Assembly (NCBI RefSeq): GCF_024721315.2
Contig: NZ_JANFAK020000004.1
Coordinates: 1 to 64,000, forward strand
DNA from: Streptomyces sp. Isolate_45
GTDB taxonomy: Bacteria > Actinomycetota > Actinomycetes > Streptomycetales > Streptomycetaceae
Direction: 5' to 3'
DNA: 64,000 bases
Part shown: in pieces, positions 1 to 64,000 of the stretch
Position numbering within the stretch: position 1 is the first letter of the stretch
Layout of the letters: each line of letters begins with the position of its first letter
Notes under the pieces: generated by a model
Told to the model about the DNA's origin: nothing
Databases searched by the model: none
What the model saw: only the letters and a program-made list of their open reading frames with translations
Program-made: the position numbers and the translations under genes

Positions 1-74
<74 letters not shown>

Positions 75-87
75 CCGGTGCGCGTCG

Positions 88-894
88 TCAGTCGATCCGA
101 ACGACCTGGAAGGCCTCGGCCATGCGCCCCGCGGGCAGCCCGGCCGAGCGCGCGTGGTCACCGAGCCAGCTCCGCAACAGCCCCGCCAGGTCGTCGAAGT
201 GCGCGGTCTGCGAGGTGTGGATGCGCAGGGCCTCCACCTTGCGGTCGAAGACGGGAGTGACGTCGACGTAGCGGTTCGGCGTGGGACCCGTCATCAGCCA
301 CAGTTCCGGGACGATCCACGGTTCCAGCCCTTCCTCCTTGAGGAGGGACGGATGCGCGAACGGGTTCCGCGCCTCGGGGTAGATCGCCCGCAGGGCGGCG
401 TCGCCCACCGCGCGGTGGTCGGGGTGCAGGTCGGCGATCCGCCCCCAGTTGATCTCGGGGCTCGGTATGACGGCGCGCTGCGGGCGGACCTGCCGGATCA
501 CCCGGCACAGGTCGCGGCGCAGCTCCAGGTTCGATTCGACGTAGCTGTCGGGATAGCCGAGGAAGCGGACGTCGTCGACGCCGCTGCGCTTGGCCGAGTG
601 GACCTGCTCGGCGCGCCGGAGGTCGCCCATGGCCTGGCGCGGGAGCTGCTCGTCGTATCCGCCGGCGCCACCGTCGGTGACGATGCAGTACGTCACCCGG
701 GTGGTGCCCTGCGCGATCCACCGCATGACCGTCCCGCTGACGCAGAACTCGATGTCGTCCGGGTGCGCGGCCACGACCAGCAGGGATTCCGGTGCGCTCA
801 GGTCTGTGCGATCGGTCGCGAAGTGTTCCATGGGATCAGCGTGTTGGGCGCGGACCTGGGCCGCAAGGCGGGCCCTCTGGCGTACTCGCGACAT
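88..894 (-). CDS. PIG-L / LmbE-family zinc deacetylase
   Basis: A 268-residue protein of the PIG-L/LmbE fold, which includes MshB and hydrolyses N-acetyl groups on amino sugars in a Zn-dependent way. The metal-binding signature AHPDD is at about residues 43-47 and HPDH at about 157-160. The ATG at 894 was chosen because longer in-frame starts add only Arg/Pro-rich low-complexity sequence. The gene is divergent from a MetRS-like gene, and an MshA-like glycosyltransferase follows that. This context suggests it deacetylates a GlcNAc-inositol-like pseudodisaccharide. The family call is firm; the substrate is inferred. Confidence 0.88.
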   Translation of the reverse strand: MSRVRQRARLAAQVRAQHADPMEHFATDRTDLSAPESLLVVAAHPDDIEFCVSGTVMRWIAQGTTRVTYCIVTDGGAGGYDEQLPRQAMGDLRRAEQVHSAKRSGVDDVRFLGYPDSYVESNLELRRDLCRVIRQVRPQRAVIPSPEINWGRIADLHPDHRAVGDAALRAIYPEARNPFAHPSLLKEEGLEPWIVPELWLMTGPTPNRYVDVTPVFDRKVEALRIHTSQTAHFDDLAGLLRSWLGDHARSAGLPAGRMAEAFQVVRID

Positions 895-1019
895 GACATC
901 TCTACGCCACCGCGCAGCCCGGAGGCCCCACCGGGCCGTCCGGGGGAGGGGTCGTGGCGGCCCGGGCCCTCCTGGCGTTTCCACGCATGGCGTGAACGCG
1001 CAAGCGTTAATCAGACCGC

Positions 1020-1048
1020 TTGGTTCGTTTCTCTGTCACGCTTTGTAT
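1020..1048 (+). promoter_or_regulatory. Candidate promoter for the MetRS-like gene
   Basis: In the divergent region 895-1155, TTGGTT (1020-1025) is followed after 17 bases by TTGTAT (1043-1048). This is a modest match to the -35/-10 consensus, about 110 bases upstream of the ATG at 1156. Confidence 0.3.
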
Positions 1049-1155
1049 GGGCACCCCGCTCTCCCCGGGCCCTCCCGCGGCGTGCGGGGCGGGCCTCCGC
1101 CCCTTCCGTTCCGAGCCTCGCTGCGTACTTCGCACCACAGCGTCAAGGAGGTCCC

Positions 1156-2730
1156 ATGAGCACCCCCGTATGGATCACCGCGACCCCACCGGCCACCCAC
1201 GGCGAACTTCACGTCGGCCATCTCGCAGGACCGTACGTCGCCGCGGATGTGCTGTCCCGGTACCTGCGGGCCGAGGGCGAGCCCGTCCTGTTCACCACCG
1301 GTACCGCCGACCACACCAGTTCCGTCCACGTCCGCGCGCTCCGCGCCGGCCGCAAGCCGGAGGAGGTCGCCGAGGGTTACCGCGAGGCGATCACGGCCGA
1401 CTGGCTGCGCTCGGGCGTCGAGTTCGACCACATCGTGCGCCCCCGCCAGGACAAGGGCTACGGGCGCTGGTTGGCGAACCTGTTCCGGCGGCTCCACGCG
1501 GAGGGCGTCATCGCCGCCCGCACCCGCCTGACACCGTACTGCGAACCCTGCGGGCGCTGGCTCCACGGAGCGCACGTCACCGGCTCCTGCCCGCACTGCT
1601 CCGCCCCCAGCGACGGCGGCATGTGCCACGAGTGCGCCCGCCCCAACGACGGCGGCGACCTGCTGGATCCGCAGTGCGTCCAGTGCGGGTCCCCGGCCAC
1701 GCCCCGGCGCTGCCGCCGCCTCTACATCCCCCTGGAACCGCACCGCGAGGCCCTCGCCGCCTACTGGGCCGCCACCGGCCTCCCACCGCGCCTGGCCGCC
1801 CTGTGCGAGTCCCTTGCCGAGGACGGCCTGCCCGACGTCGCAGTGTCCCACCCCGCCGGGTGGGGGCTGCCCGTACCGGTCGAGGGTTTCCCCGAGCACC
1901 GTATCGACGGCTGCTTCGAGGCAGCCGCGATGCACCTCTTCGGGCACGGCGACCGGCCGCTGCCCGAACGGGCCATTCACTTCTGCGGCTTCGGCCACGC
2001 CTTTTGTCACGCGGTCCTGCTGCCCGTCCTCCTGTTCGCCCAAGGGGTCGAGCTGCCGCAGCGGTTCTGCGTCAACGAGGCGTACGTCATCGACGACCAG
2101 GCACTGTCCTGGGGGGCCGGGGAGAAGGCCTGGGCGCTGGACCTGATCACCGAGTACGGTTCGGACACCCTGCGCCGGCACGTCCTCCAGGCGCGCCCCG
2201 TGGCCGCCCGCACCGCGTTCCACACCGACCGGCTGGCAGCCGCCCGCCGCGAACTGGACGAGAGCTGGAACAACTGGCTGTCGCGCCTGTTCGCCGCGGT
2301 GAGGGAGGAGTGCGCCGGCCTGGTTCCGCCCGCGCTGCCCGGCGGCGCCGGCTGGGACGTACTGGAACGGCGGCTGCTGCGCGGGGTGGAGGACCTGCGC
2401 GAGGCCTACTCACCCGAGGCGTTCGACCCCCGCAGGGCGATGGCCCTGCTCGACGAGATGGTCCGGTCGGCCTCCGACTTCGGCCACGTCAACGCGCACG
2501 AGGCCCACCGACCCACCGCGGGACGCCGACACCTGCCCGTCCTCGCGGCCCAACTGGCCGTGGCCCGCGCACTCGGCGCCTGGGCACGGCCGGTCATGCC
2601 CGAGGGCGCGGACCGACTGGCCGCCGCGCTCGGGGTCGAACCGGGCGGTCCGGTCTCCGCCGCCGTGCTCGCCCCGCCCGCACCGGGCACCAGGCTGGCA
2701 CCGCCCTCGGGACCGGTGTTCGGCTTCTGA
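1156..2730 (+). CDS. Methionyl-tRNA synthetase-like class I ligase, degenerate KMSKS
   Basis: A 524-residue paralogue of MetRS. The HIGH-type motif is HVGH at residues 19-22. A double zinc-knuckle insertion has Cys pairs at 129/132, 145/148, 157/160 and 174/177, as in MetRS. A short helical C-terminal domain resembles the anticodon-binding domain. Where KMSKS is expected (about 315-320) the sequence reads QALSWG, so the ATP-handling loop is not canonical. AGGAG lies just before the ATG at 1156. It sits between a deacetylase and an MshA-like glycosyltransferase. In mycothiol synthesis the equivalent step uses MshC, a CysRS paralogue, so an amino-acid:amino-sugar ligase is a plausible role. A secondary MetRS (for example a resistance copy) is the alternative, but the missing KMSKS argues against normal charging. 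Confidence 0.85.
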   Translation: MSTPVWITATPPATHGELHVGHLAGPYVAADVLSRYLRAEGEPVLFTTGTADHTSSVHVRALRAGRKPEEVAEGYREAITADWLRSGVEFDHIVRPRQDKGYGRWLANLFRRLHAEGVIAARTRLTPYCEPCGRWLHGAHVTGSCPHCSAPSDGGMCHECARPNDGGDLLDPQCVQCGSPATPRRCRRLYIPLEPHREALAAYWAATGLPPRLAALCESLAEDGLPDVAVSHPAGWGLPVPVEGFPEHRIDGCFEAAAMHLFGHGDRPLPERAIHFCGFGHAFCHAVLLPVLLFAQGVELPQRFCVNEAYVIDDQALSWGAGEKAWALDLITEYGSDTLRRHVLQARPVAARTAFHTDRLAAARRELDESWNNWLSRLFAAVREECAGLVPPALPGGAGWDVLERRLLRGVEDLREAYSPEAFDPRRAMALLDEMVRSASDFGHVNAHEAHRPTAGRRHLPVLAAQLAVARALGAWARPVMPEGADRLAAALGVEPGGPVSAAVLAPPAPGTRLAPPSGPVFGF

Positions 2731-2861
2731 CCGGGCCGCGGACCCCCACCCCGCGAACGGCAACATGGTACGACGACACCATCCCCCTCTTCGCCGCGTG
2801 AACCCGCGCCGGTCACACGGCGGTACGGGGCACACGAGGCCCCTGCCCGTAGGAGCTCCAC

Positions 2862-4196
2862 GTGTCCCTGCGCGTCGCCATGCTCAGCGTCCACACCTCG
2901 CCGCTGCACCAGCCCGGCACCGGGGACGCGGGCGGCATGAACGTCTACATGGTCCAGCTCTCCCGCGCACTCGCCGAACTGGGCGTCGAAGTCGACCTGT
3001 TCACCCGCTGTCGGGGTGAGGCCAGGCCGCGGTGGGCCGACCTCGGCCCCGGCATACGGCTGCGCCACCTGGAGGCCGGTCCGCGCGCCCCCCTGCCCAA
3101 GGAGGACATGCCCGCCCTGGTGGTGCCGTTCTCGCTGGCGCTGCTCAAGGAGGAACGGCGCTACGACCTGGTCCACTCCCACTACTGGCTGTCCGGGCAG
3201 GCCGGCCGCATCGCGGCCGTCGGCTGGCGCGTGCCGCTGGTGCACACCGCCCACACCCTGGCCCGCGTGAAGAACGCCGCGCTCGCGGACGGCGACACCC
3301 CGGAGCCGCCCTCGCGGATCCGCGGCGAACACCAGGTGGTCGGCTCCGCCGACCGGCTGATCGCCAACAGCGGTGACGAGGCGAGGGCGTTGCGGGAACT
3401 GTACGGAGCGGACGCCGGCCGGACGGAGATCGTCCGGCCAGGCGTCGACCTGCGTACGTTCGTTCCCGGCCGCGGACGGGCCGCGGCGCGGGCCGCACTC
3501 GGGCTTCCGGTCGACGCGTTCGTACCCCTCTACGCCGGCCGCATCCAGCCCCTCAAAGGACCGGACGTGATGGTGCGGGCCGTCGCCGAACTGCTGAGGG
3601 AGGCTCCGGAACTGCGTCGGCGGACCATCGTCCCCGTCGTCGGCGGGAACTCGGGGGCCGGTCCGCGCGGCGACGCCTGGGAACTGGCAAGGGAGTTGGG
3701 GGTGTCGGACGTACTGCGCCACTTCCCGCCCGTGCCGCCGGCCGAGCTGGCCCGGTGGTACCGGGCGGCGGACGTCCTCATGGTCCCCTCGCGCAGCGAG
3801 TCCTTCGGACTGGTGGCCCTGGAGGCGCAGGCGTGCGGGACCCCCGTACTGGCCTCGGCCGTCGGTGGACTGCCGACCGCCGTGCGGGACGGCCTGACGG
3901 GCATGCTCGTCCACGGCAACGACCCGGTGGAGTACGCCCGGTGGTTGCGCTGGTTCGCGGAACACCCGCAGGCGGGCGCCGTCATGGGCAGAGCGGCGGT
4001 CGGACACGCCCGATCCATGAGTTGGCAGACCGCGGCCGCCCGGACCCTGGACGTCTACCGGGACGTACTGTGCGCGGAACGGTCGGGACCCGGAATGAAT
4101 GAGGCAGGAGCGACGGCACGCTCCTGCCTCGCCGACGCCTCTCTCCTGGAGGGTCGAGAAGGTCGGAATTCCACCCTAGCAGCTCTTTTGAGCTGA
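2862..4196 (+). CDS. MshA-like GT4 glycosyltransferase
   Basis: A 444-residue GT-B glycosyltransferase closely resembling MshA, which joins UDP-GlcNAc to inositol-3-phosphate as the first step of mycothiol synthesis. Seen near the N-terminus is HQPGTGDAGGMNVY, then VHSHYWLSGQ, the sugar-nucleotide site SRSESFGLVALEAQACGTP and a GT4 E-x7-E arrangement. The GTG start at 2862 has AGGAG six bases upstream. The last ~40 residues run through a perfect hairpin (4101-4130) and look unlike MshA, so the native stop may have been lost. It is probably a paralogue, because the enzyme sits in an accessory cluster. The family is firm; the product is inferred. Confidence 0.88.
   Translation: MSLRVAMLSVHTSPLHQPGTGDAGGMNVYMVQLSRALAELGVEVDLFTRCRGEARPRWADLGPGIRLRHLEAGPRAPLPKEDMPALVVPFSLALLKEERRYDLVHSHYWLSGQAGRIAAVGWRVPLVHTAHTLARVKNAALADGDTPEPPSRIRGEHQVVGSADRLIANSGDEARALRELYGADAGRTEIVRPGVDLRTFVPGRGRAAARAALGLPVDAFVPLYAGRIQPLKGPDVMVRAVAELLREAPELRRRTIVPVVGGNSGAGPRGDAWELARELGVSDVLRHFPPVPPAELARWYRAADVLMVPSRSESFGLVALEAQACGTPVLASAVGGLPTAVRDGLTGMLVHGNDPVEYARWLRWFAEHPQAGAVMGRAAVGHARSMSWQTAAARTLDVYRDVLCAERSGPGMNEAGATARSCLADASLLEGREGRNSTLAALLS
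4101..4130 (+). terminator. Perfect 12-bp hairpin inside the 3' end of the glycosyltransferase
   Basis: GAGGCAGGAGCG (4101-4112) and CGCTCCTGCCTC (4119-4130) form a perfect 12-bp stem with a 6-base loop. The structure looks like a terminator but lies within the reading frame ending at 4196. A TGA in the +1 frame lies immediately before it, fitting a shifted native stop. Confidence 0.55.
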
Positions 4197-4439
4197 CCAA
4201 AGGTGCGCAACTGTAACGTCTCCGTAAACCCCTTGCGAAGTGCGCAGAATTGGCGCGGAGACGTCACTGACGCATGCCCTTGCGGGATTCTCCTGCAAGG
4301 ACTCCAGTTCCACCTCAGGTGCGCTAAAGAAACCTGGTCCGACCGGGCCCGGCATACGACAATGGAGATGTCTTCGAAGGAATTCCGGCGGCACGGATCC
4401 GCGAGGACGGAATCGACCTTTCACATTCCTGGAGGAATC
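4197..4439 (+). promoter_or_regulatory. Upstream region of the 39-aa peptide gene with an inverted repeat
   Basis: This 243-base non-coding stretch is less GC-rich than its surroundings. It contains ACGTCTCC (4216-4223) and its exact complement GGAGACGT (4257-4264), 33 bases apart, which may be an operator or an mRNA hairpin. No strong -35/-10 pair could be assigned. Confidence 0.4.
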
Positions 4440-4559
4440 ATGTCGGCAGCGCACACCACCGCACTCCGCGCGAACGCCCGCCACGCCGCCCCCGCCCATC
4501 GGGCCTGTACCGCCGCCGCCCGGCCGGCGGCCCGGTCGAACGGCAACGGCTGGGACTGA
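4440..4559 (+). CDS. 39-residue small peptide ending in NGNGWD
   Basis: A short ATG frame preceded by an excellent ribosome site (GGAGGAATC, then ATG) and followed 24 bases later by a strong terminator. The peptide is basic and Ala/His/Arg-rich, has one Cys (residue 23) and ends in NGNGWD. It has no obvious signal sequence. It lies downstream of the MshA-like gene and converges with a LuxR/TrmB-like regulator. Possible roles are a signalling peptide, a modified-peptide precursor or a small regulator; none is shown by the sequence. The translation signals are strong evidence that it is made. Confidence 0.6.
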   Translation: MSAAHTTALRANARHAAPAHRACTAAARPAARSNGNGWD

Positions 4560-4582
4560 ACCGCCCGGACGGGTCCCGCGAC

Positions 4583-4622
4583 GAGCCCCGCAATCGCCCC
4601 CGGGCGGCCGCGGGGCTTTTCC
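4583..4622 (+). terminator. Rho-independent-type terminator after the small peptide
   Basis: GAGCCCCGC (4583-4591) pairs with GCGGGGCT (4610-4617) across a GC-rich loop and is followed by TTTTCC. It separates the small peptide gene from the convergent regulator. Confidence 0.7.
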
Positions 4623-4700
4623 TTCGGGCCGCCCGGAGTGTTGCGGCCGTATTTCGGGCGGGGCTCCCGGAAGGGGTGTCCGGGGTCGATGGGGGGTGAA

Positions 4701-5753
4701 TCAATCAAGCCATCCGAGCCGCTGTGCCCGTACCCCGGCCTCGAAACGGCTCGACGCCCCCATTTCCTGCATCAACTCGGACAGCATGCGGCTCACCGTC
4801 CGCAGGGAAACCCCCAGGTTCCGGGCGACCTTCTCGTCCTTCATTCCCGAGGCGAGCATCTTGAGCGCGGCCCGCTGCTGCTCGGACAGCCCGTCGCCGC
4901 CGAGTTCCGGTGCGACGTCGTCCCCGTACGGTGTCGCCGCGTGCCAACAGTGCTCGTACAGCGCCAGGTAGGAGCGGACCAGGGCGGGGCCGCGGGCGAG
5001 GATCGCGCCGGCCGACCGGTCGTCGGGGTGTACGGGCAGTACGGCGAACTGCTGGTCCGCGATGATCATGTTCATCGGGGCGGCGGGGGACAGTCGGATC
5101 TCGACCCCGGCCTCGACCCGGCGGCGCAGCATCTCCACCGCCTCCGGCGAGGTGGTGATCCGCTGGTGGTAGATGGCGCGGATGCGCACCCCGTTGTCGA
5201 TCTGCCTGCGGTCCCGGCTGAGCACCCGGTCGGCGACCTCCCGCACCAGGGCCGTCACGTGCATGGAGGTCAGGTCGTGGCGGATGACGTCCGTGATGTC
5301 CTCCAGCACCTGCTGGATCCGTCCGTAGTCGTCGATGATCTCGACCTCGACCTCGGAACCGCTCAGCGAACCGGGGCGCAGGAACTTCCCGACCAACGTC
5401 TCCAGGGCGCTGTACGTCCGGTCGGACTCGTCCAGGTGCTCGCGCAGCCGCTCGCGTTCGCGTTGCAGCATCCGCAACAGGGCGATCTCCGGGTCGACCA
5501 CGGCCACCGCGTCCGGCCCGGGTTGCCAGGCCCCCGACTGGAGGTCGGCGCGGGTGGCGTGGGTGATGCCCGTCGGCACGATGAGGCCGAGGGTGATCAG
5601 CTCCGCGCGCCACCGTTCCCGCTCCTCGGGGGCCAGTCCGAGCTCCGCGAAGACGTCGTTGAGGTTGGACACCCCGCGCAGGCGCAGCTGCTGATAGAGG
5701 GCCAGCACCCTGTCGGCCGACTGGACGCCGTCCCTGCCATCGCCCGTTGCCAT
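4701..5753 (-). CDS. LuxR-type HTH regulator with TrmB-like N-terminal domain
   Basis: A 350-residue transcriptional regulator. Residues ~10-65 resemble a winged-helix TrmB-like domain. A central ~200-residue region contains a ligand- or PLD-like segment. The C-terminal ~60 residues form a LuxR HTH (LASGMKDEKVARNLGVSLRT). The ATG at 5753 is preceded by GAGGGG and, further up, a TAAGAT -10-like box. A Crp-type palindrome lies at 5838-5853. The gene converges with the 39-aa peptide gene, so the peptide or the mycothiol-like product may be its effector; this is inference. Confidence 0.82.
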   Translation of the reverse strand: MATGDGRDGVQSADRVLALYQQLRLRGVSNLNDVFAELGLAPEERERWRAELITLGLIVPTGITHATRADLQSGAWQPGPDAVAVVDPEIALLRMLQRERERLREHLDESDRTYSALETLVGKFLRPGSLSGSEVEVEIIDDYGRIQQVLEDITDVIRHDLTSMHVTALVREVADRVLSRDRRQIDNGVRIRAIYHQRITTSPEAVEMLRRRVEAGVEIRLSPAAPMNMIIADQQFAVLPVHPDDRSAGAILARGPALVRSYLALYEHCWHAATPYGDDVAPELGGDGLSEQQRAALKMLASGMKDEKVARNLGVSLRTVSRMLSELMQEMGASSRFEAGVRAQRLGWLD

Positions 5754-5837
5754 TGCGAAGCGACCCCCTCATCTTACGAATCGACAGTCACACTTTGGCA
5801 CATGCCCGCGAGGGAGTCCCCGCCCCCGGGAAAAGGA

Positions 5838-5853
5838 TGTGACCGGCGTCACA
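5838..5853. promoter_or_regulatory. Crp-type palindrome TGTGA-N6-TCACA
   Basis: TGTGACCGGCGTCACA is a perfect match to the Crp half-sites (TGTGA-N6-TCACA) and also to the Streptomyces form GTG-N6-GNCAC. It lies 85 bases upstream of the LuxR/TrmB-like start at 5753. Confidence 0.5.
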
Positions 5854-5987
5854 CGTCCTGCCCGGGGTGCGCGGCCGCGCCGCGGACCTGCCGGGACGGG
5901 GTGGTGCCGGGGTGCCCGCCGGGACGATCGCGGGCCCAACTCCCCTGCTTACGGGGCGGGTCGGTTCGTCCTCGGCGTCGGTCGGTG

Positions 5988-6425
5988 TCAGTCCCGTGAC
6001 GCGCTCAGGCAGTCGGGGCACAGCCCCTTGAAGATGACCTCCGCGTCGTCCATCCGCCACGACCGGAGTTCCCCGCCCGCCGGCTTCGGGACCTCCACCC
6101 GCACGTTCTCCACGCGACCGCACCGCAGGCAGAGCGCGTGCTGGTGGGGTGGGCCCGAGACCTCGAAGACGGCCGGCAGCCCCGGGCGGTCGAACTTCGT
6201 CGCCAGGCCGGTCTCCAGGAAGTGCCGCAGCATTTCGTAGACGGCCTGGCTGGTCAGGGTGCCCAGCCGCTCGCGGGCGGTGGCCGTGATGGACTCGACG
6301 TCCATGTGGCCGCCCGCCGCCAGCACCTGGAGCACTTCGAGGCGCGGGCCGGTGACGCGCAGACCCACGTCGCGAAGGCGCTGGATCACCGCCTCGCGGC
6401 CGGTCGACTCCTCCACGACAGCCAT
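5988..6425 (-). CDS. Fur-family metalloregulator (CatR/PerR-like)
   Basis: A 145-residue Fur-family repressor. The N-terminal winged helix is followed by a dimerisation domain with the structural zinc site CLRCG and CPDC at the C-terminus. The internal segment PPHQHALCLRCG is typical of the family. The ATG at 6425 is preferred, because the longer TTG frame at 6458 has no spaced ribosome site. Actinobacterial members often sense peroxide and sit next to a catalase, but none is present here, so its targets are unknown. Confidence 0.85.
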   Translation of the reverse strand: MAVVEESTGREAVIQRLRDVGLRVTGPRLEVLQVLAAGGHMDVESITATARERLGTLTSQAVYEMLRHFLETGLATKFDRPGLPAVFEVSGPPHQHALCLRCGRVENVRVEVPKPAGGELRSWRMDDAEVIFKGLCPDCLSASRD

Positions 6426-6515
6426 CGCTGCGCCCCATCCGTCATCTGGTCCGCTCAAACCTTTGGGGGCATCGTACCTCTTGCCCGGCCTTGTGGAGGG
6501 GGTGCGTGGCGGCCG

Positions 6516-7418
6516 TCAGGCGCGGGCCCGGCAGACGAGCAGGACGCTTTCGGTCCGCTCGTCGACGCGGTGGTGCCCGCGGTGGTCCACCCGGAGCCCC
6601 GCCGCGCGCAGCTCCGCTTCGAGACGCTCGGCGTCCACGATCCACTTCCGTGTCGTCCGGACCACGCGCTCGGTGCTCAGCTTGCCGGTGCGCACGCAGT
6701 GGTAGGAGACCCGTTCGCTCATGTCGTCCAGGTCGAAGACCTGGCGGGCCACGGCCCACTCCTCGATGCCGTCGAAGCGGGGGACCGGGAAGGCCCAGGT
6801 GCGCACCGGCTCCTCGGACAGCCCCTGCCGCCGGTGTGCCGTGAAGTCGAGGGCGAGCGCCCCGCCGGGTTCCAGGTGGGCGGCGATCTCCCGCAGCAGC
6901 CCGGGCCGGGCGGGCGGCGGTACCGCCGCGATCATCGTGCCGGCCAGCAGCGCCAGCCGGTACGTGCGCCGCAGCCGCAGCTCCGCCAGATCGGCCCGGG
7001 TCGTGACCAGGCGGCGCGCCACCTGGGGCCCGATCCGCCGGCCCCAGGCCCGCAACCGCTCCAGGCAGTCGGCGTCCCGGTCCACGGCCTCGACGGAGAA
7101 GCCCTGGCGGGCGAACGGGACCGCCAGCCGGCCGGAGCCGCAGCCCAGGTCCAGGACCGGGCCGCCGCAGCGCCGGGCGAGGCTCAGGTAGCGGACGATG
7201 TCCGCGCTGTGCGGGCCCAGCAGCGCGTCGTGCAACCAGACCGCGTCCTCGTCGGCGGGGGCGGTCGATTCCAGGCCGGGCAGGAAGTCCGCGGGCGCCG
7301 GCACGGCGCCTCCGGTCGGGTACGCGGCCGGCGGCGCCGCCAGGGGCGCCGCGTGTGTGGTGGGCGCGGTGGGCACGACCGGCATGACGGGCAGGAAGGT
7401 GCCGCTCGGTGTGTGCAT
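6516..7418 (-). CDS. Class I SAM-dependent methyltransferase
   Basis: A 300-residue protein with a ~55-residue Pro/Ala-rich leader. The methyltransferase motif I VLDLGCGSGRLAVPFA is at about residues 96-111, with an acidic motif II (VEAVDRDADCL) and LEPGGALALDF after. CCTGGAGGAGCG directly before the ATG at 7418 fixes the start. The substrate is unknown and its neighbours do not indicate one. Confidence 0.85.
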   Translation of the reverse strand: MHTPSGTFLPVMPVVPTAPTTHAAPLAAPPAAYPTGGAVPAPADFLPGLESTAPADEDAVWLHDALLGPHSADIVRYLSLARRCGGPVLDLGCGSGRLAVPFARQGFSVEAVDRDADCLERLRAWGRRIGPQVARRLVTTRADLAELRLRRTYRLALLAGTMIAAVPPPARPGLLREIAAHLEPGGALALDFTAHRRQGLSEEPVRTWAFPVPRFDGIEEWAVARQVFDLDDMSERVSYHCVRTGKLSTERVVRTTRKWIVDAERLEAELRAAGLRVDHRGHHRVDERTESVLLVCRARA

Positions 7419-7727
7419 CGCTCCTCCAGGGGCTCGCTCGGTCCTACCGTCCGGGCGGGGCTCCCGTGCCGTCGGGAACCTGTCGCCGCTGGTGAAATCC
7501 TGTCCTGCGGCGCGGGGGTTGGGCCAGAGCGGCGGGCTGCGTGAACACGCGATGGCGTGGATCTGCCACGCCCGCCGGGCCGCGGGGCGGGCGGTGCGTC
7601 GGGAGCGCGGAAGTCGACCGACCGGGCGCGCGGCAGCCTTCGGGTCGGGCCGGCCGGGCACGTCGCGGGAGCCCCGACCACACGCGGGAGCCCCGACCGC
7701 GTGGGAGCCGCAGGATCAGGCCAATCG
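7419..7727. other. Intergenic region, no gene seen
   Basis: This 309-base gap upstream of the methyltransferase shows only a short direct duplication, in which GGGAGCCCCGACC occurs twice near 7668-7700. No promoter or RNA gene could be assigned. Confidence 0.5.
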
Positions 7728-8207
7728 TCAGAGCGTGCGGCCGAGCCGGAGCGGGGTCAGCGCGGTGAAGCCGTGGTGGGTGAAGAACGGCAGGGCCGGG
7801 GCCCGTTCGACGGGGAGGCCGATGCGCTGGGCCGTGGCCCCGTGTGCCCGCATCCGGTCGGTGGCGGCCGCCAGCAGGGCCGTGCCGACGCCCTCCCGGC
7901 GGCGGGCCGGAGTCGTGCACAGGGCGTAGACCTCGCCCTCCGAGGCGACGGGCACACCGCCCGAGACCGCTCCCACGACGGCGCCGTCCGGACCGGCCGC
8001 GACCAGCCAACCGAGCCAGCCGGGCGCCCCGCCCGGAATTCCAATTTCCGCTCTTATGCGGGGCAGCGAGCAATGGTCCGACACCAGGCGGCCGACACGG
8101 ATTTCACCGAGGGCGCTGCCGTAGTCCTCGCGAATCGCGTCGGCGAGGAGCCGGGATATCGCCGTCGCGTCGCCGGGCGCTGCCGTCCGCACGTCAGCCA
8201 GCAGCAT
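7728..8207 (-). CDS. GNAT-family N-acetyltransferase
   Basis: A 159-residue single-domain GNAT. The acetyl-CoA-binding motif A is visible as ALCTTPARRREGVGTALL, with FFTHHGFTAL as the C-terminal strand. The ATG at 8207 begins at the conserved fold; a longer frame adds an unrelated N-terminus. The substrate is unknown. Confidence 0.85.
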   Translation of the reverse strand: MLLADVRTAAPGDATAISRLLADAIREDYGSALGEIRVGRLVSDHCSLPRIRAEIGIPGGAPGWLGWLVAAGPDGAVVGAVSGGVPVASEGEVYALCTTPARRREGVGTALLAAATDRMRAHGATAQRIGLPVERAPALPFFTHHGFTALTPLRLGRTL

Positions 8208-8362
8208 TTGTTCCGCCCCTCTCGCCGCACCGGTCCTGAGCCCGCACGCGCCCAGAATAGCGGGCAATTCGAGTGGTCGGGGGCAAGGTGAAATCTACGA
8301 ATTGGCTTAGTAAATAGCCGGGTTGGGGGGAACGTAGGTGGAAGGGCCGGGCGCAGCCGCTA

Positions 8363-9271
8363 TCAAGAGGTCCAACAACAGGCGACGACCGTGGGCACGA
8401 TGACCGACATCGCGGCCGTCACCGCGAGCAGTCCGCGCAGGACCGCGTGACCCACCCGGTGCGGCGTCAGGATGCGGCGCATCCGCACCGCCGCCGACGG
8501 GCCGCCCGCCGCGAACGCCCGACGCGGCGCGTGCCCGGCCGCCAACGCGTACAGCGCCGTGGCCAGGGCGTCACGCGAACAGCCCCGCAACGCACGGTCG
8601 TCGGCGGCCATCTCCAGCAGCAGCGGTACCGCCTGGCCGCCGATCCGGGCGAGGGGGAGCCGGCGGAAGACGGTCGAATACGCCCCCGCGGCGGCGAGCA
8701 GCAGGTGGTGCCGGCCGGCGATGTGGGCCCGCTCGTGGGCGAGCGCGGCGGCCAGCTCCTGTTCCGTCAGGACGTCCGCCGCCCCCGAGGAGATCACGAC
8801 CCGCCGCGAGCGCCCCGGCAGGCAGTACACCGCCGGGCGCGCGTCGTCCAGTACGGTCACCCCCAGCTCGGCGTCGTACCGGCCGACCAGCCGCAGCAGT
8901 TCGGCGTGCCGGCCGCGGGCCCGCCGGGCCCGCACGAGCTCCCGTACGAAGCCGGTGCCGGGCAGCGCCAGGACCGCGAGGGCCGTGGAGGCGGCGAGGA
9001 ACTCGCGCGCCGTCCCGTCCGCCAGCCGCCGCGGGGAGGGCGGGCTCAGGGTCAGGACGGCGTCGATGAGCCGGTGACTGGTCTCCGCGGGCAGCAGGAG
9101 CTGGGCGGGCAGGATCGCGGTGGCGAGCGCGAAGACGGAACCGCACATGATCCACACGGCCAGTCCCAGCCGGGGCACCTGCTGGGCCCAGTGGGCCCGC
9201 AGCAGCATCCAGGGGATCACCAGGCCCGTGATCAGGGCGAGTCCGAGGGGCGGTAGGACGTGGTGGTTCAC
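8363..9271 (-). CDS. M56 (BlaR1-like) membrane metallopeptidase
   Basis: A 302-residue membrane protein with N-terminal hydrophobic helices, the zinc motif HERAH in the segment LAAALAHERAHIAGRHH, and a C-terminal membrane segment. This is the short BlaR1/M56 form without a penicillin-binding sensor domain. The GTG start at 9271 overlaps the stop of the upstream blaI-like gene (GTGA) and has GGAGG upstream, so the two are translationally coupled. It presumably cleaves or inactivates the repressor on an unknown signal. Confidence 0.87.
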   Translation of the reverse strand: MNHHVLPPLGLALITGLVIPWMLLRAHWAQQVPRLGLAVWIMCGSVFALATAILPAQLLLPAETSHRLIDAVLTLSPPSPRRLADGTAREFLAASTALAVLALPGTGFVRELVRARRARGRHAELLRLVGRYDAELGVTVLDDARPAVYCLPGRSRRVVISSGAADVLTEQELAAALAHERAHIAGRHHLLLAAAGAYSTVFRRLPLARIGGQAVPLLLEMAADDRALRGCSRDALATALYALAAGHAPRRAFAAGGPSAAVRMRRILTPHRVGHAVLRGLLAVTAAMSVIVPTVVACCWTS

Positions 9272-9663
9272 CGGGTGCCTCCGGTCGGGCCGGCGGGGCG
9301 GTCGGGATGGGCGGCGCGCAGGGCCTCGTCCAGGGCCGCCACGTCCTCGTGGGACATGCGTTCCACGAACCGGAGCAGGGCGGCCCTGCGGTCCTGGCTG
9401 TCGCCGAGGGCGTCCTGCATGAGGGCCGCCGTGTACTCCTCCCGGCTGCGGACGGCCTCGTACATCCAGGCCCGGCCGGACTTCTCGCGGCTCAACCAAC
9501 CCTTGCGGTAAAGGATGTCGGCCACGGTCATGACCGTGGTGTAGGCGACCTTGCGGCCACGGTTTATGTCGTCGACGATCTCGCGGACGGAGGCGGGGCG
9601 TTCCCACTGCCACACCCGGTCCATGATCTCGGCCTCCAGCTCTCCCAGCCGGCGTACGCGCAT
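9268..9663 (-). CDS. BlaI/MecI/CopY-family repressor
   Basis: A 131-residue winged-helix repressor (LGELEAEIMDRVWQWERPAS, then YTTVMTVADILYRKGWLSR) with a C-terminal dimerisation helix. Start 9663 is taken because the conserved fold begins there; GGGAGGG lies about 10 bases upstream. It is coupled to the M56 peptidase by a four-base overlap. Regulation by cleavage is known for the family, and no beta-lactamase is adjacent. Confidence 0.87.
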   Translation of the reverse strand: MRVRRLGELEAEIMDRVWQWERPASVREIVDDINRGRKVAYTTVMTVADILYRKGWLSREKSGRAWMYEAVRSREEYTAALMQDALGDSQDRRAALLRFVERMSHEDVAALDEALRAAHPDRPAGPTGGTR

Positions 9664-9982
9664 CCCTCTCGGCCCTCCCGCTCGCGAGCGGCTCATGCTA
9701 CGGCCCGCCCCGGCGACGGGTCCGTACCCGGCCGGGCGCACCGCCGGCACCGGGTCCCTCCGGGGCGGGGGAGGGGACCGGCGATCCACCACTCGTATCC
9801 CCGGCGCGCCCTGGAGAACGGCCACGGCCCGGGTGCTGCGCGCCAAGTGCCGAACAGCCCCCGATCCGGCCGCGATCGCGCCGGGCGACGGGTGACGCGA
9901 CCCTGCTCCACGACGACGCGGACCCGGGTTTCCGACCGACCCGGGGAGCGGGCCGGGGCCGGGGCCGTCCGCGCGCACAGCG
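9664..9982. other. Upstream region of the blaI-like gene, nothing identified
   Basis: This 319-base gap lies between the blaI start and the csoR terminator hairpin. No BlaI-type palindrome or clear promoter was recognised. Confidence 0.45.
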
Positions 9983-10021
9983 GAGCAGCCCGGTCGGCGG
10001 ATGTCGCCGACCGGGCTGCTC
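9983..10021 (-). terminator. 17-bp stem terminator after csoR
   Basis: The 17-base arm starting GAGCAGCCCGGTCGG (9983-9999) pairs perfectly with 10005-10021 around a 5-base loop. It lies 42 bases past the csoR stop and should end the copZ-copA-csoR transcript, although no U-run follows. Confidence 0.7.
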
Positions 10022-10062
10022 GGTCGCGGGGGTGGAACGGGGGCGTCGGCCGTGGGCCGGAC

Positions 10063-10344
10063 CTACGCGCGGACGAGACGGGCGACGGCCTCCGTGGCCT
10101 CGGCCACCTTGACCCGGGCGTCGTCCCCGCCCCGGGCGGCGGCCTCGACGACGCAGGTGCCGAGGTGATCGTCGAGGAGCGTCACGGCGCAGGCCCGGAG
10201 CGCCGCGTTGACCGCGGACACCTGGGTCAGCACGTCGACGCAGTAGGCGTCCTCGGTGACCATGCGCTGCACGCCGCGGATCTGTCCCTCGATCCGCCGC
10301 AGACGTCTGATGACGTCCTCCTTCTGTTCTCCGTAACCGGCCAC
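10063..10344 (-). CDS. csoR: CsoR copper-sensing repressor
   Basis: A 93-residue all-helical CsoR-family repressor. The Cu(I) ligands Cys-His-Cys are visible in DAYCVDVLTQ and DDHLGTCV, and the DNA-facing RRLRRIEGQIRG helix is present. It is the last gene of the copZ-copA-csoR operon, with only 9 bases after the copA stop. Copper binding releases it from operators such as the three palindromes at 13039-13141, giving autoregulation. A second CsoR paralogue is at 14304. Confidence 0.92.
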   Translation of the reverse strand: MAGYGEQKEDVIRRLRRIEGQIRGVQRMVTEDAYCVDVLTQVSAVNAALRACAVTLLDDHLGTCVVEAAARGGDDARVKVAEATEAVARLVRA

Positions 10345-10353
10345 GGGGGCTCC

Positions 10354-12621
10354 TCAGTTGGCGGCGGCCCGGAAGCCGCGCAGACGCAGGCTGTTGCCGA
10401 CGACGAAGACCGAGGAGAAGGCCATGGCCGCTCCGGCGATCATCGGGTTGAGCAGTCCCGCCGCGGCGAGCGGCAGGGCGCCCACGTTGTAGGCGAACGC
10501 CCAGAACAGGTTCGAGCGGATGGTCCCGAGGGTCTTGCGGGCGAGCCGGATGGCGTCGGCCGCCGCCCGCAGGTCGCCCCGTACCAGGGTCAGGTCACCG
10601 GCCTCGATCGCGGCGTCGGTACCCGTGCCCATGGCCAGCCCCAGGTCGGCCTGGGCGAGCGCGGCCGCGTCGTTGACGCCGTCGCCCACCATGGCGACGC
10701 TGCGCCCCTCGGCCTGCAGCCGCTTGACGACGTCGACCTTGTCCTGCGGCATGACCTCGGCGATGACCTCGTCGATGCCGACCTCGGCCGCGACGGACTC
10801 CGCGACGGCCTTGTTGTCGCCGGTCAGCAGGATCGGGGTGAGCCCGAGGGCCCGCAGCCGGCGGATCGCCTCGGCACTGGTGTCCTTGACGGCGTCGGCG
10901 ACCTCCAGCACGGCCCGCGCCTCGCCGTCCCAGGCCACGGCGATGGCGGTGCGCCCGGCGGCCTCCGCCTCGGCCTTGGCTCGCTCCAGGTGCGCGGGCA
11001 GCGCCATCGCCCACTCGGCGAGGAGCTTCTCGCGGCCCACGAGCACCGCGTGCCCGTCGACGACGCCCTGCACACCGAGTCCGGGGACGTTGGCGAAGTC
11101 CTCGGGGGTGGGCAGCGCACCGACCCGGGCGCTCGCCCCGGCCGCGACGGCCTGGGCGATCGGGTGCTCGGAGGCGTGCTCCAGCGCACCCGCCAGACGC
11201 AGTACGTCGTTCTCGGCGACGCCCTCGGCGGTGTGCACCTTGAGCAGGGTCATCCGTCCGGTGGTGACGGTGCCGGTCTTGTCCAGGACGATGGTGTCGA
11301 CCTTGCGGGTGGTCTCCAGGACCTCGGGGCCCTTGATCAGGATGCCGAGCTGCGCACCGCGGCCGGTACCGACCATGAGGGCGGTCGGGGTGGCCAGGCC
11401 CAGGGCGCACGGGCAGGCGATGATCAGTACGGCGACGGCGGCGGTGAAGGCGGCCGCGAGGCCGGAGCCGGTGCCGAGCCAGAAGCCGAGGGTGGCGAGC
11501 GCGAGGCCGATGACGATCGGCACGAACACCGCGGAGATCTTGTCGGCGAGGCGCTGCGCGGCGGCCTTGCCGTTCTGCGCGTCCTCCACCAGCCGTGCCA
11601 TCCGTGCCAGTTGGGTGTCGGCGCCGATCCGGGTGGCCTCGACGACCAGCCGGCCGCCGGCGTTGAGGGTGGCTCCGGTGACGGAGTCCCCCACGGACAC
11701 CTCGACCGGCACGGACTCGCCGGTGAGCATGGAGGCGTCCACGGCGGAGGAACCCTCGACGACGGTGCCGTCGGTGGCGATCTTCTCGCCGGGCCGGACC
11801 AGGAAGCGGTCACCGACCTGCAGGTCGGAGGTGGGCACGGTGACCTCGCGGCCGCCGCGCAGCACGGTGACCTCCTTGGCGCCCAGTTCCAGCAGCGCCT
11901 TCAGGGCGGCGCCGGCCTTGCGCTTGGAGCGGGCCTCGAAGTAGCGGCCGGCCAGGATGAAGGCGGTGACCCCGGCCGCCGCCTCCAGGTAGATGTTCCC
12001 CGCGCCGTCGGTGCGGGCGATGGTGAACTCGAAGGCGTGGGTCATGCCGGGGGTGCCGGCCGTGCCGAAGAACAGGGCCCACAGCGACCAGAGGAACGCT
12101 GCCGTCGTACCCACGGAGATCAGCGTGTCCATGGTGGCCGCGCCGTGCTTGGCGTTGGTCCACGCGGCCCGGTGGAAGGGCCAGGCGGCGTACGTGACGA
12201 CGGGCGCGGCCAGCGTCAGGGACAACCACTGCCAGTAGTCGATCTGGAGCGCCGGGACCATGGCCATGGCGATGACGGGCACGGAGAGGACGACGGAGGT
12301 GATCAGCCGCTGCCGCAGCGGGCGCAGCTCCTCGGCCCCGTCGTCCTCCTCGCCGCCTGAGCCGGAGCCGGTGCCGACGTCCGTGCGGGGAGGGGTCGGC
12401 TCCTGCGCGGTGTAGCCGGTGGCCTCGACGGTGGCGATCAGGTCCGCGACGGAGATGTCGGCGTCGAAGGTGACCTTGGCCTTCTCGGTGGAGTAGTTGA
12501 CGGTCGCCTCGACGCCGTCCATGCGGTTGAGCTTCTTCTCGATGCGGGCCGCGCACGAGGCGCAGGTCATGCCGCCGATGGCGAGCTCGACCTGGGCGGC
12601 GCCGGAGGTGATGGTGGTCAT
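10354..12621 (-). CDS. copA: Copper-exporting P1B-type ATPase CopA
   Basis: A 755-residue heavy-metal ATPase that exports Cu(I) across the cytoplasmic membrane. In order: an N-terminal metal-binding domain with GMTCASC (about 17-23), transmembrane helices, the TGES actuator motif, the metal-transport CPC ([13 protein letters not shown]), DKTGT phosphorylation site, the HP motif and [10 protein letters not shown]. It is full length for the family. Metal is presumably delivered by the upstream CopZ. Confidence 0.95.
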
Positions 12622-12715
12622 GAGGGCTGCTCCTCGTTCGAGCGCGGGGTGGGGGCCGGGGCCCGGTGGACGGACCGGATCCCGGCGGCCGAGTGGTTCG
12701 GGGTGGGGCGGAGCC

Positions 12716-13006
12716 TCAGACGCGGCCGGTCAGCTCGTAGCCGGCGTCGTCGATCGCGGCGGCGACGGCGGTGTCGTCCGGGTCGCCCGCCGTCGTGACC
12801 GTGACCAGGCCTCCGTCGACGTCCACGTCCACGGAGAGGACCCCGTCGAGCGCGCCGACCGACTTCGTGATGGCGGTCCTGCAGTGTCCGCAGGTCATGC
12901 CGGACACGCGGTAGGCGGTGGTGGTGCGGTCGGCGAGGGCCGTGGCGGTGCTGGTCGCTCCGGCGTTCGTGCCGCAGCTGCCGTCGGTGGAGCAGCAGGA
13001 AGACAT
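12716..13006 (-). CDS. copZ: CopZ-like copper chaperone with Cys-rich N-terminus
   Basis: A 96-residue protein. An HMA domain with SGMTCGHC (about 36-43) is preceded by a Cys-rich tail ([11 protein letters not shown]). It carries Cu(I) to CopA, encoded 94 bases downstream. The ATG at 13006 has AAGGAGA upstream, which rules out the longer in-frame starts that would run through the operator region. Confidence 0.9.
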
Positions 13007-13038
13007 GGATTTCTCCTTGGTCGGTTCAGGTAGCGGCC

Positions 13039-13141
13039 GGATACCCGCTGGGGGTATCCGGACTGATCTCAGGTATACCCCCCGGTGGTATCGGTCCGCA
13101 AGGGATTCCATGGCTTGACTTGGTACCCCCCAGGGGTATGG
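13039..13141. promoter_or_regulatory. Three CsoR-type operators in the divergent copper promoter region
   Basis: Three related palindromes with C-tract/G-tract halves are visible: GGATACCCGCTGGGGGTATCC (13039-13059, quoted in part by halves GGATACCC/GGGTATCC), one at 13073-13091 (GTATACCC.../GGTGGTAT) and one at 13122-13141 (GGTACCCC/GGGGTATGG). They match the known CsoR box (TACCC...GGGTA). They lie between copZ and the secreted copper protein, so both transcripts are probably copper-induced. Confidence 0.8.
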
Positions 13142-13142
13142 T
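13115..13142 (+). promoter_or_regulatory. Promoter with an operator in its spacer
   Basis: TTGACT (13115-13120) and TATGGT (13137-13142) are 16 bases apart, and the third CsoR-type palindrome fills the spacer. This arrangement would block RNA polymerase directly when the repressor is bound. Confidence 0.55.
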
Positions 13143-13148
13143 GAGGCC

Positions 13149-13196
13149 ATGAAACCGCTGGACGCGGCACTACGTCGTACGGGAGAGCAGCCATGA
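13149..13196 (+). CDS. 15-codon leader ORF upstream of the copper-responsive secreted protein
   Basis: An ATG frame of 15 codons whose TGA overlaps the next gene's ATG (ATGA at 13193-13196). It is only weakly supported as a gene: a GTGAGG sequence lies just upstream. If translated, it would couple translation to the next gene. It may equally be chance. Confidence 0.3.
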   Translation: MKPLDAALRRTGEQP

Positions 13197-14188
13197 ACAC
13201 CGGAGTGAAGACCGCCGCCTTTGCCGCCGCGCTCGCAGCGGCCTTCGGCGCCGCGTACGGAGTCGGCGCGGGCGTGGGCCCCGTGGGCTCACCCGTGGAG
13301 GTGGAGCACGCGAACCACGCGCAGGCCCCCGCGTCGAAGGGCGCGGACGCCGGCCACGGAGGTCACGCGGAGGCCGCGGCGCAGGCCCCGGCGGCGGGCG
13401 GCCTCCAGGTGTCGGAGGGCGGCTACGCGCTGAGCCTGGACACCCCGCGGATCGAGGGGGGCCGGGGCGAGCTCCGCTTCTCGGTGAAGGACGCCGAGGG
13501 CCGCAAGGTCACCTCGTACAAGACCGAGCACGGCAAGGAACTGCACTTCATCGTCGCCTCGCGCGACCTCACCGTGTACCGCCACCTCCACCCGGTACGG
13601 GCGGCTGACGGCACCTGGTCGACGCCGGTCGACCTCCCGGCGGCGGGCGGCTACAAGGCCTTCGCCGACTTCACCCCCGCCGGGGAGGGCGCGAAGGGAG
13701 TCACCCTCGGCGCCGACCTGGCGGTGCCCGGCGCGTACGCGCCGAACCCCCTGCCGGCGGAGGCGAGGACCGTCGACGTCGACGGCTACCAGGTCACGCT
13801 CGGCGGCACCCTCGACCCCGGCAAGGCGGGCGAGCTCAAGCTGACGGTCGCCAAGGACGGAAAGCCCGTCACGAACCTGGAGCCGTACCTCGGGGCCTAC
13901 GGCCACCTCGTCGCCCTCCGCGACGGGGACCTCGCCTACCTCCACGTCCACCCCAACGAGGGCGGCCCCGGCCCCGACGTCTCCTTCACGGCGACGGCGC
14001 CGAGCGCGGGCGCCTACCGGCTCTTCCTGGACTTCCAGCACGAGGGCCGGGTCCGCACCGCCGCCTTCACGGTGAGCGCGGGCACCCGACCGGCCCCCGG
14101 TACGGACGCGAACGCCCCCGTGGCCCCCGCCGCCCCCGCCACCACGCCCGCTCCCGCCGCCGAACCGGGTGACGCGCACACCCACTGA
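13193..14188 (+). CDS. Secreted/membrane-anchored His-rich metal-resistance protein
   Basis: A 331-residue exported protein. An N-terminal hydrophobic signal or anchor helix covers about residues 5-25, followed by a His-rich linker (HANHAQ, HGGHAE). Two beta-rich modules each carry HxH-type patches (YRHLHPV and YLHVHPNEGG). The C-terminal tail is Pro/Ala-rich and ends in HTH. GGGAGA precedes the ATG. It faces copZ across CsoR operators, so a periplasmic-side copper-binding role is likely. It is not an enzyme that I recognise. Confidence 0.8.
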   Translation: MNTGVKTAAFAAALAAAFGAAYGVGAGVGPVGSPVEVEHANHAQAPASKGADAGHGGHAEAAAQAPAAGGLQVSEGGYALSLDTPRIEGGRGELRFSVKDAEGRKVTSYKTEHGKELHFIVASRDLTVYRHLHPVRAADGTWSTPVDLPAAGGYKAFADFTPAGEGAKGVTLGADLAVPGAYAPNPLPAEARTVDVDGYQVTLGGTLDPGKAGELKLTVAKDGKPVTNLEPYLGAYGHLVALRDGDLAYLHVHPNEGGPGPDVSFTATAPSAGAYRLFLDFQHEGRVRTAAFTVSAGTRPAPGTDANAPVAPAAPATTPAPAAEPGDAHTH

Positions 14189-14251
14189 CCGGGCCGCCGC
14201 GCCCCACCGGAGGGCCGGCGCGGGCAAGGCCCACCGGGGCCGGCCGGGAGG

Positions 14252-14278
14252 GTCCGGGAGGTCCGGGAGGTCCGGGAG
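14252..14278 (+). repeat. Three tandem copies of GTCCGGGAG
   Basis: Three perfect 9-base repeats (14252-14260, 14261-14269, 14270-14278) lie in the leader of the second csoR gene. Their function is unknown; it may be slippage. Confidence 0.7.
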
Positions 14279-14303
14279 ACGTCGACGGAGGGAAGGGATC
14301 GCC

Positions 14304-14585
14304 GTGCACGGTTACACCGCACACAAGGACGACGTCCTCAAGCGGCTGCGCCGCATCGAAGGCCAGGTGCGCGGCCTGCAGCGCATGGTCGAGGAGGACG
14401 CGTACTGCATCGACGTGCTCACCCAGGTCGGCGCCGCCACCAAGGCCCTCCAGGCCTTCGGCCTGACCATGCTGGAGGACCACCTCCACTCCTGCGTCGC
14501 CGCGGCCGTCGCGGAGGGCGGCGAAGAGGCGCGCGTCAAGGTGGAGGAAGCCTCCCGCGCCATCGCCCGCCTGGTCCGCTCCTGA
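14304..14585 (+). CDS. Second CsoR-family repressor
   Basis: A 93-residue CsoR paralogue with the same ligand set (DAYCIDVLTQ, EDHLHSCV) and the RRLRRIEGQVRG helix. The GTG at 14304 is preceded by GGAAGGGATC. It follows the secreted His-rich protein and is probably co-transcribed with it. Two CsoR proteins around one operator region could divide copper sensing or sense different thiol or metal cues. Confidence 0.88.
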   Translation: MHGYTAHKDDVLKRLRRIEGQVRGLQRMVEEDAYCIDVLTQVGAATKALQAFGLTMLEDHLHSCVAAAVAEGGEEARVKVEEASRAIARLVRS

Positions 14586-14589
14586 CCCC

Positions 14590-15447
14590 TCAACCCCGAG
14601 GTGCGCCGCCGCGGACCGCGGTGACCAGCCACGCGCTGCTGCGCAACCACACGGAGCCGCCGGCCTCGTGCCGGCGCAAGCGGTCCGTGAGCACCCCGCG
14701 GGCCTGCTCCCGCGCCTGCGGTCCGACCTGCCCGAGCATGTGACGGCCCGGCCCGGAGTCGAGCAGGAAGGCGGCGGCGTCCGCGGCGTCCCGCCCCCAG
14801 TTCCCCGCAACGTCCAGGCGTTCCGCGCGGACGTCCTCCCCGCCGGCCTCCGACAACAGGGCGCCCGCCAGGCCGGGTTCGGAGAGCGAGAACATGCCCT
14901 CGGAGCCGGGGGTGCCGAAGTCGCCGAGGGGGAGGACGCCGTCGAGCGAGGCCATCGCCTCGAACCACTCGTTGTCCCCGGGCCGGGCCGCGCACACGAA
15001 CGCCAGCCTGCCGCCGGGGCGCAGCGCCCGGAGGACGTTCGCGAACGCGGCCACCGGGTCGCCGAAGAAGGTCATCCCGTACCGGCTGACGGCCGCGTCG
15101 AAGACCCCGTCCCCGAACGTGTGGACCTGGGCGTCGGCGACGACGAACGACGCGTTGCGAACCCCCTCGCGCTCCGCGTTCGCCCGGGCCCGGTCCACGG
15201 CGGGGGCCGACAGGTCGACCCCGACCGCCCGCCCTTCCGCGGCCCGACCGGCGGCCAGCAGGGTGGTGCGTCCGGGACCGCAGCCGACGTCCAGGACGTG
15301 GTCCGACCCGCTCACGGCGGCCGCGTCGAGCAGGGGCCCGTTGAAGCCGTCGTTTACGGCGTCCCAGCGCGCGTGGCTCCGCGCCCAGTGGGAGCCCTCG
15401 TACCCGTTCCAGGCCTCGGCCTGATCGGCGTTGCCGGTCCGAGTCAT
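14590..15447 (-). CDS. SAM-dependent methyltransferase (UbiE/class I type)
   Basis: A 285-residue methyltransferase with motif I VLDVGCGPGRTTLLA at about residues 47-61, VGVDLSAPAV (motif II) and LRPGGRLAFV. The ATG at 15447 has GGAGG upstream. It is divergent from a TetR gene across a strongly palindromic region, so it is the likely regulated target. The substrate is unknown. Confidence 0.87.
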   Translation of the reverse strand: MTRTGNADQAEAWNGYEGSHWARSHARWDAVNDGFNGPLLDAAAVSGSDHVLDVGCGPGRTTLLAAGRAAEGRAVGVDLSAPAVDRARANAEREGVRNASFVVADAQVHTFGDGVFDAAVSRYGMTFFGDPVAAFANVLRALRPGGRLAFVCAARPGDNEWFEAMASLDGVLPLGDFGTPGSEGMFSLSEPGLAGALLSEAGGEDVRAERLDVAGNWGRDAADAAAFLLDSGPGRHMLGQVGPQAREQARGVLTDRLRRHEAGGSVWLRSSAWLVTAVRGGAPRG

Positions 15448-15492
15448 GCTGCACCTCCGTACCGGCCGGGCGGCGCGAGGCGCCCGACCCTT

Positions 15493-15535
15493 AGTATGGG
15501 CAAGTGCCCAAACAGTATGGGCATGTGCCCATACT
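15493..15535. promoter_or_regulatory. Tandem TetR-type operators AGTATGGGCA-N2-TGCCCA(TACT)
   Basis: One near-perfect palindrome (15514-15535; arms AGTATGGGCA and TGCCCATACT) and a half-degenerate copy (15493-15513) lie exactly 21 bases apart in the methyltransferase/tetR divergent region. They are the likely binding sites of the adjacent TetR protein. Confidence 0.75.
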
Positions 15536-15563
15536 CGCAACGGGCTTGGCCGAAAGGGGTGTT

Positions 15564-16181
15564 ATGTCACCGCGTGGAGTGGCGATTCCGGACCTCAGGG
15601 AGCGACTGTTCGCAGCCGCCGAGCGGGTGGTCGCACGCGACGGGGCCGCCGGCCTGACCAGCCGCGCCGTCACCGCGGAGGCCGAATGCGGGAAGGGGGT
15701 CCTGCACGCCCACTTCGCCGGCCTGGACGAGTTCGTCGCCGAACTGGTCCTGGACCGCTTCGCCCGCGCCGCCCGCCACGCGGCCCTGCTGCCCTCGCGA
15801 GTGGGGCGGGGCGCCGTCGCGGACAACCTCCAGGACATCACCGTCGCCATGCTGGACTCCCTGCCCCCGGCGGTCGTCGGCATCGCCATGACCCGCCCCG
15901 CGGCATCGCTGCACACCCGTGAGGGCCTGGAGTCCGGAGCGCCGGCCTTCGGGGCGATCCAGGACTCGGTCACCGCCTACCTGGAGGCGGAGCGACACCT
16001 CGCCCGCGTCCCGCCCCACGCCGACCCGGCCACGATCGCCCTCGCCCTGGTCGGCACCGTCCACCACCTCCTGATGACCCGCACCCCCGACACCACCCCG
16101 ACCCCTCCCGCCACCACGTCCCGGCTGATCAGCACCCTCCTGGGCTCCGGACCCGCCCCCACGGCCCCCGAGTCCCACTGA
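15564..16181 (+). CDS. TetR-family transcriptional regulator
   Basis: A 205-residue protein. The N-terminal HTH includes LTSRAVTAEAECGKGVLHAHF, with a helical ligand-binding C-terminal domain. ATG at 15564 with AAAGGGG upstream. It probably represses itself and the divergent methyltransferase through the two palindromes between them. Confidence 0.88.
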   Translation: MSPRGVAIPDLRERLFAAAERVVARDGAAGLTSRAVTAEAECGKGVLHAHFAGLDEFVAELVLDRFARAARHAALLPSRVGRGAVADNLQDITVAMLDSLPPAVVGIAMTRPAASLHTREGLESGAPAFGAIQDSVTAYLEAERHLARVPPHADPATIALALVGTVHHLLMTRTPDTTPTPPATTSRLISTLLGSGPAPTAPESH

Positions 16182-16823
16182 CCGGCGCCGGACGGCCGGG
16201 TACGTCGTCGCGCGAACCGCGCCCGCCGCACGCAACGGGTACCCGGGCGCCCCGCGCCCCGGGGGGACCGCGGCGGGCCGGGGCACGGCCGTCGGCCAGG
16301 GCGTCCCATCGCCCCGCCCGGTCCCACGCGGCGGCGGTTCGGCCGTGGCCGCGTCGGACGGGGCCGATCGGTCGGCCGACGGCAGCAACTCCCGGGCGAA
16401 GGGCTGGTCGTGGGCCAAGTCACCGAGTCGGCGCCGGTCCGCCTCCGGTAGCCCGACCCGGTCACCGATGCCCGTCACCGACAGCTGCTCGCAGACGGGT
16501 TCGGGGAAGACCGCCTCGCCGGCGCGCGTTCGCCGGAGGGGGGCAGGCCCCGGCGCGTCCCCGGCCCTTGGCGCTCCCGCCACCGCCTGTCGGGCTCCAG
16601 CCGTACGGGAAGGGGTCGGCCTGCCCTCCGGCCGTCCGTGGACGGGGGGAGAGGGAGGCGGACGCCCTGCGGTCGTACGACGTGGTCGTGGCAACACCCG
16701 CGATGGCGGCCCCTTTCCGAGAGCCGGCCGCCATGCGTGCCCACATGATCGTTAAGACGCCCTCCACCGCTGAGCGCTCAGAGGGTTGCTTGACTCACGC
16801 CGGAACCACTCGATCGAATTGAC
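16182..16823. other. Non-coding region containing a possible P450 remnant
   Basis: This 642-base region lies between the TetR gene and the conservon P450. No intact gene was found. A short P450-like fragment is annotated separately. Confidence 0.5.
16374..16510 (-). pseudogene. Possible cytochrome P450 (CYP154-like) remnant
   Basis: In one minus-strand frame the text FPEPVCEQLSV followed by GLPEADRRRLGDL resembles the conserved P450 segment that normally reads like V-I-C-E-L-L-G-V-P-E-A-D-R. In S. coelicolor conservons a CYP154 gene often follows a CYP157, which is exactly this position. The fragment is short, so this is tentative. Confidence 0.3.
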
Positions 16824-18203
16824 TCACTCACCCCTGGTCCAGGCCAGGAAGCGGCTGAACAGGCCACCCTTGGGCTGCGGCGCGGCGCCGGCGTTCGTGC
16901 GCGACGGACCGGCGTTGGACGGCGCCGGGGCTGCCGTCTGCTGCTGGGGCAGCCGGCCCGCTTTCGATCCGGCCGTCTCGGTGGGTTGCGGAACACCCCT
17001 CGGCGTGAAGCGGATCGGGAGGGTGACCAGCGAGCGGCTCCACGGACTCGGTGCCCAGGTGAGCGACTTGAACGGAACGCGCAACTCGACGTCGTGCAGC
17101 TGGTTCAGCAGCGTCTCGACGGCGGTCACGGTCATCATGAAGGCCGGGTCCTTGGCGGGGCAGGCGTGCGGGCCCGCTCCGAACGCCAAGTGCGCCTTCG
17201 CGCTGAGCTGTTCCCGGTGCTGGGTCAGCTTCGGATCGGTGTTGGCCGCGGCGAACGAGATCAGGATGGGGTCGTTCGCCCGGACCAACCTGTCGCCGAG
17301 TTCGACGTCGTGAGTCGGGTAGTGCGCCGCGTAGTTGGAGATCGGCGCGTAGTTCCAGAGGGTCTGCGAGACCGCGTCCTCGACCGGGAGGCCCATCTGC
17401 CAGTCCTCCCCGAGGTACAGGGCGCTGCTGGTGCCGATGGCCGCGGCCAGCGGTGCGGTGCCACCCGAGAGCAGGGTGACCAGCTGGTGCAGCACCTCCT
17501 CGTCGCTGAGTTGGGCCGAGTGCTCCATCAGGCGCGTCGTCAGGTCCGCGGTCGGGCGCCGCCGCTTGAGGGCGATCAGCTCGGTGAGCGCCCCGCCGAG
17601 CACCTCGTCGGACCCGGGCGTCCCCTCGAAGAGGCCGCTGATGCCGGCGATCACGCGGTCGCCGATGTCGGGCGGGCAACCGAACAGCTCGCTGAAGACC
17701 AGCAGCGGCAGCGGCTGCGCGTACTCGGCCATCAACTCCGCCTGGCCGCGAATGTCCGTACTGAACTGACTGATCAGGTAGTTGGCGGACTGCTGCGTCT
17801 GCCGGATGAGCTGGTGCTCGTTGATCGTGGCGAGACTGTCGGTGACGGCCCGCCGCAGCCGCGCGTGTGACGCACCGTCACTCATGAGCGCGTTCGGACG
17901 GTACGCCATCATGGGGAGCGCCGGGCTGTCGGCCGGGACGCGCCCTTCGTTGAGGGCGTTCCAGCGGCGGGAGTCGCGCACGAAGGAAGCCGGGTTCTGC
18001 AGGACGTACAGAGCGGCGTCGTAGCTGGTGACGAGCTCGGCCTGGACGCCGGGGGCGATGTCCACCGGCGCGCTGGGACCGAAGTGTCGCAGCTGCGCGT
18101 AATGGCTGTCCGGGTCGGCTCCGAACGAGGGGCCGTAGATCTGGACGTTCCCGTGCGCGGGGCAGCCGGGGGGTATCTCCTGGGGCTCAATTGGCTGTTG
18201 CAT
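16824..18203 (-). CDS. cvnE: Conservon cytochrome P450, CYP157-like, lacking ExxR
   Basis: A 459-residue P450. The heme-ligand loop FGAGPHACPAKD has Cys348, and the I-helix region reads LLSGGTAPLAAA. The K-helix ExxR motif is absent: the position reads SQTLW (residues 279-283). The CYP157 family of Streptomyces is known to lack ExxR (CYP157C1 was the first reported). A Pro/Gln-rich tail of ~70 residues ends the protein. It begins 10 bases after cvnD. Its substrate is unknown. Confidence 0.9.
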   Translation of the reverse strand: MQQPIEPQEIPPGCPAHGNVQIYGPSFGADPDSHYAQLRHFGPSAPVDIAPGVQAELVTSYDAALYVLQNPASFVRDSRRWNALNEGRVPADSPALPMMAYRPNALMSDGASHARLRRAVTDSLATINEHQLIRQTQQSANYLISQFSTDIRGQAELMAEYAQPLPLLVFSELFGCPPDIGDRVIAGISGLFEGTPGSDEVLGGALTELIALKRRRPTADLTTRLMEHSAQLSDEEVLHQLVTLLSGGTAPLAAAIGTSSALYLGEDWQMGLPVEDAVSQTLWNYAPISNYAAHYPTHDVELGDRLVRANDPILISFAAANTDPKLTQHREQLSAKAHLAFGAGPHACPAKDPAFMMTVTAVETLLNQLHDVELRVPFKSLTWAPSPWSRSLVTLPIRFTPRGVPQPTETAGSKAGRLPQQQTAAPAPSNAGPSRTNAGAAPQPKGGLFSRFLAWTRGE

Positions 18204-18213
18204 TCCTGCGCTC

Positions 18214-18774
18214 CTAGCCGAGTTGGGACATGAGGTGGGTCACGAGGGTGATGAGGGCCTGCGCCGAGGAGTTCTCGTCCCGCACGTCGCACTCCACGAC
18301 AGGGGTCTCGGCGGTGAGGTTCAGGGCTTCGCGCACCTCGTCGAGCGGGTAGTGGGTGGTGCCCTCGAAGTGGTTCACGGCGATGGCGTACGTCAGGCCG
18401 AAGCGCTCGACGAGGTCCAGGACGGGGAACGACTCGTGCAGCCGCTCCGGGTCGACCAGGACCAGCGCTCCCAGGGCGCCCCGGGAGAGCTCCTCCCACA
18501 TCTCCTTGAAGCGCTCCTGGCCGGGCGTTCCGAAGAGGTAGAGCACCAGGGTGTCGCTGAGGGTCAGCCGGCCGAAGTCCATGGCGACGGTGGTGGTCGT
18601 CTTGTCCGGTGTGCCCGACAGGTCATCGAGGCCCACGCTGGCCTCGGTGATCTCCTCCTCGGTCCGCAGGGGTTCGATCTCGGAGAGACTGCCGATGCAG
18701 GTGGTCTTGCCGACCCCGAAGTGCCCCACTATGAGGATCTTCACCGCGTGGGAGACATCTGGATCCAGGTACAC
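18214..18774 (-). CDS. cvnD: Conservon GTPase CvnD
   Basis: A 186-residue Ras-like small GTPase. Walker A is GHFGVGKTT (about 17-25), and the DxxG-type element is LFGTPGQERF. The GTG at 18774 has GGAG at a good distance. It works with the CvnA sensor, the roadblock protein and DUF742 in the membrane-associated G-protein-like conservon complex. Confidence 0.93.
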   Translation of the reverse strand: MYLDPDVSHAVKILIVGHFGVGKTTCIGSLSEIEPLRTEEEITEASVGLDDLSGTPDKTTTTVAMDFGRLTLSDTLVLYLFGTPGQERFKEMWEELSRGALGALVLVDPERLHESFPVLDLVERFGLTYAIAVNHFEGTTHYPLDEVREALNLTAETPVVECDVRDENSSAQALITLVTHLMSQLG

Positions 18775-18777
18775 GGA

Positions 18778-19173
18778 TTACGCTCCGAATCGATTCTTCA
18801 GGCCCTCTAGCACGGCGCTGACCAGTTCTCTGTCGACACGTTCGGCGCGCGGTATCGGTGTCCTCGCGAGGATGAGATCGTCCTCCTCCAACTGCGCCAG
18901 CAGGATCCGGACGACGCCCAGGGGCAGGTGGGTGTGGCCCGCCACCTCCGCCACGGACAGGAAGCCGTTCGCGACCAGGTCCATGACCTGCCCCGCTTCG
19001 GGCGACAGCGTGCGAGCCGTGGCCTGTCCGTTCTCGGCCGCCGACGCCGTCACGAGCGTCGTGTGCTCGTACTCGTGGTCCGGGGGGAGCGCCCGTCCGT
19101 TCGTGATCACGAAGAGGGGGACTAACGGAGACGTCAGTTCCAGCTCTTCGTCCTGCTCGGGCCCGTCAGACAT
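18778..19173 (-). CDS. cvnC: Conservon protein CvnC (DUF742)
   Basis: A 131-residue DUF742 protein with a winged-helix-like core (NGFLSVAEVAGHTHLPLGVV). It overlaps the cvnB stop by 8 bases and sits 3 bases before cvnD. It is a standard conservon component whose exact biochemical role is unsettled. Confidence 0.92.
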   Translation of the reverse strand: MSDGPEQDEELELTSPLVPLFVITNGRALPPDHEYEHTTLVTASAAENGQATARTLSPEAGQVMDLVANGFLSVAEVAGHTHLPLGVVRILLAQLEEDDLILARTPIPRAERVDRELVSAVLEGLKNRFGA

Positions 19174-20008
19174 GACCTGTCCCCTTCCCCGATGTCGCCG
19201 CCGCGGTCAGTCGGGGAACCACCTCGTGCAGGCGCGTGGTGAACTTCTCTATGTCGCAGTCGTGTTCGGCGGCAGCGGCCAGGAAGGCATCGGGCCCGGC
19301 AGCCATGAGGAAGATCCAGCCGTGCTGGAACTCGATGACCGTCTGACGCCATTCCGCGTCCTCGACGGCCCCCGTGAACTGGGAGGTCACCCGGCTGTAG
19401 GCGTGGATGCCCGTCATGGCCGCCGAGATGGTGTCCGCGAGGTCACGGCTCATGCCGTTGGTGGCCCCGCGGGGAAGCCCGTCCGATCCCAGCAGCACCG
19501 CGTGGCGGGCGCCCTCGACCTCGGACACCACCCGGTCGAGCTCGCCGAGGACGAATCCCGCGTCACCGGATCCCCGATGCCGGGAGGAGTCCCCTCGCGC
19601 ACCACCGGCGTCCTCGACGCTCACCCTCGGCGGCGAGGTGAGGTTGTTTCCCAGTCGCGCCACGAGACGGTGCATGCGGAAGGAGATCTGCTGCATGTCC
19701 ACATCGGGGGCGGCCGCGGCGGCGAGGTACGAGCCCTGCCCGGCCCCGATCAGGAAGCTCCAGCCGTGCGAGAACTCGATGATCGTCTGGTTCCACTGCC
19801 GGTCCACCTCCGGACCCGCGAAGTGGGCCGTCGCCCGGCTGAGCGACTGCATCCCGGCCATGGCGGCGGAGATGGTGCGCACGTCCTTCTCGGCCAGGCC
19901 CTCCGTCGCACCACGAGGGAGGCCGTCCGCGGACAGCAGGACGGCGTGCCGTGCATGGGGCACGTTGTGCACGATGTCCTCAAGCATCCACGACAGGTCT
20001 GCGGTCAT
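19166..20008 (-). CDS. cvnB: CvnB with two fused roadblock/LC7 domains
   Basis: A 280-residue protein made of two roadblock/LC7 domains in tandem (about 1-120 and 150-270). Each has the family signatures: ARHAVLLSADGLPRG in the first, ARHAVLLGSDGLPRG in the second, followed by TISAAM and GWSFLIGAG/GWIFLMAAG. They are joined by a Gly/Ser/Arg linker. Usual CvnB proteins are a single domain of ~140 residues, so this is a duplication-fusion. It overlaps the cvnA stop (ATGA). Confidence 0.93.
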   Translation of the reverse strand: MTADLSWMLEDIVHNVPHARHAVLLSADGLPRGATEGLAEKDVRTISAAMAGMQSLSRATAHFAGPEVDRQWNQTIIEFSHGWSFLIGAGQGSYLAAAAAPDVDMQQISFRMHRLVARLGNNLTSPPRVSVEDAGGARGDSSRHRGSGDAGFVLGELDRVVSEVEGARHAVLLGSDGLPRGATNGMSRDLADTISAAMTGIHAYSRVTSQFTGAVEDAEWRQTVIEFQHGWIFLMAAGPDAFLAAAAEHDCDIEKFTTRLHEVVPRLTAAATSGKGTGHV

Positions 20009-21204
20009 GCGTCTTCGGGCCCTTCGAACGAGGTGGCGTCAAGGTTGCGGCCGGAGAGCGTGCCGCGCTGGAAGGCCCCCAGGCCGCGGCCGGAAGCGCG
20101 ACCCGTCTCCTGCGGGGTCCGAGGCGCCGCGGGGGCGGTGTCGGGATCCGGGACACTCGCGATGGGCGCCTGACGTGAGCCGCGCTTGGGCAGACCGTGC
20201 ATCGTGCGCGACGGCGCGCTCTGGGACCGGCTCTCGGTCCGGCTCTCGGGCGTGCGCCGGATGTTGCTGACCGGAGCCTCCTGGACGGGCGGTATCTCCT
20301 CCATGGTCCACAGCTCCTCGGGCAAGAGGACGACGGCCCTGACGCCGCCGTACCGGGAGACTCCGGTGACGTCCACCCTGAAACCGTGCTGACGCGCGAT
20401 CAGGCCGATGACCGGGAAGCCGAACTTCGGCTGGGTCCCGAGTTGCGACAGGCGGGGGGCGACTTCCCCGGAGAGCAGCGCGGTCGCCCGCTGACGGTCT
20501 TCGTCGTTCATGCTGACACCGGCGTCGTCGATGACGATGCACAGGTTGTTCTGCACGCGCTGGAACGTGACCTCGATCGGCGCGTCGTGCTGCGAGAAGC
20601 TGGCCGCGTTGTCGAGCAGCTCCGCCACGGCGAGGGCGACGGGCGCGACCGCGGACGCCTTCAGGGCGAGACCGGTCTGCTGCATGATGGCGACCCGATT
20701 GAAGTTGCGGATCTGGCCCTGGGCGCTGCGCACCACGTCGTAGACGCTGGCGGGCCGGTTGCGACGGCCGAGCGGCGCACCGCACATGACGGCGATGCCC
20801 TGAGCCTTGCGCGCCATCTGGGCGTTGGCGTGGTTGACGTCCAACAGGTCGCTGAGGACGGCGTGTCCACCGTACTTGCGCTGGATGCCGTCCAGGAGCG
20901 TCGTCTGCTCGGCCGCGAGGCTCTGCAGGAGGCTGGCGGCACCCTTGAGGACGGCCTTGGTGTTCTCCTCCGCCGCCTCCTTGGCTTCGCGGAGCGTGGC
21001 GTCCTGCTCGTTCCGGAACCTCTGCAGCTCGCCGTACGACGCGTGCAGGTGGCTTTCCGCCGCCTGTAGTTGGTGTCTCAGTTCGGCCTCGTTCTGCTCC
21101 TTCTTCGCCCCCAGCGCTCTGTTGCGGGCGACGAGTGCCGCGACCGCGATGACGGCTATCGCCGCCACCGCAACCAAGCACCACACAAGTGCGTCTCGAT
21201 TCAT
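20005..21204 (-). CDS. cvnA: Conservon sensor CvnA (membrane histidine-kinase-like ATPase)
   Basis: A 399-residue protein. It has one N-terminal transmembrane helix (about 5-27), a coiled-coil region and a GHKL ATPase domain (AVAELLDNAASFS N-box, FGFPVIGLIARQHG). A disordered Arg/Pro/Ser tail follows. GGGAAAGG precedes the ATG at 21204. It is the first gene of the complete conservon cvnA-B-C-D-E. It lacks a long extracytoplasmic sensor domain. Confidence 0.92.
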   Translation of the reverse strand: MNRDALVWCLVAVAAIAVIAVAALVARNRALGAKKEQNEAELRHQLQAAESHLHASYGELQRFRNEQDATLREAKEAAEENTKAVLKGAASLLQSLAAEQTTLLDGIQRKYGGHAVLSDLLDVNHANAQMARKAQGIAVMCGAPLGRRNRPASVYDVVRSAQGQIRNFNRVAIMQQTGLALKASAVAPVALAVAELLDNAASFSQHDAPIEVTFQRVQNNLCIVIDDAGVSMNDEDRQRATALLSGEVAPRLSQLGTQPKFGFPVIGLIARQHGFRVDVTGVSRYGGVRAVVLLPEELWTMEEIPPVQEAPVSNIRRTPESRTESRSQSAPSRTMHGLPKRGSRQAPIASVPDPDTAPAAPRTPQETGRASGRGLGAFQRGTLSGRNLDATSFEGPEDA

Positions 21205-21890
21205 GGAAACCTTTCCCGGCGCATGGCATGCGGACGGCTGCAGATACACCTCGCGAGGCCCCGCAACACAGCTGATCGGCGCGGCTCACCCGCCGTGACG
21301 CGGAGAGCCTGCCGCCGATCGGAAATCAGCATCTGCGTTCAAAATGGATCAAGATCACAGATGCCGGGATGCTATCACCCGGGTCTTCGCCCCCTCGACG
21401 TCGGGCGGAGCGCCGCAGCCGCCTCAACCCGGGTGCCACAAAGGCCCGTTGACGTCGCGCTTCGACGCCACGCCCACCGTCGCCCACCTCTCCCGCCACC
21501 GATCCGTCAAACGCTTCTTCACGCGCTGGTCGACAATCCCTCACATCGATCCGAGGGACCGTCAGCCGCTCCGGACCGATTGTCGGTGGCCGCCGTGGCT
21601 CGTCCGCGGGGGGACGAATGCGGGATCGGGGCGAGACCGCCACCACGTCCGGAAACCCGCTACAACGGCGGCCACCTGGGCGGGGCGGCGTTCCGGCCCC
21701 GCAATCACTCCCGCCCCGTCCGAGGCGCTCCCGACCACGAGAAGTCTCCCGGCCGTACGCGCGGCCGGCCGGAATTCGCCGGGTGAGCCGTGCGCGCCCC
21801 GGAACCGGTCCTTCACAACCAAGCGGAAGATCGTCACGAGTTCCCGCATCCGGAACCACGGGGGAATGGCGCCCACATGGCGCCGGCGGC
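21205..21890. other. 686-base region upstream of cvnA, no gene recognised
   Basis: Several short open frames exist on both strands, but none has a plausible ribosome site and domain-like sequence. It presumably holds the conservon promoter; no sigma-factor motif was clear. Confidence 0.4.
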
Positions 21891-22412
21891 TCAGCGGCAG
21901 AGACCCACGATGATCTCGTCGAAGTCGGGGAACTCCCGGGTGGCACGCTCGATCACGACGGCGGCCGACGTACGCCGGTCCGACGCGAACCGTTCGGCGA
22001 CGGCCGCCAGCGCCTGATGGGGGCGCGAGGCCCGCTCGGGCCCGTACGAGGTGGCGGCCTCCAAGGGGCCGAAGCCGTCGGCCAGCAGCCACAGGAAATC
22101 CCCCAGGTCGCGGGCTACGACACCCGCCTCCCCCTCGGACCCGAGGAAGACGACGGGCTGCTCACCCGCCGGCCGGTCCCGGCGGACCATCCAGAACGCC
22201 GCGTACCCGCCCGTACCGTCCTGCCCGAACACGCGGAAGTCCCCGCCGTCCACTTCGGTGTTGCCGGTCCACGCCTGGAACCAGTCGGTGGTGTCCGCGG
22301 CGGACAGGAAGGCGGGGAAGGGCTCGAAGTCGACCCCGTCACCGCCGTCGTAGTCGAACGGGCCGGCCATCGCGGCGGCGAGGGCGGCGGGGAACTGTCG
22401 ATCATCGTTCAT
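21891..22412 (-). CDS. SMI1/KNR4 (SUKH-like) family protein
   Basis: A 173-residue acidic protein with a SUKH-like pattern (WFQAWTGNTEVDGGDFRVFG, VVFLGSEGEAGVVARDLGDF). The family includes immunity proteins and regulatory proteins. The native neighbour is the stranded 3' end of corA, so this gene belongs to the chromosome, not the island. GTG starts slightly upstream (22424, 22418) are possible. Confidence 0.65.
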   Translation of the reverse strand: MNDDRQFPAALAAAMAGPFDYDGGDGVDFEPFPAFLSAADTTDWFQAWTGNTEVDGGDFRVFGQDGTGGYAAFWMVRRDRPAGEQPVVFLGSEGEAGVVARDLGDFLWLLADGFGPLEAATSYGPERASRPHQALAAVAERFASDRRTSAAVVIERATREFPDFDEIIVGLCR

Positions 22413-22509
22413 CGTCACGTGCACAGGCTAGGCACCGGCTCGGACACCGGCGACAGCCGGCCACCACCACGGGCCGCGCGCAGCCAACCTGAGGCCACAC
22501 CCATGCCGG

Positions 22510-22705
22510 CTACAGCCAGTCGCGCTTCTTGAAGATGACGTACAGGCTGACGCAGACGACCGCCATCAGCAGGATCGCGAAGGGGTAGCCGCCCGCCCAC
22601 TTCAACTCCGGCATGGTCTCGAAGTTCATGCCGTAGATGGTTCCCACCAACGTGGGTGCAAACAGGATGGCGGCCCAGGAGGAGATCTTATTGAAGTCCT
22701 CGCCC
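22510..22705 (-). pseudogene. Stranded 3' fragment of corA
   Basis: The last ~50 codons of a CorA magnesium transporter (GMN region, TM2, ending FKKRDWL) without the rest of the gene. It is nearly the same as the end of the intact corA at 59087-60238. I read it as the original chromosomal 3' end cut off when the island integrated, followed by a short element-derived homologous stretch (22660-22705) before similarity stops. Confidence 0.88.
22607..22659. repeat. attL core (53-bp direct repeat)
   Basis: Identical over 53 bases with 59184-59236. It encodes the GMN-motif region of CorA (LVGTIYGMNFETMPE). Identity falls off sharply on both sides. Confidence 0.85.
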
Positions 22706-23269
22706 TCAGGCCAATGACCTGCAGAAATCGACTAGGGAGGTGTGCGGACCTGCGGCGATCCGTCTTTCCGGCCCTTTCGCGATACTGCCCGTTGATGCGG
22801 CCGATCCTCCCCGTCCGCTCCCCAACGGGTCTGCGTTCTCCCCAGATTCTCCCCAGCGGAGGCTTTGACGAGGAAGGATCGTCGCTGGCTGGCAACGTGA
22901 TCCGGGTGTCATGGCAGGATCCTGCGCGATGCCGTGAATGGTCCAGGTCTGCTCTGTGAGGGCCACTTCTGTCTCCGCGGGGACATGGAACACGGGCCGA
23001 GTACGGCGTGCCGAGTCGATCTGCCGCGTGAGCACCGAGCACGACGGGGCATCACACCTTCGCCTGCCACGTCCACCATCACCGCCAAGGCCTCCGCCTG
23101 CCCGTCAGGTGATACGCCGAACTCAGGGCCGCAGAAGGCCCTCGAGGCCGACTACCGCGTCTGCGGAGAGGCCTCTCGTAGGAGCTGAACCGGGAAGGTG
23201 CTGGTGGGTTGTTCATCCGACCAAACGAGCTATCCACAGGGTGTGGCAGCGGTCGATGCGTGCTTAGGG
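22706..23269. other. Left end of the island, no gene
   Basis: This 564-base stretch between the corA fragment and drmC contains the arm repeat (22836-22855). It also has a single sequence resembling a DnaA box (CTATCCACA at about 23229). No supported gene was found. Confidence 0.5.
22836..22855. repeat. Left arm-type repeat TTCTCCCCA-GA-TTCTCCCCA
   Basis: Two tandem copies of TTCTCCCCA separated by GA. The same 20 bases occur in the same orientation at 59000-59019 near the right end. Each copy is 160-180 bases inside its att core, as expected of integrase arm-binding sites. Confidence 0.65.
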
Positions 23270-24115
23270 CTATGAGACTCGTTGCCAGGGCAGTCGGGTC
23301 AAGGGGCCGTCGGTTGAATGCATCAGGTTGGTGAAGTGATCGACGAGATTGGCGACGGCGCGTGGGTCGCGGATGACAGCACCTACCTCCAAGTTGTCGC
23401 TGTATGCGTTGTCAGTGAGGTTGGCGCTGCCGAGTAGGGCGATGCTCCGGTCGGCGGCGATAATCTTGGCGTGCATGCTGCCGTATCGGCCGCCAGGCCC
23501 GTGCCGCTCGTCGTTCGCCCACTGCCACAGGCGTACGTCTGGGAGGAAGCGCAGTTCGTAGAATGCGGTACGCCCGTCGCAGTCTCCGTGCAGTCGGCCG
23601 CCGGAAGCGCGGGCGGTCTCCAGGACCAGATCCACCCTTACGCCTCGGTCTGCGGCTGCCCTGATCTCGCTGACGATCTGCTGGATGCCGAACGCGGCGT
23701 AGCTGGTGACCAGGAGCGTGGCGTTGGCGGCCCGGATTACCTGGATTGCGACGGATGCGGTGAGCCTGACCGACACTGCGTCGCTCACTGGTCCCGAGAC
23801 GGCGATCTCGACGTGATGGGTAGCGAGATCCTGCTCGTATCGGTTGCGGGCGGCTTCGAGGGCCAGGGCCAGGGCACATCCCGGCAGTTGTGGATCGGTG
23901 GACCGCCATGCGGACAGCAGCAGGCCGGCGCGTGGCCCGAGACCTACGCCCGGGTGTGCTGCGACGAGGCGGGATTCCGTGCGCCCGTCAGGGCCGTGCA
24001 CCGTTCGCAGGACGTTGATCCAGGCGGCGAGGTGCGTTGAGGGGAGAGTGGCGACGAGGCCGGAGAGTACTTCGGGCAGGCTGGGCGCAGCTTCGGAGGC
24101 GCTGTGGCCGTTCAT
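23270..24115 (-). CDS. drmC: DISARM DrmC, phospholipase D-like protein
   Basis: A 281-residue single-HKD PLD-superfamily protein. The catalytic motif reads SMHAKIIAADRSIALLGSAN (about 210-229). DrmC is the PLD-domain component of DISARM; published work found it not always needed for protection. Its ATG overlaps the drmB stop (ATGA), so it is the last gene of the operon. Confidence 0.92.
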   Translation of the reverse strand: MNGHSASEAAPSLPEVLSGLVATLPSTHLAAWINVLRTVHGPDGRTESRLVAAHPGVGLGPRAGLLLSAWRSTDPQLPGCALALALEAARNRYEQDLATHHVEIAVSGPVSDAVSVRLTASVAIQVIRAANATLLVTSYAAFGIQQIVSEIRAAADRGVRVDLVLETARASGGRLHGDCDGRTAFYELRFLPDVRLWQWANDERHGPGGRYGSMHAKIIAADRSIALLGSANLTDNAYSDNLEVGAVIRDPRAVANLVDHFTNLMHSTDGPLTRLPWQRVS

Positions 24116-25983
24116 GCCGTGAAGAACCCGCCCGGTCGGCCGCTGAACGTTTCTACGAGCAGTTCGCGATCGAGGAAGTGGTTGCCCCGTTCACAGGACG
24201 TTTCCGCCGCGAACAGACAGGCGTGACAGGCAGCACCGTGCAGGCGACCGTGGGCGACCGGGTCATGGTCGGCGCACAGTGGATCCGAGCCGCACAGCCG
24301 CGCAGCCTCGAGCGCTTGGTCGATCAAGGCACCAAGTCTGAGCTGTCCGCCGAGGTTGACCAGCCCGCCGAGGGTGCCCTCGCTGTCGGGGGCTGCGGTG
24401 TACAGCAAGATCCCGGCCATTGAATCTGAACCTGAGCGCGCGTAGATCCGCTCGCCGATTCCGGAGGCGCCGTACCCGCACTCAAGGGCGAACTCTCGAA
24501 TCAGGACGTGGGAGAAGGTGTGCAGCAACACATAGCGGATGCCTGGCCACTCCGCGGCGGTGCGGCGCTGGGTGCACCACTTCTCGTGTGCCTTCCTCAG
24601 CGTTCTGGTTCGGCGGATGACGTTCGGGTCCTGTTCCCAGGCGCTGATCCGCTTCTCGTCGAAGCGGAGGAATATCCCCTCGCCGCGGGTTTCCGCGCAG
24701 GGCAGCCAAATCGGCGCCGAGCTGGAGAGGGGCGCACGGTTCTCCTCCAGGGCCTCGCCTCCGCTGGTTGCGGAGCCCCATTCCGGCGCATCGATCCGAC
24801 TGAATCCGTATAGCGCGGACACTTCGCGCAAGCGCTTGACCAGACGCACCTGGCCGAGCCAGTCACGGTGTGCGGCTGGGACGGGCTCGTTGCTGACGCT
24901 GAAGTCAGGGTGGTTCTGCGGGCTGCCGATGAAGGCAAGCCACTCCGGTCCGGCGATGTCCAGTGCGTCGGTGTCTTCGGCGGCGCCGGCTTGGTTCTCT
25001 CCCTGGTGTCGCGAGATCGCGTCCAATACCTCGTCCGGGCCGAAGCGTTCGAGCTGTGGCCACATCACCTGGGTGGGCAGGACCAGGCGCGCGGTCTCGC
25101 GGGGGAGCTGTGCCACCACCCGGAGCCCGGCCCAGTGTTCGGCCACGGCGCTGTCCACCGGATCGTCGGCGTGCGGGATGGAGAACACCCGCAGCTGCAT
25201 GGCGAACCAGCCGTTCGTCGCACCCAGTGCCATGGTCCGGGTCTGTTCGGTGCAGGTTTCGAAGGTTCCCAAGTGCGGGTGCCGGCCCCGACAGGCCGGG
25301 AGTACCTGCTCACTGCGGGTGCCGATCGCCTCGGCCATGGACCGGGCGTTCACCTCGCAGGAGCATTCGACGAAGATGTTCGCCGCCTCGCCGGTGGTAC
25401 CGCGCTCGACGAGCTTCAGTGTGTGATCCGTGCCGTACGGTGCGCCCCGGTGGACGAAGTACATCCACGGGAAGTCGTCCACGTGTCCGGCTGGGCAGGC
25501 AGAGACGAACCTGGCCGGCACAGCGGTCGGCCGTTTGCGGCCGGTCTCGCGGCAGGAGTGGACGAAGCGGGTCTGGTCGGGTGCCACGCTGTTGGGCAGC
25601 AGGTGGAAGAGCCCGGAATCGGCCGGGGCGAGCCGGTTGCACCGGGTGTCGGTGCAGCGCAGCCAGCCAGGGAACACCGCGACCGGCACACCGATCCGGG
25701 ACCAGGCGCCGGTGAAGTCGTTCGGGTCCTCCGGCGTGTACGGCGGCATCCGCAGATGCTGCACCTGGGCGCCGAGCTTGCTGCGCACCGCCGCAAGGAG
25801 CCGCTCCTCCGGCACGATCGCGGCCTTCTCCAGCTCCCACTCATCGAGTCCGAGGATCATCACCGAGAGGTTCGGGAGGTCCGCGACCGCGCCAACACCG
25901 TAGGTGTGCAGGAGTTGGCTGGGCCTCAGCTCTCCGACCCGCAGGTTGCTCGCTGAGCGTGCACCGTCTGCAGTGATGGTCAT
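24112..25983 (-). CDS. drmB: DISARM DrmB (DUF1998)
   Basis: A 623-residue protein with the DUF1998 core (HTFSHVLIREFALECGYGAS) and several Cys pairs, for example CTDTRC near 150 and CLFAAETSC near the C-terminus, suggesting zinc binding. With DrmA it forms the core DISARM complex that recognises incoming DNA. Its start overlaps the drmA stop (ATGA). Confidence 0.93.
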   Translation of the reverse strand: MTITADGARSASNLRVGELRPSQLLHTYGVGAVADLPNLSVMILGLDEWELEKAAIVPEERLLAAVRSKLGAQVQHLRMPPYTPEDPNDFTGAWSRIGVPVAVFPGWLRCTDTRCNRLAPADSGLFHLLPNSVAPDQTRFVHSCRETGRKRPTAVPARFVSACPAGHVDDFPWMYFVHRGAPYGTDHTLKLVERGTTGEAANIFVECSCEVNARSMAEAIGTRSEQVLPACRGRHPHLGTFETCTEQTRTMALGATNGWFAMQLRVFSIPHADDPVDSAVAEHWAGLRVVAQLPRETARLVLPTQVMWPQLERFGPDEVLDAISRHQGENQAGAAEDTDALDIAGPEWLAFIGSPQNHPDFSVSNEPVPAAHRDWLGQVRLVKRLREVSALYGFSRIDAPEWGSATSGGEALEENRAPLSSSAPIWLPCAETRGEGIFLRFDEKRISAWEQDPNVIRRTRTLRKAHEKWCTQRRTAAEWPGIRYVLLHTFSHVLIREFALECGYGASGIGERIYARSGSDSMAGILLYTAAPDSEGTLGGLVNLGGQLRLGALIDQALEAARLCGSDPLCADHDPVAHGRLHGAACHACLFAAETSCERGNHFLDRELLVETFSGRPGGFFTA

Positions 25984-28900
25984 GAGTGGTCCCCTTCGTT
26001 TCCGGCGCCGTTGGCGTCCGGGTTCGGGCGCGGGAGGAACGGGTGCTGCTCGTGGTCGTCGGCGTTACCCGGAGCGGTCCGCAGCACCAGTCGGATACCC
26101 GGCTCGACTTCGCGCAGGGAGGTCGGACAGGTTGTGCGCTTCCAGGGGCCGGAATCCGGACTGTGGAGCAGGCCGACGATGTCGTCGGCCTTGCCCTTCG
26201 CGTCGAAGGCGAGTCGGGCAGCGGGGCGGCGCTGTTCGCGCGCCCACAGGTCCAGAATGCTGTCCAGCTCCTCGCGTACCCGCGTTGCGACGGCCCGGTC
26301 CGTGGCAACTTCGCCGGCGCGGCGTTCCAGGTACCGGACGATGTGGTCGGCCTTGCTGCTGTGCGTATCGAAGGTCTGCGCGCCGAGGTTGCCGTTGTCG
26401 CCGGCCTCCAGGTTGCGGGCCAGCGCCACGAGCACCCCGGTCAGGCCCCGGTCTATGGCGCGTTCCGCGAACGGGGTGACCGAGAGCGCTTCGACGTGCC
26501 GGTACACGGTGGCGTGGAAGTACTCGAAGGTCTCGTAGTGGGACAGGTCGCGTGGGCGGGCCCAGTTGAACACGGTGAAGACGAGGCCGGGTGCGGCGCG
26601 GCCGACGCGGCTGGTCGCCTGGATGTACTCGGCGGTGGATTTGGGCTGGTTGGCGACGACCATGACGCCGAGCCGGGAGACGTCGACTCCGACGGCGATC
26701 ATGTTGGTGGCCAGGAGCACGTCGATCGGTGTCAGCTTGTTCGCCCGGGGGAAGGTGTACTCCAGCTGCTGGAGGATGTCGGGGATCTTCTCCGAGGTCA
26801 GGCGCGAGGTGAGCTCCTCAAGCCGCAGGTCGTAGCGCCTCGACAGGCCGCGTTCGTTGATCCGCTCCAGTCGGGTGGAGACATCGTCCTCGACCGACAG
26901 ACGCATGCCGCCTAGATCGCGCAGGCTGTTGAAGTAGCCGACGAGGGTCATGTAGGGATCCGTCACCGGATTGTGCCCGTACTTCTTGTGCACGGTCTGC
27001 GCGGCGGCGAGCACCGCGACGTACACCCGGATCATCGTGGACTTCGTGCGCACGCCCTGCGCGCAGATCCCGATGTAGCGGCGACCGGGATGTGAGTCCG
27101 TGGGCCGCTGTCTGGCGAAAAAGCTGTCCCCGATTTCCAGTCCCTGTGGCGGGAAGACCTCGGTGCGCCGGTCGAAGAGGGCATGAATCTGCCGCTCGGC
27201 GCGCCGCACGGTGGCCGTCGAGGCGATCACCTTCGGCCGCGCCGTCCTGCCCGGTGCGTATTCCCACGTGGCAAGGCGGTCCACTGCGGCCTCGTACAAG
27301 CCGGTCAGCGAGCCGAGTGGACCGGAGATCAGGTGGAGTTCGTCCTGCACGATCAGGTCCGGGGGACGCACCGGCTTGGCCGCGGTGAGCGTCGCAGCAG
27401 GATGGCGTCCTTCCGCGAGGTGGCTGCTGGCTTCCCAGTCCTCCTCGGCGATCTGGGCGGTGACGTAGCCGTGTCGGGAGCAGTACCGGGAGGCACGTCC
27501 GAACAGGGCTTGGGTGCGCCCGTTCCAGGTGAGCTGTGCGAACTTGTCGACGGTCGCGATCACCAGGCTCGGCAGCAGTCGGTAGATCTCCTCGTCGACG
27601 ACGACCACCGGCAGGCCCTCACGGTTCGGGTCGCCGCCGCCGAAGGGGCAGCCGAACAGCTCGGGACAGCGCAGGAAGGTCCGGCGAAGAGTCTTGTCGA
27701 CCTCGATGTCCCGGCCCTTCTCGATCTTCGTTCCGCACCACGGGCAACTGGTGAGCTGGTAGGGGGTGCCGGAGTTCTGATGGGGCTTCCCGCTCGCCCG
27801 GCGGACGTCCTTGACCCAGTCGACGGCCTTGTCGGTCGTGTTCGGGGACACCTTCCCCCCGACCCACAGGCCGATCCGGAACGGTTCTGCACCCCACCGC
27901 GCCTCGTCGGCACGGCGCAGGACCTCGCACGCGCAGATCAGTGCGGTGGCACGTTGGAACTGTTGGATCGTCAGCAGCCTCAGGGTGTAGCGCATCAGTA
28001 CGGCGACCCCATGGCCTGCGTCGAGGCCGCCGAGGTCCGGTCGCAGCCGGCGGATGGCGAGGGTGTAGGAGGTCAGGCCGAGGTACGCCTCGGTCTTGCC
28101 GCCACCGGTGGGGAACCAGAGCAGGTCCGCCACCGCATCGGCTCCCGTGGCACGCTCCGGATGCGCGGGATCGGTCAGTGCGGGAAGGTTCAGCAACAGG
28201 AACGCGAGCTGGAAGGGGCGCCAGGAGCGGTTGGCCGGTTTGTCCTCGTCGCGGAACACTGCGTTGAGGTCACGGGATCCGTCGCGGCGTCGGGCGGCGG
28301 CGACCCGTGTGTGGACACGCTGCAGGTGCATCGCGCTGTTCGCAAAGCGGAAGGCGGCCAGGGCGTCCGGGTCACCGAGCACCAGCTCGATGCCCGCTTC
28401 GATCCGGTCGGCCGCCCGCTTGGCTTCGTTCAGTGCCTCCTCGGCCTGGTCTGCGTACTCGTCGAGATACTGACCGTCCTGCCCGATCCGTGCCTCGGCC
28501 CGCTCGATCCACGCCCGGTATCCGGCCACGAGCGGAATCAGCCCCGCCCGCAGTCGTTGCGGCTCGCACGCGCCGAGTTCCTTCATGTCGACCAACAGGT
28601 CCACCAGCTCCGGGAGGTCCGGATCGCTGTCGAACGACGGCGCGTCGGTCTGCGCGATGTCGTACTCCGGCGCCGCCTTCGTACATACCGAGACCGCTCT
28701 CATCGGGTCGGCGTCACTGGCCGTAGCGCTCACCCCGGTCGCGTGCCCCACCGCGAACTCAGGGCTGAACCGGTACGCCATCGCCAACCGTCGCTGCTCG
28801 CCCTGGTCAACGGCATCGCCACCGGATCCTGGCTCGTGCCGGGGCAGGAACACCGCCGCGCCGTCCGCGCCGTCCGCCGACAGCTCGGCCTGGAAAACCC

Positions 28901-29507
28901 AGTGCAGGGCGGAGTTGGAGTCGGTCTCGGTGGTGTTGACCAGGAACAGGGTGACCAGCCAGTCGTTGTGGAAGCGCCGCACGCGGCCGCGCAGCACCAC
29001 CTTCTCGTCCTCGGAGTCGAGCACCAGAGCCTCGACCTGGCCCTCGACCAGCTTGACCGGAACGCAGCCGGTGTGGGGCGTGCGCCGCCAGATCAGCTTC
29101 TCGATGCTCGGATCCGTCGAGTGCGAGCGGACGTAACGCGCCCACCGCCCGGTCACCTCCAGCCGGTCGGCATCACCGCGCACCCGCGCGGTGAACCCGA
29201 CCGACGACGGGGCCAGACTCGGCACGTTCGGCGCGTCCGCGTCCGGCGAGCCCTCATCGGCGCCGGGCAGCTCGCTGTCGCCGAGCGAGGCGTCTATCTC
29301 CTCGGGCACGATCGTCGTGCCGTTCGGGGCGAGGCGGCCGAGCACGTACCAGTCGGTCGGGGAGTCAGCGACCTCCTCCTGGTCGCCGCCCACCGGTCCG
29401 AGCAGGTCCAGCACCACGAGCTCGGCCAGCTCGTCACGTATCGAGCCTGGGGACGGAACAGCCAGCACCGGGCTGTTCGATGTCGCGGGCGGCAACTTAT
29501 CGCTCAT
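25980..29507 (-). CDS. drmA: DISARM DrmA, large SF2 helicase
   Basis: A ~1,175-residue helicase. Walker A is FPTGGGKTEAYLGL (about 460). The Walker B is DELH in LIVQDELHLISGPLG. The C-terminal helicase domain includes GVDVSRLGVMVVANQPKSTA and IQATSRVGRAAPG. The family companion of DrmB. The ATG at 29507 was chosen, but a GTG 8 codons upstream is possible; neither has a clear ribosome site. It lies 90 bases after drmMI. Confidence 0.93.
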   Translation of the reverse strand: MSDKLPPATSNSPVLAVPSPGSIRDELAELVVLDLLGPVGGDQEEVADSPTDWYVLGRLAPNGTTIVPEEIDASLGDSELPGADEGSPDADAPNVPSLAPSSVGFTARVRGDADRLEVTGRWARYVRSHSTDPSIEKLIWRRTPHTGCVPVKLVEGQVEALVLDSEDEKVVLRGRVRRFHNDWLVTLFLVNTTETDSNSALHWVFQAELSADGADGAAVFLPRHEPGSGGDAVDQGEQRRLAMAYRFSPEFAVGHATGVSATASDADPMRAVSVCTKAAPEYDIAQTDAPSFDSDPDLPELVDLLVDMKELGACEPQRLRAGLIPLVAGYRAWIERAEARIGQDGQYLDEYADQAEEALNEAKRAADRIEAGIELVLGDPDALAAFRFANSAMHLQRVHTRVAAARRRDGSRDLNAVFRDEDKPANRSWRPFQLAFLLLNLPALTDPAHPERATGADAVADLLWFPTGGGKTEAYLGLTSYTLAIRRLRPDLGGLDAGHGVAVLMRYTLRLLTIQQFQRATALICACEVLRRADEARWGAEPFRIGLWVGGKVSPNTTDKAVDWVKDVRRASGKPHQNSGTPYQLTSCPWCGTKIEKGRDIEVDKTLRRTFLRCPELFGCPFGGGDPNREGLPVVVVDEEIYRLLPSLVIATVDKFAQLTWNGRTQALFGRASRYCSRHGYVTAQIAEEDWEASSHLAEGRHPAATLTAAKPVRPPDLIVQDELHLISGPLGSLTGLYEAAVDRLATWEYAPGRTARPKVIASTATVRRAERQIHALFDRRTEVFPPQGLEIGDSFFARQRPTDSHPGRRYIGICAQGVRTKSTMIRVYVAVLAAAQTVHKKYGHNPVTDPYMTLVGYFNSLRDLGGMRLSVEDDVSTRLERINERGLSRRYDLRLEELTSRLTSEKIPDILQQLEYTFPRANKLTPIDVLLATNMIAVGVDVSRLGVMVVANQPKSTAEYIQATSRVGRAAPGLVFTVFNWARPRDLSHYETFEYFHATVYRHVEALSVTPFAERAIDRGLTGVLVALARNLEAGDNGNLGAQTFDTHSSKADHIVRYLERRAGEVATDRAVATRVREELDSILDLWAREQRRPAARLAFDAKGKADDIVGLLHSPDSGPWKRTTCPTSLREVEPGIRLVLRTAPGNADDHEQHPFLPRPNPDANGAGNEGDHS

Positions 29508-29597
29508 GGTCACAACGATAGGACGAGTCACTGACAGCGCGGCGCAACGCAGCCGCGAGCTTGTGCCACACGTGGGCTCCGGCGCTGGAAGGCCCCC

Positions 29598-32500
29598 CTA
29601 CCAGAGCCCATCGCCGGGATCCGGGGTCGCTGCGGGGGCAACGGTCTTCCTGGCCTTGGCGGAGCCCTTCTTGCTGTGGAGGCCGCGGCGGACCTCGTCT
29701 TCGTACAGGGCATGGTTGAGTTCGAGGAGACGGTCGTTCATCTCGATCTGGACATCCGGGTCGACGGTCCAGCGCAGGCCATGGACCGGCTCGTGGAATC
29801 CATGGTTCAGCACGAGCGGCGTCCAGCCGAAGTGCGCCGCGAGGGGGTGGGCGAGGTAGGACTCAGTGACGGCCTCGTCGATCTCGACATGGATCTCGCG
29901 CAGGCGCTGGATATCGGCGTCGAGGTTCGCCGGGTTGTGGACCTCGTTATAGAGGTCGGTCATGCCGAGCTGCGGGGTCCGCGATAGCTGGACATGGCGA
30001 CGGTAGGTGTCCAGCTCCTCGCCGGCGGCACGGATGCGCCGCGTGAGTTCCGGCTGTGGGAACGTGTCGAAGCCATCGGAGGGAGTGTAGCGAAGCCTCG
30101 TCTCCAGGGTCGACTCGCCCTTGACGGTCCACCAGTTGAAATGCCATGCGCTCGTCAGAAGGGCGAGCATTGCCGTCACGTCGGGTTTGTAGAAGACGCA
30201 CAAGGCATGCGAGAAGACTTGATTGTTGGGCACGATGACCGGCAGTCCATATTTGCTGTGCAGGCCAATCACGAGAATGCGGTCATGGTCGGCGATTGCC
30301 TTACGGAGCTCGGGGCGTGGTCGATGAAATCTCCACCATGCTGGCCTATCAGGGCGGCCGAATTCTTCGATTCTTGCGATCAGGTCGGGAAAGTGTTGTG
30401 CGCTTTCAAGGTCCATCATCCCGAAATCAATCACCCATCGGATGGCCGAGGAGTCTGCCCGATTGTTGATCTCGTCAGCGTTGAGGAGCGGAAAGATTCT
30501 ATCTTTATTCCGCTCGTTCAATGAGAGCAGAGACTGCATGCTGCTTGCGTTGAGGATGAATCCTTCCCCTGTCACCTGACAGCCAACCGAGGCTTGGCCA
30601 ACGCATGCAGCCAGCTTCTTTGGGCCCCCAGTTGTTCGCGATGATGCGGTCAAGCTTGACGAAATGTCATGGGTGGTTTTTCCCTCGAGGATGGGCTTTT
30701 CGGCGGATCCAAGAATTCCAACCCATACCAATGACACGTACACGCCGGCTTCCCCCGGCCATGCCATGGACTTGACAGCGCGACCGATTTTCCAATCCTC
30801 GGTGAGGATTCGGTCTAGGCCCACTTCGCGGGAGTCGGTTTGCGCAATGGTATTTGTTGCGATGATGCCAGTTCTCCCATTGATGGCAAGTTTCAGATTG
30901 CGCAATAGGAAGTATGTGCAGAGGTCTGCCCGACCGCCAGACCCGTGGCCCTGGGCAATTACCTGGCTGATGTAGTTCAAGCTGTCTTTGCCAATGCGTG
31001 CGCTGGTCTGAACGCCGCCCGAGAACGGAGGGTTCCCCACCACGGCATCGAAGCGATGGTCGCCACGAGCAAGGTCAGCGACAATCTCGGGGAACTCAAG
31101 CGGCCAGTGCAGTGGACGCAGCGGGGCCGTGCGCGGTCCGCCGCTGGGGCCCAGGAGCCAGCCGTCGACGATATTGCGGGCTTCGGCCGCCGCGGCTTTG
31201 TCTCCCTGCAGTGCCTGTTCGACGAGGTCGGCGATGGACGTGAGGCGGTTGTCGTAGGCGTCATCGGACTTGGTCGTCGCGGTGGACAGTCTCGCCGCGA
31301 CCACGGCGTCCGCTGCGAGGCGGAGCTGTTCGGTCAGCGCTTCGGCCTCGACCAGCTTCGCGGCCTTCGCCCGAGCGTCTCGTATGTCCGTGACCTCGTG
31401 TTGCTCGATGTCGCGGCGCAGCTCCGCGGCTCGGGCCAACAGCGGGCCAGTGATCTTGTCGATTTCGCCGCTGAGACGGGCGTTGAGACGATGACCTTTA
31501 CTCGGGGTGAGGTGGAAGGCTTCGATCTGGTCCGCCGTCAAGCAGCCGATGAGGGAGTCGCCGCAGCGCAGGGCGTGGTCGACGAAGTTGAACGGACGGC
31601 CCTTCGCCAGGGTGACCAACCACAGCGAGAGCTTGGCGAGCTCCACCGCCATCTCGTCGATGTCGACGCCATAGAGGCAACGGTCGGCGACCATGCGACG
31701 TGCTTCGAGGAGCTGCGCATCTCGGTCTTCGCGATGCTCGCCGAGACGCGCAGCGACCGTGTCCGGCAGCCCATCGCGGTCCCACGCCTCCACGACCCGC
31801 TCCGACAAGTACCGGCACGCCGAGACCAGGAACGCGCCAGAGCCCATCGCGGGGTCCAGGACCTTGAGCGCCAGGAGTTCTGATGCCGGACGCACCTGCC
31901 ATTCGGGCGGCTGGCTCCCATCGGCGGGTCGCGGAACACCCTCCGGGGAGCCGGGTGAGAAGCAGAGTGGGTCAAGGGTGTGTAGGACGATCTCTTCGGC
32001 GAGCACGCGCGGTGTGTAATGCGTGCCGGAGTCGCGCCGGTCGCCGACCTGGGTGACGATGACCGTCCCGGCAGGGTGGACAACCGGCTCGTTGCGCAGG
32101 TCGGAGCGCAGCAGGCCGTAGAACGGCCGCACTCGGTCGGCGAGCTCGGGATCGTTATCGCAGGCTGCGTCGAGGGTACCGATCTGTGAGCCGGTCGGCT
32201 CGGTCGCGATTGCGGCGGTGAACTGCTTCGCCGTCAGGCCGGCGAGCTTGACGGTCTTGGCTTGGAGGTGACCCGCCGCGCTCCACTCTTCGAGGTCAGC
32301 CAGTTTGACGTCGGCACCAGACTTGCCCTTGAGCCCGAGGCGTGGCTCGTCGAGCCGAATGGCGGAGTGTTCGAGCAAACCCTCGTAGACATGGCCGATC
32401 TGCTCGACGTCGAGGCCCTTGTAGGACAGGCGTTCCGTCGAAGTGACCTTGCCTGCCGGCGTGGTGCGCTTGAGTTTGACCAGTGCGTCGAGCATGGCGA

Positions 32501-33665
32501 AGACGACACGGTCGGTGACCTTCAGGCGTTCTAGCCAGGCAAACCGCTTCGGGTCGAACAGGGACCCGCCGTATGCGGGGATCCACATGTCCGGGTGCCG
32601 GGCCCCGCCGTGGATGGCTCGGAAGGTGGCGAGCAGCGTGGGCCAGGCAGCCTTCCAGCGGTCGGCGATGTCGGCGTCGTCCTGATCGAGGCGGTCGTAG
32701 AGCTTCGTGACCGAGTACGAGTCTGCGTACAGCTCGTCGTCGGCCGGCAGCAGGCCCTGTTCCTCCGCGTAGAGGAGGAACACGATCCGCATCATGACGG
32801 TCAGCGCAGCGCGGTAGACGGTCCGCGGCGCGACGCCTTCCAGCACGACGCCGTCGGCCTCACGGTCGAGGCGGGAGAGCTCCGCGACAAGGAGTTCGAC
32901 GGCCGCGCGGACCTGCTTGCCGAGGGTCTTGGTGACAGCGGTCGTGTCGTCGGCCGTGCGGGTGAAAAGTGCGGCGAGGGAGTCGGTGTCCTTGCTCTCG
33001 CTGTCCTTGGGCGCGATCGCGGCGCAGCGGACACCGAGCAGGGAGGTGAAGGCGCGCAGCAGCAGCGGTTCCTCGAACCAGGCGTCGGCATCGAAGACAG
33101 CCACCGAGGTCGGTGCTTGGGGCCGGGCGTGGACAAGGACCCACAGGGTGCCGTTGGTGAGCAGTGCGAGTGGGACGGCACGGCGTCGGCACAGCTCGGC
33201 GGCCTGCTCGGCCGCCGACGGCAAGCCCTTCATGGCGCGGGTGAGGGGTTCGCCCCAGGGGCGTCGGTAGATGAGTGCGCGTTCGGCCACGCCGGGCAGG
33301 CCGCTGGTCGGGTCAGGAGGGCCCATGAGCAGTGCATCGGGGGCTGTGCCGGGGAGGTCGGTCAGTTCTCGGGGCAGCATCGAGCCTTGGCGCAGTGCCT
33401 GGCCCTGGTAGCCGAGCAGTTCTTCCAGGACCAGGTGCTGCCAGGCGCTGCACAGCGTCGCCGGTTCGGCCTGCAGTTCGGCCCATGCCTGCCGGAGGCG
33501 GCCGCGCAGTGGAGTGTCAACAACGTCAAGGCCCTGCGGGAATGCGTCGGCGAGGATCTTCGCGGTGAGGAACGGTCCGTCCGGACGCAGCAGGTTGAGC
33601 CACTCGGCGTGCTGCTCGATCGGGGTCTGCTGCTCGGCTTTCGGGGAACGGGTGCGCGTTGGCAT
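29598..33665 (-). CDS. drmMI: DISARM DrmMI, N6-adenine methyltransferase
   Basis: A 1,355-residue adenine-specific DNA methyltransferase of the PglX/type IIG-like group. Motif I is DPAMGSGAFLVSACRYL (about 605), and the catalytic motif IV is NPPF in VVGNPPFSGG (about 880). In class 1 DISARM it marks host DNA as self. The stretch after NPPF (about 30,150-31,000 on the DNA), which should hold the target-recognition domain, is clearly less GC-rich than the rest, as if exchanged. Its start and the drmD stop share one base. Confidence 0.93.
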   Translation of the reverse strand: MPTRTRSPKAEQQTPIEQHAEWLNLLRPDGPFLTAKILADAFPQGLDVVDTPLRGRLRQAWAELQAEPATLCSAWQHLVLEELLGYQGQALRQGSMLPRELTDLPGTAPDALLMGPPDPTSGLPGVAERALIYRRPWGEPLTRAMKGLPSAAEQAAELCRRRAVPLALLTNGTLWVLVHARPQAPTSVAVFDADAWFEEPLLLRAFTSLLGVRCAAIAPKDSESKDTDSLAALFTRTADDTTAVTKTLGKQVRAAVELLVAELSRLDREADGVVLEGVAPRTVYRAALTVMMRIVFLLYAEEQGLLPADDELYADSYSVTKLYDRLDQDDADIADRWKAAWPTLLATFRAIHGGARHPDMWIPAYGGSLFDPKRFAWLERLKVTDRVVFAMLDALVKLKRTTPAGKVTSTERLSYKGLDVEQIGHVYEGLLEHSAIRLDEPRLGLKGKSGADVKLADLEEWSAAGHLQAKTVKLAGLTAKQFTAAIATEPTGSQIGTLDAACDNDPELADRVRPFYGLLRSDLRNEPVVHPAGTVIVTQVGDRRDSGTHYTPRVLAEEIVLHTLDPLCFSPGSPEGVPRPADGSQPPEWQVRPASELLALKVLDPAMGSGAFLVSACRYLSERVVEAWDRDGLPDTVAARLGEHREDRDAQLLEARRMVADRCLYGVDIDEMAVELAKLSLWLVTLAKGRPFNFVDHALRCGDSLIGCLTADQIEAFHLTPSKGHRLNARLSGEIDKITGPLLARAAELRRDIEQHEVTDIRDARAKAAKLVEAEALTEQLRLAADAVVAARLSTATTKSDDAYDNRLTSIADLVEQALQGDKAAAAEARNIVDGWLLGPSGGPRTAPLRPLHWPLEFPEIVADLARGDHRFDAVVGNPPFSGGVQTSARIGKDSLNYISQVIAQGHGSGGRADLCTYFLLRNLKLAINGRTGIIATNTIAQTDSREVGLDRILTEDWKIGRAVKSMAWPGEAGVYVSLVWVGILGSAEKPILEGKTTHDISSSLTASSRTTGGPKKLAACVGQASVGCQVTGEGFILNASSMQSLLSLNERNKDRIFPLLNADEINNRADSSAIRWVIDFGMMDLESAQHFPDLIARIEEFGRPDRPAWWRFHRPRPELRKAIADHDRILVIGLHSKYGLPVIVPNNQVFSHALCVFYKPDVTAMLALLTSAWHFNWWTVKGESTLETRLRYTPSDGFDTFPQPELTRRIRAAGEELDTYRRHVQLSRTPQLGMTDLYNEVHNPANLDADIQRLREIHVEIDEAVTESYLAHPLAAHFGWTPLVLNHGFHEPVHGLRWTVDPDVQIEMNDRLLELNHALYEDEVRRGLHSKKGSAKARKTVAPAATPDPGDGLW

Positions 33666-36600
33666 CAGTGGCCTTCCTGGTGGGAAGGAGCGGCTACGGT
33701 CAGGGAGGCGGGGACGAGGAAGGTGACCGCCACGGGGAATCGGCGGGCGACTGGGTCCGCGTACCGGTGGCGCAGGGCTGCGGCCTCGGACACGAGCTGT
33801 TCAGGGACGGCGGCGAGGCGTGCCTCCAGTTCCGTGCGGTCCTTCTTGAGCTGGTCGCGTTCCGGGTCGGGGGCCAGCAGCGAGTCCTGGCGCCAGAGCG
33901 GGTTGGAGTTCAGGGAGTCCCGGATGTTGCGCTCCAACTCGGTCAGTACCGACTGCATTGCTTTGACGTCTTCCTCGCAGCGCTTGTCCAGGACCTTGCG
34001 CTGTTTGCGCGCGATCTTGTTGGACTCGGTCTGCAGTGCCTTGCCGAGAGGGGGCTCCAGTACACCCCACAGCGCGGTGAGCCGGTCGAGGAATTCGGGC
34101 GGCGGCGCGTCCTGCGACGCGGCAGCGAGCCAGTGTTCCAGGGTTTCCGGGTTCTTCTCCACCACCAGCTTGCCGTGTTCGATGGATCCACCGGCCAGGG
34201 CGATCTGCTCATGCAGACGCACTCCACGGTTCCCAGTGAGCACGACGCGGCCGTGTGCGATCACTGCAGGGTTGCGCAACAGGTCGCCAGGGACGATCCG
34301 GGCGGTGACACGGGTCAGATGCGCGCCGTGCTCGTCCTCGGACCACAGTTCAGCGCGCAGCAGACGCAGACACAGATCGACCAGGCGGTGGTTCAAGTGC
34401 AGCAGCACGACGTCAGTACGTCCAGCGTAGTCCTGGTCGAAGGTGACGGGGCGTTCCTTGCCACTGACCGGGTGCCGCAAGCCGTCGTTGCGTGCCTGTG
34501 CCCAACCTTCCTTCAGTTCCGGGAGCCTGAAGCATCGTGCCTTGACTCCCTTGGGCGACGGAGTCTCGATCAGATCCTTCTTGTGGGCCAGACGGAGTGC
34601 GGTCCGCACGACCCGCTCGATCGTCTCCGGGTTCAGATTCAGCTCGGTGCGGGTCCGCGTGAGCTGTTCCTGGGCCTGCTGGAGGTCGTGCGCCAGATTC
34701 CGTTCGATTTTCAGTACGGCCTTGCCGGCCAGGCGCTGGATCTCCCTGTCGGTGGTCTGCCAGCTGGAGCGCTTGCCGAGCATCTTTTGCTCGACCTGGC
34801 TGGCGATCACTTCTCCGGCACTACCGAGGTCGGTGCGGATCTGCTCGACCTTGCGGACCGCGACGCCGAGGAACGCCATCGCGTCCTCCAAGGTGCCCTC
34901 GGTGAATCCGGTGTCCTCTTCGCGCTTCCGGTCCCAGCCCTGAGGCACGAAATGGACGATCTCGACCTTCGCCGCGGTCTGTCCGTGCCGGTCCACTCGG
35001 CCGTTGCGCTGCTCCAGGCGGTTGGGGTTCCACGGGATTTCCCAGTGCAAGACCCGGTGGCAGTGGTTCTGCAGGTTGATGCCCTCGCTCGCGGAGTCGG
35101 TGGCGAGCAGGATCCGCACCGGGTCGACGTCGGGGTCGTCCTGGAAGACGTTCTTGACGCGCTCGCGTTCATCGCGGTCCTGGCCGCCGTAGAGCTGGGC
35201 GATCGCCTCGTTCGGCACACCGGCGCTGATGAGTCGTTCGTGCAGCCAGCGCTGGGTATCGCGGTATTCGGTGAACACGATGACCCGATCGCCGTCCCAG
35301 CTGCCGCTCATCCCATCGGTTCCGTTTCGCTGCACGATGGCGCGCAGCCAGCCGAGGAAGGCGGTGAACTTGCCGTCGGACTTCTCCGAGTTGCGGTCCC
35401 CCCAGTCGCGCAGATCCTCCAGCAGCTTCTGCTCGGCCGGGGTAAGCGGCGGGGCGAACCGACGAACTGTGGCAAGGGCTTCCTGGGCTGTCTCCGCGAA
35501 GGCGGCATCGTCCTCAGCCGACTCGTCCAGCTGCCCGATCATCTTTGCGAGGACCTTCTCCGCCACCGTATACGCGCCGCGGTCGTACTCCCGCTCGGCT
35601 TCGTTGCGACTTCCCCGGGCGAGCATCGTCTTCAGATGGGTGTCCACCGTATTGGCAAAGGCCTTCGGGCTGGACAGGAAGCGGCGTTTGAGCAGCGTGA
35701 CGACGAAGTCCGCAGCCCGACTTGGCGCAGTGCCCTGCAAGGTCAGCTGGCCGGAGATCGTCTCGCGGCGGGACTGCGCGTACAAGTCGAGTTTTGCGTA
35801 GGCGTCGCGTGTCGGGGCATCGTAGACGACTTCAAGGGGATGGTCGAGGTCACGTTCCGGGAAGCGCGGGCTACCGTCCCAGTTCGGCGGCAGATCCCGC
35901 TTCAGTCGCCGCACCATCACCTGTGCTTTGGCCTCTTCCGAGGGCTCCAGGGTGCGGGCGAAGCGGTGGCCGTCCAACAGAGCCAACAGGGCGGTGAACG
36001 ATTCCAAGTAGCCGTTGTGCGGCGTCGCCGACAGGAACAGCCGGTGCTCGCTGTGCGGGGCCAAGGTTTTGATCGCGTCGGTGCGCTGCGAGTCGACCGC
36101 GTATTTCCCGGACCCCGAAGGCGCGCACGTGTGCACCTCATCGACTACGAGGAGGTCAAAGGCGCGCGGATACTGCGGCGCCGGCGGCAGGATCGAGCGC
36201 AGCAGCGCCATGGGCCGCTCCCGCTTGAGCCAGTCGATCGAGACGATCAATCGCGGGTAGTGCGTCCACGGATTCGCGTACAGCCCGCGAGACCGGCGGA
36301 GCTCCTTCAGGAGCTCCGCATCCACGATCTTGAACCCCAGGCCGAACTTGTCGCGCATTTCATCGCGCCACTGCAGAGTGAGCGAAGCCGGGCACACGAT
36401 CAGCATGGTCCGGGCCCGGTGCCGCAGCATCAGTTCCTGCATCACCAGACCCGCCTCGATGGTCTTACCGAGACCAACGTCATCCGCGATCAGCAGGTTC
36501 GTACGCGGCATCTGCAGCGCCCGCACCACAGGGTCGAGCTGGTAGTCCTCCGGCTTCACGCCGGAGCGGAACGGCGCCTGCAGCAACGTCTTGTCCGCCG

Positions 36601-36937
36601 TTGCCACCGAGCCCCAGCGCACAGCGTCAAGGAAGGCATCCAACTTCGCCGGGTCATCGAACCCGCTCACCGGAGACGGCAAGGCGTGTTGCTCACGGGC
36701 GGTAGCACCAGGCTCCAGCTCCCACAGGACGCGCAACTCCTCGTCACCGGAGTCGCCATCCACCGAAACCAGGGAAACCAGGTGCTGGGCCTCGGCAAAC
36801 AGTGGACTGCCCGGCTCCTCGACCGTGATCGAGGAGCGCTCCACGGCAGTGGCTACCCAATTCCGATTACGTACCGTAACCAGTTGGCCGACGGTTGGCA
36901 CCGCTTCGTCCGCCTCGTCGACCTCTTCGATACCCAC
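33665..36937 (-). CDS. drmD: DISARM DrmD, SNF2-type helicase
   Basis: A ~1,090-residue SNF2/SF2 helicase. Walker A is DDVGLGKTIEAGL (about 150). Walker B is DEVH in DLLVVDEVHTCAPSG. Motif VI is NGRVDRHGQ, preceded by DSASEGINLQ. drmD marks the class 1 DISARM type. It is the first gene of the coupled operon drmD-drmMI-drmA-drmB-drmC. The GTG at 36937, nine bases after GGGAG, is preferred over TTG at 36946. Confidence 0.92.
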   Translation of the reverse strand: MGIEEVDEADEAVPTVGQLVTVRNRNWVATAVERSSITVEEPGSPLFAEAQHLVSLVSVDGDSGDEELRVLWELEPGATAREQHALPSPVSGFDDPAKLDAFLDAVRWGSVATADKTLLQAPFRSGVKPEDYQLDPVVRALQMPRTNLLIADDVGLGKTIEAGLVMQELMLRHRARTMLIVCPASLTLQWRDEMRDKFGLGFKIVDAELLKELRRSRGLYANPWTHYPRLIVSIDWLKRERPMALLRSILPPAPQYPRAFDLLVVDEVHTCAPSGSGKYAVDSQRTDAIKTLAPHSEHRLFLSATPHNGYLESFTALLALLDGHRFARTLEPSEEAKAQVMVRRLKRDLPPNWDGSPRFPERDLDHPLEVVYDAPTRDAYAKLDLYAQSRRETISGQLTLQGTAPSRAADFVVTLLKRRFLSSPKAFANTVDTHLKTMLARGSRNEAEREYDRGAYTVAEKVLAKMIGQLDESAEDDAAFAETAQEALATVRRFAPPLTPAEQKLLEDLRDWGDRNSEKSDGKFTAFLGWLRAIVQRNGTDGMSGSWDGDRVIVFTEYRDTQRWLHERLISAGVPNEAIAQLYGGQDRDERERVKNVFQDDPDVDPVRILLATDSASEGINLQNHCHRVLHWEIPWNPNRLEQRNGRVDRHGQTAAKVEIVHFVPQGWDRKREEDTGFTEGTLEDAMAFLGVAVRKVEQIRTDLGSAGEVIASQVEQKMLGKRSSWQTTDREIQRLAGKAVLKIERNLAHDLQQAQEQLTRTRTELNLNPETIERVVRTALRLAHKKDLIETPSPKGVKARCFRLPELKEGWAQARNDGLRHPVSGKERPVTFDQDYAGRTDVVLLHLNHRLVDLCLRLLRAELWSEDEHGAHLTRVTARIVPGDLLRNPAVIAHGRVVLTGNRGVRLHEQIALAGGSIEHGKLVVEKNPETLEHWLAAASQDAPPPEFLDRLTALWGVLEPPLGKALQTESNKIARKQRKVLDKRCEEDVKAMQSVLTELERNIRDSLNSNPLWRQDSLLAPDPERDQLKKDRTELEARLAAVPEQLVSEAAALRHRYADPVARRFPVAVTFLVPASLTVAAPSHQEGH

Positions 36938-36981
36938 CCGTGTCAACTCCCGCTCCCGGATCGCCTGTCGTTCCGTGCATC

Positions 36982-37263
36982 GTGGCGCGAGCCCGAGTCT
37001 TGCCCGAGTTCTATGTCACCAGTTGCATCCCAGCCCGGCAGACGCCGCTGGTAGGACGCAGAGAGAGCCTACTGGCCCCCGTGGACCTCGAGTGGCTGTA
37101 CGGCGATTCGATGGGCGGCATCGATGAGAGCGGGGTCGGCTCCACCCTGGGGGTGGCGCCCATGCCGTTCGGTGCTTGGTTCACCCCGTTCAAGGAGGGC
37201 AGGTACGTGCACCCGCCAGCGGCAGACGAGCCGAGCGCCTCAGCGGGAGTTCCGCCGTTCTGA
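36982..37263 (+). CDS. Hypothetical 93-aa protein
   Basis: A GTG-started frame in the gap between drmD and vsr with strong third-position G/C bias and a protein-like composition (VDLEWLYGDSMGGIDESG, PMPFGAWFTPFKEGRYVHPP). It overlaps the end of vsr tail to tail. No ribosome site is convincing and no family is recognised. It could be chance coding in a promoter region. Confidence 0.4.
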   Translation: MARARVLPEFYVTSCIPARQTPLVGRRESLLAPVDLEWLYGDSMGGIDESGVGSTLGVAPMPFGAWFTPFKEGRYVHPPAADEPSASAGVPPF

Positions 37264-37788
37264 CCGGGGTGACGCCGCCGACCGTGGGGGTGCTGTTCCG
37301 GCCTGGAGCCAAGGGGCGAGGTTGTGGGCGTCCAGCCTCAGGGCGAGGGGATGGCCTCGGGTGGCAAGGGCTGCTATCACGCGTCGAACAGCACCGTCCA
37401 CGCTTTCGTGCTCCCAGATGCGGAGGGGCAGCCAGCCCAGGAGCGCGAGGTGCGCGTCGGTCTCCTCGTCCCGGCGAACGTTGGTGTCGAACTTCATGCG
37501 CCACCACTCGGAGTTGTGCTTCGGAGCGTGCTGATGTGTCGGGCAGGCGTGCCAGAAGCAGCCTTGGACGAACACCGCCGTCCGCCAGCGTGTGAAGGTG
37601 ACGTCAGCGCGCCGACGCGGCATTCCTGGGATCGGCAGGTCCACGCGGTAACGGAAGCCCAACGCGTGAAGGGCGCGGCGCAGCGCCAGCTCCGGCGCAG
37701 TGTCCCGGTTGCGTTGGGCGGTCATCACCTTCCGGACGTTGGCGTCCCGCGGCGCTGGCACGCCACTACGACTGCCTTTTGTTTCCAC
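37240..37788 (-). CDS. vsr: Vsr-type very-short-patch-repair endonuclease
   Basis: A ~182-residue endonuclease of the Vsr fold. Conserved segments are NRDTAPELALRRALHALGFRYR and the catalytic region ADVTFTRWRTAVFVQGCFWH with following Cys/His residues for zinc. Vsr repairs T:G mismatches from deamination of 5-methylcytosine, but no 5mC methyltransferase is encoded in this window. The start is uncertain; the conserved domain begins near 37725. Confidence 0.88.
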   Translation of the reverse strand: METKGSRSGVPAPRDANVRKVMTAQRNRDTAPELALRRALHALGFRYRVDLPIPGMPRRRADVTFTRWRTAVFVQGCFWHACPTHQHAPKHNSEWWRMKFDTNVRRDEETDAHLALLGWLPLRIWEHESVDGAVRRVIAALATRGHPLALRLDAHNLAPWLQAGTAPPRSAASPRSERRNSR

Positions 37789-37998
37789 CTCCGGACAACT
37801 GCTCAGCGTTCATTCGGTAACCCCGCAGGGTCGCGCTCTCGTGTCTGCTTGGGGTGGCGGCCGCCGCACCGCTGCCGTGGAGTGTCAATTCGAGCCAACA
37901 CGGCTGAATTTGGTCAAACGGTGGCCCGCTCACCCATGGTTCGACACTATGCGCTGGGAGTGATCGACCCGATACCCACGGAAGCGGAGGGGAACACG

Positions 37999-40053
37999 GT
38001 GATCGAAGTGCTGCCGGTGACCGGAGAGCAGTCGGAGATGTTCGGTGCGGCCATCGCCCTAGGCAACCGCTACACGAAGCGGCTCGGTCTGCTCACGCCA
38101 CCCGCGTACCGGAAGTACGCCGACGACGGTGGCTTGCTCGTTGCGTTGGACCACGGTGAGCTGGTCGGATACGCGCTCTTCGGACTGCCCAAGCGTAGCC
38201 AGCACGTTCGCCTCGTGCACCTGTGCGTGGCGGAGGAGCACCGGGGCAAGGGGATCGCGAGGCTCCTGATCGCAGAACTGCGGCGCAGTCAAAGTCACAG
38301 GCTCGGGATCAGGGCCAGGTGCCGCCGTGACTACGGGCTCAGCGCCACCTGGAGCGGCCTGGGCTTCGTGCCGAAGGGTGAGGGCCTCGGGCGGGGTAGT
38401 GACAAGGAGACCCTCGACACCTGGTGGCTCGACCACGGTCACGACGACCTGTTCACGGAAGCGCAGAGCGACGCCCTGCTGGTCGTGACGGTCGACCACA
38501 CGGTCTTCTCCGGGCTTCACGGCACGGGTGCCGAGAGTGCGGTCGAGGAAGCGAGGGCCCTTGAGGCCGGGTGGCTCGCAGACCTGGTCGAGCTCGCCTA
38601 TACGCCGCAGCTCCTCCTGCACGTTCAAGCGGTGGAGGACCGGGAGGAGCGGAACCACCAACGTGCCGGCCTGTCCAGGCTCCGCTCCCTGGCGCCCGAC
38701 ACCGCCGCGGTGGTCAGCCGCCAGCAGGAGTTGACCGCAGCGGTGGGCAAGGAGATGCCCGGCGTTGTGATCGATGTCGGCCTGAGTGCGCGGCTGCGCT
38801 ACTTGGCCGAGACGTCTTGTGCTGGCCTGCAGGTACTGGTGACCCGTGATTCCGACCTGGCGGCGCTGGCAGACATCGCCTGGGAGGTGGCGCGCGTCAG
38901 GGTGGTCTCTCCCGAGGCCGTGACGCTCCATGTGGACGAACTCCGCCAAGCCCAGATGTATCGCCCTGCCGATCTCATGGGAACGGCCTTCTCCGCCGCC
39001 GAGGTCGAGCCCGGAAGTGAAGAGGGGCTCGTCGCCTTCTTCGACGAGGCCGGTGGTGACGGTGGAGTCGGTTTGTCGGAGCGTCTGACCAGCCTTGCCC
39101 GTGACGGTGTCTTGTGGCGCAGGGAACTCATCCGGGACGGCGATGGGCGCCCTGTCGCGCTGTACGCCTGGGCGCTGGACGGCCGCACGCTGAACGTTCC
39201 TCTCCTGCGGACCGCATCGCACGCTCTGGAAGAGACGCTCGCCCGCCAGTTGCTCTTCATGCTGAAGAGGCTCGGGCGGGACCGGGGCGCCCAGGCCGTG
39301 CGCATCATCGACCCCGGCCCCTCAAGGGCGGCTGTGGTCGCAGCAGGCCCCGACGGCTTCGTCGAGGACGAGAAGGGCTTCACCGCGCTCCTGGTAGACG
39401 TGTGCGGGCCGACGGAGGCGGTCTCCGGGGCCGCCGGGCAGATCGCGGGGCGGACCGGCGCTGTGACGCCGGTCCTGGACGCCCGTGCGCCAGCGGAGAT
39501 CGCGAGCATCGCCGAGAGGGTGTGGTGGCCGGCGAAGCTGGTCGATTCTGCCCTGCCGACCTTCATCGCACCCGTCAAGCCGCGCTGGTCCACGGAGCTC
39601 TTCGACGTTCCGGCAATGCTCGTACCGCGCGATGACGTACTCGGAATCAGTCGCGAGCACGTGTACTACCGGTCGGCCGGCCGTCGGGGCGAGAGCGTCC
39701 CCGCTCGGATCCTTTGGTACGTCAGTGAGGGGTCCGCAGGGCAGCAGGGCAAGATGGTGATCGGCTGCTCGCGCCTCGACGAGGTGGTCATCGGCGACCC
39801 TGACGCCCTCTTCTCACGATTCGAACACCTGGGCGTATATGGTCGTGCCGAAGTGCGTGCGGCAGCCGATGCTACGGGCCGGGTCATGGCGCTGAGGTTC
39901 TCGGACACGGAGCTGTTTCCCGTACAGGTGACGCATTCGCGATTGACCGCGCTGGCGAACGGGCTGGGGCTACGGTTGTCGCTGATGTCGCTGTCGAAGA
40001 TCGACAACGCGCTGTTCCAGGCCGTGTACGAAGAGGGGCACCGAAAGACGTGA
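37999..40053 (+). CDS. GNAT-PIN fusion protein
   Basis: A 684-residue multidomain protein. Residues ~1-135 form a GNAT acetyltransferase (VHLCVAEEHRGKGIARLLIA). Residues ~155-310 look like a PIN-type nuclease (VVTVDHTVF ... VVIDVG ... VLVTRDSDLAAL, with acidic residues in the expected order). A ~370-residue C-terminal part includes a second GNAT-like stretch (LARQLLFMLKRLGRDRGAQA). The GTG at 37999 has GGAGGGG eight bases upstream. Its stop overlaps the next gene (GTGA). It is probably a toxin or defence effector with the ASCH protein as partner. The PIN call is by eye. Confidence 0.7.
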   Translation: MIEVLPVTGEQSEMFGAAIALGNRYTKRLGLLTPPAYRKYADDGGLLVALDHGELVGYALFGLPKRSQHVRLVHLCVAEEHRGKGIARLLIAELRRSQSHRLGIRARCRRDYGLSATWSGLGFVPKGEGLGRGSDKETLDTWWLDHGHDDLFTEAQSDALLVVTVDHTVFSGLHGTGAESAVEEARALEAGWLADLVELAYTPQLLLHVQAVEDREERNHQRAGLSRLRSLAPDTAAVVSRQQELTAAVGKEMPGVVIDVGLSARLRYLAETSCAGLQVLVTRDSDLAALADIAWEVARVRVVSPEAVTLHVDELRQAQMYRPADLMGTAFSAAEVEPGSEEGLVAFFDEAGGDGGVGLSERLTSLARDGVLWRRELIRDGDGRPVALYAWALDGRTLNVPLLRTASHALEETLARQLLFMLKRLGRDRGAQAVRIIDPGPSRAAVVAAGPDGFVEDEKGFTALLVDVCGPTEAVSGAAGQIAGRTGAVTPVLDARAPAEIASIAERVWWPAKLVDSALPTFIAPVKPRWSTELFDVPAMLVPRDDVLGISREHVYYRSAGRRGESVPARILWYVSEGSAGQQGKMVIGCSRLDEVVIGDPDALFSRFEHLGVYGRAEVRAAADATGRVMALRFSDTELFPVQVTHSRLTALANGLGLRLSLMSLSKIDNALFQAVYEEGHRKT

Positions 40054-40529
40054 GCGATCCGGAGCGCGCGATGCTGTTGTCCGTCCACCCGAGGTTCGCG
40101 ACGGCGATCCTGGCCGGCACCAAGACGGTGGAGGTACGCCGCCAACGCGTCGCCGCTACTCCTGGGACACCCGTACTCCTCTACGCGACCGCGCCGACGA
40201 TGGCCATCGTCGGCATGGCGAGGATCGCCTCGGTGCAGGTGGCCAGCCCTCGTGAGGTGTGGACCGCCAGTCGCACGAGCACTGGCATCAGCCGTCGGGA
40301 GTACGACGACTACATGAGCGGCGCGACCCGGGCCAGCGGCCTCTCCTTGGAGGAGCCGGTCGCCTTCGAGGAGCCGGTTCCTCTGGCGGCTCTCAGGGCC
40401 TCCGGCTCGTTCCATCCACCGCAGAGCTACCGGTATTTGACTGGCGAGGATCTGCGGAAACTGGCTGCGGCGACCCCTCTCAAGAGCGAAGCCCTACAAG
40501 GGGCCCTCAGTGAGTTGACGCCTGCGTAG
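40050..40529 (+). CDS. ASCH/PUA-like domain protein
   Basis: A 159-residue ASCH-domain protein. The signature GTKTVEVRRQR lies near residue 23-33, with VLLYATAPTMAIVGMARI following, as in the family. ASCH domains bind RNA or modified nucleotides. It is coupled by a GTGA overlap to the GNAT-PIN gene, so it is likely its partner or an antitoxin-like regulator. Confidence 0.78.
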   Translation: MSDPERAMLLSVHPRFATAILAGTKTVEVRRQRVAATPGTPVLLYATAPTMAIVGMARIASVQVASPREVWTASRTSTGISRREYDDYMSGATRASGLSLEEPVAFEEPVPLAALRASGSFHPPQSYRYLTGEDLRKLAAATPLKSEALQGALSELTPA

Positions 40530-40837
40530 GCTCCTGTACGCGCAGTGGGGACGTCACGCTGGTAGTGATCGGCCACCTGGTGCCGTAGCAGGACTTCCGG
40601 GTGGCCTCCGAGCCGCCGTCTCCCCGATGGCTGACTGCCGCGTCGGTCACCCAGGATGAGAGCGCCGGTGGGATACGGCAGCGGGCCCGTGGCAGTTCGC
40701 GTTCCAATGGCTCTACAGGTAAGACGCTTGGAGCGTGCGGGCCTTGTGCCCGGACTGCCCGATAGGCCGTCTCGGACACGGCCGAAGAGAGGTCCTCCGC
40801 CAAGCCGATCAAAGCCTCCGCGTGGACGGGGTTGCCG
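40530..40837. other. 308-base convergent gap, no gene recognised
   Basis: It lies between the ASCH gene and the convergent serine hydrolase. One minus-strand frame spans it, but it lacks a start signal or a recognisable domain. Confidence 0.45.
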
Positions 40838-41896
40838 TCAGGCCTGGAGCCTCGGAACAACCACCGTGAATGCGGCGAGACGGAAAGCGTTGCGGATTTC
40901 CGTCAAGGGCTCCCGATCGCGGTTGAAGCGGATTTTGTTCGTGAGGAGGACGGCCCACCGGTCTTGGGCCGGGCTGATCCACATGCCCGTGCCGGTGAAG
41001 CCGTAGTGGACCCAGACGTCCGCGGCGGGGTCGGTGCCGGGGGCGGGGTGCCAGAAGAGCCCACGGGCGGGGGTGAGGGCACCGGTCTGGAGGTGGAGGG
41101 AGTCCTTGACCCAGGTCGGGCCGAACGCGGCCCGGGTGGGGGCGAGCATGTGGCGGAGGAAGATTGCGAGGTCGTCGAGGACGGAGAAGGTGCCGGCGAT
41201 GCCGCAGACGCCGCCAAGGAGGCGGGCGGAGAAGTCGTGGGCGGTGCCCTTGAGGTGGGTGCCGGTGGTGTCGTCGTACTCGGTGGGGGCGCAGCAGGTC
41301 GTTTCGGTGGTGGGGAGGGGGCCGAAGTGGGTGCGCGTCATTCCCAGGGGGTGCCAGACGCGGTCGATGGCTAGCTGGTCCAGGGGCTGGCCCGAGAGGT
41401 GTTCGGCGAGGTAGCCGAGGATCAGGGCGGCCCGGTCGGTGTACTCGACGGCCTCGCCCGGTGGGCGGTGGAGGGCTTCGTGGAGGACGCCGTCGCGGAT
41501 GTCCTGGGGGTCGGTGCCGTAGAGGTTCTTCAGGTTGGCGCGCAGGGGCAGGCCCGCAGTGTGGGTCAGGAGGTGGTGGGCCGTGGCCCGGGTCAGGGGG
41601 TGGCCGGCTACCTCGTCCCAGAAGGTGCCCAGCGGGGCGTGGAGGTCGAGCTTGCCCTCTTCGACGAGCGTGCCGATCGTGGACCAGACGGCGAGGATCT
41701 TGGTGAGGCTGGCCACGTCGAAGACGGTGTCCAGCCGCATGGGCTCGTCGGGCCGGTCGGGGTCGAGGAGGCCGACGGCTCCGCTCGCGCGGACGCCGTC
41801 GGCGTCCCCGACCGCCCACACCGCGCCGGGGTAGACCTCCTCGCGCATGCCGGTCTGGAGGAGGTCTTCGATACGGGCGGTGGAGGGCGTGGTCAT
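40838..41896 (-). CDS. Beta-lactamase-fold serine hydrolase (class C/EstB type)
   Basis: A 352-residue protein with the SxxK catalytic motif (DVASLTK, about 60-66) and a YxD/N-type motif (EAVEYTDRAALILGYLAEHL). HYGFTGTGMW near 310 corresponds to the third motif region. No signal peptide is seen, so it acts in the cytoplasm. It lies 88 bases after the GT4 gene and may be part of the same operon. Esterase, transesterase or peptidase are possible roles. Confidence 0.85.
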   Translation of the reverse strand: MTTPSTARIEDLLQTGMREEVYPGAVWAVGDADGVRASGAVGLLDPDRPDEPMRLDTVFDVASLTKILAVWSTIGTLVEEGKLDLHAPLGTFWDEVAGHPLTRATAHHLLTHTAGLPLRANLKNLYGTDPQDIRDGVLHEALHRPPGEAVEYTDRAALILGYLAEHLSGQPLDQLAIDRVWHPLGMTRTHFGPLPTTETTCCAPTEYDDTTGTHLKGTAHDFSARLLGGVCGIAGTFSVLDDLAIFLRHMLAPTRAAFGPTWVKDSLHLQTGALTPARGLFWHPAPGTDPAADVWVHYGFTGTGMWISPAQDRWAVLLTNKIRFNRDREPLTEIRNAFRLAAFTVVVPRLQA

Positions 41897-41984
41897 GGTC
41901 TCCCGATCGTCGTACGGCCGCGGGTGGTCCGCTGGCCAGCCTAGTGACGTGTTCGGGGTCGGCCCGACTGCGCCACGGGTGGTG

Positions 41985-43082
41985 TCAGGTGAGCCGTCGG
42001 CCCAGGTCGGTGATGGCCGAGGCGGTGGCGCTGAGGGGGAAACGGGCGGCGTTGGTGCGGCCGGCTGCGCGGAGCAGTTCGAGCAGGCCCGGTGTGGTGC
42101 GGAGGCGGTTGAGGTCGTGGGCCGCGGTGGCCGGGGTGGCGAAGTCGGTGGCCATGCCGGTGCCGGCGAGGGCCTCGGTGAGGCCGGGGACCGGTTGGTA
42201 GAGGACGGGGAGGCCGCAGGCCTGGGCTTCGAGGGCGACGAGGCCCATGGCCTCCAGGGTGGTGGAGGGCACGGCCAGGACGTCGTGGTCGGCGAAGACC
42301 TTCCACAGCTGCTGCCGGCGGAACCAGCCGAGGTAGCGGACGTGGACGCCGTGCTGGCGGATGACCGGTACGAGGTCCTGGAACTGGGACCGGGGTGCGG
42401 CGACGCTCAGTTCGATGGAAGGTGTGGCCGCGACGGCTTGGAGGAGGGGCTCGAGGCCCTTCTCGGAGCTCACGCGGCCTGCGAAGAGGACGCGCAGGTG
42501 GCTGGTGCGGCGTCGTGCGGGTCGGGGCGGGGGAGCGCTCAGGAGCTGGTCGGGGACGCCCCACGGGATCTTCTCGATCTTGCGCCTGTCGGCCTTGGGG
42601 GCGAGCTTGAGCAGGCGGTCGGTCATCGCGTGGGTGGGGACGACGATCGCGTCGGCCGCGTTCGCGGCCTCGCGCAGGACGCGGAGCTGGGTGCTGTGGT
42701 TCTCGGCGTACAGGAGGTCGGTGCCGTGGACGAACGCGATGCGGGGGTGGCGGGGGAAGGCGCGCAGGAGGGCCGGGGTGGCGCCGAAGGCCAGGTGGTG
42801 GAGGTGCAGCACGCTGATCTGTTGCGGGTCGACGGCGGCCGTGAGGGCGTGACGGAGGCCGGTGACGTACCGGTTGAAGCGGTCGCCGCCGATGGACTTC
42901 CCGGTGGCGTGGAGGAGGTCGAGGCCGGCGGGCGTCCGGGGGCGGGGGCCGTCGGGGGCGAGCATGAAGGCGCGGGCGGGGACGGCGGGCCGCTCGCCGG
43001 TGTAGAGGTCGAGGAAGAGCTCGACGCTCCCGCCGGGGCTCGGGTACGGCAGGTCGAGGGCGGTGGCGACGAGGCGGTTCAC
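41985..43082 (-). CDS. GT4 glycosyltransferase
   Basis: A 365-residue GT-B enzyme with LRVLFAGRVSSEKGLEPLLQ and the GT4 donor motif VPSTTLEAMGLVALEAQACG. The GTG start at 43082 overlaps the stop of the second dCTP-deaminase-like gene. The acceptor is unknown; position in a nucleotide-processing operon suggests a glycosylated nucleoside or related metabolite. Confidence 0.85.
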   Translation of the reverse strand: MNRLVATALDLPYPSPGGSVELFLDLYTGERPAVPARAFMLAPDGPRPRTPAGLDLLHATGKSIGGDRFNRYVTGLRHALTAAVDPQQISVLHLHHLAFGATPALLRAFPRHPRIAFVHGTDLLYAENHSTQLRVLREAANAADAIVVPTHAMTDRLLKLAPKADRRKIEKIPWGVPDQLLSAPPPRPARRRTSHLRVLFAGRVSSEKGLEPLLQAVAATPSIELSVAAPRSQFQDLVPVIRQHGVHVRYLGWFRRQQLWKVFADHDVLAVPSTTLEAMGLVALEAQACGLPVLYQPVPGLTEALAGTGMATDFATPATAAHDLNRLRTTPGLLELLRAAGRTNAARFPLSATASAITDLGRRLT

Positions 43083-43615
43083 CGGAGTCCTCCGGGGTTC
43101 TCCTCGTAGAGGCGGGAGGTTTCGATGCCGTCGCTGGTGCGGTATTTGAGACCGTGCTGCTGGTAGCTGGCCGGCGTGCCGTGGGTGCGGAGGAAGACGA
43201 GCTTCCCGAAGGTCATGCCGGGTCGGACGCGCACGGGGCGGGTGGCCCTGATCTCCAGGGTCCAGCGGATGGCGTGGCCCTGGTGGCCGAGGGGCGCGGA
43301 GACGTGGACCCAGATGCCGAGGCAGCCGGTGGTCCGGTCGCCGTTGAGGAGCTGGGCGTAGGTCTCGGATCCGGTCCGCTCCAGGGTGTGGCCGAGGTAG
43401 AGGTTGCCGGGTTCGAGGACGTAGCCGTCGTCGGGGAGGGCGAGTTCGCGGAAGGCGGTGGGGGCGGCGGCGTCCAAGTCGCCCTGGCAGACGCGGAGGA
43501 TGCTGCCGAGGCGCCAGTCGTAGGCGTTGGGGGAGAGGCGGTCGGGTTCGTACGGGTCGATCGTGATGTGGCCCGCGTCGCGGGCGGCGGCGATGGCTGG
43601 TCCCGTCAGGATCAC
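43079..43615 (-). CDS. dCTP-deaminase-like protein 2 (retains Glu, altered SSxxR)
   Basis: A 178-residue protein of the Dcd/dUTPase fold (LTGPAIAAARDAGHITIDPY, PNAYDWRLGSI, LYLGHT). The segment WTLEIRATRPVRVRPGM retains the catalytic Glu position (TLE). The usual RSSxxRLG phosphate loop reads DRTTGCLG. The GTG at 43615 overlaps the previous gene's stop (GTGA). See the finding on complementary residues. Confidence 0.82.
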   Translation of the reverse strand: MILTGPAIAAARDAGHITIDPYEPDRLSPNAYDWRLGSILRVCQGDLDAAAPTAFRELALPDDGYVLEPGNLYLGHTLERTGSETYAQLLNGDRTTGCLGIWVHVSAPLGHQGHAIRWTLEIRATRPVRVRPGMTFGKLVFLRTHGTPASYQQHGLKYRTSDGIETSRLYEENPGGLR

Positions 43616-44148
43616 GGCGTCACCGCCGAGGGCGCGAGGTCGCGCCAGTAGGCGGAGGGCTGCGGCCCGGCGGACGCCTGGTACTTGCCGGAGTACAGGT
43701 CGATGGCGCCCTCCGAGACGAAGAACATGATCTGCCCGATCTTCATCCCGGCGTAGACGCGGACGGGGCGGGTCGGGGTGAGCATCAGAGTCCACTGACC
43801 ATGGAAGCCGATGTCGCCGATGGGCGCGGTGATCTCGACGAAGAGTCCGAGCCGGCCGACGGAGGAGCGGCCGAAGAGCAGCGGGACGAAGCGGTCCGAG
43901 CCCACTTCCTCCATGGTGTGTCCGAGGTACAGCTCGCCCGGCTGCAGGGTGTGGCCGTCGTCGCCAACCTGGACGCGGTGGGTGGGGTTGGGGCGGTGGG
44001 AGTCGAGGACGTCGTCCGTGTAGGTCAGCAGGGTGGGCCCGAGGCGGACGTTGTAGCTGTTCGGGTTGACCTGGGAGGAGGAGAAGGGGTCGATGCGCAG
44101 CCGCCCGTCGCGCGAGGCGGAGATGATCTCCGGACCGGTCAGGATCAC
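43612..44148 (-). CDS. dCTP-deaminase-like protein 1 (retains RSSxxRLG, lacks Glu)
   Basis: A 178-residue Dcd-family protein (LTGPEIISASRDGRLRIDPF, QVNPNSYNVRLGP, LYLGHTMEE). The nucleotide-phosphate loop GRSSVGRLG is intact. The catalytic Glu of the TLEL segment is Met here (WTLMLTPTRPVRVYAGMKIG). GTG start overlapping the phosphatase stop. It may be inactive alone but active with protein 2. Confidence 0.85.
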   Translation of the reverse strand: MILTGPEIISASRDGRLRIDPFSSSQVNPNSYNVRLGPTLLTYTDDVLDSHRPNPTHRVQVGDDGHTLQPGELYLGHTMEEVGSDRFVPLLFGRSSVGRLGLFVEITAPIGDIGFHGQWTLMLTPTRPVRVYAGMKIGQIMFFVSEGAIDLYSGKYQASAGPQPSAYWRDLAPSAVTP

Positions 44149-45374
44149 TGGTCGTCTCCGTTCGTGAGGGTGCTCCGGATCGCCGAGCCCAGGCTCAGGC
44201 CGGTGGGACGGGCCCGGCCGCCCAGGCAGCTGTCGGCCAGGTAGTCGGTGGTCAGCACGCTCGTCAGCCCGGCCGGAAGCAGGTCGGGAGAAGTGACAAG
44301 GGGTCCGACCCGCTCGGTGAGGTGGGCGAGGAAGGCTTCGGTGTCGTGACGGTGGGCCGGTGCGATCCGGGCCTCGACCAGGGAGTTCGCGAACGGCTCG
44401 ATGGTCAGCAGATCGCCGGTGGTCAGGATTTCGCCCAGGATCGTGGTGCGGAGGGCGGTCTCGTTCAGGACGACGGCGTCCCTGCCCAGGCCGCTCCGGA
44501 GCCGGTCGGCCAGGTCTTGGACCATGGCCCGGCGATCGAGCTGTTCGTTCCGGTACGGTTCCGCGATCCGGCCCAACGGCTCGGCCAGCTGTGCGTCGAA
44601 CGCCGCGATCCGGTCCCGTAGGGAGGCCAGCTCGGGCGGCAGGACGGACGGGGTGGCGTCCGCGGTGTCGGAGAAGAGGGCGGTCCGGCCAGCCCAGCGG
44701 TCGGGCGTGTACGTGGCGACGGCGTAGCCGACGCCGAGCTCGCGGCCCTTCAGGACGAGGGTGCTGCCGATGCGTGCTGGGCCCGTGTGATCGCTGTGGC
44801 AGTGGCCCGCGAAGATCACGTCCAGGAAGGGGCAGGCATCGGCGAGCCCGAGGTCCTCCTCGAAGCCGGAGTGGCTGAGGAGCACCCAGGAGTCGACCTC
44901 GTGGTGGTGCGCCAGCATCAGCTCGCGCAGGGCCTTCACAGGCTCGACGGCCCGTTGCCCCGGCCGTTGGGCGACCGGGATCGAGTCGAACGCCTGGAGC
45001 CCGATCACCCCGGTGAAGGCCGTGGATCGGCCCGCGACCTCCACGATGCGCAGGCGCGGGAAGAGCGGGGTGCCGGTCGAATCGTCGACTGCGTTCGCGC
45101 AGACGGTCCGCTGGTGGAGGGCGGGCTCGAAGTAGTGCGCCCAGCCGTGGTTTCCGGGGGCGATGACGTCGTACAGGCCGAGCAGGACGTCCCGTTCGAG
45201 AGTGCCCTTGCCGAGCCGGTAGTAGCCGGTGCCCTCGAAGAAGTCGCCGCAGTCCACGAGCAGGCTGTCCGACCGTGCCTCGTGGAGGTGGCCGAGGAAG
45301 GAGGCGCCGGCGCCCAGGGCTGAGTGCACGTCCGTGGTAGCAAGGATCTGCCGGATCGAACGGCCTGCGGTCAC
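44145..45374 (-). CDS. 5'-nucleotidase/UshA-like metallophosphatase
   Basis: A 409-residue cytoplasmic metallophosphatase. The dinuclear metal motifs are visible in order: DVHS near the N-terminus, DCGDFFEG, APGNHGWAH, HSGFEEDLG and AGHCHSDH. A shorter nucleotidase-type C-terminal domain follows (NETALRTTILGEILTTGDL). No signal peptide is present, unlike secreted UshA. Coupled by GTGA overlaps on both sides. It likely hydrolyses a nucleotide or cyclic phosphate in this pathway. Confidence 0.85.
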   Translation of the reverse strand: MTAGRSIRQILATTDVHSALGAGASFLGHLHEARSDSLLVDCGDFFEGTGYYRLGKGTLERDVLLGLYDVIAPGNHGWAHYFEPALHQRTVCANAVDDSTGTPLFPRLRIVEVAGRSTAFTGVIGLQAFDSIPVAQRPGQRAVEPVKALRELMLAHHHEVDSWVLLSHSGFEEDLGLADACPFLDVIFAGHCHSDHTGPARIGSTLVLKGRELGVGYAVATYTPDRWAGRTALFSDTADATPSVLPPELASLRDRIAAFDAQLAEPLGRIAEPYRNEQLDRRAMVQDLADRLRSGLGRDAVVLNETALRTTILGEILTTGDLLTIEPFANSLVEARIAPAHRHDTEAFLAHLTERVGPLVTSPDLLPAGLTSVLTTDYLADSCLGGRARPTGLSLGSAIRSTLTNGDDQ

Positions 45375-46696
45375 GGGGCGACCTCGCAGATGTCGGCGCC
45401 GAGCTGGAGCAGCTTGCCGGGCAGGTCGGCGTGGCCCCGGCGCAGCTGTGAGACTCCGCCGAGGGTGGTGATTCCGCGGGCGGTCAGGGCGGCCACCATG
45501 AGGGCGGAGCCGGTGCGGATGTCCGTCGCTTCGACACCGGCTCCGGTGAGGCGCTGCGGACCGGTCAGGCGGCACTCGGTGGGCGAGATCTCCTCGATGT
45601 CGGCCCCGAGCCTCGCCAGCTGTGGCAGCAGGTTGCCGTGACGGCCGGGGTTGATCGAGTCGGCGAACAGATGGGTTCCGGGTCGGCCGAGGGCCAGGGC
45701 CAACAGCGGCGGCTCGAAGTCTGCGTCCAGGCCCCCGGGAGAAAGGGAGGCGATGGCCCGCAGCGGCCGGCCCGTCGGGCCGGCGTTGCTGCTGCCGTCG
45801 ACGAGGAGCGCCTCGCCCCGCACCGATGTGGGGATGCCCAGCCGCTGGAGCGCCGCCCGGAACGGCACGAGGTCCCGGCCGTGGACGCCGTCGATCCGTG
45901 CCTTGCCGCCGGTGGTGGCGACGGCACAGGCGAGGGTTCCCGCCTCGACCTTGTCGCCCGGCACGCGCCAGGCCGGAATCTCGTCGGCGAGTGTGGGTGC
46001 CGGATCGAGGGCGAGGAGCCTGTCGCTCACCTTGGTCTGCCAACCCGCCGAGCGGAGGGCATCGAGCACGGTCAGGACTTCCGGCGAGAGGTTAGGGCGC
46101 CCCAGGCGCAACGCTCGGTCGGCGACGACCGCCCGCAGCACTGCGGCGATCGTCGCGCCGCGCGACCGAAAGGGCAGCGCGTGCGAGACCGTGCCGCCGC
46201 TGCCCTGTCCGCTGGCCTCGACGGAGTACCCGGCGTCCTGGATGGTGACGTGGTCGCCGAAGGCCTCGTACACCTTGAAGTGCAGCTCCATCCCGCGCTG
46301 ACCGATCCGGCAGCCGCCTGGCCACGGCAGCCGGGCAGTGCCCCGTAACGCGAGGAGGGCGGGCACCAGGTAGTACGAGGCCCGAATGGCCGAGGCGCGG
46401 GTCAGGTCGGGAACGGCGGGCGCGTGTTCGGGCGCCATGACCAGCAGGATGTCAGGCCGTCCGACCGCTCGGGCCACGTGCCAGCCGGTTCCCTGGAGGA
46501 GGGCAACCATCGCCTGGACATCGGCGCTGGCCGGAACGTTCTCCAGCTGGACGTTCCGACGTACGGCCGCCGCGGTCGCCAGCATGGGAAGGGCGGCGTT
46601 CTTGGAGCCGTCGACGGTGACGGAGCCGGCGAGTGGGCTGCCGGGGCGTACGGCGATCACTTCGGCGTTCGAGGCCGAAGCTCGGGTGAGTGCCAC
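45371..46696 (-). CDS. MurA-like enolpyruvyl transferase
   Basis: A 441-residue EPSP/MurA-fold enzyme. SKNAALP (residues 31-37, Lys32-Asn33) and the PEP-reactive Cys in WPGGCRIGQRGMELH (Cys129) are conserved. The usual active-site Asp in the PTDMQAQF segment seems to be replaced (SPGGLDADFE). A GTG at 46696 six bases after AAGGAG is chosen over TTG at 46702. Its place with nucleotidase and Dcd-like genes recalls enolpyruvyl-nucleotide steps of nucleoside antibiotics such as nikkomycin NikO, not peptidoglycan synthesis. Confidence 0.85.
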   Translation of the reverse strand: MALTRASASNAEVIAVRPGSPLAGSVTVDGSKNAALPMLATAAAVRRNVQLENVPASADVQAMVALLQGTGWHVARAVGRPDILLVMAPEHAPAVPDLTRASAIRASYYLVPALLALRGTARLPWPGGCRIGQRGMELHFKVYEAFGDHVTIQDAGYSVEASGQGSGGTVSHALPFRSRGATIAAVLRAVVADRALRLGRPNLSPEVLTVLDALRSAGWQTKVSDRLLALDPAPTLADEIPAWRVPGDKVEAGTLACAVATTGGKARIDGVHGRDLVPFRAALQRLGIPTSVRGEALLVDGSSNAGPTGRPLRAIASLSPGGLDADFEPPLLALALGRPGTHLFADSINPGRHGNLLPQLARLGADIEEISPTECRLTGPQRLTGAGVEATDIRTGSALMVAALTARGITTLGGVSQLRRGHADLPGKLLQLGADICEVAP

Positions 46697-46698
46697 GA

Positions 46699-47136
46699 TC
46701 AACTCCTTCGGTCGAGAGGTTGGGGGAAGACGGAGGTTGTGGGGCGGGCGGCGAGGTCGAACTCGGCCCAGCAGGACTTGCCCGAGCCGTCTTGTTCGAC
46801 GCCGTGCTCGTCGGCGAGAGCAGCAACGATCAACAGACCTCGCCCGTGCTCGGCGTCCGGGTGGCCGGCGAGTTTCCGGGGGACGGCCGCACTCTGGTCG
46901 CGGACCTCGAAACGCAGCCGGTCACCCCATAGGCGAGCGGTGATCGATGCGGTCCCCGCACCTCCGTGCAGGACGGCGTTGGCCAGGAGCTCACCCGCCA
47001 CGGTCTCCGCTCCGTGCAGTACGCCGGTGACCGCGCCTCGGCGCCAGCCACTGACCTCGTCCATCACGGTGCGTCGGGCGCGGGCGGCCCCTTCCGGCGT
47101 ACCCGTCACCGGCAGGGTGACCTCGTGCACTTCCAT
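46699..47136 (-). CDS. HATPase_c ATP-binding protein (anti-sigma/RsbW-like)
   Basis: A 145-residue GHKL ATPase: N-box VAGELLANAVLHGGAGT, G-box HGRGLLIVAALADEHG. Single-domain proteins of this kind are abundant in Streptomyces and often act as anti-sigma kinases. GGAGG precedes the ATG at 47136. It ends 2 bases before the MurA-like gene, so it begins that operon. It is divergent from the XRE regulator. Confidence 0.85.
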   Translation of the reverse strand: MEVHEVTLPVTGTPEGAARARRTVMDEVSGWRRGAVTGVLHGAETVAGELLANAVLHGGAGTASITARLWGDRLRFEVRDQSAAVPRKLAGHPDAEHGRGLLIVAALADEHGVEQDGSGKSCWAEFDLAARPTTSVFPQPLDRRS

Positions 47137-47303
47137 GGGCGGCCTCCTCGAGGGGTGCGGTTCCACCAGGCAACCGGTCCGGGGGCGCTGCCCGCGACGC
47201 CGTGGGCAGGGCGTGCATCGTCCATGCAGGTTCTGCATGGCGGGCAATTTCCCTACCGATAGGCTCGGTTGAGCAGGCAGGATCGGTCTCGGCAGAAGGG
47301 GCC

Positions 47304-48582
47304 GTGGCGCAGATGGCCGACACACAGGGCGAGGCACACCGCATCAGTGCGCTGATCCGCCGGGCAAGGGTCTTACAGAGCCGCTCACAAGCGGAGGTGG
47401 CCGCCGAACTGGGTTACCACCAGTCGAAGATCAGCCGCCTGGAGGGCGGCCGCGGAACCGACGACATCCGGGTCCTCCGCGAGGTTGCCAGGGTGCTTCG
47501 GATCCCGCCGGCTCGACTCGGGCTCGCTGACGCCGGCCCGGAAGCAGAGCCCCACGATCCGGAGACAGACGACATGCGCCGCCGTACCTTCCTCGCCGCG
47601 GGCGTCACCGCGCTGGCGGCCCCCATGCCCGCCGCGCACCCGACGCTGGTCCAGGCCCTCCTGCCCGGCGTGCTCGCAGCCTCGACGACGGAGCCGGCCT
47701 CCACGGATCGGCTCCGCCTACGAGCCACCTCCATCCGCAGGCTGCTGACCACGTGCGACTACGCGGAACTGGAGCGTACGCTTCCCGGCCTGATCACGGA
47801 TCTGCGCCATGCACTCGGCAGCTCGTCGCGGCCTGAGGAGGTGTCCCGCTTCCTTGCCACGGCCTACCAGACCTCGGCCAGCCTCTTCCTCAAGCAGGGT
47901 GACGCCGGAACGGCCTGGCTGGCCGTGGGCCGGGCCATGGCGGAGGCCGAACGCTTCGGCGACCCCCTCGTCCTCGCCGCCAGCGTCCGGCTCCACGCGC
48001 ACGTCCTCGTCCGTGAGAAGCACCCCGGACAAGCCGTCACGCTGATCCGGCACACCGCTTCGCAGCTCACCGGCTCGTACGACCGTCGCTCCTCGCACCA
48101 CCTCGCCGTCCTGGGGCTGCTCCTGCTGCGCGGAGCCACGGCCGCGAGCCGCGCGGACGACCGTGCCGCCACCGGGGAGTTCCTCGCCGAAGCGGAGGAG
48201 GTGGCCCGGTACGTCGCCCTCGACCGGCCCGGACGCCTGGGCCAACTTCAGCCCGACGAACGTCACCCTGCACCGGATCAGTGCGGCGGTCTCCTTCGGC
48301 GACGCGGGCATCGCCCTCGACGCGGCTCGCCCGCTCATGCACCGTCACATCCCGGTCCCCGAGCGCCGTGCCGCACTCTGGATCGAGGCCGCCCGCGCCT
48401 ACGCCCAGCAGGGTCGCCTGGCAGACGGCTACCAAGCCCTGCGGATCGCCGAGACCTGCGCCGCCCAGGACGTACGCCGTCCCGCCGTCCGCGAGCTGGT
48501 CGCCGACATGGCCGCGCGGGACCGTCGACGTACGCTGCCGGAGCTCCACCACTTCAGCCGCCGACTGGGAGTACCCGCGTGA
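47304..48582 (+). pseudogene. Frameshifted XRE-family regulator
   Basis: The N-terminal HTH (QAEVAAELGYHQSKISRLEG) is followed by a ~300-residue TPR-like helical region of the kind common in Streptomyces XRE regulators. The frame is broken near 48225-48232: the expected text (DRP, then AWANFSPTNVTLHR) continues in another frame, ending RRLGVPA at 48582. One extra base in CGGCCCGGACGCC would explain it. This is either a true mutation or a sequencing error. GTG 47304 or ATG 47313 may start it. The stop overlaps the next gene (GTGA). Confidence 0.8.
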
Positions 48583-49133
48583 CCGAGCCGCAGCCCAAAC
48601 CCTTCCTGTACGTCGTCGTCTGCGCCGCCGGGATCGCCGGCGACGTCGGCAGACTCATCACCGCAGCGCAGGAACGGGGCTGGGACGTCGGGGTCATCGC
48701 CACGCCACAAGGTCTTGAGTTCCTCGATACCCGGGCGATCGAGGAGCAGACCGAGTACCCGGTCAGGTCCGCCTGGCGCTCGCCCGGCGAGGCGCGGACC
48801 TACCCGCGGGCCGATGCCATCGCGGTCGCGCCGGCCACGTTCAACACGGTCAACAAGTGGGCCGCCGGCTTCGCCGACAACCTCGCGCTCGGCATCCTCT
48901 GCGAAGCACCCGGCATGGGCATTCCCACGGTCCTGCTGCCCTACGTGAACACCGCGCTCGCCGCCCACCGGGCCTACCGACGCAGCATCGACGAGCTCCG
49001 GGAGATGGGCGTACTGATCGGCAGCTACGAGCCCCACCGTCCGAAGTCCGGCGGCGGGGCCGACCGCTTCCCGTGGGAGGAGGCGGTCGCTCTGCTCGCG
49101 CCGCTCCTCCGGACCGGGGCCGAGCAGCAGTGA
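48579..49133 (+). CDS. HFCD-type flavoprotein
   Basis: A 184-residue flavoprotein of the Dfp/CoaC/EpiD fold (VVVCAAGIAGDVGRLITAA, ADAIAVAPATFNTVNKWAAG, GIPTVLLPYVN). These bind FMN and decarboxylate cysteine-like or phosphopantothenoylcysteine-like substrates; the exact reaction here is unknown. GTG start overlapping the XRE stop, so translationally coupled. Confidence 0.85.
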   Translation: MTEPQPKPFLYVVVCAAGIAGDVGRLITAAQERGWDVGVIATPQGLEFLDTRAIEEQTEYPVRSAWRSPGEARTYPRADAIAVAPATFNTVNKWAAGFADNLALGILCEAPGMGIPTVLLPYVNTALAAHRAYRRSIDELREMGVLIGSYEPHRPKSGGGADRFPWEEAVALLAPLLRTGAEQQ

Positions 49134-49187
49134 ACGTGCCGGTATCGCCCCTCGGGGCAGCCTGCCCACCCGATCTGGAGGAGCAAC

Positions 49188-49601
49188 ATGGAGCAGGAGA
49201 ACGCTGAAGGTCGACCGGCCATCGCAGCGGCCGTCGTGGTGCACGAAGGCCGCGTGCTCATGGTGCGTCGGCGGGTCAGCGAGGGGCGGCTCTGCTGGCA
49301 GTTTCCCGCCGGTGAGGTCGAGCCGGGCGAAGCCCCGGAGGGGGCCGCCGTACGCGAGACCTTGGAGGAGACCGGCCTCGCCGTGAGGGCGCTGAAGCCG
49401 CTGGGGGAACGAGTCCACCCTGACACCGGCCGCTTGATGTCGTACACCGCCTGCGAGGTGGCCGGCGGCCACGCGCACGTCGCGGACACCGACGAGCTGG
49501 CCGAACTCGCATGGGTGGCCCACGCCGACATCTCCGAGTACGTCCCGTACGGCCTGTTCGAGCCGGTGCAAGAACACCTCGACGTCGTCCTGGAGCGTTG
49601 A
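49188..49601 (+). CDS. NUDIX hydrolase
   Basis: A 137-residue protein with a full Nudix box (GEVEPGEAPEGAAVRETLEE then TGL). GGAGGAGCAAC precedes the ATG. It follows the flavoprotein by 54 bases. It hydrolyses a nucleoside-diphosphate-linked substrate, unidentified, and may be part of nucleotide processing with the divergent operon. Confidence 0.9.
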   Translation: MEQENAEGRPAIAAAVVVHEGRVLMVRRRVSEGRLCWQFPAGEVEPGEAPEGAAVRETLEETGLAVRALKPLGERVHPDTGRLMSYTACEVAGGHAHVADTDELAELAWVAHADISEYVPYGLFEPVQEHLDVVLER

Positions 49602-49672
49602 CGCGGACCGACCGCGCGCATGGGGACAACACGCGGGGACGGTGGATCTCGGGGACCTCGGTGGGGCAGGTA

Positions 49673-50323
49673 CTAGCCGTCTTCGAGGAGCTGGTCGGTG
49701 GCGTCCTGGACGCGCGCGGAGGCCTGGCGGACCGAGTCGAGCACGGCGTCGAGTTGGATGTCGGTCGGTCGGCCGCCGGAGTTGACGGCGCGGGTCAGCT
49801 GGTTCAGGTTGTTGCCGATCTGGCCGAGGTGCCTGCGGGCAGTGAACAGCTCGATGACGGCTTCGCGACGCCCGGCGATGGCCGCAGCGCTGGTTTGAGG
49901 GTCGTGGGCCGCGTTGAGGGCGGCTTTGGCGAAGAAGCCGGCGACGGTCACGCCGACAGCTTTGGCGGCGGTCGCGACGAGCGCGTACTCGTCGTCGTTC
50001 ATACGGACGCTGCACACTTTGGAGCGCTGGCTGAGTTTGTGGGTACGGCGTCGTGTACGGGGCTCTGGAGGGGGAGCGGAAGTGTACGTGGGTTCGAACG
50101 AAGGCTGTTGCTCTTCCCCCGACTGTGGCCGCCCGGCGGTCGGAGCCTCCTCGTCAGGCGTCCCCCGGCGCCGGACGGGGCTCCGTTCCCCTGGGGCGGA
50201 GAGCCCTTTGGACACTCCGCCGATGGTGGAGTGTCCAAAGGGATAACTTGCTCCGTCTCGGGCTTGGGTAGGAGCCGCCTGTCGGTGGGCGTGGGCATTT
50301 GTGGCAGTGGGGTCGTCGTGCAA
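49673..50323 (-). CDS. MobC-like relaxosome accessory protein (start uncertain)
   Basis: A C-terminal ~120-residue MobC/ribbon-helix-helix-type domain ([20 protein letters not shown] ... [18 protein letters not shown]). The N-terminal ~100 codons are low-complexity and run through a perfect inverted repeat (50204-50242). The longest frame starts with TTG and has no ribosome site, so the true start is probably further in. No relaxase is encoded nearby, although MobC normally assists one. Confidence 0.7.
50204..50242. repeat. Perfect 15-bp inverted repeat, candidate oriT
   Basis: CCCTTTGGACACTCC (50204-50218) pairs with GGAGTGTCCAAAGGG (50228-50242) around a 9-base loop. It lies at the 5' end of the mobC-like gene, where an oriT hairpin would be expected. 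Confidence 0.6.
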
Positions 50324-50418
50324 GAGCGTGCGTCCTGTTGGTCGGGCTGGAACGGCTTCGGTGCTGCGGGGATGGGGCGTACGGACGCCACCTCACTCCG
50401 CGATGGATGCGCGGGGGC

Positions 50419-51315
50419 CTACGCGGCGTTCACTTGGCCGCTGTCGAGTTCGGCCTGGATCTGTCGGGTGATCTTGTTCCGGCGGTCCCTGCCGATAGGC
50501 AGGCCGCGTGCACGGACAGCCGTTTCGATGTGGCGGCTTGACGCGCGTCCATCGCGTCCGAGCGGGGCGGTGAGGGCGATGGCGAAGAGTTCGTCGTCGG
50601 TGGCGGCAGGCTTGCGACCGGTGCGCTTCTTCGGCGGGACGTGGGCTTCCGCCACTTGGTCGGTCTCTTCCGCCACATCGACTGATGCGCCCTGTACGGC
50701 GCCCGCCGGAGTGGGGCGGTCATCCTCGCGGTCCTCGGGCCGTTCCGGGTCCGGGAGCTGCGGTGTAGCGGAGTGGGCGCGGGGACGGTCCAGGTCCGCG
50801 GGATGTGTTGAGGGTTCCCCTGTAGGACGGCGACTGTGGCGGGACTCCTCGGCAGCGACGTGGCGGTGGATCTGCCGCATGAGGACGCCGAAGGCGAAGA
50901 GCGCGGCTGCTGGAGGGACAGCGGCGACGACGTAGTCGAGCGCCGGGGCCGGGACGCCGTCGGACCTGCTGACGCCGGCGACGTTCAGGGCGATCGAGCC
51001 CAGCGATCCAGCAGTGGTGAGGGCGATCGCCCACCCGTCGGTTTCCCGGCGGAGGCTGGCGCGGAGCATGAGCACTTCGCCGGCGACGATGAAGGCATCG
51101 AGCGTGGCGGGCCATGCCCACTGGCGGGTGGGGGAAGTCCCGAGGCCGTGCCGCCCCGCGACTTCGGCGAGGTGGGCGTAGGAGAGCCAGAATCCTGCGG
51201 CGGTGAGAGCGACGATGACGCAGCCTGCGACGGCGAGGGCGTACCGCTCGGCCGTCTGCGTGCGGTGGCAGGTGATGGTCAAGCGGGTGGTGCTCCAAAG
51301 GGTGGGCGCGTTCAA
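50419..51315 (-). CDS. DUF2637 membrane protein
   Basis: A ~298-residue protein with four hydrophobic helices in the first ~150 residues (YALAVAGCVIVALTAAGFWL and following), a charged Pro-rich linker and a C-terminal HTH-like region (RHIETAVRARGLPIGRDRRN). DUF2637 proteins are frequent in Streptomyces plasmids and integrative elements; they are presumably linked to transfer or partition. The TTG start overlaps the ATPase stop (TTGA), but a downstream TTG is possible. Confidence 0.75.
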   Translation of the reverse strand: MNAPTLWSTTRLTITCHRTQTAERYALAVAGCVIVALTAAGFWLSYAHLAEVAGRHGLGTSPTRQWAWPATLDAFIVAGEVLMLRASLRRETDGWAIALTTAGSLGSIALNVAGVSRSDGVPAPALDYVVAAVPPAAALFAFGVLMRQIHRHVAAEESRHSRRPTGEPSTHPADLDRPRAHSATPQLPDPERPEDREDDRPTPAGAVQGASVDVAEETDQVAEAHVPPKKRTGRKPAATDDELFAIALTAPLGRDGRASSRHIETAVRARGLPIGRDRRNKITRQIQAELDSGQVNAA

Positions 51316-51965
51316 GTGGCGGGGGGAGTGCGGCGGCGGTCAGGCCCGACGAGGATGACCCGGTGGGTCATCTCGGAGAGGCGGGAGGCGACGCGGTCGC
51401 CGAGGGCGGTGCGGAGATCGTCGATGGGGAGGTTGGTCGTGAGAAGGGTGGGGCGCAGGTACTCGTACCGGTGGTTGATCAGCCGGTAGGTCAGCTCCTC
51501 CGTCCACTCGCTGCCCTTGGCGGCGCCGAGGTCGTCCAGGACCAGCAGCGGGCAGCGGGCCAGGGTGTGCAGTTCACGCTCGGCGTCGAGTCCTGGTCGC
51601 GGCCTCAGGCGGGCGTACAGGTCGGCGGCGGTGACGGCTTCCCAGCGCAGGCGGACGCCGGCCGCGAGCAGGCTGCGGACGGCCCCGTAGGCCTGGTGGG
51701 TCTTGCCGGTGCCGGTGGGGCCGACGATCAGCAGCGACGGGCCCTCCGCGATGCCTCGTGTGCCGGACGGGCCGGGGCGCCCGGCACGCGCGACCTCGTC
51801 CACCCAGTTGGCGACCTGGGGGTGATCGGCGAGGGACTGCCGGTAGCGCGGGGGGATGCGGGCGTCGGCCAGTTCCAGGGAGGTGACCGGTTGGGGTGCG
51901 GGCTCCGGTTCCTTCGAGTCCATGACGGACGGGTCCATGCCCCGGCGGAGCAGGATCCCCGCCAT
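51312..51965 (-). CDS. DnaC/IstB-like AAA ATPase
   Basis: A 217-residue ATPase. Walker A is GPTGTGKTHQAYG (about 82-94). Walker B is LLVLDDLGA. NHRYEYLRPTLLTTNLP is the sensor region. It resembles a helicase loader and follows the replication-type protein, making a replication module. The start is uncertain, because the frame remains open upstream of the ATG at 51965 and no ribosome site is visible. Confidence 0.82.
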   Translation of the reverse strand: MAGILLRRGMDPSVMDSKEPEPAPQPVTSLELADARIPPRYRQSLADHPQVANWVDEVARAGRPGPSGTRGIAEGPSLLIVGPTGTGKTHQAYGAVRSLLAAGVRLRWEAVTAADLYARLRPRPGLDAERELHTLARCPLLVLDDLGAAKGSEWTEELTYRLINHRYEYLRPTLLTTNLPIDDLRTALGDRVASRLSEMTHRVILVGPDRRRTPPAT

Positions 51966-52009
51966 GGCCCGGACGACGTGGTCGGCGGGCTGCGGGAGGG
52001 CGGTGGTGA

Positions 52010-52903
52010 TCAGAGGGCACCCCTGTAGGCGGCGGCGACGTCGGTGGGGTTGGTCCAGGGGCGGTGGGCGGCAGCGGGCGTGGGGGCACCCGCGTTCATG
52101 ACCTCGTGTACGAGGCTGGGCAGGGTCTTCGGGTGGAGGCCCTTGGCGCGGTGGCGGTCGAGACCGGCTCGTACGTGGGCGGGGGCGATGCCCTCGTCGA
52201 GGAGCTTCTTGGCCTCCTGCCCGAGTTGACCGAGCACGCTGGCGGGAGGGCGGTGCTCGCAGGCCGCGGCGTACTCGGCGATGAGGTCCTTCGCCGAGAC
52301 GGTCTGGGGCGCGGGGGCGCTCGCGCCCCCCAACGGGGTAGTTCCTAGATCCCTGTTCCTAGGTCCTAGATCCGGATGCTGAGGGCTCACGTAAGGCTCA
52401 GTGAGCCCTCCCCCAACCGGCTGTGAGGGCTCACTGAACTGCCCTTGACCTGCGGACTCCCTACTCATGGCGGGCTCATTGCCTGCTGCCTGACCCGTAC
52501 TGGAGAACTCCGTGACGGCTCCGTGCACCGGCAGTGAGGGCTCACGCGGGACGCCAAGGTCGTGGTGCGGGCAGGACGGGATCCTGCTGATGCTGGGGCG
52601 GTTGATCTTCTGGTGGAGGGCGAAGGCGACGACGTGCAGGTACTGCCTTCCGTCCTCGCCCTCGTAGCGGCAGATCAGACCGGCAGCGTCGAGCTGCGTC
52701 AGATCGTCCTCGACCTCCACCGGTCCGTGTTCGCGGCGCAGCGACCACAGCTGTCCGGCGATGACGGCGGCCTGGTCGCGGATGCGGCCCTTGTCGTCGG
52801 CTTGGGTGAGCAGGCCGAAGAAGGTCCGCTCGGCGCTCAGGGACACGGCCGCCAGGGACTCGGAGGCGAAAGCCTCCGGCTTGATGGTCCGGATACGGGC
52901 GAT
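52010..52903 (-). CDS. Replication-type winged-helix protein (possible ATC start)
   Basis: A ~297-residue protein with an N-terminal winged helix (SLSAERTFFGLLTQADDKGR) and a C-terminal DnaD-like part (VHEVMNAGAPTP), often found next to a DnaC-like ATPase in Streptomyces elements. The first canonical start is GTG 52846, but conserved-looking sequence (ARIRTIKPEAFASESLAA) continues upstream to an ATC codon at 52903, nine bases after AGGCGG. The usual ATG for this family would be there. The start is thus ATC or the N-terminus is shortened. It overlaps the ATPase region only slightly. Confidence 0.65.
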   Translation of the reverse strand: MARIRTIKPEAFASESLAAVSLSAERTFFGLLTQADDKGRIRDQAAVIAGQLWSLRREHGPVEVEDDLTQLDAAGLICRYEGEDGRQYLHVVAFALHQKINRPSISRIPSCPHHDLGVPREPSLPVHGAVTEFSSTGQAAGNEPAMSRESAGQGQFSEPSQPVGGGLTEPYVSPQHPDLGPRNRDLGTTPLGGASAPAPQTVSAKDLIAEYAAACEHRPPASVLGQLGQEAKKLLDEGIAPAHVRAGLDRHRAKGLHPKTLPSLVHEVMNAGAPTPAAAHRPWTNPTDVAAAYRGAL

Positions 52904-53155
52904 AGAGATCGACCGCCTTTCGAAATGGGGGTGGGGAAACCGCCGGGGCCGGGGTGTGTGGACAACACAGCCACACCCCGGGTCCAGAAGTCCAGACCTG
53001 GCTCAAGCGGCCGTGAAAGGTTTTCGGTCGCACGACCGTAAACCCGAAACCCCGGTCGGTGAAATCGCCTGCGATATTCGGTGTCGGTCTGGGATCGCTC
53101 ACAGCAGACGGGGAATGCCTTCCGTAGCCTCCGGTGGGCAAGCTACAACACACCA
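52904..53155. promoter_or_regulatory. Divergent control region between rep-type gene and XRE gene
   Basis: Contains the imperfect palindrome CCGGGGTGTG...CACACCCCGG near 52953-52982 and another, TTTCGGTCG/CGACCGTAAA, near 53019-53040. Both are plausible operators or origin-like elements. No clear -35/-10 pair is seen. Confidence 0.45.
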
Positions 53156-53440
53156 ATGCCGCCACGCCCTCTTGAAATCGGACCCGCCGGACGCGCCGCC
53201 GCCCACGCCATCGAACGCACCCGCGTGGCCTGTGGCTACTCCCAGCGCCAGCTCGCCGCCCGGGTCACCGCACTCGGTCGCCCCATGACCTTCACCGCGC
53301 TCTCCCGCATCGAACGTACGGTCCGACGCTGCGACATCGACGACCTCGTCGCCATCGCAGCAGCCCTCGGATCCTCGCCGAACGCACTTCTCGCTGCTCC
53401 GTCGAGCCGCCCCGAGTCGCTGAGGGTGGGCGGAATATAG
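53156..53440 (+). CDS. Small XRE-family DNA-binding protein
   Basis: A 94-residue HTH protein (GYSQRQLAARVTALGRPMTF TALSRIE pattern) typical of small element-encoded regulators. The ATG at 53156 has no ribosome site and may be leaderless. It faces the replication-type gene and precedes excisionase and integrase, so it probably controls the module. Confidence 0.7.
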   Translation: MPPRPLEIGPAGRAAAHAIERTRVACGYSQRQLAARVTALGRPMTFTALSRIERTVRRCDIDDLVAIAAALGSSPNALLAAPSSRPESLRVGGI

Positions 53441-53446
53441 CCGACG

Positions 53447-53471
53447 ATCCCCGGTTTCCGAAACCGGGGAT
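53447..53471 (+). terminator. 11-bp hairpin after the small XRE gene
   Basis: ATCCCCGGTTT (53447-53457) pairs perfectly with AAACCGGGGAT (53461-53471) around CCG. It begins 7 bases after the XRE stop. No U-run follows. Confidence 0.6.
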
Positions 53472-53559
53472 TCTCCGCACCGTTGGTGGTACCTGGAGGC
53501 CGCTGCGTCTGTGCGTGGCCAGTGGTCTATTTCCCCGTCCCCTGCGTAAGGAACTTCGC

Positions 53560-53877
53560 TTGTCCGTCGTCGATCCGATTCCCTCTGCCGGTGCCCCCGA
53601 ATTTCGTCACCGTTCCACCGTTGGCCGTGCGTTTCTCGGGGTCCATGACACGGCCGCATATCTCGGTATTTCACCCAAGACGCTTTACGTCTGGCGTCAC
53701 CGGCGGCAGGGTCCGCCCAGTTTCCGGATGGGTGCCCGCGGGCGGGTGACGTACAGGGTCGATGCGCTCGACACCTGGATACGTGAGCAGGAACAGGCTG
53801 ACTCCCGCTCCAACCCCGACCTCAACCCCGTGAGCGCCGCACCGAAGCGGCGCCCTGCCTGCCCGGCAACCATCTGA
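53560..53877 (+). CDS. Excisionase-like HTH protein
   Basis: A 105-residue protein with a MerR-type HTH (FLGVHDTAAYLGISPKTLYV) followed by WRHRRQGPPSFRMGARG, the usual excisionase-type recognition wing. The TTG at 53560 has AAGGA seven bases upstream. It lies 44 bases before the integrase. Confidence 0.78.
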   Translation: MSVVDPIPSAGAPEFRHRSTVGRAFLGVHDTAAYLGISPKTLYVWRHRRQGPPSFRMGARGRVTYRVDALDTWIREQEQADSRSNPDLNPVSAAPKRRPACPATI

Positions 53878-53921
53878 CGCTTCCGGCCGACCGTCCCGAA
53901 CCCCTATCTGCAAGGAAGCAC

Positions 53922-55169
53922 TTGGCCGGCTACATCGAAGACCGCTGGATCAACAAGAAGAAGGACCCCGTCACCGGCAAGCGCGAGCGCACCGCCCGGT
54001 ACGGCAAGGGCAGCCGGTACCGGGTCGCGGGCATCCCGGGTGTCCGGGGCATGTCGTTCGACACCCTGGAGGACGCCAAGGCGTGGCTCCGCCGGGCCGG
54101 CACCGACAGCGAGCGGGGCGAGTTCGTCGACCCGCGTGACGGCTCCATCACCATCGCCGACTACGTCACGCGCCACTGGCAGGCGGGCGTGCGGGGAGCG
54201 CCGGGCACGGTCAAGCGGGTCGACGAGCGCGTGCGCCTCCACGTACTCCCGCACATCGGTGACGTCGCCCTGCGGGACGTCTCAGCGTCCGTCCTGCGCG
54301 GCTACATCGCCACGCTCGAAGGCGAGTGCGCACCGCGCTACGCCCGGCAGATCCTGACCACTCTCTCGAACGTCTTCGAGACGGCGATCGACGACAAGCG
54401 CCTGGTCCGCAACCCGATGCGAGCCAAGTCGGTGCGCTGGCCCAAGGCCCCGGAGGACCAACGGGAGGCTTGGCCGCTGGAGACCGCGCAGCGGGTGCGG
54501 GACGTCATCAACCAGCGGTACCGGATCGCCGTCGTCGTCGCCCTCGGGTGCGGGCTGCGCCAGGGGGAGGTCTTCGGGCTGTCGCCGGCGGATATCGACT
54601 TCGAGCGCGGCCTCATCCGCGTGCGCCGACAGGTCCAGCTCCTGTACGGCCGCCTGTACTTCACTCTTCCCAAGGGCGGGAAGACCCGGGTCGTCGACAT
54701 GCCGCCTTCGGTGGCCGCCGAGCTGCGCGCACACTTCCTGCAACACACGGCCGTCGAGGTCGAGCTGCCCTGGGGCGGCCCCGAAGCCGATCGGGAGAAG
54801 CGCTCCTTCCCGTTGGCCATGACCACGACCTACGGCAACGCGATCCGCGCCAACATCTTCAACGACGAGGTGTGGAAACCCGCCCTCGCGAAGGCTGGCG
54901 TGATCCCCGTGCGAGAGAAGGGCCAGCGCTGGAAGGCCTCTCGCAAGGACGGCTTCCACGTACTCCGGCACACCTACGCCTCCGTGATCCTCGAAGCGGG
55001 TGAATCCGTCGTCACCCTCGCCCGATGGCTCGGCCACTCCAGCCCGACCATCACCCTCGACCACTACGCCCATTTCATGCCCGAGGCCGGCGGCAAGGGC
55101 CGCGCGGCAGTCGATGCGCTGCTCGGAGTGGCCCCTCAGTACGTCCCAGACGACCTTGCCCTTGCCTGA
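53922..55169 (+). CDS. int: Tyrosine site-specific recombinase (integrase)
   Basis: A 415-residue integrase. The catalytic Arg lies in GCGLRQGEVFGL, the HxxR in HVLRHTYAS, the His/Trp segment in LGHSSPTITL and the Tyr in DHYAHF. An N-terminal arm-binding domain precedes the SAM-like core-binding domain. TTG start at 53922 with AAGGAAG upstream. It presumably catalyses recombination at the corA att site. It is 4 kb from the right att, with cargo genes between. Confidence 0.92.
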   Translation: MAGYIEDRWINKKKDPVTGKRERTARYGKGSRYRVAGIPGVRGMSFDTLEDAKAWLRRAGTDSERGEFVDPRDGSITIADYVTRHWQAGVRGAPGTVKRVDERVRLHVLPHIGDVALRDVSASVLRGYIATLEGECAPRYARQILTTLSNVFETAIDDKRLVRNPMRAKSVRWPKAPEDQREAWPLETAQRVRDVINQRYRIAVVVALGCGLRQGEVFGLSPADIDFERGLIRVRRQVQLLYGRLYFTLPKGGKTRVVDMPPSVAAELRAHFLQHTAVEVELPWGGPEADREKRSFPLAMTTTYGNAIRANIFNDEVWKPALAKAGVIPVREKGQRWKASRKDGFHVLRHTYASVILEAGESVVTLARWLGHSSPTITLDHYAHFMPEAGGKGRAAVDALLGVAPQYVPDDLALA

Positions 55170-55231
55170 GAACGGGCGGTGCAGCACCATGCTGTGCCAC
55201 CCGTTCTCTTTGGTGGGTCACGCTCTACATC

Positions 55232-55918
55232 TCATGCCGCTCGACGCCAGGGCAGGCGGGAACGCCGCGCGGGCAGGCCGAGCAGTTCGTGCAGGGCCTT
55301 GCCCTTGTGGGCCCAGTGGTCCAGTCGGTCGCGGTCGACCCAGTGGACTCCGTGCCGGTCGCCCCAGGCCATGGCGTCGCGCGTGAAGGAGCCGTTGGTG
55401 ACGACGACGGCGTGGTCCGCCTTGTGCGCGGGCCCTGCGGTGCCGTTCACCTCGTACATCACCGACGAGCCGACCTTGCCGCCGACGCGGGTGTGCTTCG
55501 CCTGCACCACGAGTCGTCCGAGGGGTACCAGGACGCCGATCACGTCCGCGGCCTGGTCCCCGCCGCGGCCCACCTTCGTGGCCGCCCAGCCGTCGCGGAC
55601 GAGGAGGTCGCGCAGCGCGTACTCGAACTGCTGGTCGTCCATTGCGTCCAACTCGGACAAGGTGATGCGCAGGCGAGCCAGCCTCTCGCTGTCCGCGCGG
55701 TTCCGGTGGGAGCGCCATACCCGGACGCAGGCCAAGCCGGTGGCGAGGGCCAGACCGATCAGGATCAGCAGCGGCCAGCTCTCGGCGGCCTTCGCAAGGA
55801 GGCGCGATGCGGCCTGTGCCAGGGCGACCGCGAGAGCGAGGGCAACGGCTGCCGCACCCAGGACGTCTGCGGTACTGCGCGGTCGCCACCGGATGCTTCG
55901 CCGCCGCCGGGCCGTCAC
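55232..55918 (-). CDS. Membrane-anchored Mrr-like restriction endonuclease
   Basis: A 228-residue protein. Two hydrophobic helices (about 18-40 and 50-65) precede a PD-(D/E)xK Mrr-type nuclease domain, with FEYALRDLLVRDGW, GGDQAADVIG and the catalytic LVVQAKHTRVG. The GTG start overlaps the upstream small membrane protein stop (GTGA). Mrr-type enzymes cut methylated or foreign DNA; membrane anchoring suggests action at the DNA entry point. Confidence 0.85.
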   Translation of the reverse strand: MTARRRRSIRWRPRSTADVLGAAAVALALAVALAQAASRLLAKAAESWPLLILIGLALATGLACVRVWRSHRNRADSERLARLRITLSELDAMDDQQFEYALRDLLVRDGWAATKVGRGGDQAADVIGVLVPLGRLVVQAKHTRVGGKVGSSVMYEVNGTAGPAHKADHAVVVTNGSFTRDAMAWGDRHGVHWVDRDRLDHWAHKGKALHELLGLPARRSRLPWRRAA

Positions 55919-56127
55919 TGCCCGCCCGCTGGCGCGGAGACGGCGGGCTTCGGCGCGGGCTGCTGCTCGGCGGAGCTGTCGCCGAATCCGAAGACCTGCC
56001 CCCAGAGCCACACCACCGCACACAGGCCGGCGATTGCCCAGATGCTCAGGCCTTTGGCCTTCCTGGGACCTGGCTTGCGACGGATGTAGCTGCGCACGCT
56101 CACGTATCCGTCCGGAACCTTCGGCAT
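55915..56127 (-). CDS. Small single-span membrane protein
   Basis: A 70-residue protein with a basic N-terminus (SYIRRKPGPRKAKG), one transmembrane helix (SIWAIAGLCAVVWLWGQVFG) and a short Pro/Ala tail. GGAGGGAATC precedes the ATG at 56127. It is translationally coupled to the Mrr-like gene, so probably a partner. Confidence 0.7.
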   Translation of the reverse strand: MPKVPDGYVSVRSYIRRKPGPRKAKGLSIWAIAGLCAVVWLWGQVFGFGDSSAEQQPAPKPAVSAPAGGQ

Positions 56128-56686
56128 GCTGATTCCCTCCCCATCGGTCTGCGCTGTGCGGACCTCCAGATCGGTTGTAGCGGTGGCCACTGACAGAACT
56201 TGATGCACCGTCATGATCGTGTGAGCGGCAAGGGCGCGAGTCGGCCATATCTTCGAGAGTGCCTGGTCGACTGCACGGTCCGCTGGCCTGCGTCGAGGCT
56301 TCCTTGCCGTGTGTTGCGCTGCGAAGATGCGGGACCTGCCGATTGGCCTGTTCCTGTGGAGCGCGGTCAGTGGCGACTGCGCCGGGCGCCGCCCCTCGAC
56401 GAGGGACGCCCCCGACGCTTAGTCGCCAGCAGAACCACGATTCGCGCACGTAATTGGATGGCAACATGCAGCCTCACGCCATGAACTTCGACTGCATTGG
56501 CGAACCGCAGCGATCGCGCCGCACAGGTTGTGATTTCCAGCCAACTAATCTGAAACAGTGTGGGGTTACTGACGGATGCCCTGTCATAGAGTTCCTGTGT
56601 GGGGGAAGGTCGGACCCCTCACGGGACTTGAGGCTGTTCGCGACCGACTCGGGTGATCCACGTCCGCGTCAAGGGGTGGGGGGAAC
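56128..56686. other. 559-base intergenic region
   Basis: No supported gene. GGGCGCCGCCCCTCG (56384-56398) recurs exactly at 58944-58958, otherwise nothing was recognised. Confidence 0.5.
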
Positions 56687-57430
56687 ATGGCGGGCGCTGA
56701 TCCGGAGCCGCATCGTCAGACCTACGAGCAGCACAACCACGGCGATGGTGCCTTCGTTGGTCGTGACAACCACGGTGAAATCCGTATCGAGGCCGTCGAT
56801 GCCAAGACCAAAGCGCTGCTCAGGAAGATTTCCAAGGATTCGCCCGCCTTAGCTAGGCTTCTCGAAGAGGCCATGGATGACGGGGTGATCTCTTCCGATG
56901 CAGCAGGATTGCTCGCGCTGGCGGCTCGCGGCATCAACGAAGATGTCGCCACGATGCTTACGCACGCAAGCCGCAGCATTAACGAGGACGTTGCTGGGAC
57001 GCTGATGCATGCAAGCTTCAGCATCAACGAAGACGTGGCAGGACAGGTATCCCACGCTGCTGACACCTTCGACAAGGCGACCCAACGGCTTGACCTCACC
57101 GAGTTCAACAGGATTGTCGGCCGCATCGAGGGGGTCGTTAGCTCGGGGAACGCTACGGTAGACCTTGAAAGCTTGGTCGCACGTCTTGAGGGGGGCCTGA
57201 GCTCTCTGGACCGGCGGGTTAGGGACATGGAGAGGTTGCAGAACGGGGACAAGCCTCTCGGCCGGATCGAGGCGATTGCGAACGCACTCAATGGTGCGGC
57301 TGGGCGGATCGAGGCCACAGTGACTCCGCCACCCCCAGAGATCCTTCCAGACCACAAGGCGCGAGCCGTTGCATTCCTTTGGGGGCTCGGAATTGGCGCA
57401 TTGTTCATCCTCTACCTAGTCAACCGATGA
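56687..57430 (+). CDS. Tail-anchored protein with N-terminal Gly/Asn motif and SINEDVAG repeats
   Basis: A 247-residue protein. Residues 17-34 carry the motif NHGDGAFVGRDNHGEI. Three ~14-residue repeats follow (GINEDVATMLTHA, SINEDVAGTLMHA, SINEDVAGQVSHA), then helical, coiled-coil-like sequence. A C-terminal transmembrane helix (FLWGLGIGALFILYLV) ends it. The codon use is less GC-biased than in the chromosomal genes. The same motif occurs in the next two genes. I recognise no enzyme domain. A signalling or membrane-effector role is inferred. Confidence 0.7.
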   Translation: MAGADPEPHRQTYEQHNHGDGAFVGRDNHGEIRIEAVDAKTKALLRKISKDSPALARLLEEAMDDGVISSDAAGLLALAARGINEDVATMLTHASRSINEDVAGTLMHASFSINEDVAGQVSHAADTFDKATQRLDLTEFNRIVGRIEGVVSSGNATVDLESLVARLEGGLSSLDRRVRDMERLQNGDKPLGRIEAIANALNGAAGRIEATVTPPPPEILPDHKARAVAFLWGLGIGALFILYLVNR

Positions 57431-57606
57431 ACTGCTGCGGTCGCTGCGTGAACCTGAGCACGTCATGACTCTCAAGGCCGCAGTGGGCAGTGCTTTGTGA
57501 GGGCTCGCAATACCGCAGCCAGCCGGCCCCGACGGATATGAGTCGGTCAGGGAGCGGTCGCCCTAGCGGAATATGGACGCGCGGAGCGGTCCTTTCGGTG
57601 CGTCCA

Positions 57607-58233
57607 TCAGCCCTTCCGGGTCGCGGCGCTCGCCCGTGAGGCGTTCGCGGCCGCGTTGTCGCGTGCGATGTATGCCCTCTCCTGCACACTGGCGCCGAAG
57701 CCCGCCCACCCGTAGAAGACGGCCACAAGTGCAGCCGTCGTTGCCACCCCGGAGGAAGTGGCTGCCAAGGCTCGAGCCATGCCTGCGGGTAGGCGTGCTG
57801 TCATACCGCCCCTGGTCTGGACGGTGATGTCGGCGCACCTTCCTGCCCACACTTCGAGGCCCTGCGCGGTCCTTGCGAGGAACGCTGCGGCGCAGGCGAA
57901 GAAGGCGTATGTGAACAGGATCCCAACCACGATCCGTTCTGCTATGCCGGGAGTTGGTCCTGTGCCGGAGAACGGCAAGCCGCGGATGCAATAGACGATT
58001 GCGGTTCCGGAGATGGCCGCCAGGAAGACGGCCCCGACGAGCGACTCGCTGATGTCTTCGTAGTCGTCCTGGGGTGCGTCAGTGTGGGTGGTCGATGTAG
58101 GGCGGCTCCGCCGTTGAGCGGGTACGAAGAGGTTCACGATGCTGCCGAGCACGTTGCCGGCTACGAACGTGCCCGAACCGTGGTTCGTCTGGTTTACGAC
58201 CTTCTGCTCGGTCTCAGGCGGCTGGTCAGTCAC
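57607..58233 (-). CDS. Three-span membrane protein with N-terminal Gly/Asn motif
   Basis: A 208-residue protein. Residues 17-34 carry NHGSGTFVAGNVLGSIV. Three transmembrane helices follow (LVGAVFLAAISGTAIVYCI; RIVVGILFTYAFFACAAAFL; VATTAALVAVFYGWAGFG). The GTG at 58233 is chosen (GGTGG upstream); its first codons overlap the previous gene's stop. Partner of the motif-sharing neighbours. Confidence 0.7.
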   Translation of the reverse strand: MTDQPPETEQKVVNQTNHGSGTFVAGNVLGSIVNLFVPAQRRSRPTSTTHTDAPQDDYEDISESLVGAVFLAAISGTAIVYCIRGLPFSGTGPTPGIAERIVVGILFTYAFFACAAAFLARTAQGLEVWAGRCADITVQTRGGMTARLPAGMARALAATSSGVATTAALVAVFYGWAGFGASVQERAYIARDNAAANASRASAATRKG

Positions 58234-58603
58234 GCTCGCGACCACCATGGTTGATCGTCAGACTGCCGTGGTTGTCACCGCCGATGAACAAGCCGTTGCC
58301 GGTGTTGTGCTGGTTGTAGGTGGTGGGTCCGGTCACGGTCAGCGTCTTGAACGCGGGGATCGCCTCCGGATGCGAGTCGAGGTGCGCTCGAATCAGCGGG
58401 GTCAGGCGGGCTACGAGTTCCTCCGAGGTGGCCCCTCGATCGTTGAGAACCGTGGTCAGAGCATCCCGCTCAGCAGGGGTGCCTCGATGTACAAGCTCGC
58501 GGATCTTCAGCGCAACCCAAGCCGCGCCGCCTGTGACCGCTCCGCTGACCAGCGCGACGGCCGATCCGGTCGCAACCTCTCCAACAACATCGGGCAGGCT
58601 CAA
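58226..58603 (-). CDS. Small protein with hydrophobic N-terminus and C-terminal Gly/Asn motif
   Basis: A 125-residue protein. The N-terminus (about 5-35) is hydrophobic and Gly/Ala-rich (ATGSAVALVSGAVTGGAAWV). A helical middle follows. The C-terminus holds the motif NTGNGLFIGGDNHGSLTI (about 100-117). TTG at 58603 with GGGAG nine bases upstream is preferred; an ATG at 58699 would add 32 residues. It overlaps the next gene (57607-58233). A hydrophobic head plus C-terminal amyloid-like motif resembles bacterial HeLo-like (Bell) effectors, as inference. Confidence 0.6.
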   Translation of the reverse strand: MSLPDVVGEVATGSAVALVSGAVTGGAAWVALKIRELVHRGTPAERDALTTVLNDRGATSEELVARLTPLIRAHLDSHPEAIPAFKTLTVTGPTTYNQHNTGNGLFIGGDNHGSLTINHGGRERD

Positions 58604-59086
58604 GGTCGTTGACTCCCATGAAGAGACGAAGGGAAGCCCAACGTACTGCCACGGGCGCGATCGGGAGGCATCTTTCGCGGTCGTGTCCGTCACCTGCATG
58701 GGTGCCCATTCCTGTAGTTGGGCGAAGCGGCGTGCCTCGCGGAATGAGCTGTCCGCCCATGACCTCAACGCACTTGTGGAGTGGGCAGCGAACCCGATCA
58801 GCGATGGGATGGGCGATCGCCGACGGGCCTGGTGCTGGCGGGCAAGGTTCACATGTTGGGAGGGGTGCACTCTGGGGCAGTTCCGTCCTTTCTTGCTGAG
58901 TGACGCCCGGTGGGCGGCGCGTCGCATTCTGGGTGTCGGTGCTGGGCGCCGCCCCTCGGTGGGCGGAGGAGCTGCGCCCGGTCGGCCCTCTGCCGCGCAT
59001 TCTCCCCAGATTCTCCCCACGGGGCCTCTGGGGGCGTCATCCAAGATTCGCTTGCGCTAAGTCGATCAAGCCTGTGCGGCGAGTCG
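58604..59086. other. Right end of the island, no supported gene
   Basis: Apart from a possible N-terminal extension of the previous gene (to 58699), only the right arm repeat (59000-59019) was recognised. It lies about 165 bases from the right att core. Confidence 0.5.
59000..59019. repeat. Right arm-type repeat TTCTCCCCA-GA-TTCTCCCCA
   Basis: Identical over 20 bases and in the same orientation as 22836-22855. Located 165 bases inside the right att core. Confidence 0.65.
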
Positions 59087-60238
59087 CTACAACCAATCCC
59101 GCTTCTTGAAGATGACGTACAGGCTCGTACACACCACTGCCATCAGCAGGATCGCAAACGGGTACCCAGCCGCCCAGTGCAGTTCCGGCATGGTCTCGAA
59201 GTTCATGCCGTAGATGGTTCCCACCAACGTGGGTGCGAAGAGGATGGCGGCCCACGAGGAGATCTTCTTGATCTCCTCGTTCTGTTCGAAGCCCGCTTCG
59301 GCCAAGGCGCGCATTTCGGCGTTCTGTTGTTGGGAGACCAGGGTGGCGTTGACCGTCAGGATTTCGGTGAGGGCCTGGCGGAAGCCGTCCACGCGTTCGC
59401 TTGTGTGGGTGACGTGGTCGGCGACGTCCCGGAGGTAGCGCTGGAGTTCCTCGTCGGTGCCGTACTTGGCGAAGCCCGCCATCAGGCCGTGGAGCATGCC
59501 GACCAGGGGGCGGGTGGCGCGCTGGAACTCGACCATTTCGCGGGAGAGTTCGTAGATGCGGCGGGAGACCGCGGGGTCGCCGCGGAAGACCTCGGTCTCG
59601 ATCTCGTCGATGTCCGTCTGGACGCCCGCGACGACCGGCGCGTAGCCGTCGACCACCGCGTCGAGGATCGCGTACAGGGCGGCTTCCGGGCCGAGGGAGA
59701 GGAGCGCGGGGTTCTCCTCCATGCGGCGGCGGACGGAGGAGAGGTCGGGGGCGCCGCCGTGGCGGACGGTGATCAGGAAGTCCGGGCCGACGAAGACGTG
59801 CAGTTCGCCGAACTCGACCTCCTCCGGGGCGTCCAGGTAGCGGGCCGCGCGCAGGACGACGAACAGGGTGTCGCCGTAGCGCTCCAGCTTGGGGCGCTGG
59901 TGGGCTTCCAGGGCGTCCTCGACGGCGAGCTCGTGGAGGTTGAACTCGCCGGCGAGGGAGTGCAGTTCGGACTCGGTGGGGCGGTGGAGGCCGATCCAGG
60001 CCATGCCGTCGGGCTGCTCGCGCAGTTGTCGGAAGGTGTCGGCGAGGGTGGCGGGGGAGGCGACGCGCAGGCCGTCGCGGTAGACGGCGGAGTCGATCAC
60101 GCTGCGGTGGTTCGGCGGGACCGCCGCGGCGGGCTCCTGCCCGCCGTCGGCCGGGGGAGTGGTGCCGGGGCCGGACGGGCGCAGTCGGCCCGGGCGCTTC
60201 GCGGGCGGGGTGGGGCGGCGGTCTGGTCGCTCCGACAT
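59087..60238 (-). CDS. corA: CorA-family magnesium/divalent cation transporter
   Basis: A 383-residue CorA. A long cytoplasmic N-terminal domain is followed by the signature YGMNFETMPE and two transmembrane helices, ending in the basic tail FKKRDWL. The gene is intact because the island replaced the last ~32 codons: residues after the GMN motif come from the element (ELHWAAGYPF) where the stranded native end reads ELKWAGGYPF. The ATG at 60238 starts after a disordered Pro/Arg-rich leader. Confidence 0.93.
   Translation of the reverse strand: MSERPDRRPTPPAKRPGRLRPSGPGTTPPADGGQEPAAAVPPNHRSVIDSAVYRDGLRVASPATLADTFRQLREQPDGMAWIGLHRPTESELHSLAGEFNLHELAVEDALEAHQRPKLERYGDTLFVVLRAARYLDAPEEVEFGELHVFVGPDFLITVRHGGAPDLSSVRRRMEENPALLSLGPEAALYAILDAVVDGYAPVVAGVQTDIDEIETEVFRGDPAVSRRIYELSREMVEFQRATRPLVGMLHGLMAGFAKYGTDEELQRYLRDVADHVTHTSERVDGFRQALTEILTVNATLVSQQQNAEMRALAEAGFEQNEEIKKISSWAAILFAPTLVGTIYGMNFETMPELHWAAGYPFAILLMAVVCTSLYVIFKKRDWL
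59184..59236. repeat. attR core (53-bp direct repeat)
   Basis: Identical with 22607-22659. It lies within corA at the GMN-coding region, and marks the junction between chromosomal 5' corA and element-derived 3' corA. Confidence 0.85.
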
Positions 60239-60343
60239 CGCAGGTCTGCTCCCGGTCGAACGTACGTTTACGGGCCAAGGGCAGGATATCGGGAGATTAG
60301 GGAGATATGGCCCCGCCCCCCTTGCCTGCCCCGGCGACCGTGC

Positions 60344-60372
60344 CGATTGCGGACACAGATCGTCCGCAATCG
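60344..60372. promoter_or_regulatory. Perfect 11-bp inverted repeat upstream of the AlkZ-like gene
   Basis: CGATTGCGGAC (60344-60354) and GTCCGCAATCG (60362-60372) are perfect complements with a 7-base centre. They lie 17 bases before the ATG at 60389, in the divergent region from corA. A likely operator. Confidence 0.65.
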
Positions 60373-60388
60373 CCGTTAGCGTGTGGTC

Positions 60389-61540
60389 ATGGCCTCCAGG
60401 ACGAAGACCTCCGAGACGAAGACCTCCGACCAGAGCCCCCTGATCGGGACCCGTGCGCTGAACCGCGCGACCCTTGCCCGGCAGCTGCTGCTGAGCCGGG
60501 CCGAGATGTCCGCGCGGGACGCCGTCGCGCACCTCCTCGGGCTGCAGGCGCAGAACGTCAAGCCCCCCTACTTCCAGCTCCACGCGCGCCTCGCCGGGTT
60601 CCGGCCCGCCGAGCTGGCCGGGCTCATGGAGTCCCGCGAGGTGGTCCGGATGGTGACGATGCGCTCCACCATCCATACCCACACCGCGCACGACGCCCTC
60701 ACCCTGCGGCCCCTCGTCCAGGCCGCCCGGGACCGTGAGGTCGCCTACTTCCGCAAGGGGCTCACGGGCGTGGACCTGGACCGGCTCGCCGAGCGGGCCC
60801 GTGCCTTCGTCGACGCGGAGCCGCGGACGATGGCGGAGATCCGCGAGGAGCTCCTCGTCCACTGGCCCACGGCGGACCCGCAGTCCCTGTCGGTCGCGGC
60901 GCGCTGCCTGCTCCCGCTGGTCCAGGTCACCCCCCGCGGCGTGTGGGGTCGCAGCGGGCAGGTCCGGCTGGCCACCGTCGAACGGTGGCTCGGGGAGGAA
61001 GCCGCTCCGGCGCAGCCCGTGGACGACGTGGTGCTGCGCTACCTCGGAGCCTTCGGCCCCGCCTCCGTCAAGGACATGCAGACCTGGGCGGGGCTCACCC
61101 GGCTGCGGGAGGCCTTCGAACGACTGCGGCCGCGCCTGATCACCTTCCGGGACGAGAACGGCACCGAGCTGTTCGACCTGCCCGACGCACCCCGCCCCGA
61201 CGCCGACACGCCCGCCCCACCGCGCTTCCTGCCCGAGTTCGACAACCTGCTGCTCTCCCACGCCGACCGCACCCGCGTCGTCGCCCCCGAGATCAAAGGC
61301 CGTACCTGGACGGGCAACCAGGCCCACCGCACCCTCCTCGTCGACGGCTTCCTCGCCGGGCTCTGGCGGCTGGACGACGGCGGAACGGAGGGCTCCGGCA
61401 CGGGGCCCGTCCTCACCGTGGAGCTGTTCGGTACGCGGTCCCGCGCGCGGAAGGAGGAGATCGAGGCCGAGGGCCAGGTCCTGCTCACCGGGATGGCGGG
61501 CGGCCCCGGATCCGTGCGCTTCGGGTCAATCCAGGGCTGA
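60389..61540 (+). CDS. AlkZ-like winged-helix protein (HTH_42, putative DNA glycosylase)
   Basis: A 383-residue protein of the winged-helix AlkZ/AlkX superfamily. The catalytic-type Gln-x-Gln segment is visible as HLLGLQAQN (about 50-58). AlkZ of Streptomyces unhooks DNA crosslinks (azinomycin); AlkX is the related general form. The ATG has no ribosome site, so the mRNA may be leaderless. The first codons contain a duplicated ACGAAGACCTCCGA. Function inferred from motif. Confidence 0.75.
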   Translation: MASRTKTSETKTSDQSPLIGTRALNRATLARQLLLSRAEMSARDAVAHLLGLQAQNVKPPYFQLHARLAGFRPAELAGLMESREVVRMVTMRSTIHTHTAHDALTLRPLVQAARDREVAYFRKGLTGVDLDRLAERARAFVDAEPRTMAEIREELLVHWPTADPQSLSVAARCLLPLVQVTPRGVWGRSGQVRLATVERWLGEEAAPAQPVDDVVLRYLGAFGPASVKDMQTWAGLTRLREAFERLRPRLITFRDENGTELFDLPDAPRPDADTPAPPRFLPEFDNLLLSHADRTRVVAPEIKGRTWTGNQAHRTLLVDGFLAGLWRLDDGGTEGSGTGPVLTVELFGTRSRARKEEIEAEGQVLLTGMAGGPGSVRFGSIQG

Positions 61541-61576
61541 CGCCGCCCTGGTGGACGGGACGTCCGGCGCGGCACG

Positions 61577-63265
61577 ATGCCTGTCATGACGGAGAACAGC
61601 GCCACCGACAGCTTCCTCGCCGCACGGGACTTCCTGCTCGCGCACCGCGGGGACTACGACGCCGCCCACACCGGATTCACCTGGCCCCGCCCGGAGCGGT
61701 TCAACTGGGCACTCGACTGGTTCGACCGCATCGCGGCCGGCAACGGCGCCGACGCGCTGCGCATCGTGGAGGAGGACGGCACCGGCCGGAGCGTCTCCTT
61801 CGAGGACCTGAGCGCCCGCTCGGCGGCGACCGCGAACTGGCTCCGGGCCCAGGGCGTGGAGGCCGGCGACCGGATCCTGGTCATGCTCGGCAACCAGGTC
61901 GAGCTGTGGGAGGTGATGCTCGCCGCGATGAAGCTCCGCGCCGTCGTCATCCCCGCGACCCCCCTGCTCGGCCCGGCCGACCTGCGCGACCGGGTGGAGC
62001 GCGGCGCGGTCCGCCACGTCATCGCCCGCACCGAGGACACCCCCAAGTTCGACGAGGTGCCGGGCACCTACACCCGGATCGCCGCGGGAGAGGACGTCCC
62101 CACCGGCTGGCGGCGGCTGGAGGACATGCGCCGGGCCGACCGGGAGTTCCGTCCGGACGGCGAGACCCTCGCCACCGACCCGCTGATGCTGTACTTCACC
62201 TCGGGCACCACCGACCGCCCCAAACTGGTCGAGCACACGCACGCCTCGTACCCCGTCGGGCACCTGTCGACCATGTACTGGCTCGGGCTGCGCCCCGGCG
62301 ACGTGCACCTCAACATCGCCTCGCCCGGTTGGGCCAAACACGCCTGGTCCAACCTCTTCGCGCCCTGGAACGCCGGCGCCACCGTCTTCGTCCACAACTA
62401 CGCCCGCTTCGACGCGGAGCGGCTGATGGCCGAGATGGACCGGGCAGGCGTCACCACCTTCTGCGCCCCGCCCACCGTCTGGCGGATGCTGATCCAGTCC
62501 GACCTCACCCGGCTGCGCAAGCCCCCGCGCGAGGCCGTCGCGGCGGGCGAACCGCTCAACCCCGAGGTCATCGAGCGGGTCCGGGAGGCCTGGGGCGTGA
62601 CCATCCGCGACGGCTTCGGTCAGACGGAGACCACCCTCCAGGTGGGCAACTTCCCCGGCGCCCCCGTCAAGCCCGGCTCCATGGGCCGGCCGGCGCCCGG
62701 CTACACGATCGTGCTCCTGGACGCCGTCACCGGTGAGCCGTCGCCCGACGAGGGCGAGGTCTGCGTGGACCTGCGCACCCGACCGGCCGGGGTGATGACC
62801 GGCTACCGCGACGACCCGCAGCGGACCGCCGAGGCCATGGCGGACGGGCTCTACCGCACCGGGGACATCGCCGCGCGGGACGCGGACGGCTACCTGACCT
62901 ACGTGGGGCGCGCCGACGACGTGTTCAAGGCCTCCGACTACAAGATCAGCCCGTTCGAGCTGGAGAGCGCCCTGCTGGAACACGAGGCGGTCGTCGAGGC
63001 GGCCGTCGTCCCCGCCCCGGACGCGCTGCGGCTCTCCGTCCCGAAGGCGTACATCACCCTCGCCGCGGGCTGGGAGCCGGACAAGGAGACCGCCCGGGTG
63101 CTCTTCGAGCACTCCCGGGCGGTCCTCTCCCCGTACAAGCGGATCCGCCGCATCGAGTTCGCCGAGCTCCCCAAGACCGTGTCCGGCAAGATCCGCCGGG
63201 TGGAGCTGCGGGAGCTCACCGCGGCCGGCTCCGCGGGGGAGTACGACGAAGCCGACCTGCGCTGA
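61577..63265 (+). CDS. Acyl-CoA synthetase (AMP-forming)
   Basis: A 562-residue ANL-superfamily adenylating enzyme. The AMP-binding P-loop-like motif is YFTSGTTDRPKLVEH. GFGQTETT and YRTGDIAARDADGYLTYVGR follow, with the C-terminal catalytic Lys in PKTVSGKIRR. It resembles medium-chain or acetyl-like acyl-CoA synthetases. The start may be ATG 61577 or the nearby internal ATG at 61586. Confidence 0.93.
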   Translation: MPVMTENSATDSFLAARDFLLAHRGDYDAAHTGFTWPRPERFNWALDWFDRIAAGNGADALRIVEEDGTGRSVSFEDLSARSAATANWLRAQGVEAGDRILVMLGNQVELWEVMLAAMKLRAVVIPATPLLGPADLRDRVERGAVRHVIARTEDTPKFDEVPGTYTRIAAGEDVPTGWRRLEDMRRADREFRPDGETLATDPLMLYFTSGTTDRPKLVEHTHASYPVGHLSTMYWLGLRPGDVHLNIASPGWAKHAWSNLFAPWNAGATVFVHNYARFDAERLMAEMDRAGVTTFCAPPTVWRMLIQSDLTRLRKPPREAVAAGEPLNPEVIERVREAWGVTIRDGFGQTETTLQVGNFPGAPVKPGSMGRPAPGYTIVLLDAVTGEPSPDEGEVCVDLRTRPAGVMTGYRDDPQRTAEAMADGLYRTGDIAARDADGYLTYVGRADDVFKASDYKISPFELESALLEHEAVVEAAVVPAPDALRLSVPKAYITLAAGWEPDKETARVLFEHSRAVLSPYKRIRRIEFAELPKTVSGKIRRVELRELTAAGSAGEYDEADLR

Positions 63266-63289
63266 GCGGACGTACGGGGGCCTGCGGCC

Positions 63290-63778
<489 letters not shown>

Positions 63779-63797
63779 CGGGCCCTCCTCGGCGGGG

Positions 63798-63842
63798 CAG
63801 CAACAACAGGAACAGCAACAACAGGAACATCAACAGCGGCAA
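63798..63842. repeat. 15-bp tandem repeat in the GPx leader
   Basis: CAGCAACAACAGGAA occurs twice exactly (63798-63812, 63813-63827), with a third degenerate copy. Low-complexity CAA/CAG-rich sequence directly upstream of the ribosome site. Confidence 0.75.
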
Positions 63843-63857
63843 TAACGATCTCCGAGC

Positions 63858-64000
63858 CTAGGCCCCCGTCCCGACGAGTTCGTCCGCCGGGTCGTTGACC
63901 GGTTGTGGCATGCCGGTCAGGTCCATGACGAACAGCGGTATGCCCAGGTCGTCCGCCCGGCTGCGGGCGTCCTCCGTATACCCCGCGAGGGAGAAGTAGA
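63858..64000 (-). CDS. Partial gene, C-terminal end only (Mrr/REase-like tail)
   Basis: Stop TAG at 63858. The visible 46 residues (SLAGYTEDARSRADDLGIPL, FVMDLTGMPQPVNDPADELV) resemble the C-terminal part of restriction-endonuclease-like proteins. The gene continues past the window end. The family call is weak. Confidence 0.45.
   Translation of the reverse strand, partial: YFSLAGYTEDARSRADDLGIPLFVMDLTGMPQPVNDPADELVGTGA

Follow-up and report, generated by a model that had tools for sequence, protein, structure and literature searches.

The closest described relatives of the locus studied here are the hydrazine synthetases (PyrN, Spb40 and Tri28, and the split form Afn8/Afn9) and the mycothiol biosynthesis enzymes MshA, MshB and MshC. 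In the portions available of two papers, the methionyl-tRNA synthetase (MetRS)-like domain of hydrazine synthetases adenylates an amino acid and the cupin domain carries out a rearrangement (PMC11705231; also PMC10445470). Some clusters of this kind carry a stand-alone MetRS-like form or an AsnB-like partner, and for albofungin the part available describes an AsnB-like hydrazine transferase (PMC11705231). MshC is described, in the sections available, as holding cysteine through a zinc on C43, C231 and H256 and as using its KMSKS motif (PMC9736012). For MetRS itself, the available part of one modelling account has Asp52 holding the amine, a Phe/His pair lining the pocket and the KMSKS lysine forming a salt bridge to phosphate (PMC10535265).

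The window, meaning the whole 64,000-nucleotide stretch analysed, opens contig C353 of a Streptomyces assembly (9.07 Mb in 408 contigs), and its first 72 bases are an uninterrupted run of C. Next comes a gene for a PIG-L (LmbE-like) metal-dependent deacetylase or amidase (88..831, minus strand), then, divergently and after a gap of 324 bp, one for a 524-aa MetRS-like protein, a class I synthetase paralogue (1156..2730, plus strand). This is followed after 131 bp by an MshA paralogue of the UDP-GlcNAc:inositol-phosphate transferase family (2862..4196, plus strand). All three reading frames are intact, confirming the adjacency of MshA-like, deacetylase-family and class I synthetase genes at 88-4196 that the initial annotation had read as a mycothiol-like cluster. 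Beyond them lie a 39-aa reading frame (4440..4559, plus strand), which is a shortened Trp-motif peptide with the C-terminus NGNGWD and no hydrophobic segment, and a LuxR-type regulator gene (4701..5753, minus strand) whose product has a weakly DUF7436-like central region.

We collected orthologous loci by a single pattern scan of genome contigs with the window protein, a procedure biased to close relatives, and called genes with a purpose-written codon-score script. The scan gave 40 loci, 39 from records titled Streptomyces and one Microtetraspora. The typical layout is a PIG-L gene divergent from a co-directional series of AsnB, PrpF-like, SDR, MetRS-like, MshA-like and small peptide genes, closed by a LuxR gene on the opposite strand. 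Co-occurrence was recounted by tblastn in the 36 loci whose flanks both reach 4 kb or more; short flanks excluded five of the 41 (L001, L007, L013, L034 and the window). MshA-like genes were found in 33 of the 36 and PIG-L in 31, a 32nd PIG-L gene, in L028, being truncated by the locus edge. AsnB, PrpF and SDR genes were each found in 31. PIG-L, MetRS-like and MshA-like genes occur together in 31 and all six genes in 30, with MetRS-like and MshA-like adjacent and in the same direction in most loci. The most constant neighbor is the LuxR-type gene, beside the MetRS-like gene in 36/36. Three loci (L026, L027, L032) have a full-length MetRS-like gene and LuxR without MshA-like or PIG-L, and L019 has MetRS-like and LuxR genes with PIG-L missing. 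A search for the trio in other actinomycetes had been suggested; with 31 of 36 loci positive, lack of co-occurrence is excluded, the linkage of the three genes exceeds chance, and they form a conserved unit.

The AsnB-type gene scores over the TIGR01536 cut-off, with its SGGLDSG motif kept in 32 of 33 proteins (the exception is L001), and the PrpF-type gene matches PF04303. AsnB, PrpF and SDR are absent from the window strain, from S. lavendulae (L002) and from G038 (L089). Matches to the MetRS-like protein at E <= 1e-60 occur in 24 of 199 sampled Streptomyces genomes, 11 of them at an identity of at least 65%; among 396 genomes sampled across the phylum the one match at this threshold is the window strain's own. 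A literature search found no paper describing this gene set or the pairing of the peptide with LuxR. PADLOC left the PIG-L, MetRS-like, MshA-like, AsnB-like and PrpF-like proteins unmatched and gave only weak matches, to the C-terminal region of the LuxR-type protein; a defence function for the locus was rejected on this outcome.

The likeness to mycothiol biosynthesis is strongest in the MshA paralogue, which scores 527.5 bits against the TIGR03449 equivalog cut-off of 462.5. In C. glutamicum numbering, K78, Y110, H133, T134, R154, R231 and K236 are kept in 36/36 sequences and E316 in 35, with one gap; we take these to be the substrate-site residues of MshA. Since they are kept, the product is likely to be GlcNAc-inositol-phosphate, as judged from residue conservation. 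Position 294 is unlike that of C. glutamicum, and so is that of the window strain's canonical MshA. The latter lies elsewhere in the genome with the higher score of 651.4 bits, and MshB and MshC over cut-off are also encoded elsewhere, so the trio is not the organism's main mycothiol pathway. MshA over cut-off is found in 182 of the 199 sampled Streptomyces genomes. At least two MshA matches at E <= 1e-120 are present in 10 of the 11 sampled genomes whose MetRS-like orthologue has at least 65% identity, and nine sampled genomes without the cluster orthologue also carry two. In the latter setting, the second MshA copies of those nine genomes and the third copy of G009 all adjoin an L-serine ammonia-lyase-like gene (10/10), with FdhD- or glyA-like genes near several of them; at one such locus (L097) the families of the neighboring genes, including the L-serine ammonia-lyase-like one, were confirmed.

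The likeness extends to a deacetylase superfamily member and a class I synthetase fold, but each of these departs from its mycothiol counterpart. The PIG-L protein belongs to its family (PF02585, 95.7 bits), and its cluster relatives carry AHPDD in 35/35 and HPDH in 34/35. Its score against the MshB model TIGR03445 is 34.2 bits, far from the cut-off of 224.35, and it is closer to LnmX and BshB2 than to MshB; LnmX, from the leinamycin cluster, is its nearest solved relative by sequence (105.6 bits). The earlier label of an MshB-like deacetylase family member holds for the PIG-L family and fails for MshB itself. The synthetase-like protein is not derived from CysRS and is without the KMSKS motif that MshC keeps.

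The MetRS-like protein shares with housekeeping MetRS the fold, HxGH, zinc knuckles and a helical C-terminal region, but scores 180.3 bits against the metG cut-off of 336.35 and likewise falls far below the other MetRS models, and its pocket and KMSKS region are altered; a separate canonical MetRS is present in the genome. Its nearest kin in sequence, structure and tree are hydrazine synthetases. The best solved sequence matches are 9l8v and 9vq4 (E about 3e-70), the former being the C-terminal domain of PyrN with glutamyl-sulfamoyl-adenosine bound, and PyrN is also the closest structure (Z 29.7 over 310 residues, rmsd 2.5; the runner-up has Z 23.8). In a tree of 26 rows, whose distant branch is a canonical MetRS (L094), window-type proteins and the diverged copy L079 join three stand-alone MetRS-like proteins of split hydrazine-synthetase clusters with 100/100 support, and this group sits among further hydrazine-synthetase-type proteins. 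On these sequence relationships the protein is a descendant of the MetRS-like half of hydrazine synthetases; direct descent from housekeeping MetRS is ruled out by the tree. Pfam and PDB searches thus place the protein in the MetRS family named by the initial annotation, with hydrazine-synthetase domains as its immediate kin.

We also compared the neighborhoods. All 13 hydrazine-synthetase-type loci have a cupin or N-hydroxylase match, the separate cupins of L076 and L078 being confirmed by Pfam, and two of the split clusters encode a related SDR that shares about 57% identity with that of window-type loci. In contrast, the 46 window-type loci searched (44 distinct, as L092 repeats L027 and L114 repeats L009) gave no cupin match to four queries, a cupin query finding 10 of the 13 control loci; no N-hydroxylating monooxygenase match to three queries, which found 12 of 13 controls; and no flavin oxidase match. 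A cupin-plus-MetRS fragment query from L093 did match window-type loci, at the MetRS-like genes themselves. On a different contig, the window strain itself carries an N-hydroxylase gene together with a fused cupin-MetRS gene. A plasmid record, NBC_01483, with a 48% match, holds a split hydrazine-synthetase cluster in which the MetRS-like frame is interrupted.

The active site was examined in an alignment of 44 orthologue rows with E. coli MetG and PyrN, in which literature residue numbers equal gene numbers minus one. The HIGH-type motif is kept, as HVGH in the window (residues 19-22; 1210..1221, plus strand) and as HxGH in 43 of 44 rows, with DIGH in L035. The KMSKS/KFSTS motif is replaced in the window by ALSWG (2101..2115, plus strand), its loop is deleted in most orthologues, and K[FM]S[TK][SG] occurs in 0/44 rows, in agreement with the initial annotation on the lack of KMSKS; such a motif is kept in all 13 hydrazine-synthetase-type proteins, PyrN and the genome's canonical MetRS. 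For the pocket counts (n = 43) we left out L040, included among the 25 rows of the structure alignment, because it is frame-shifted across residues ~253-285, though reading open. The Asp52 position is Ala in 43/43 orthologues, Asp in 13/13 hydrazine-synthetase-type proteins and Val in PyrN; the Trp253 position is Cys in 43/43, Trp in 13/13 and Ala in PyrN. As PyrN differs at both, these two changes alone would fit an altered substrate, and we rejected them as proof of lost activation. The Asp296 position is Gly in 41/43 orthologues (Glu in L028, Asp in L030) but Asp in PyrN and 13/13 hydrazine-synthetase-type proteins. The positions of Ile297 and Phe300 are His281 and Cys284 in 43/43, and that of His301 is His285 in 42/43, with Gln in L030. 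In the window these residues are Cys253 (1912..1914, plus strand), aligned with Trp253 of E. coli MetRS, and HAFCH, residues 281-285 (1996..2010, plus strand), with new His281 and Cys284 and the ancestral His285. In the diverged copy L079 the KMSKS-type motif is likewise gone, but Cys253, His281 and Cys284 have no counterparts.

The new Cys253, His281 and Cys284 beside His285 suggest binding of a thiol or metal, and the pocket may serve this purpose. The new residues fall in the two stretches that bear C209 and H234/E238 of E. coli CysRS, presumably its zinc ligands, but their exact columns did not coincide in profile alignments, and an exact zinc site of the CysRS/MshC type was set aside. Loss of KMSKS is no proof of lost adenylation, HxGH being retained. 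As the residue patterns stand, the protein probably no longer forms its own adenylate: a MetRS-derived ligase merely using another amino acid, as first suggested, is not supported, two features that PyrN keeps, the KMSKS-type motif and an Asp296-type residue, having disappeared. A structure model of the protein has low confidence around the active site (mean pLDDT 61) and is poor at residues 12-24 and across most of 309-524. Purifying selection on the MetRS-like protein continues: dN/dS is 0.205 for the window versus L002 and 0.05-0.24 in other pairs. The closest pairs with full clusters have 0.05-0.12, so the window copy, or the reduced clade, may be under mild relaxation.

Our preferred reading, offered tentatively as somewhat short of an even chance, is that a Streptomyces specialised-metabolism locus based on the mycothiol scaffold is present here in reduced form, with a repurposed and probably non-adenylating MetRS-like protein. 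The MshA paralogue would form GlcNAc-inositol-phosphate; an unlinked enzyme would remove the phosphate, after which the PIG-L protein would deacetylate the product to GlcN-inositol, or else act later as an amidase. In full-length clusters AsnB, with its ATP site kept, the PrpF-like protein and the SDR would prepare or amidate an acyl unit. The MetRS-like protein, without an aminoacyl-adenylate of its own, might hold a thiol or metal-bound substrate in its Cys253/His281/Cys284/His285 pocket and help with joining or transfer to the pseudodisaccharide, a role that we infer from residue patterns. Control of the locus would fall to the LuxR-type regulator, probably acting together with a secreted Trp-motif peptide. 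The window strain, L002 and G038, being without AsnB, PrpF and SDR, would make a simpler product or carry a copy that is being lost. In its fullest form, a dedicated second GlcN-inositol pathway in which a non-adenylating hydrazine-synthetase-type MetRS domain with a Cys/His pocket yields a new mycothiol-like metabolite and is controlled by a secreted Trp-repeat peptide with a LuxR-type receptor, the proposal is doubtful. If right, it would mean that Streptomyces have an additional pathway based on the mycothiol scaffold, and that a class I synthetase fold has shifted from ATP-dependent activation to other chemistry.

The model of the initial annotation has an MshC analogue use ATP to activate another amino acid and couple it to GlcN-inositol. 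It draws support from the recurrence of the three gene types together, from the retained HxGH, from the adenylation of amino acids by hydrazine-synthetase MetRS-like domains (as described in the portions available of the papers cited above) and from PyrN, which shares the altered Asp52 and Trp253 positions and was solved with a glutamyl-adenylate analogue. We consider it unlikely, since the KMSKS-type motif occurs in 0/44 rows and the Asp296-type residue is lost in 42/43, whereas PyrN has both, and true MshC retains KMSKS. The locus might instead serve mycothiol supply or conjugates, with the MshA paralogue boosting mycothiol, the PIG-L protein a conjugate amidase and the MetRS-like protein in an unrelated role. 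The second setting of MshA paralogues, beside L-serine ammonia-lyase-like genes in 10/10, and the nearness of the PIG-L protein to LnmX and BshB2 rather than MshB would suit this, but the adjacent and co-directional MetRS-like and MshA-like genes of most loci argue against it, and we rate it quite unlikely.

That LuxR stands beside the MetRS-like gene in 36/36 loci, even where MshA-like and PIG-L are missing, and again in L079, raises the possibility that the MetRS-like protein works with the LuxR-type system, as a partner in regulation or binding, rather than as a sugar-pathway enzyme. This appears improbable, as HxGH and the conserved Cys/His pocket suit ligand chemistry and the six-gene order is preserved in 30/36 loci. 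Continued work of the MetRS-like protein in an N-N bond pathway, with cupin and N-hydroxylase encoded elsewhere, would fit the tree grouping, the SDR shared at 57% identity with split hydrazine-synthetase clusters, and the fused cupin-MetRS gene and N-hydroxylase in the same genome. It is very improbable given the loss of activation residues and the lack of any cupin or N-hydroxylase match in the 46 window-type loci searched, of which two are repeats.

Under the preferred reading of a repurposed MetRS-like protein in a specialised-metabolism locus, control probably lies with the LuxR-type regulator and a secreted Trp-motif peptide, a pair that may be an unrecognised signalling system. A small Trp-motif reading frame lies between the MshA-like and LuxR genes in 36 of the 41 loci; L026, L027 and L032 lack it, and none is seen in L001 and L007, where the contig ends. 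Most of these frames have a signal-peptide-like start, and in some the motif is repeated, as DNNWP x7 in L031. A wider scan of 121 loci gave 18 peptide frames, several of them spurious or repeated, and is not unbiased because the loci were fetched around these genes. Genomes without the cluster gave three peptide matches, two beside a LuxR gene (L111, L113) and one with none in its 6 kb contig (L112). Eight regions around LuxR paralogues of the window strain's own genome, taken regardless of peptides, include two with a tandem Trp-repeat peptide alongside: DSGWN x6 in L129 and DVGWN x3 in L133.

LuxR-type regulators containing a weak DUF7436-like region adjoin small, predicted secreted peptides that bear tandem Trp motifs (DSGWN, DVGWN, DTGWG, DSGWG and DNNWP), and each peptide with its adjoining regulator is a candidate peptide-signal and receptor pair. 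In the window, a shortened 39-residue peptide (4440-4559) is accompanied by the LuxR-type gene at 4701-5753, while further pairs occur around LuxR paralogues elsewhere in the strain's own genome (L129, peptide 3725-4060 and LuxR 2606-3499; L133, peptide 1302-1607 and LuxR 2043-2705) and at L111 and L113, from genomes lacking the PIG-L/MetRS-like/MshA-like cluster. A related cluster locus holds a further peptide of this kind beside its LuxR-type gene (L031:11275-11664).

The catalytic Tyr of SDR enzymes lies in a YxxxK pattern. The cluster SDR (L003:7232-7969, in a related cluster, and its orthologues) has Phe at the expected position of this Tyr, as does the SDR of the split hydrazine-synthetase clusters. 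The strain's own genome also carries a hydrazine-synthetase-type gene, a cupin-MetRS fusion (L093, contig C369), and an N-hydroxylase match lies close to this gene.

Where other Streptomyces have a second MshA copy (L096-L105), it adjoins an L-serine ammonia-lyase-like gene in all cases (10/10), and FdhD- or glyA-like genes are frequent near it; a tie to one-carbon or formaldehyde metabolism is our guess.

Elsewhere in the window, DISARM-type defence genes occupy 23270-36607, where DrmC, DrmB, DrmA, DrmMI and DrmD were matched to PADLOC models. The block at 40838-46696, possibly a nucleoside-type cluster, encodes a beta-lactamase-fold protein, a GT4 transferase, an EPSP-synthase/MurA-like product and two tandem dCTP-deaminase-like products. 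The contig end (1-72) is an unbroken run of 72 C, probably an assembly artefact.
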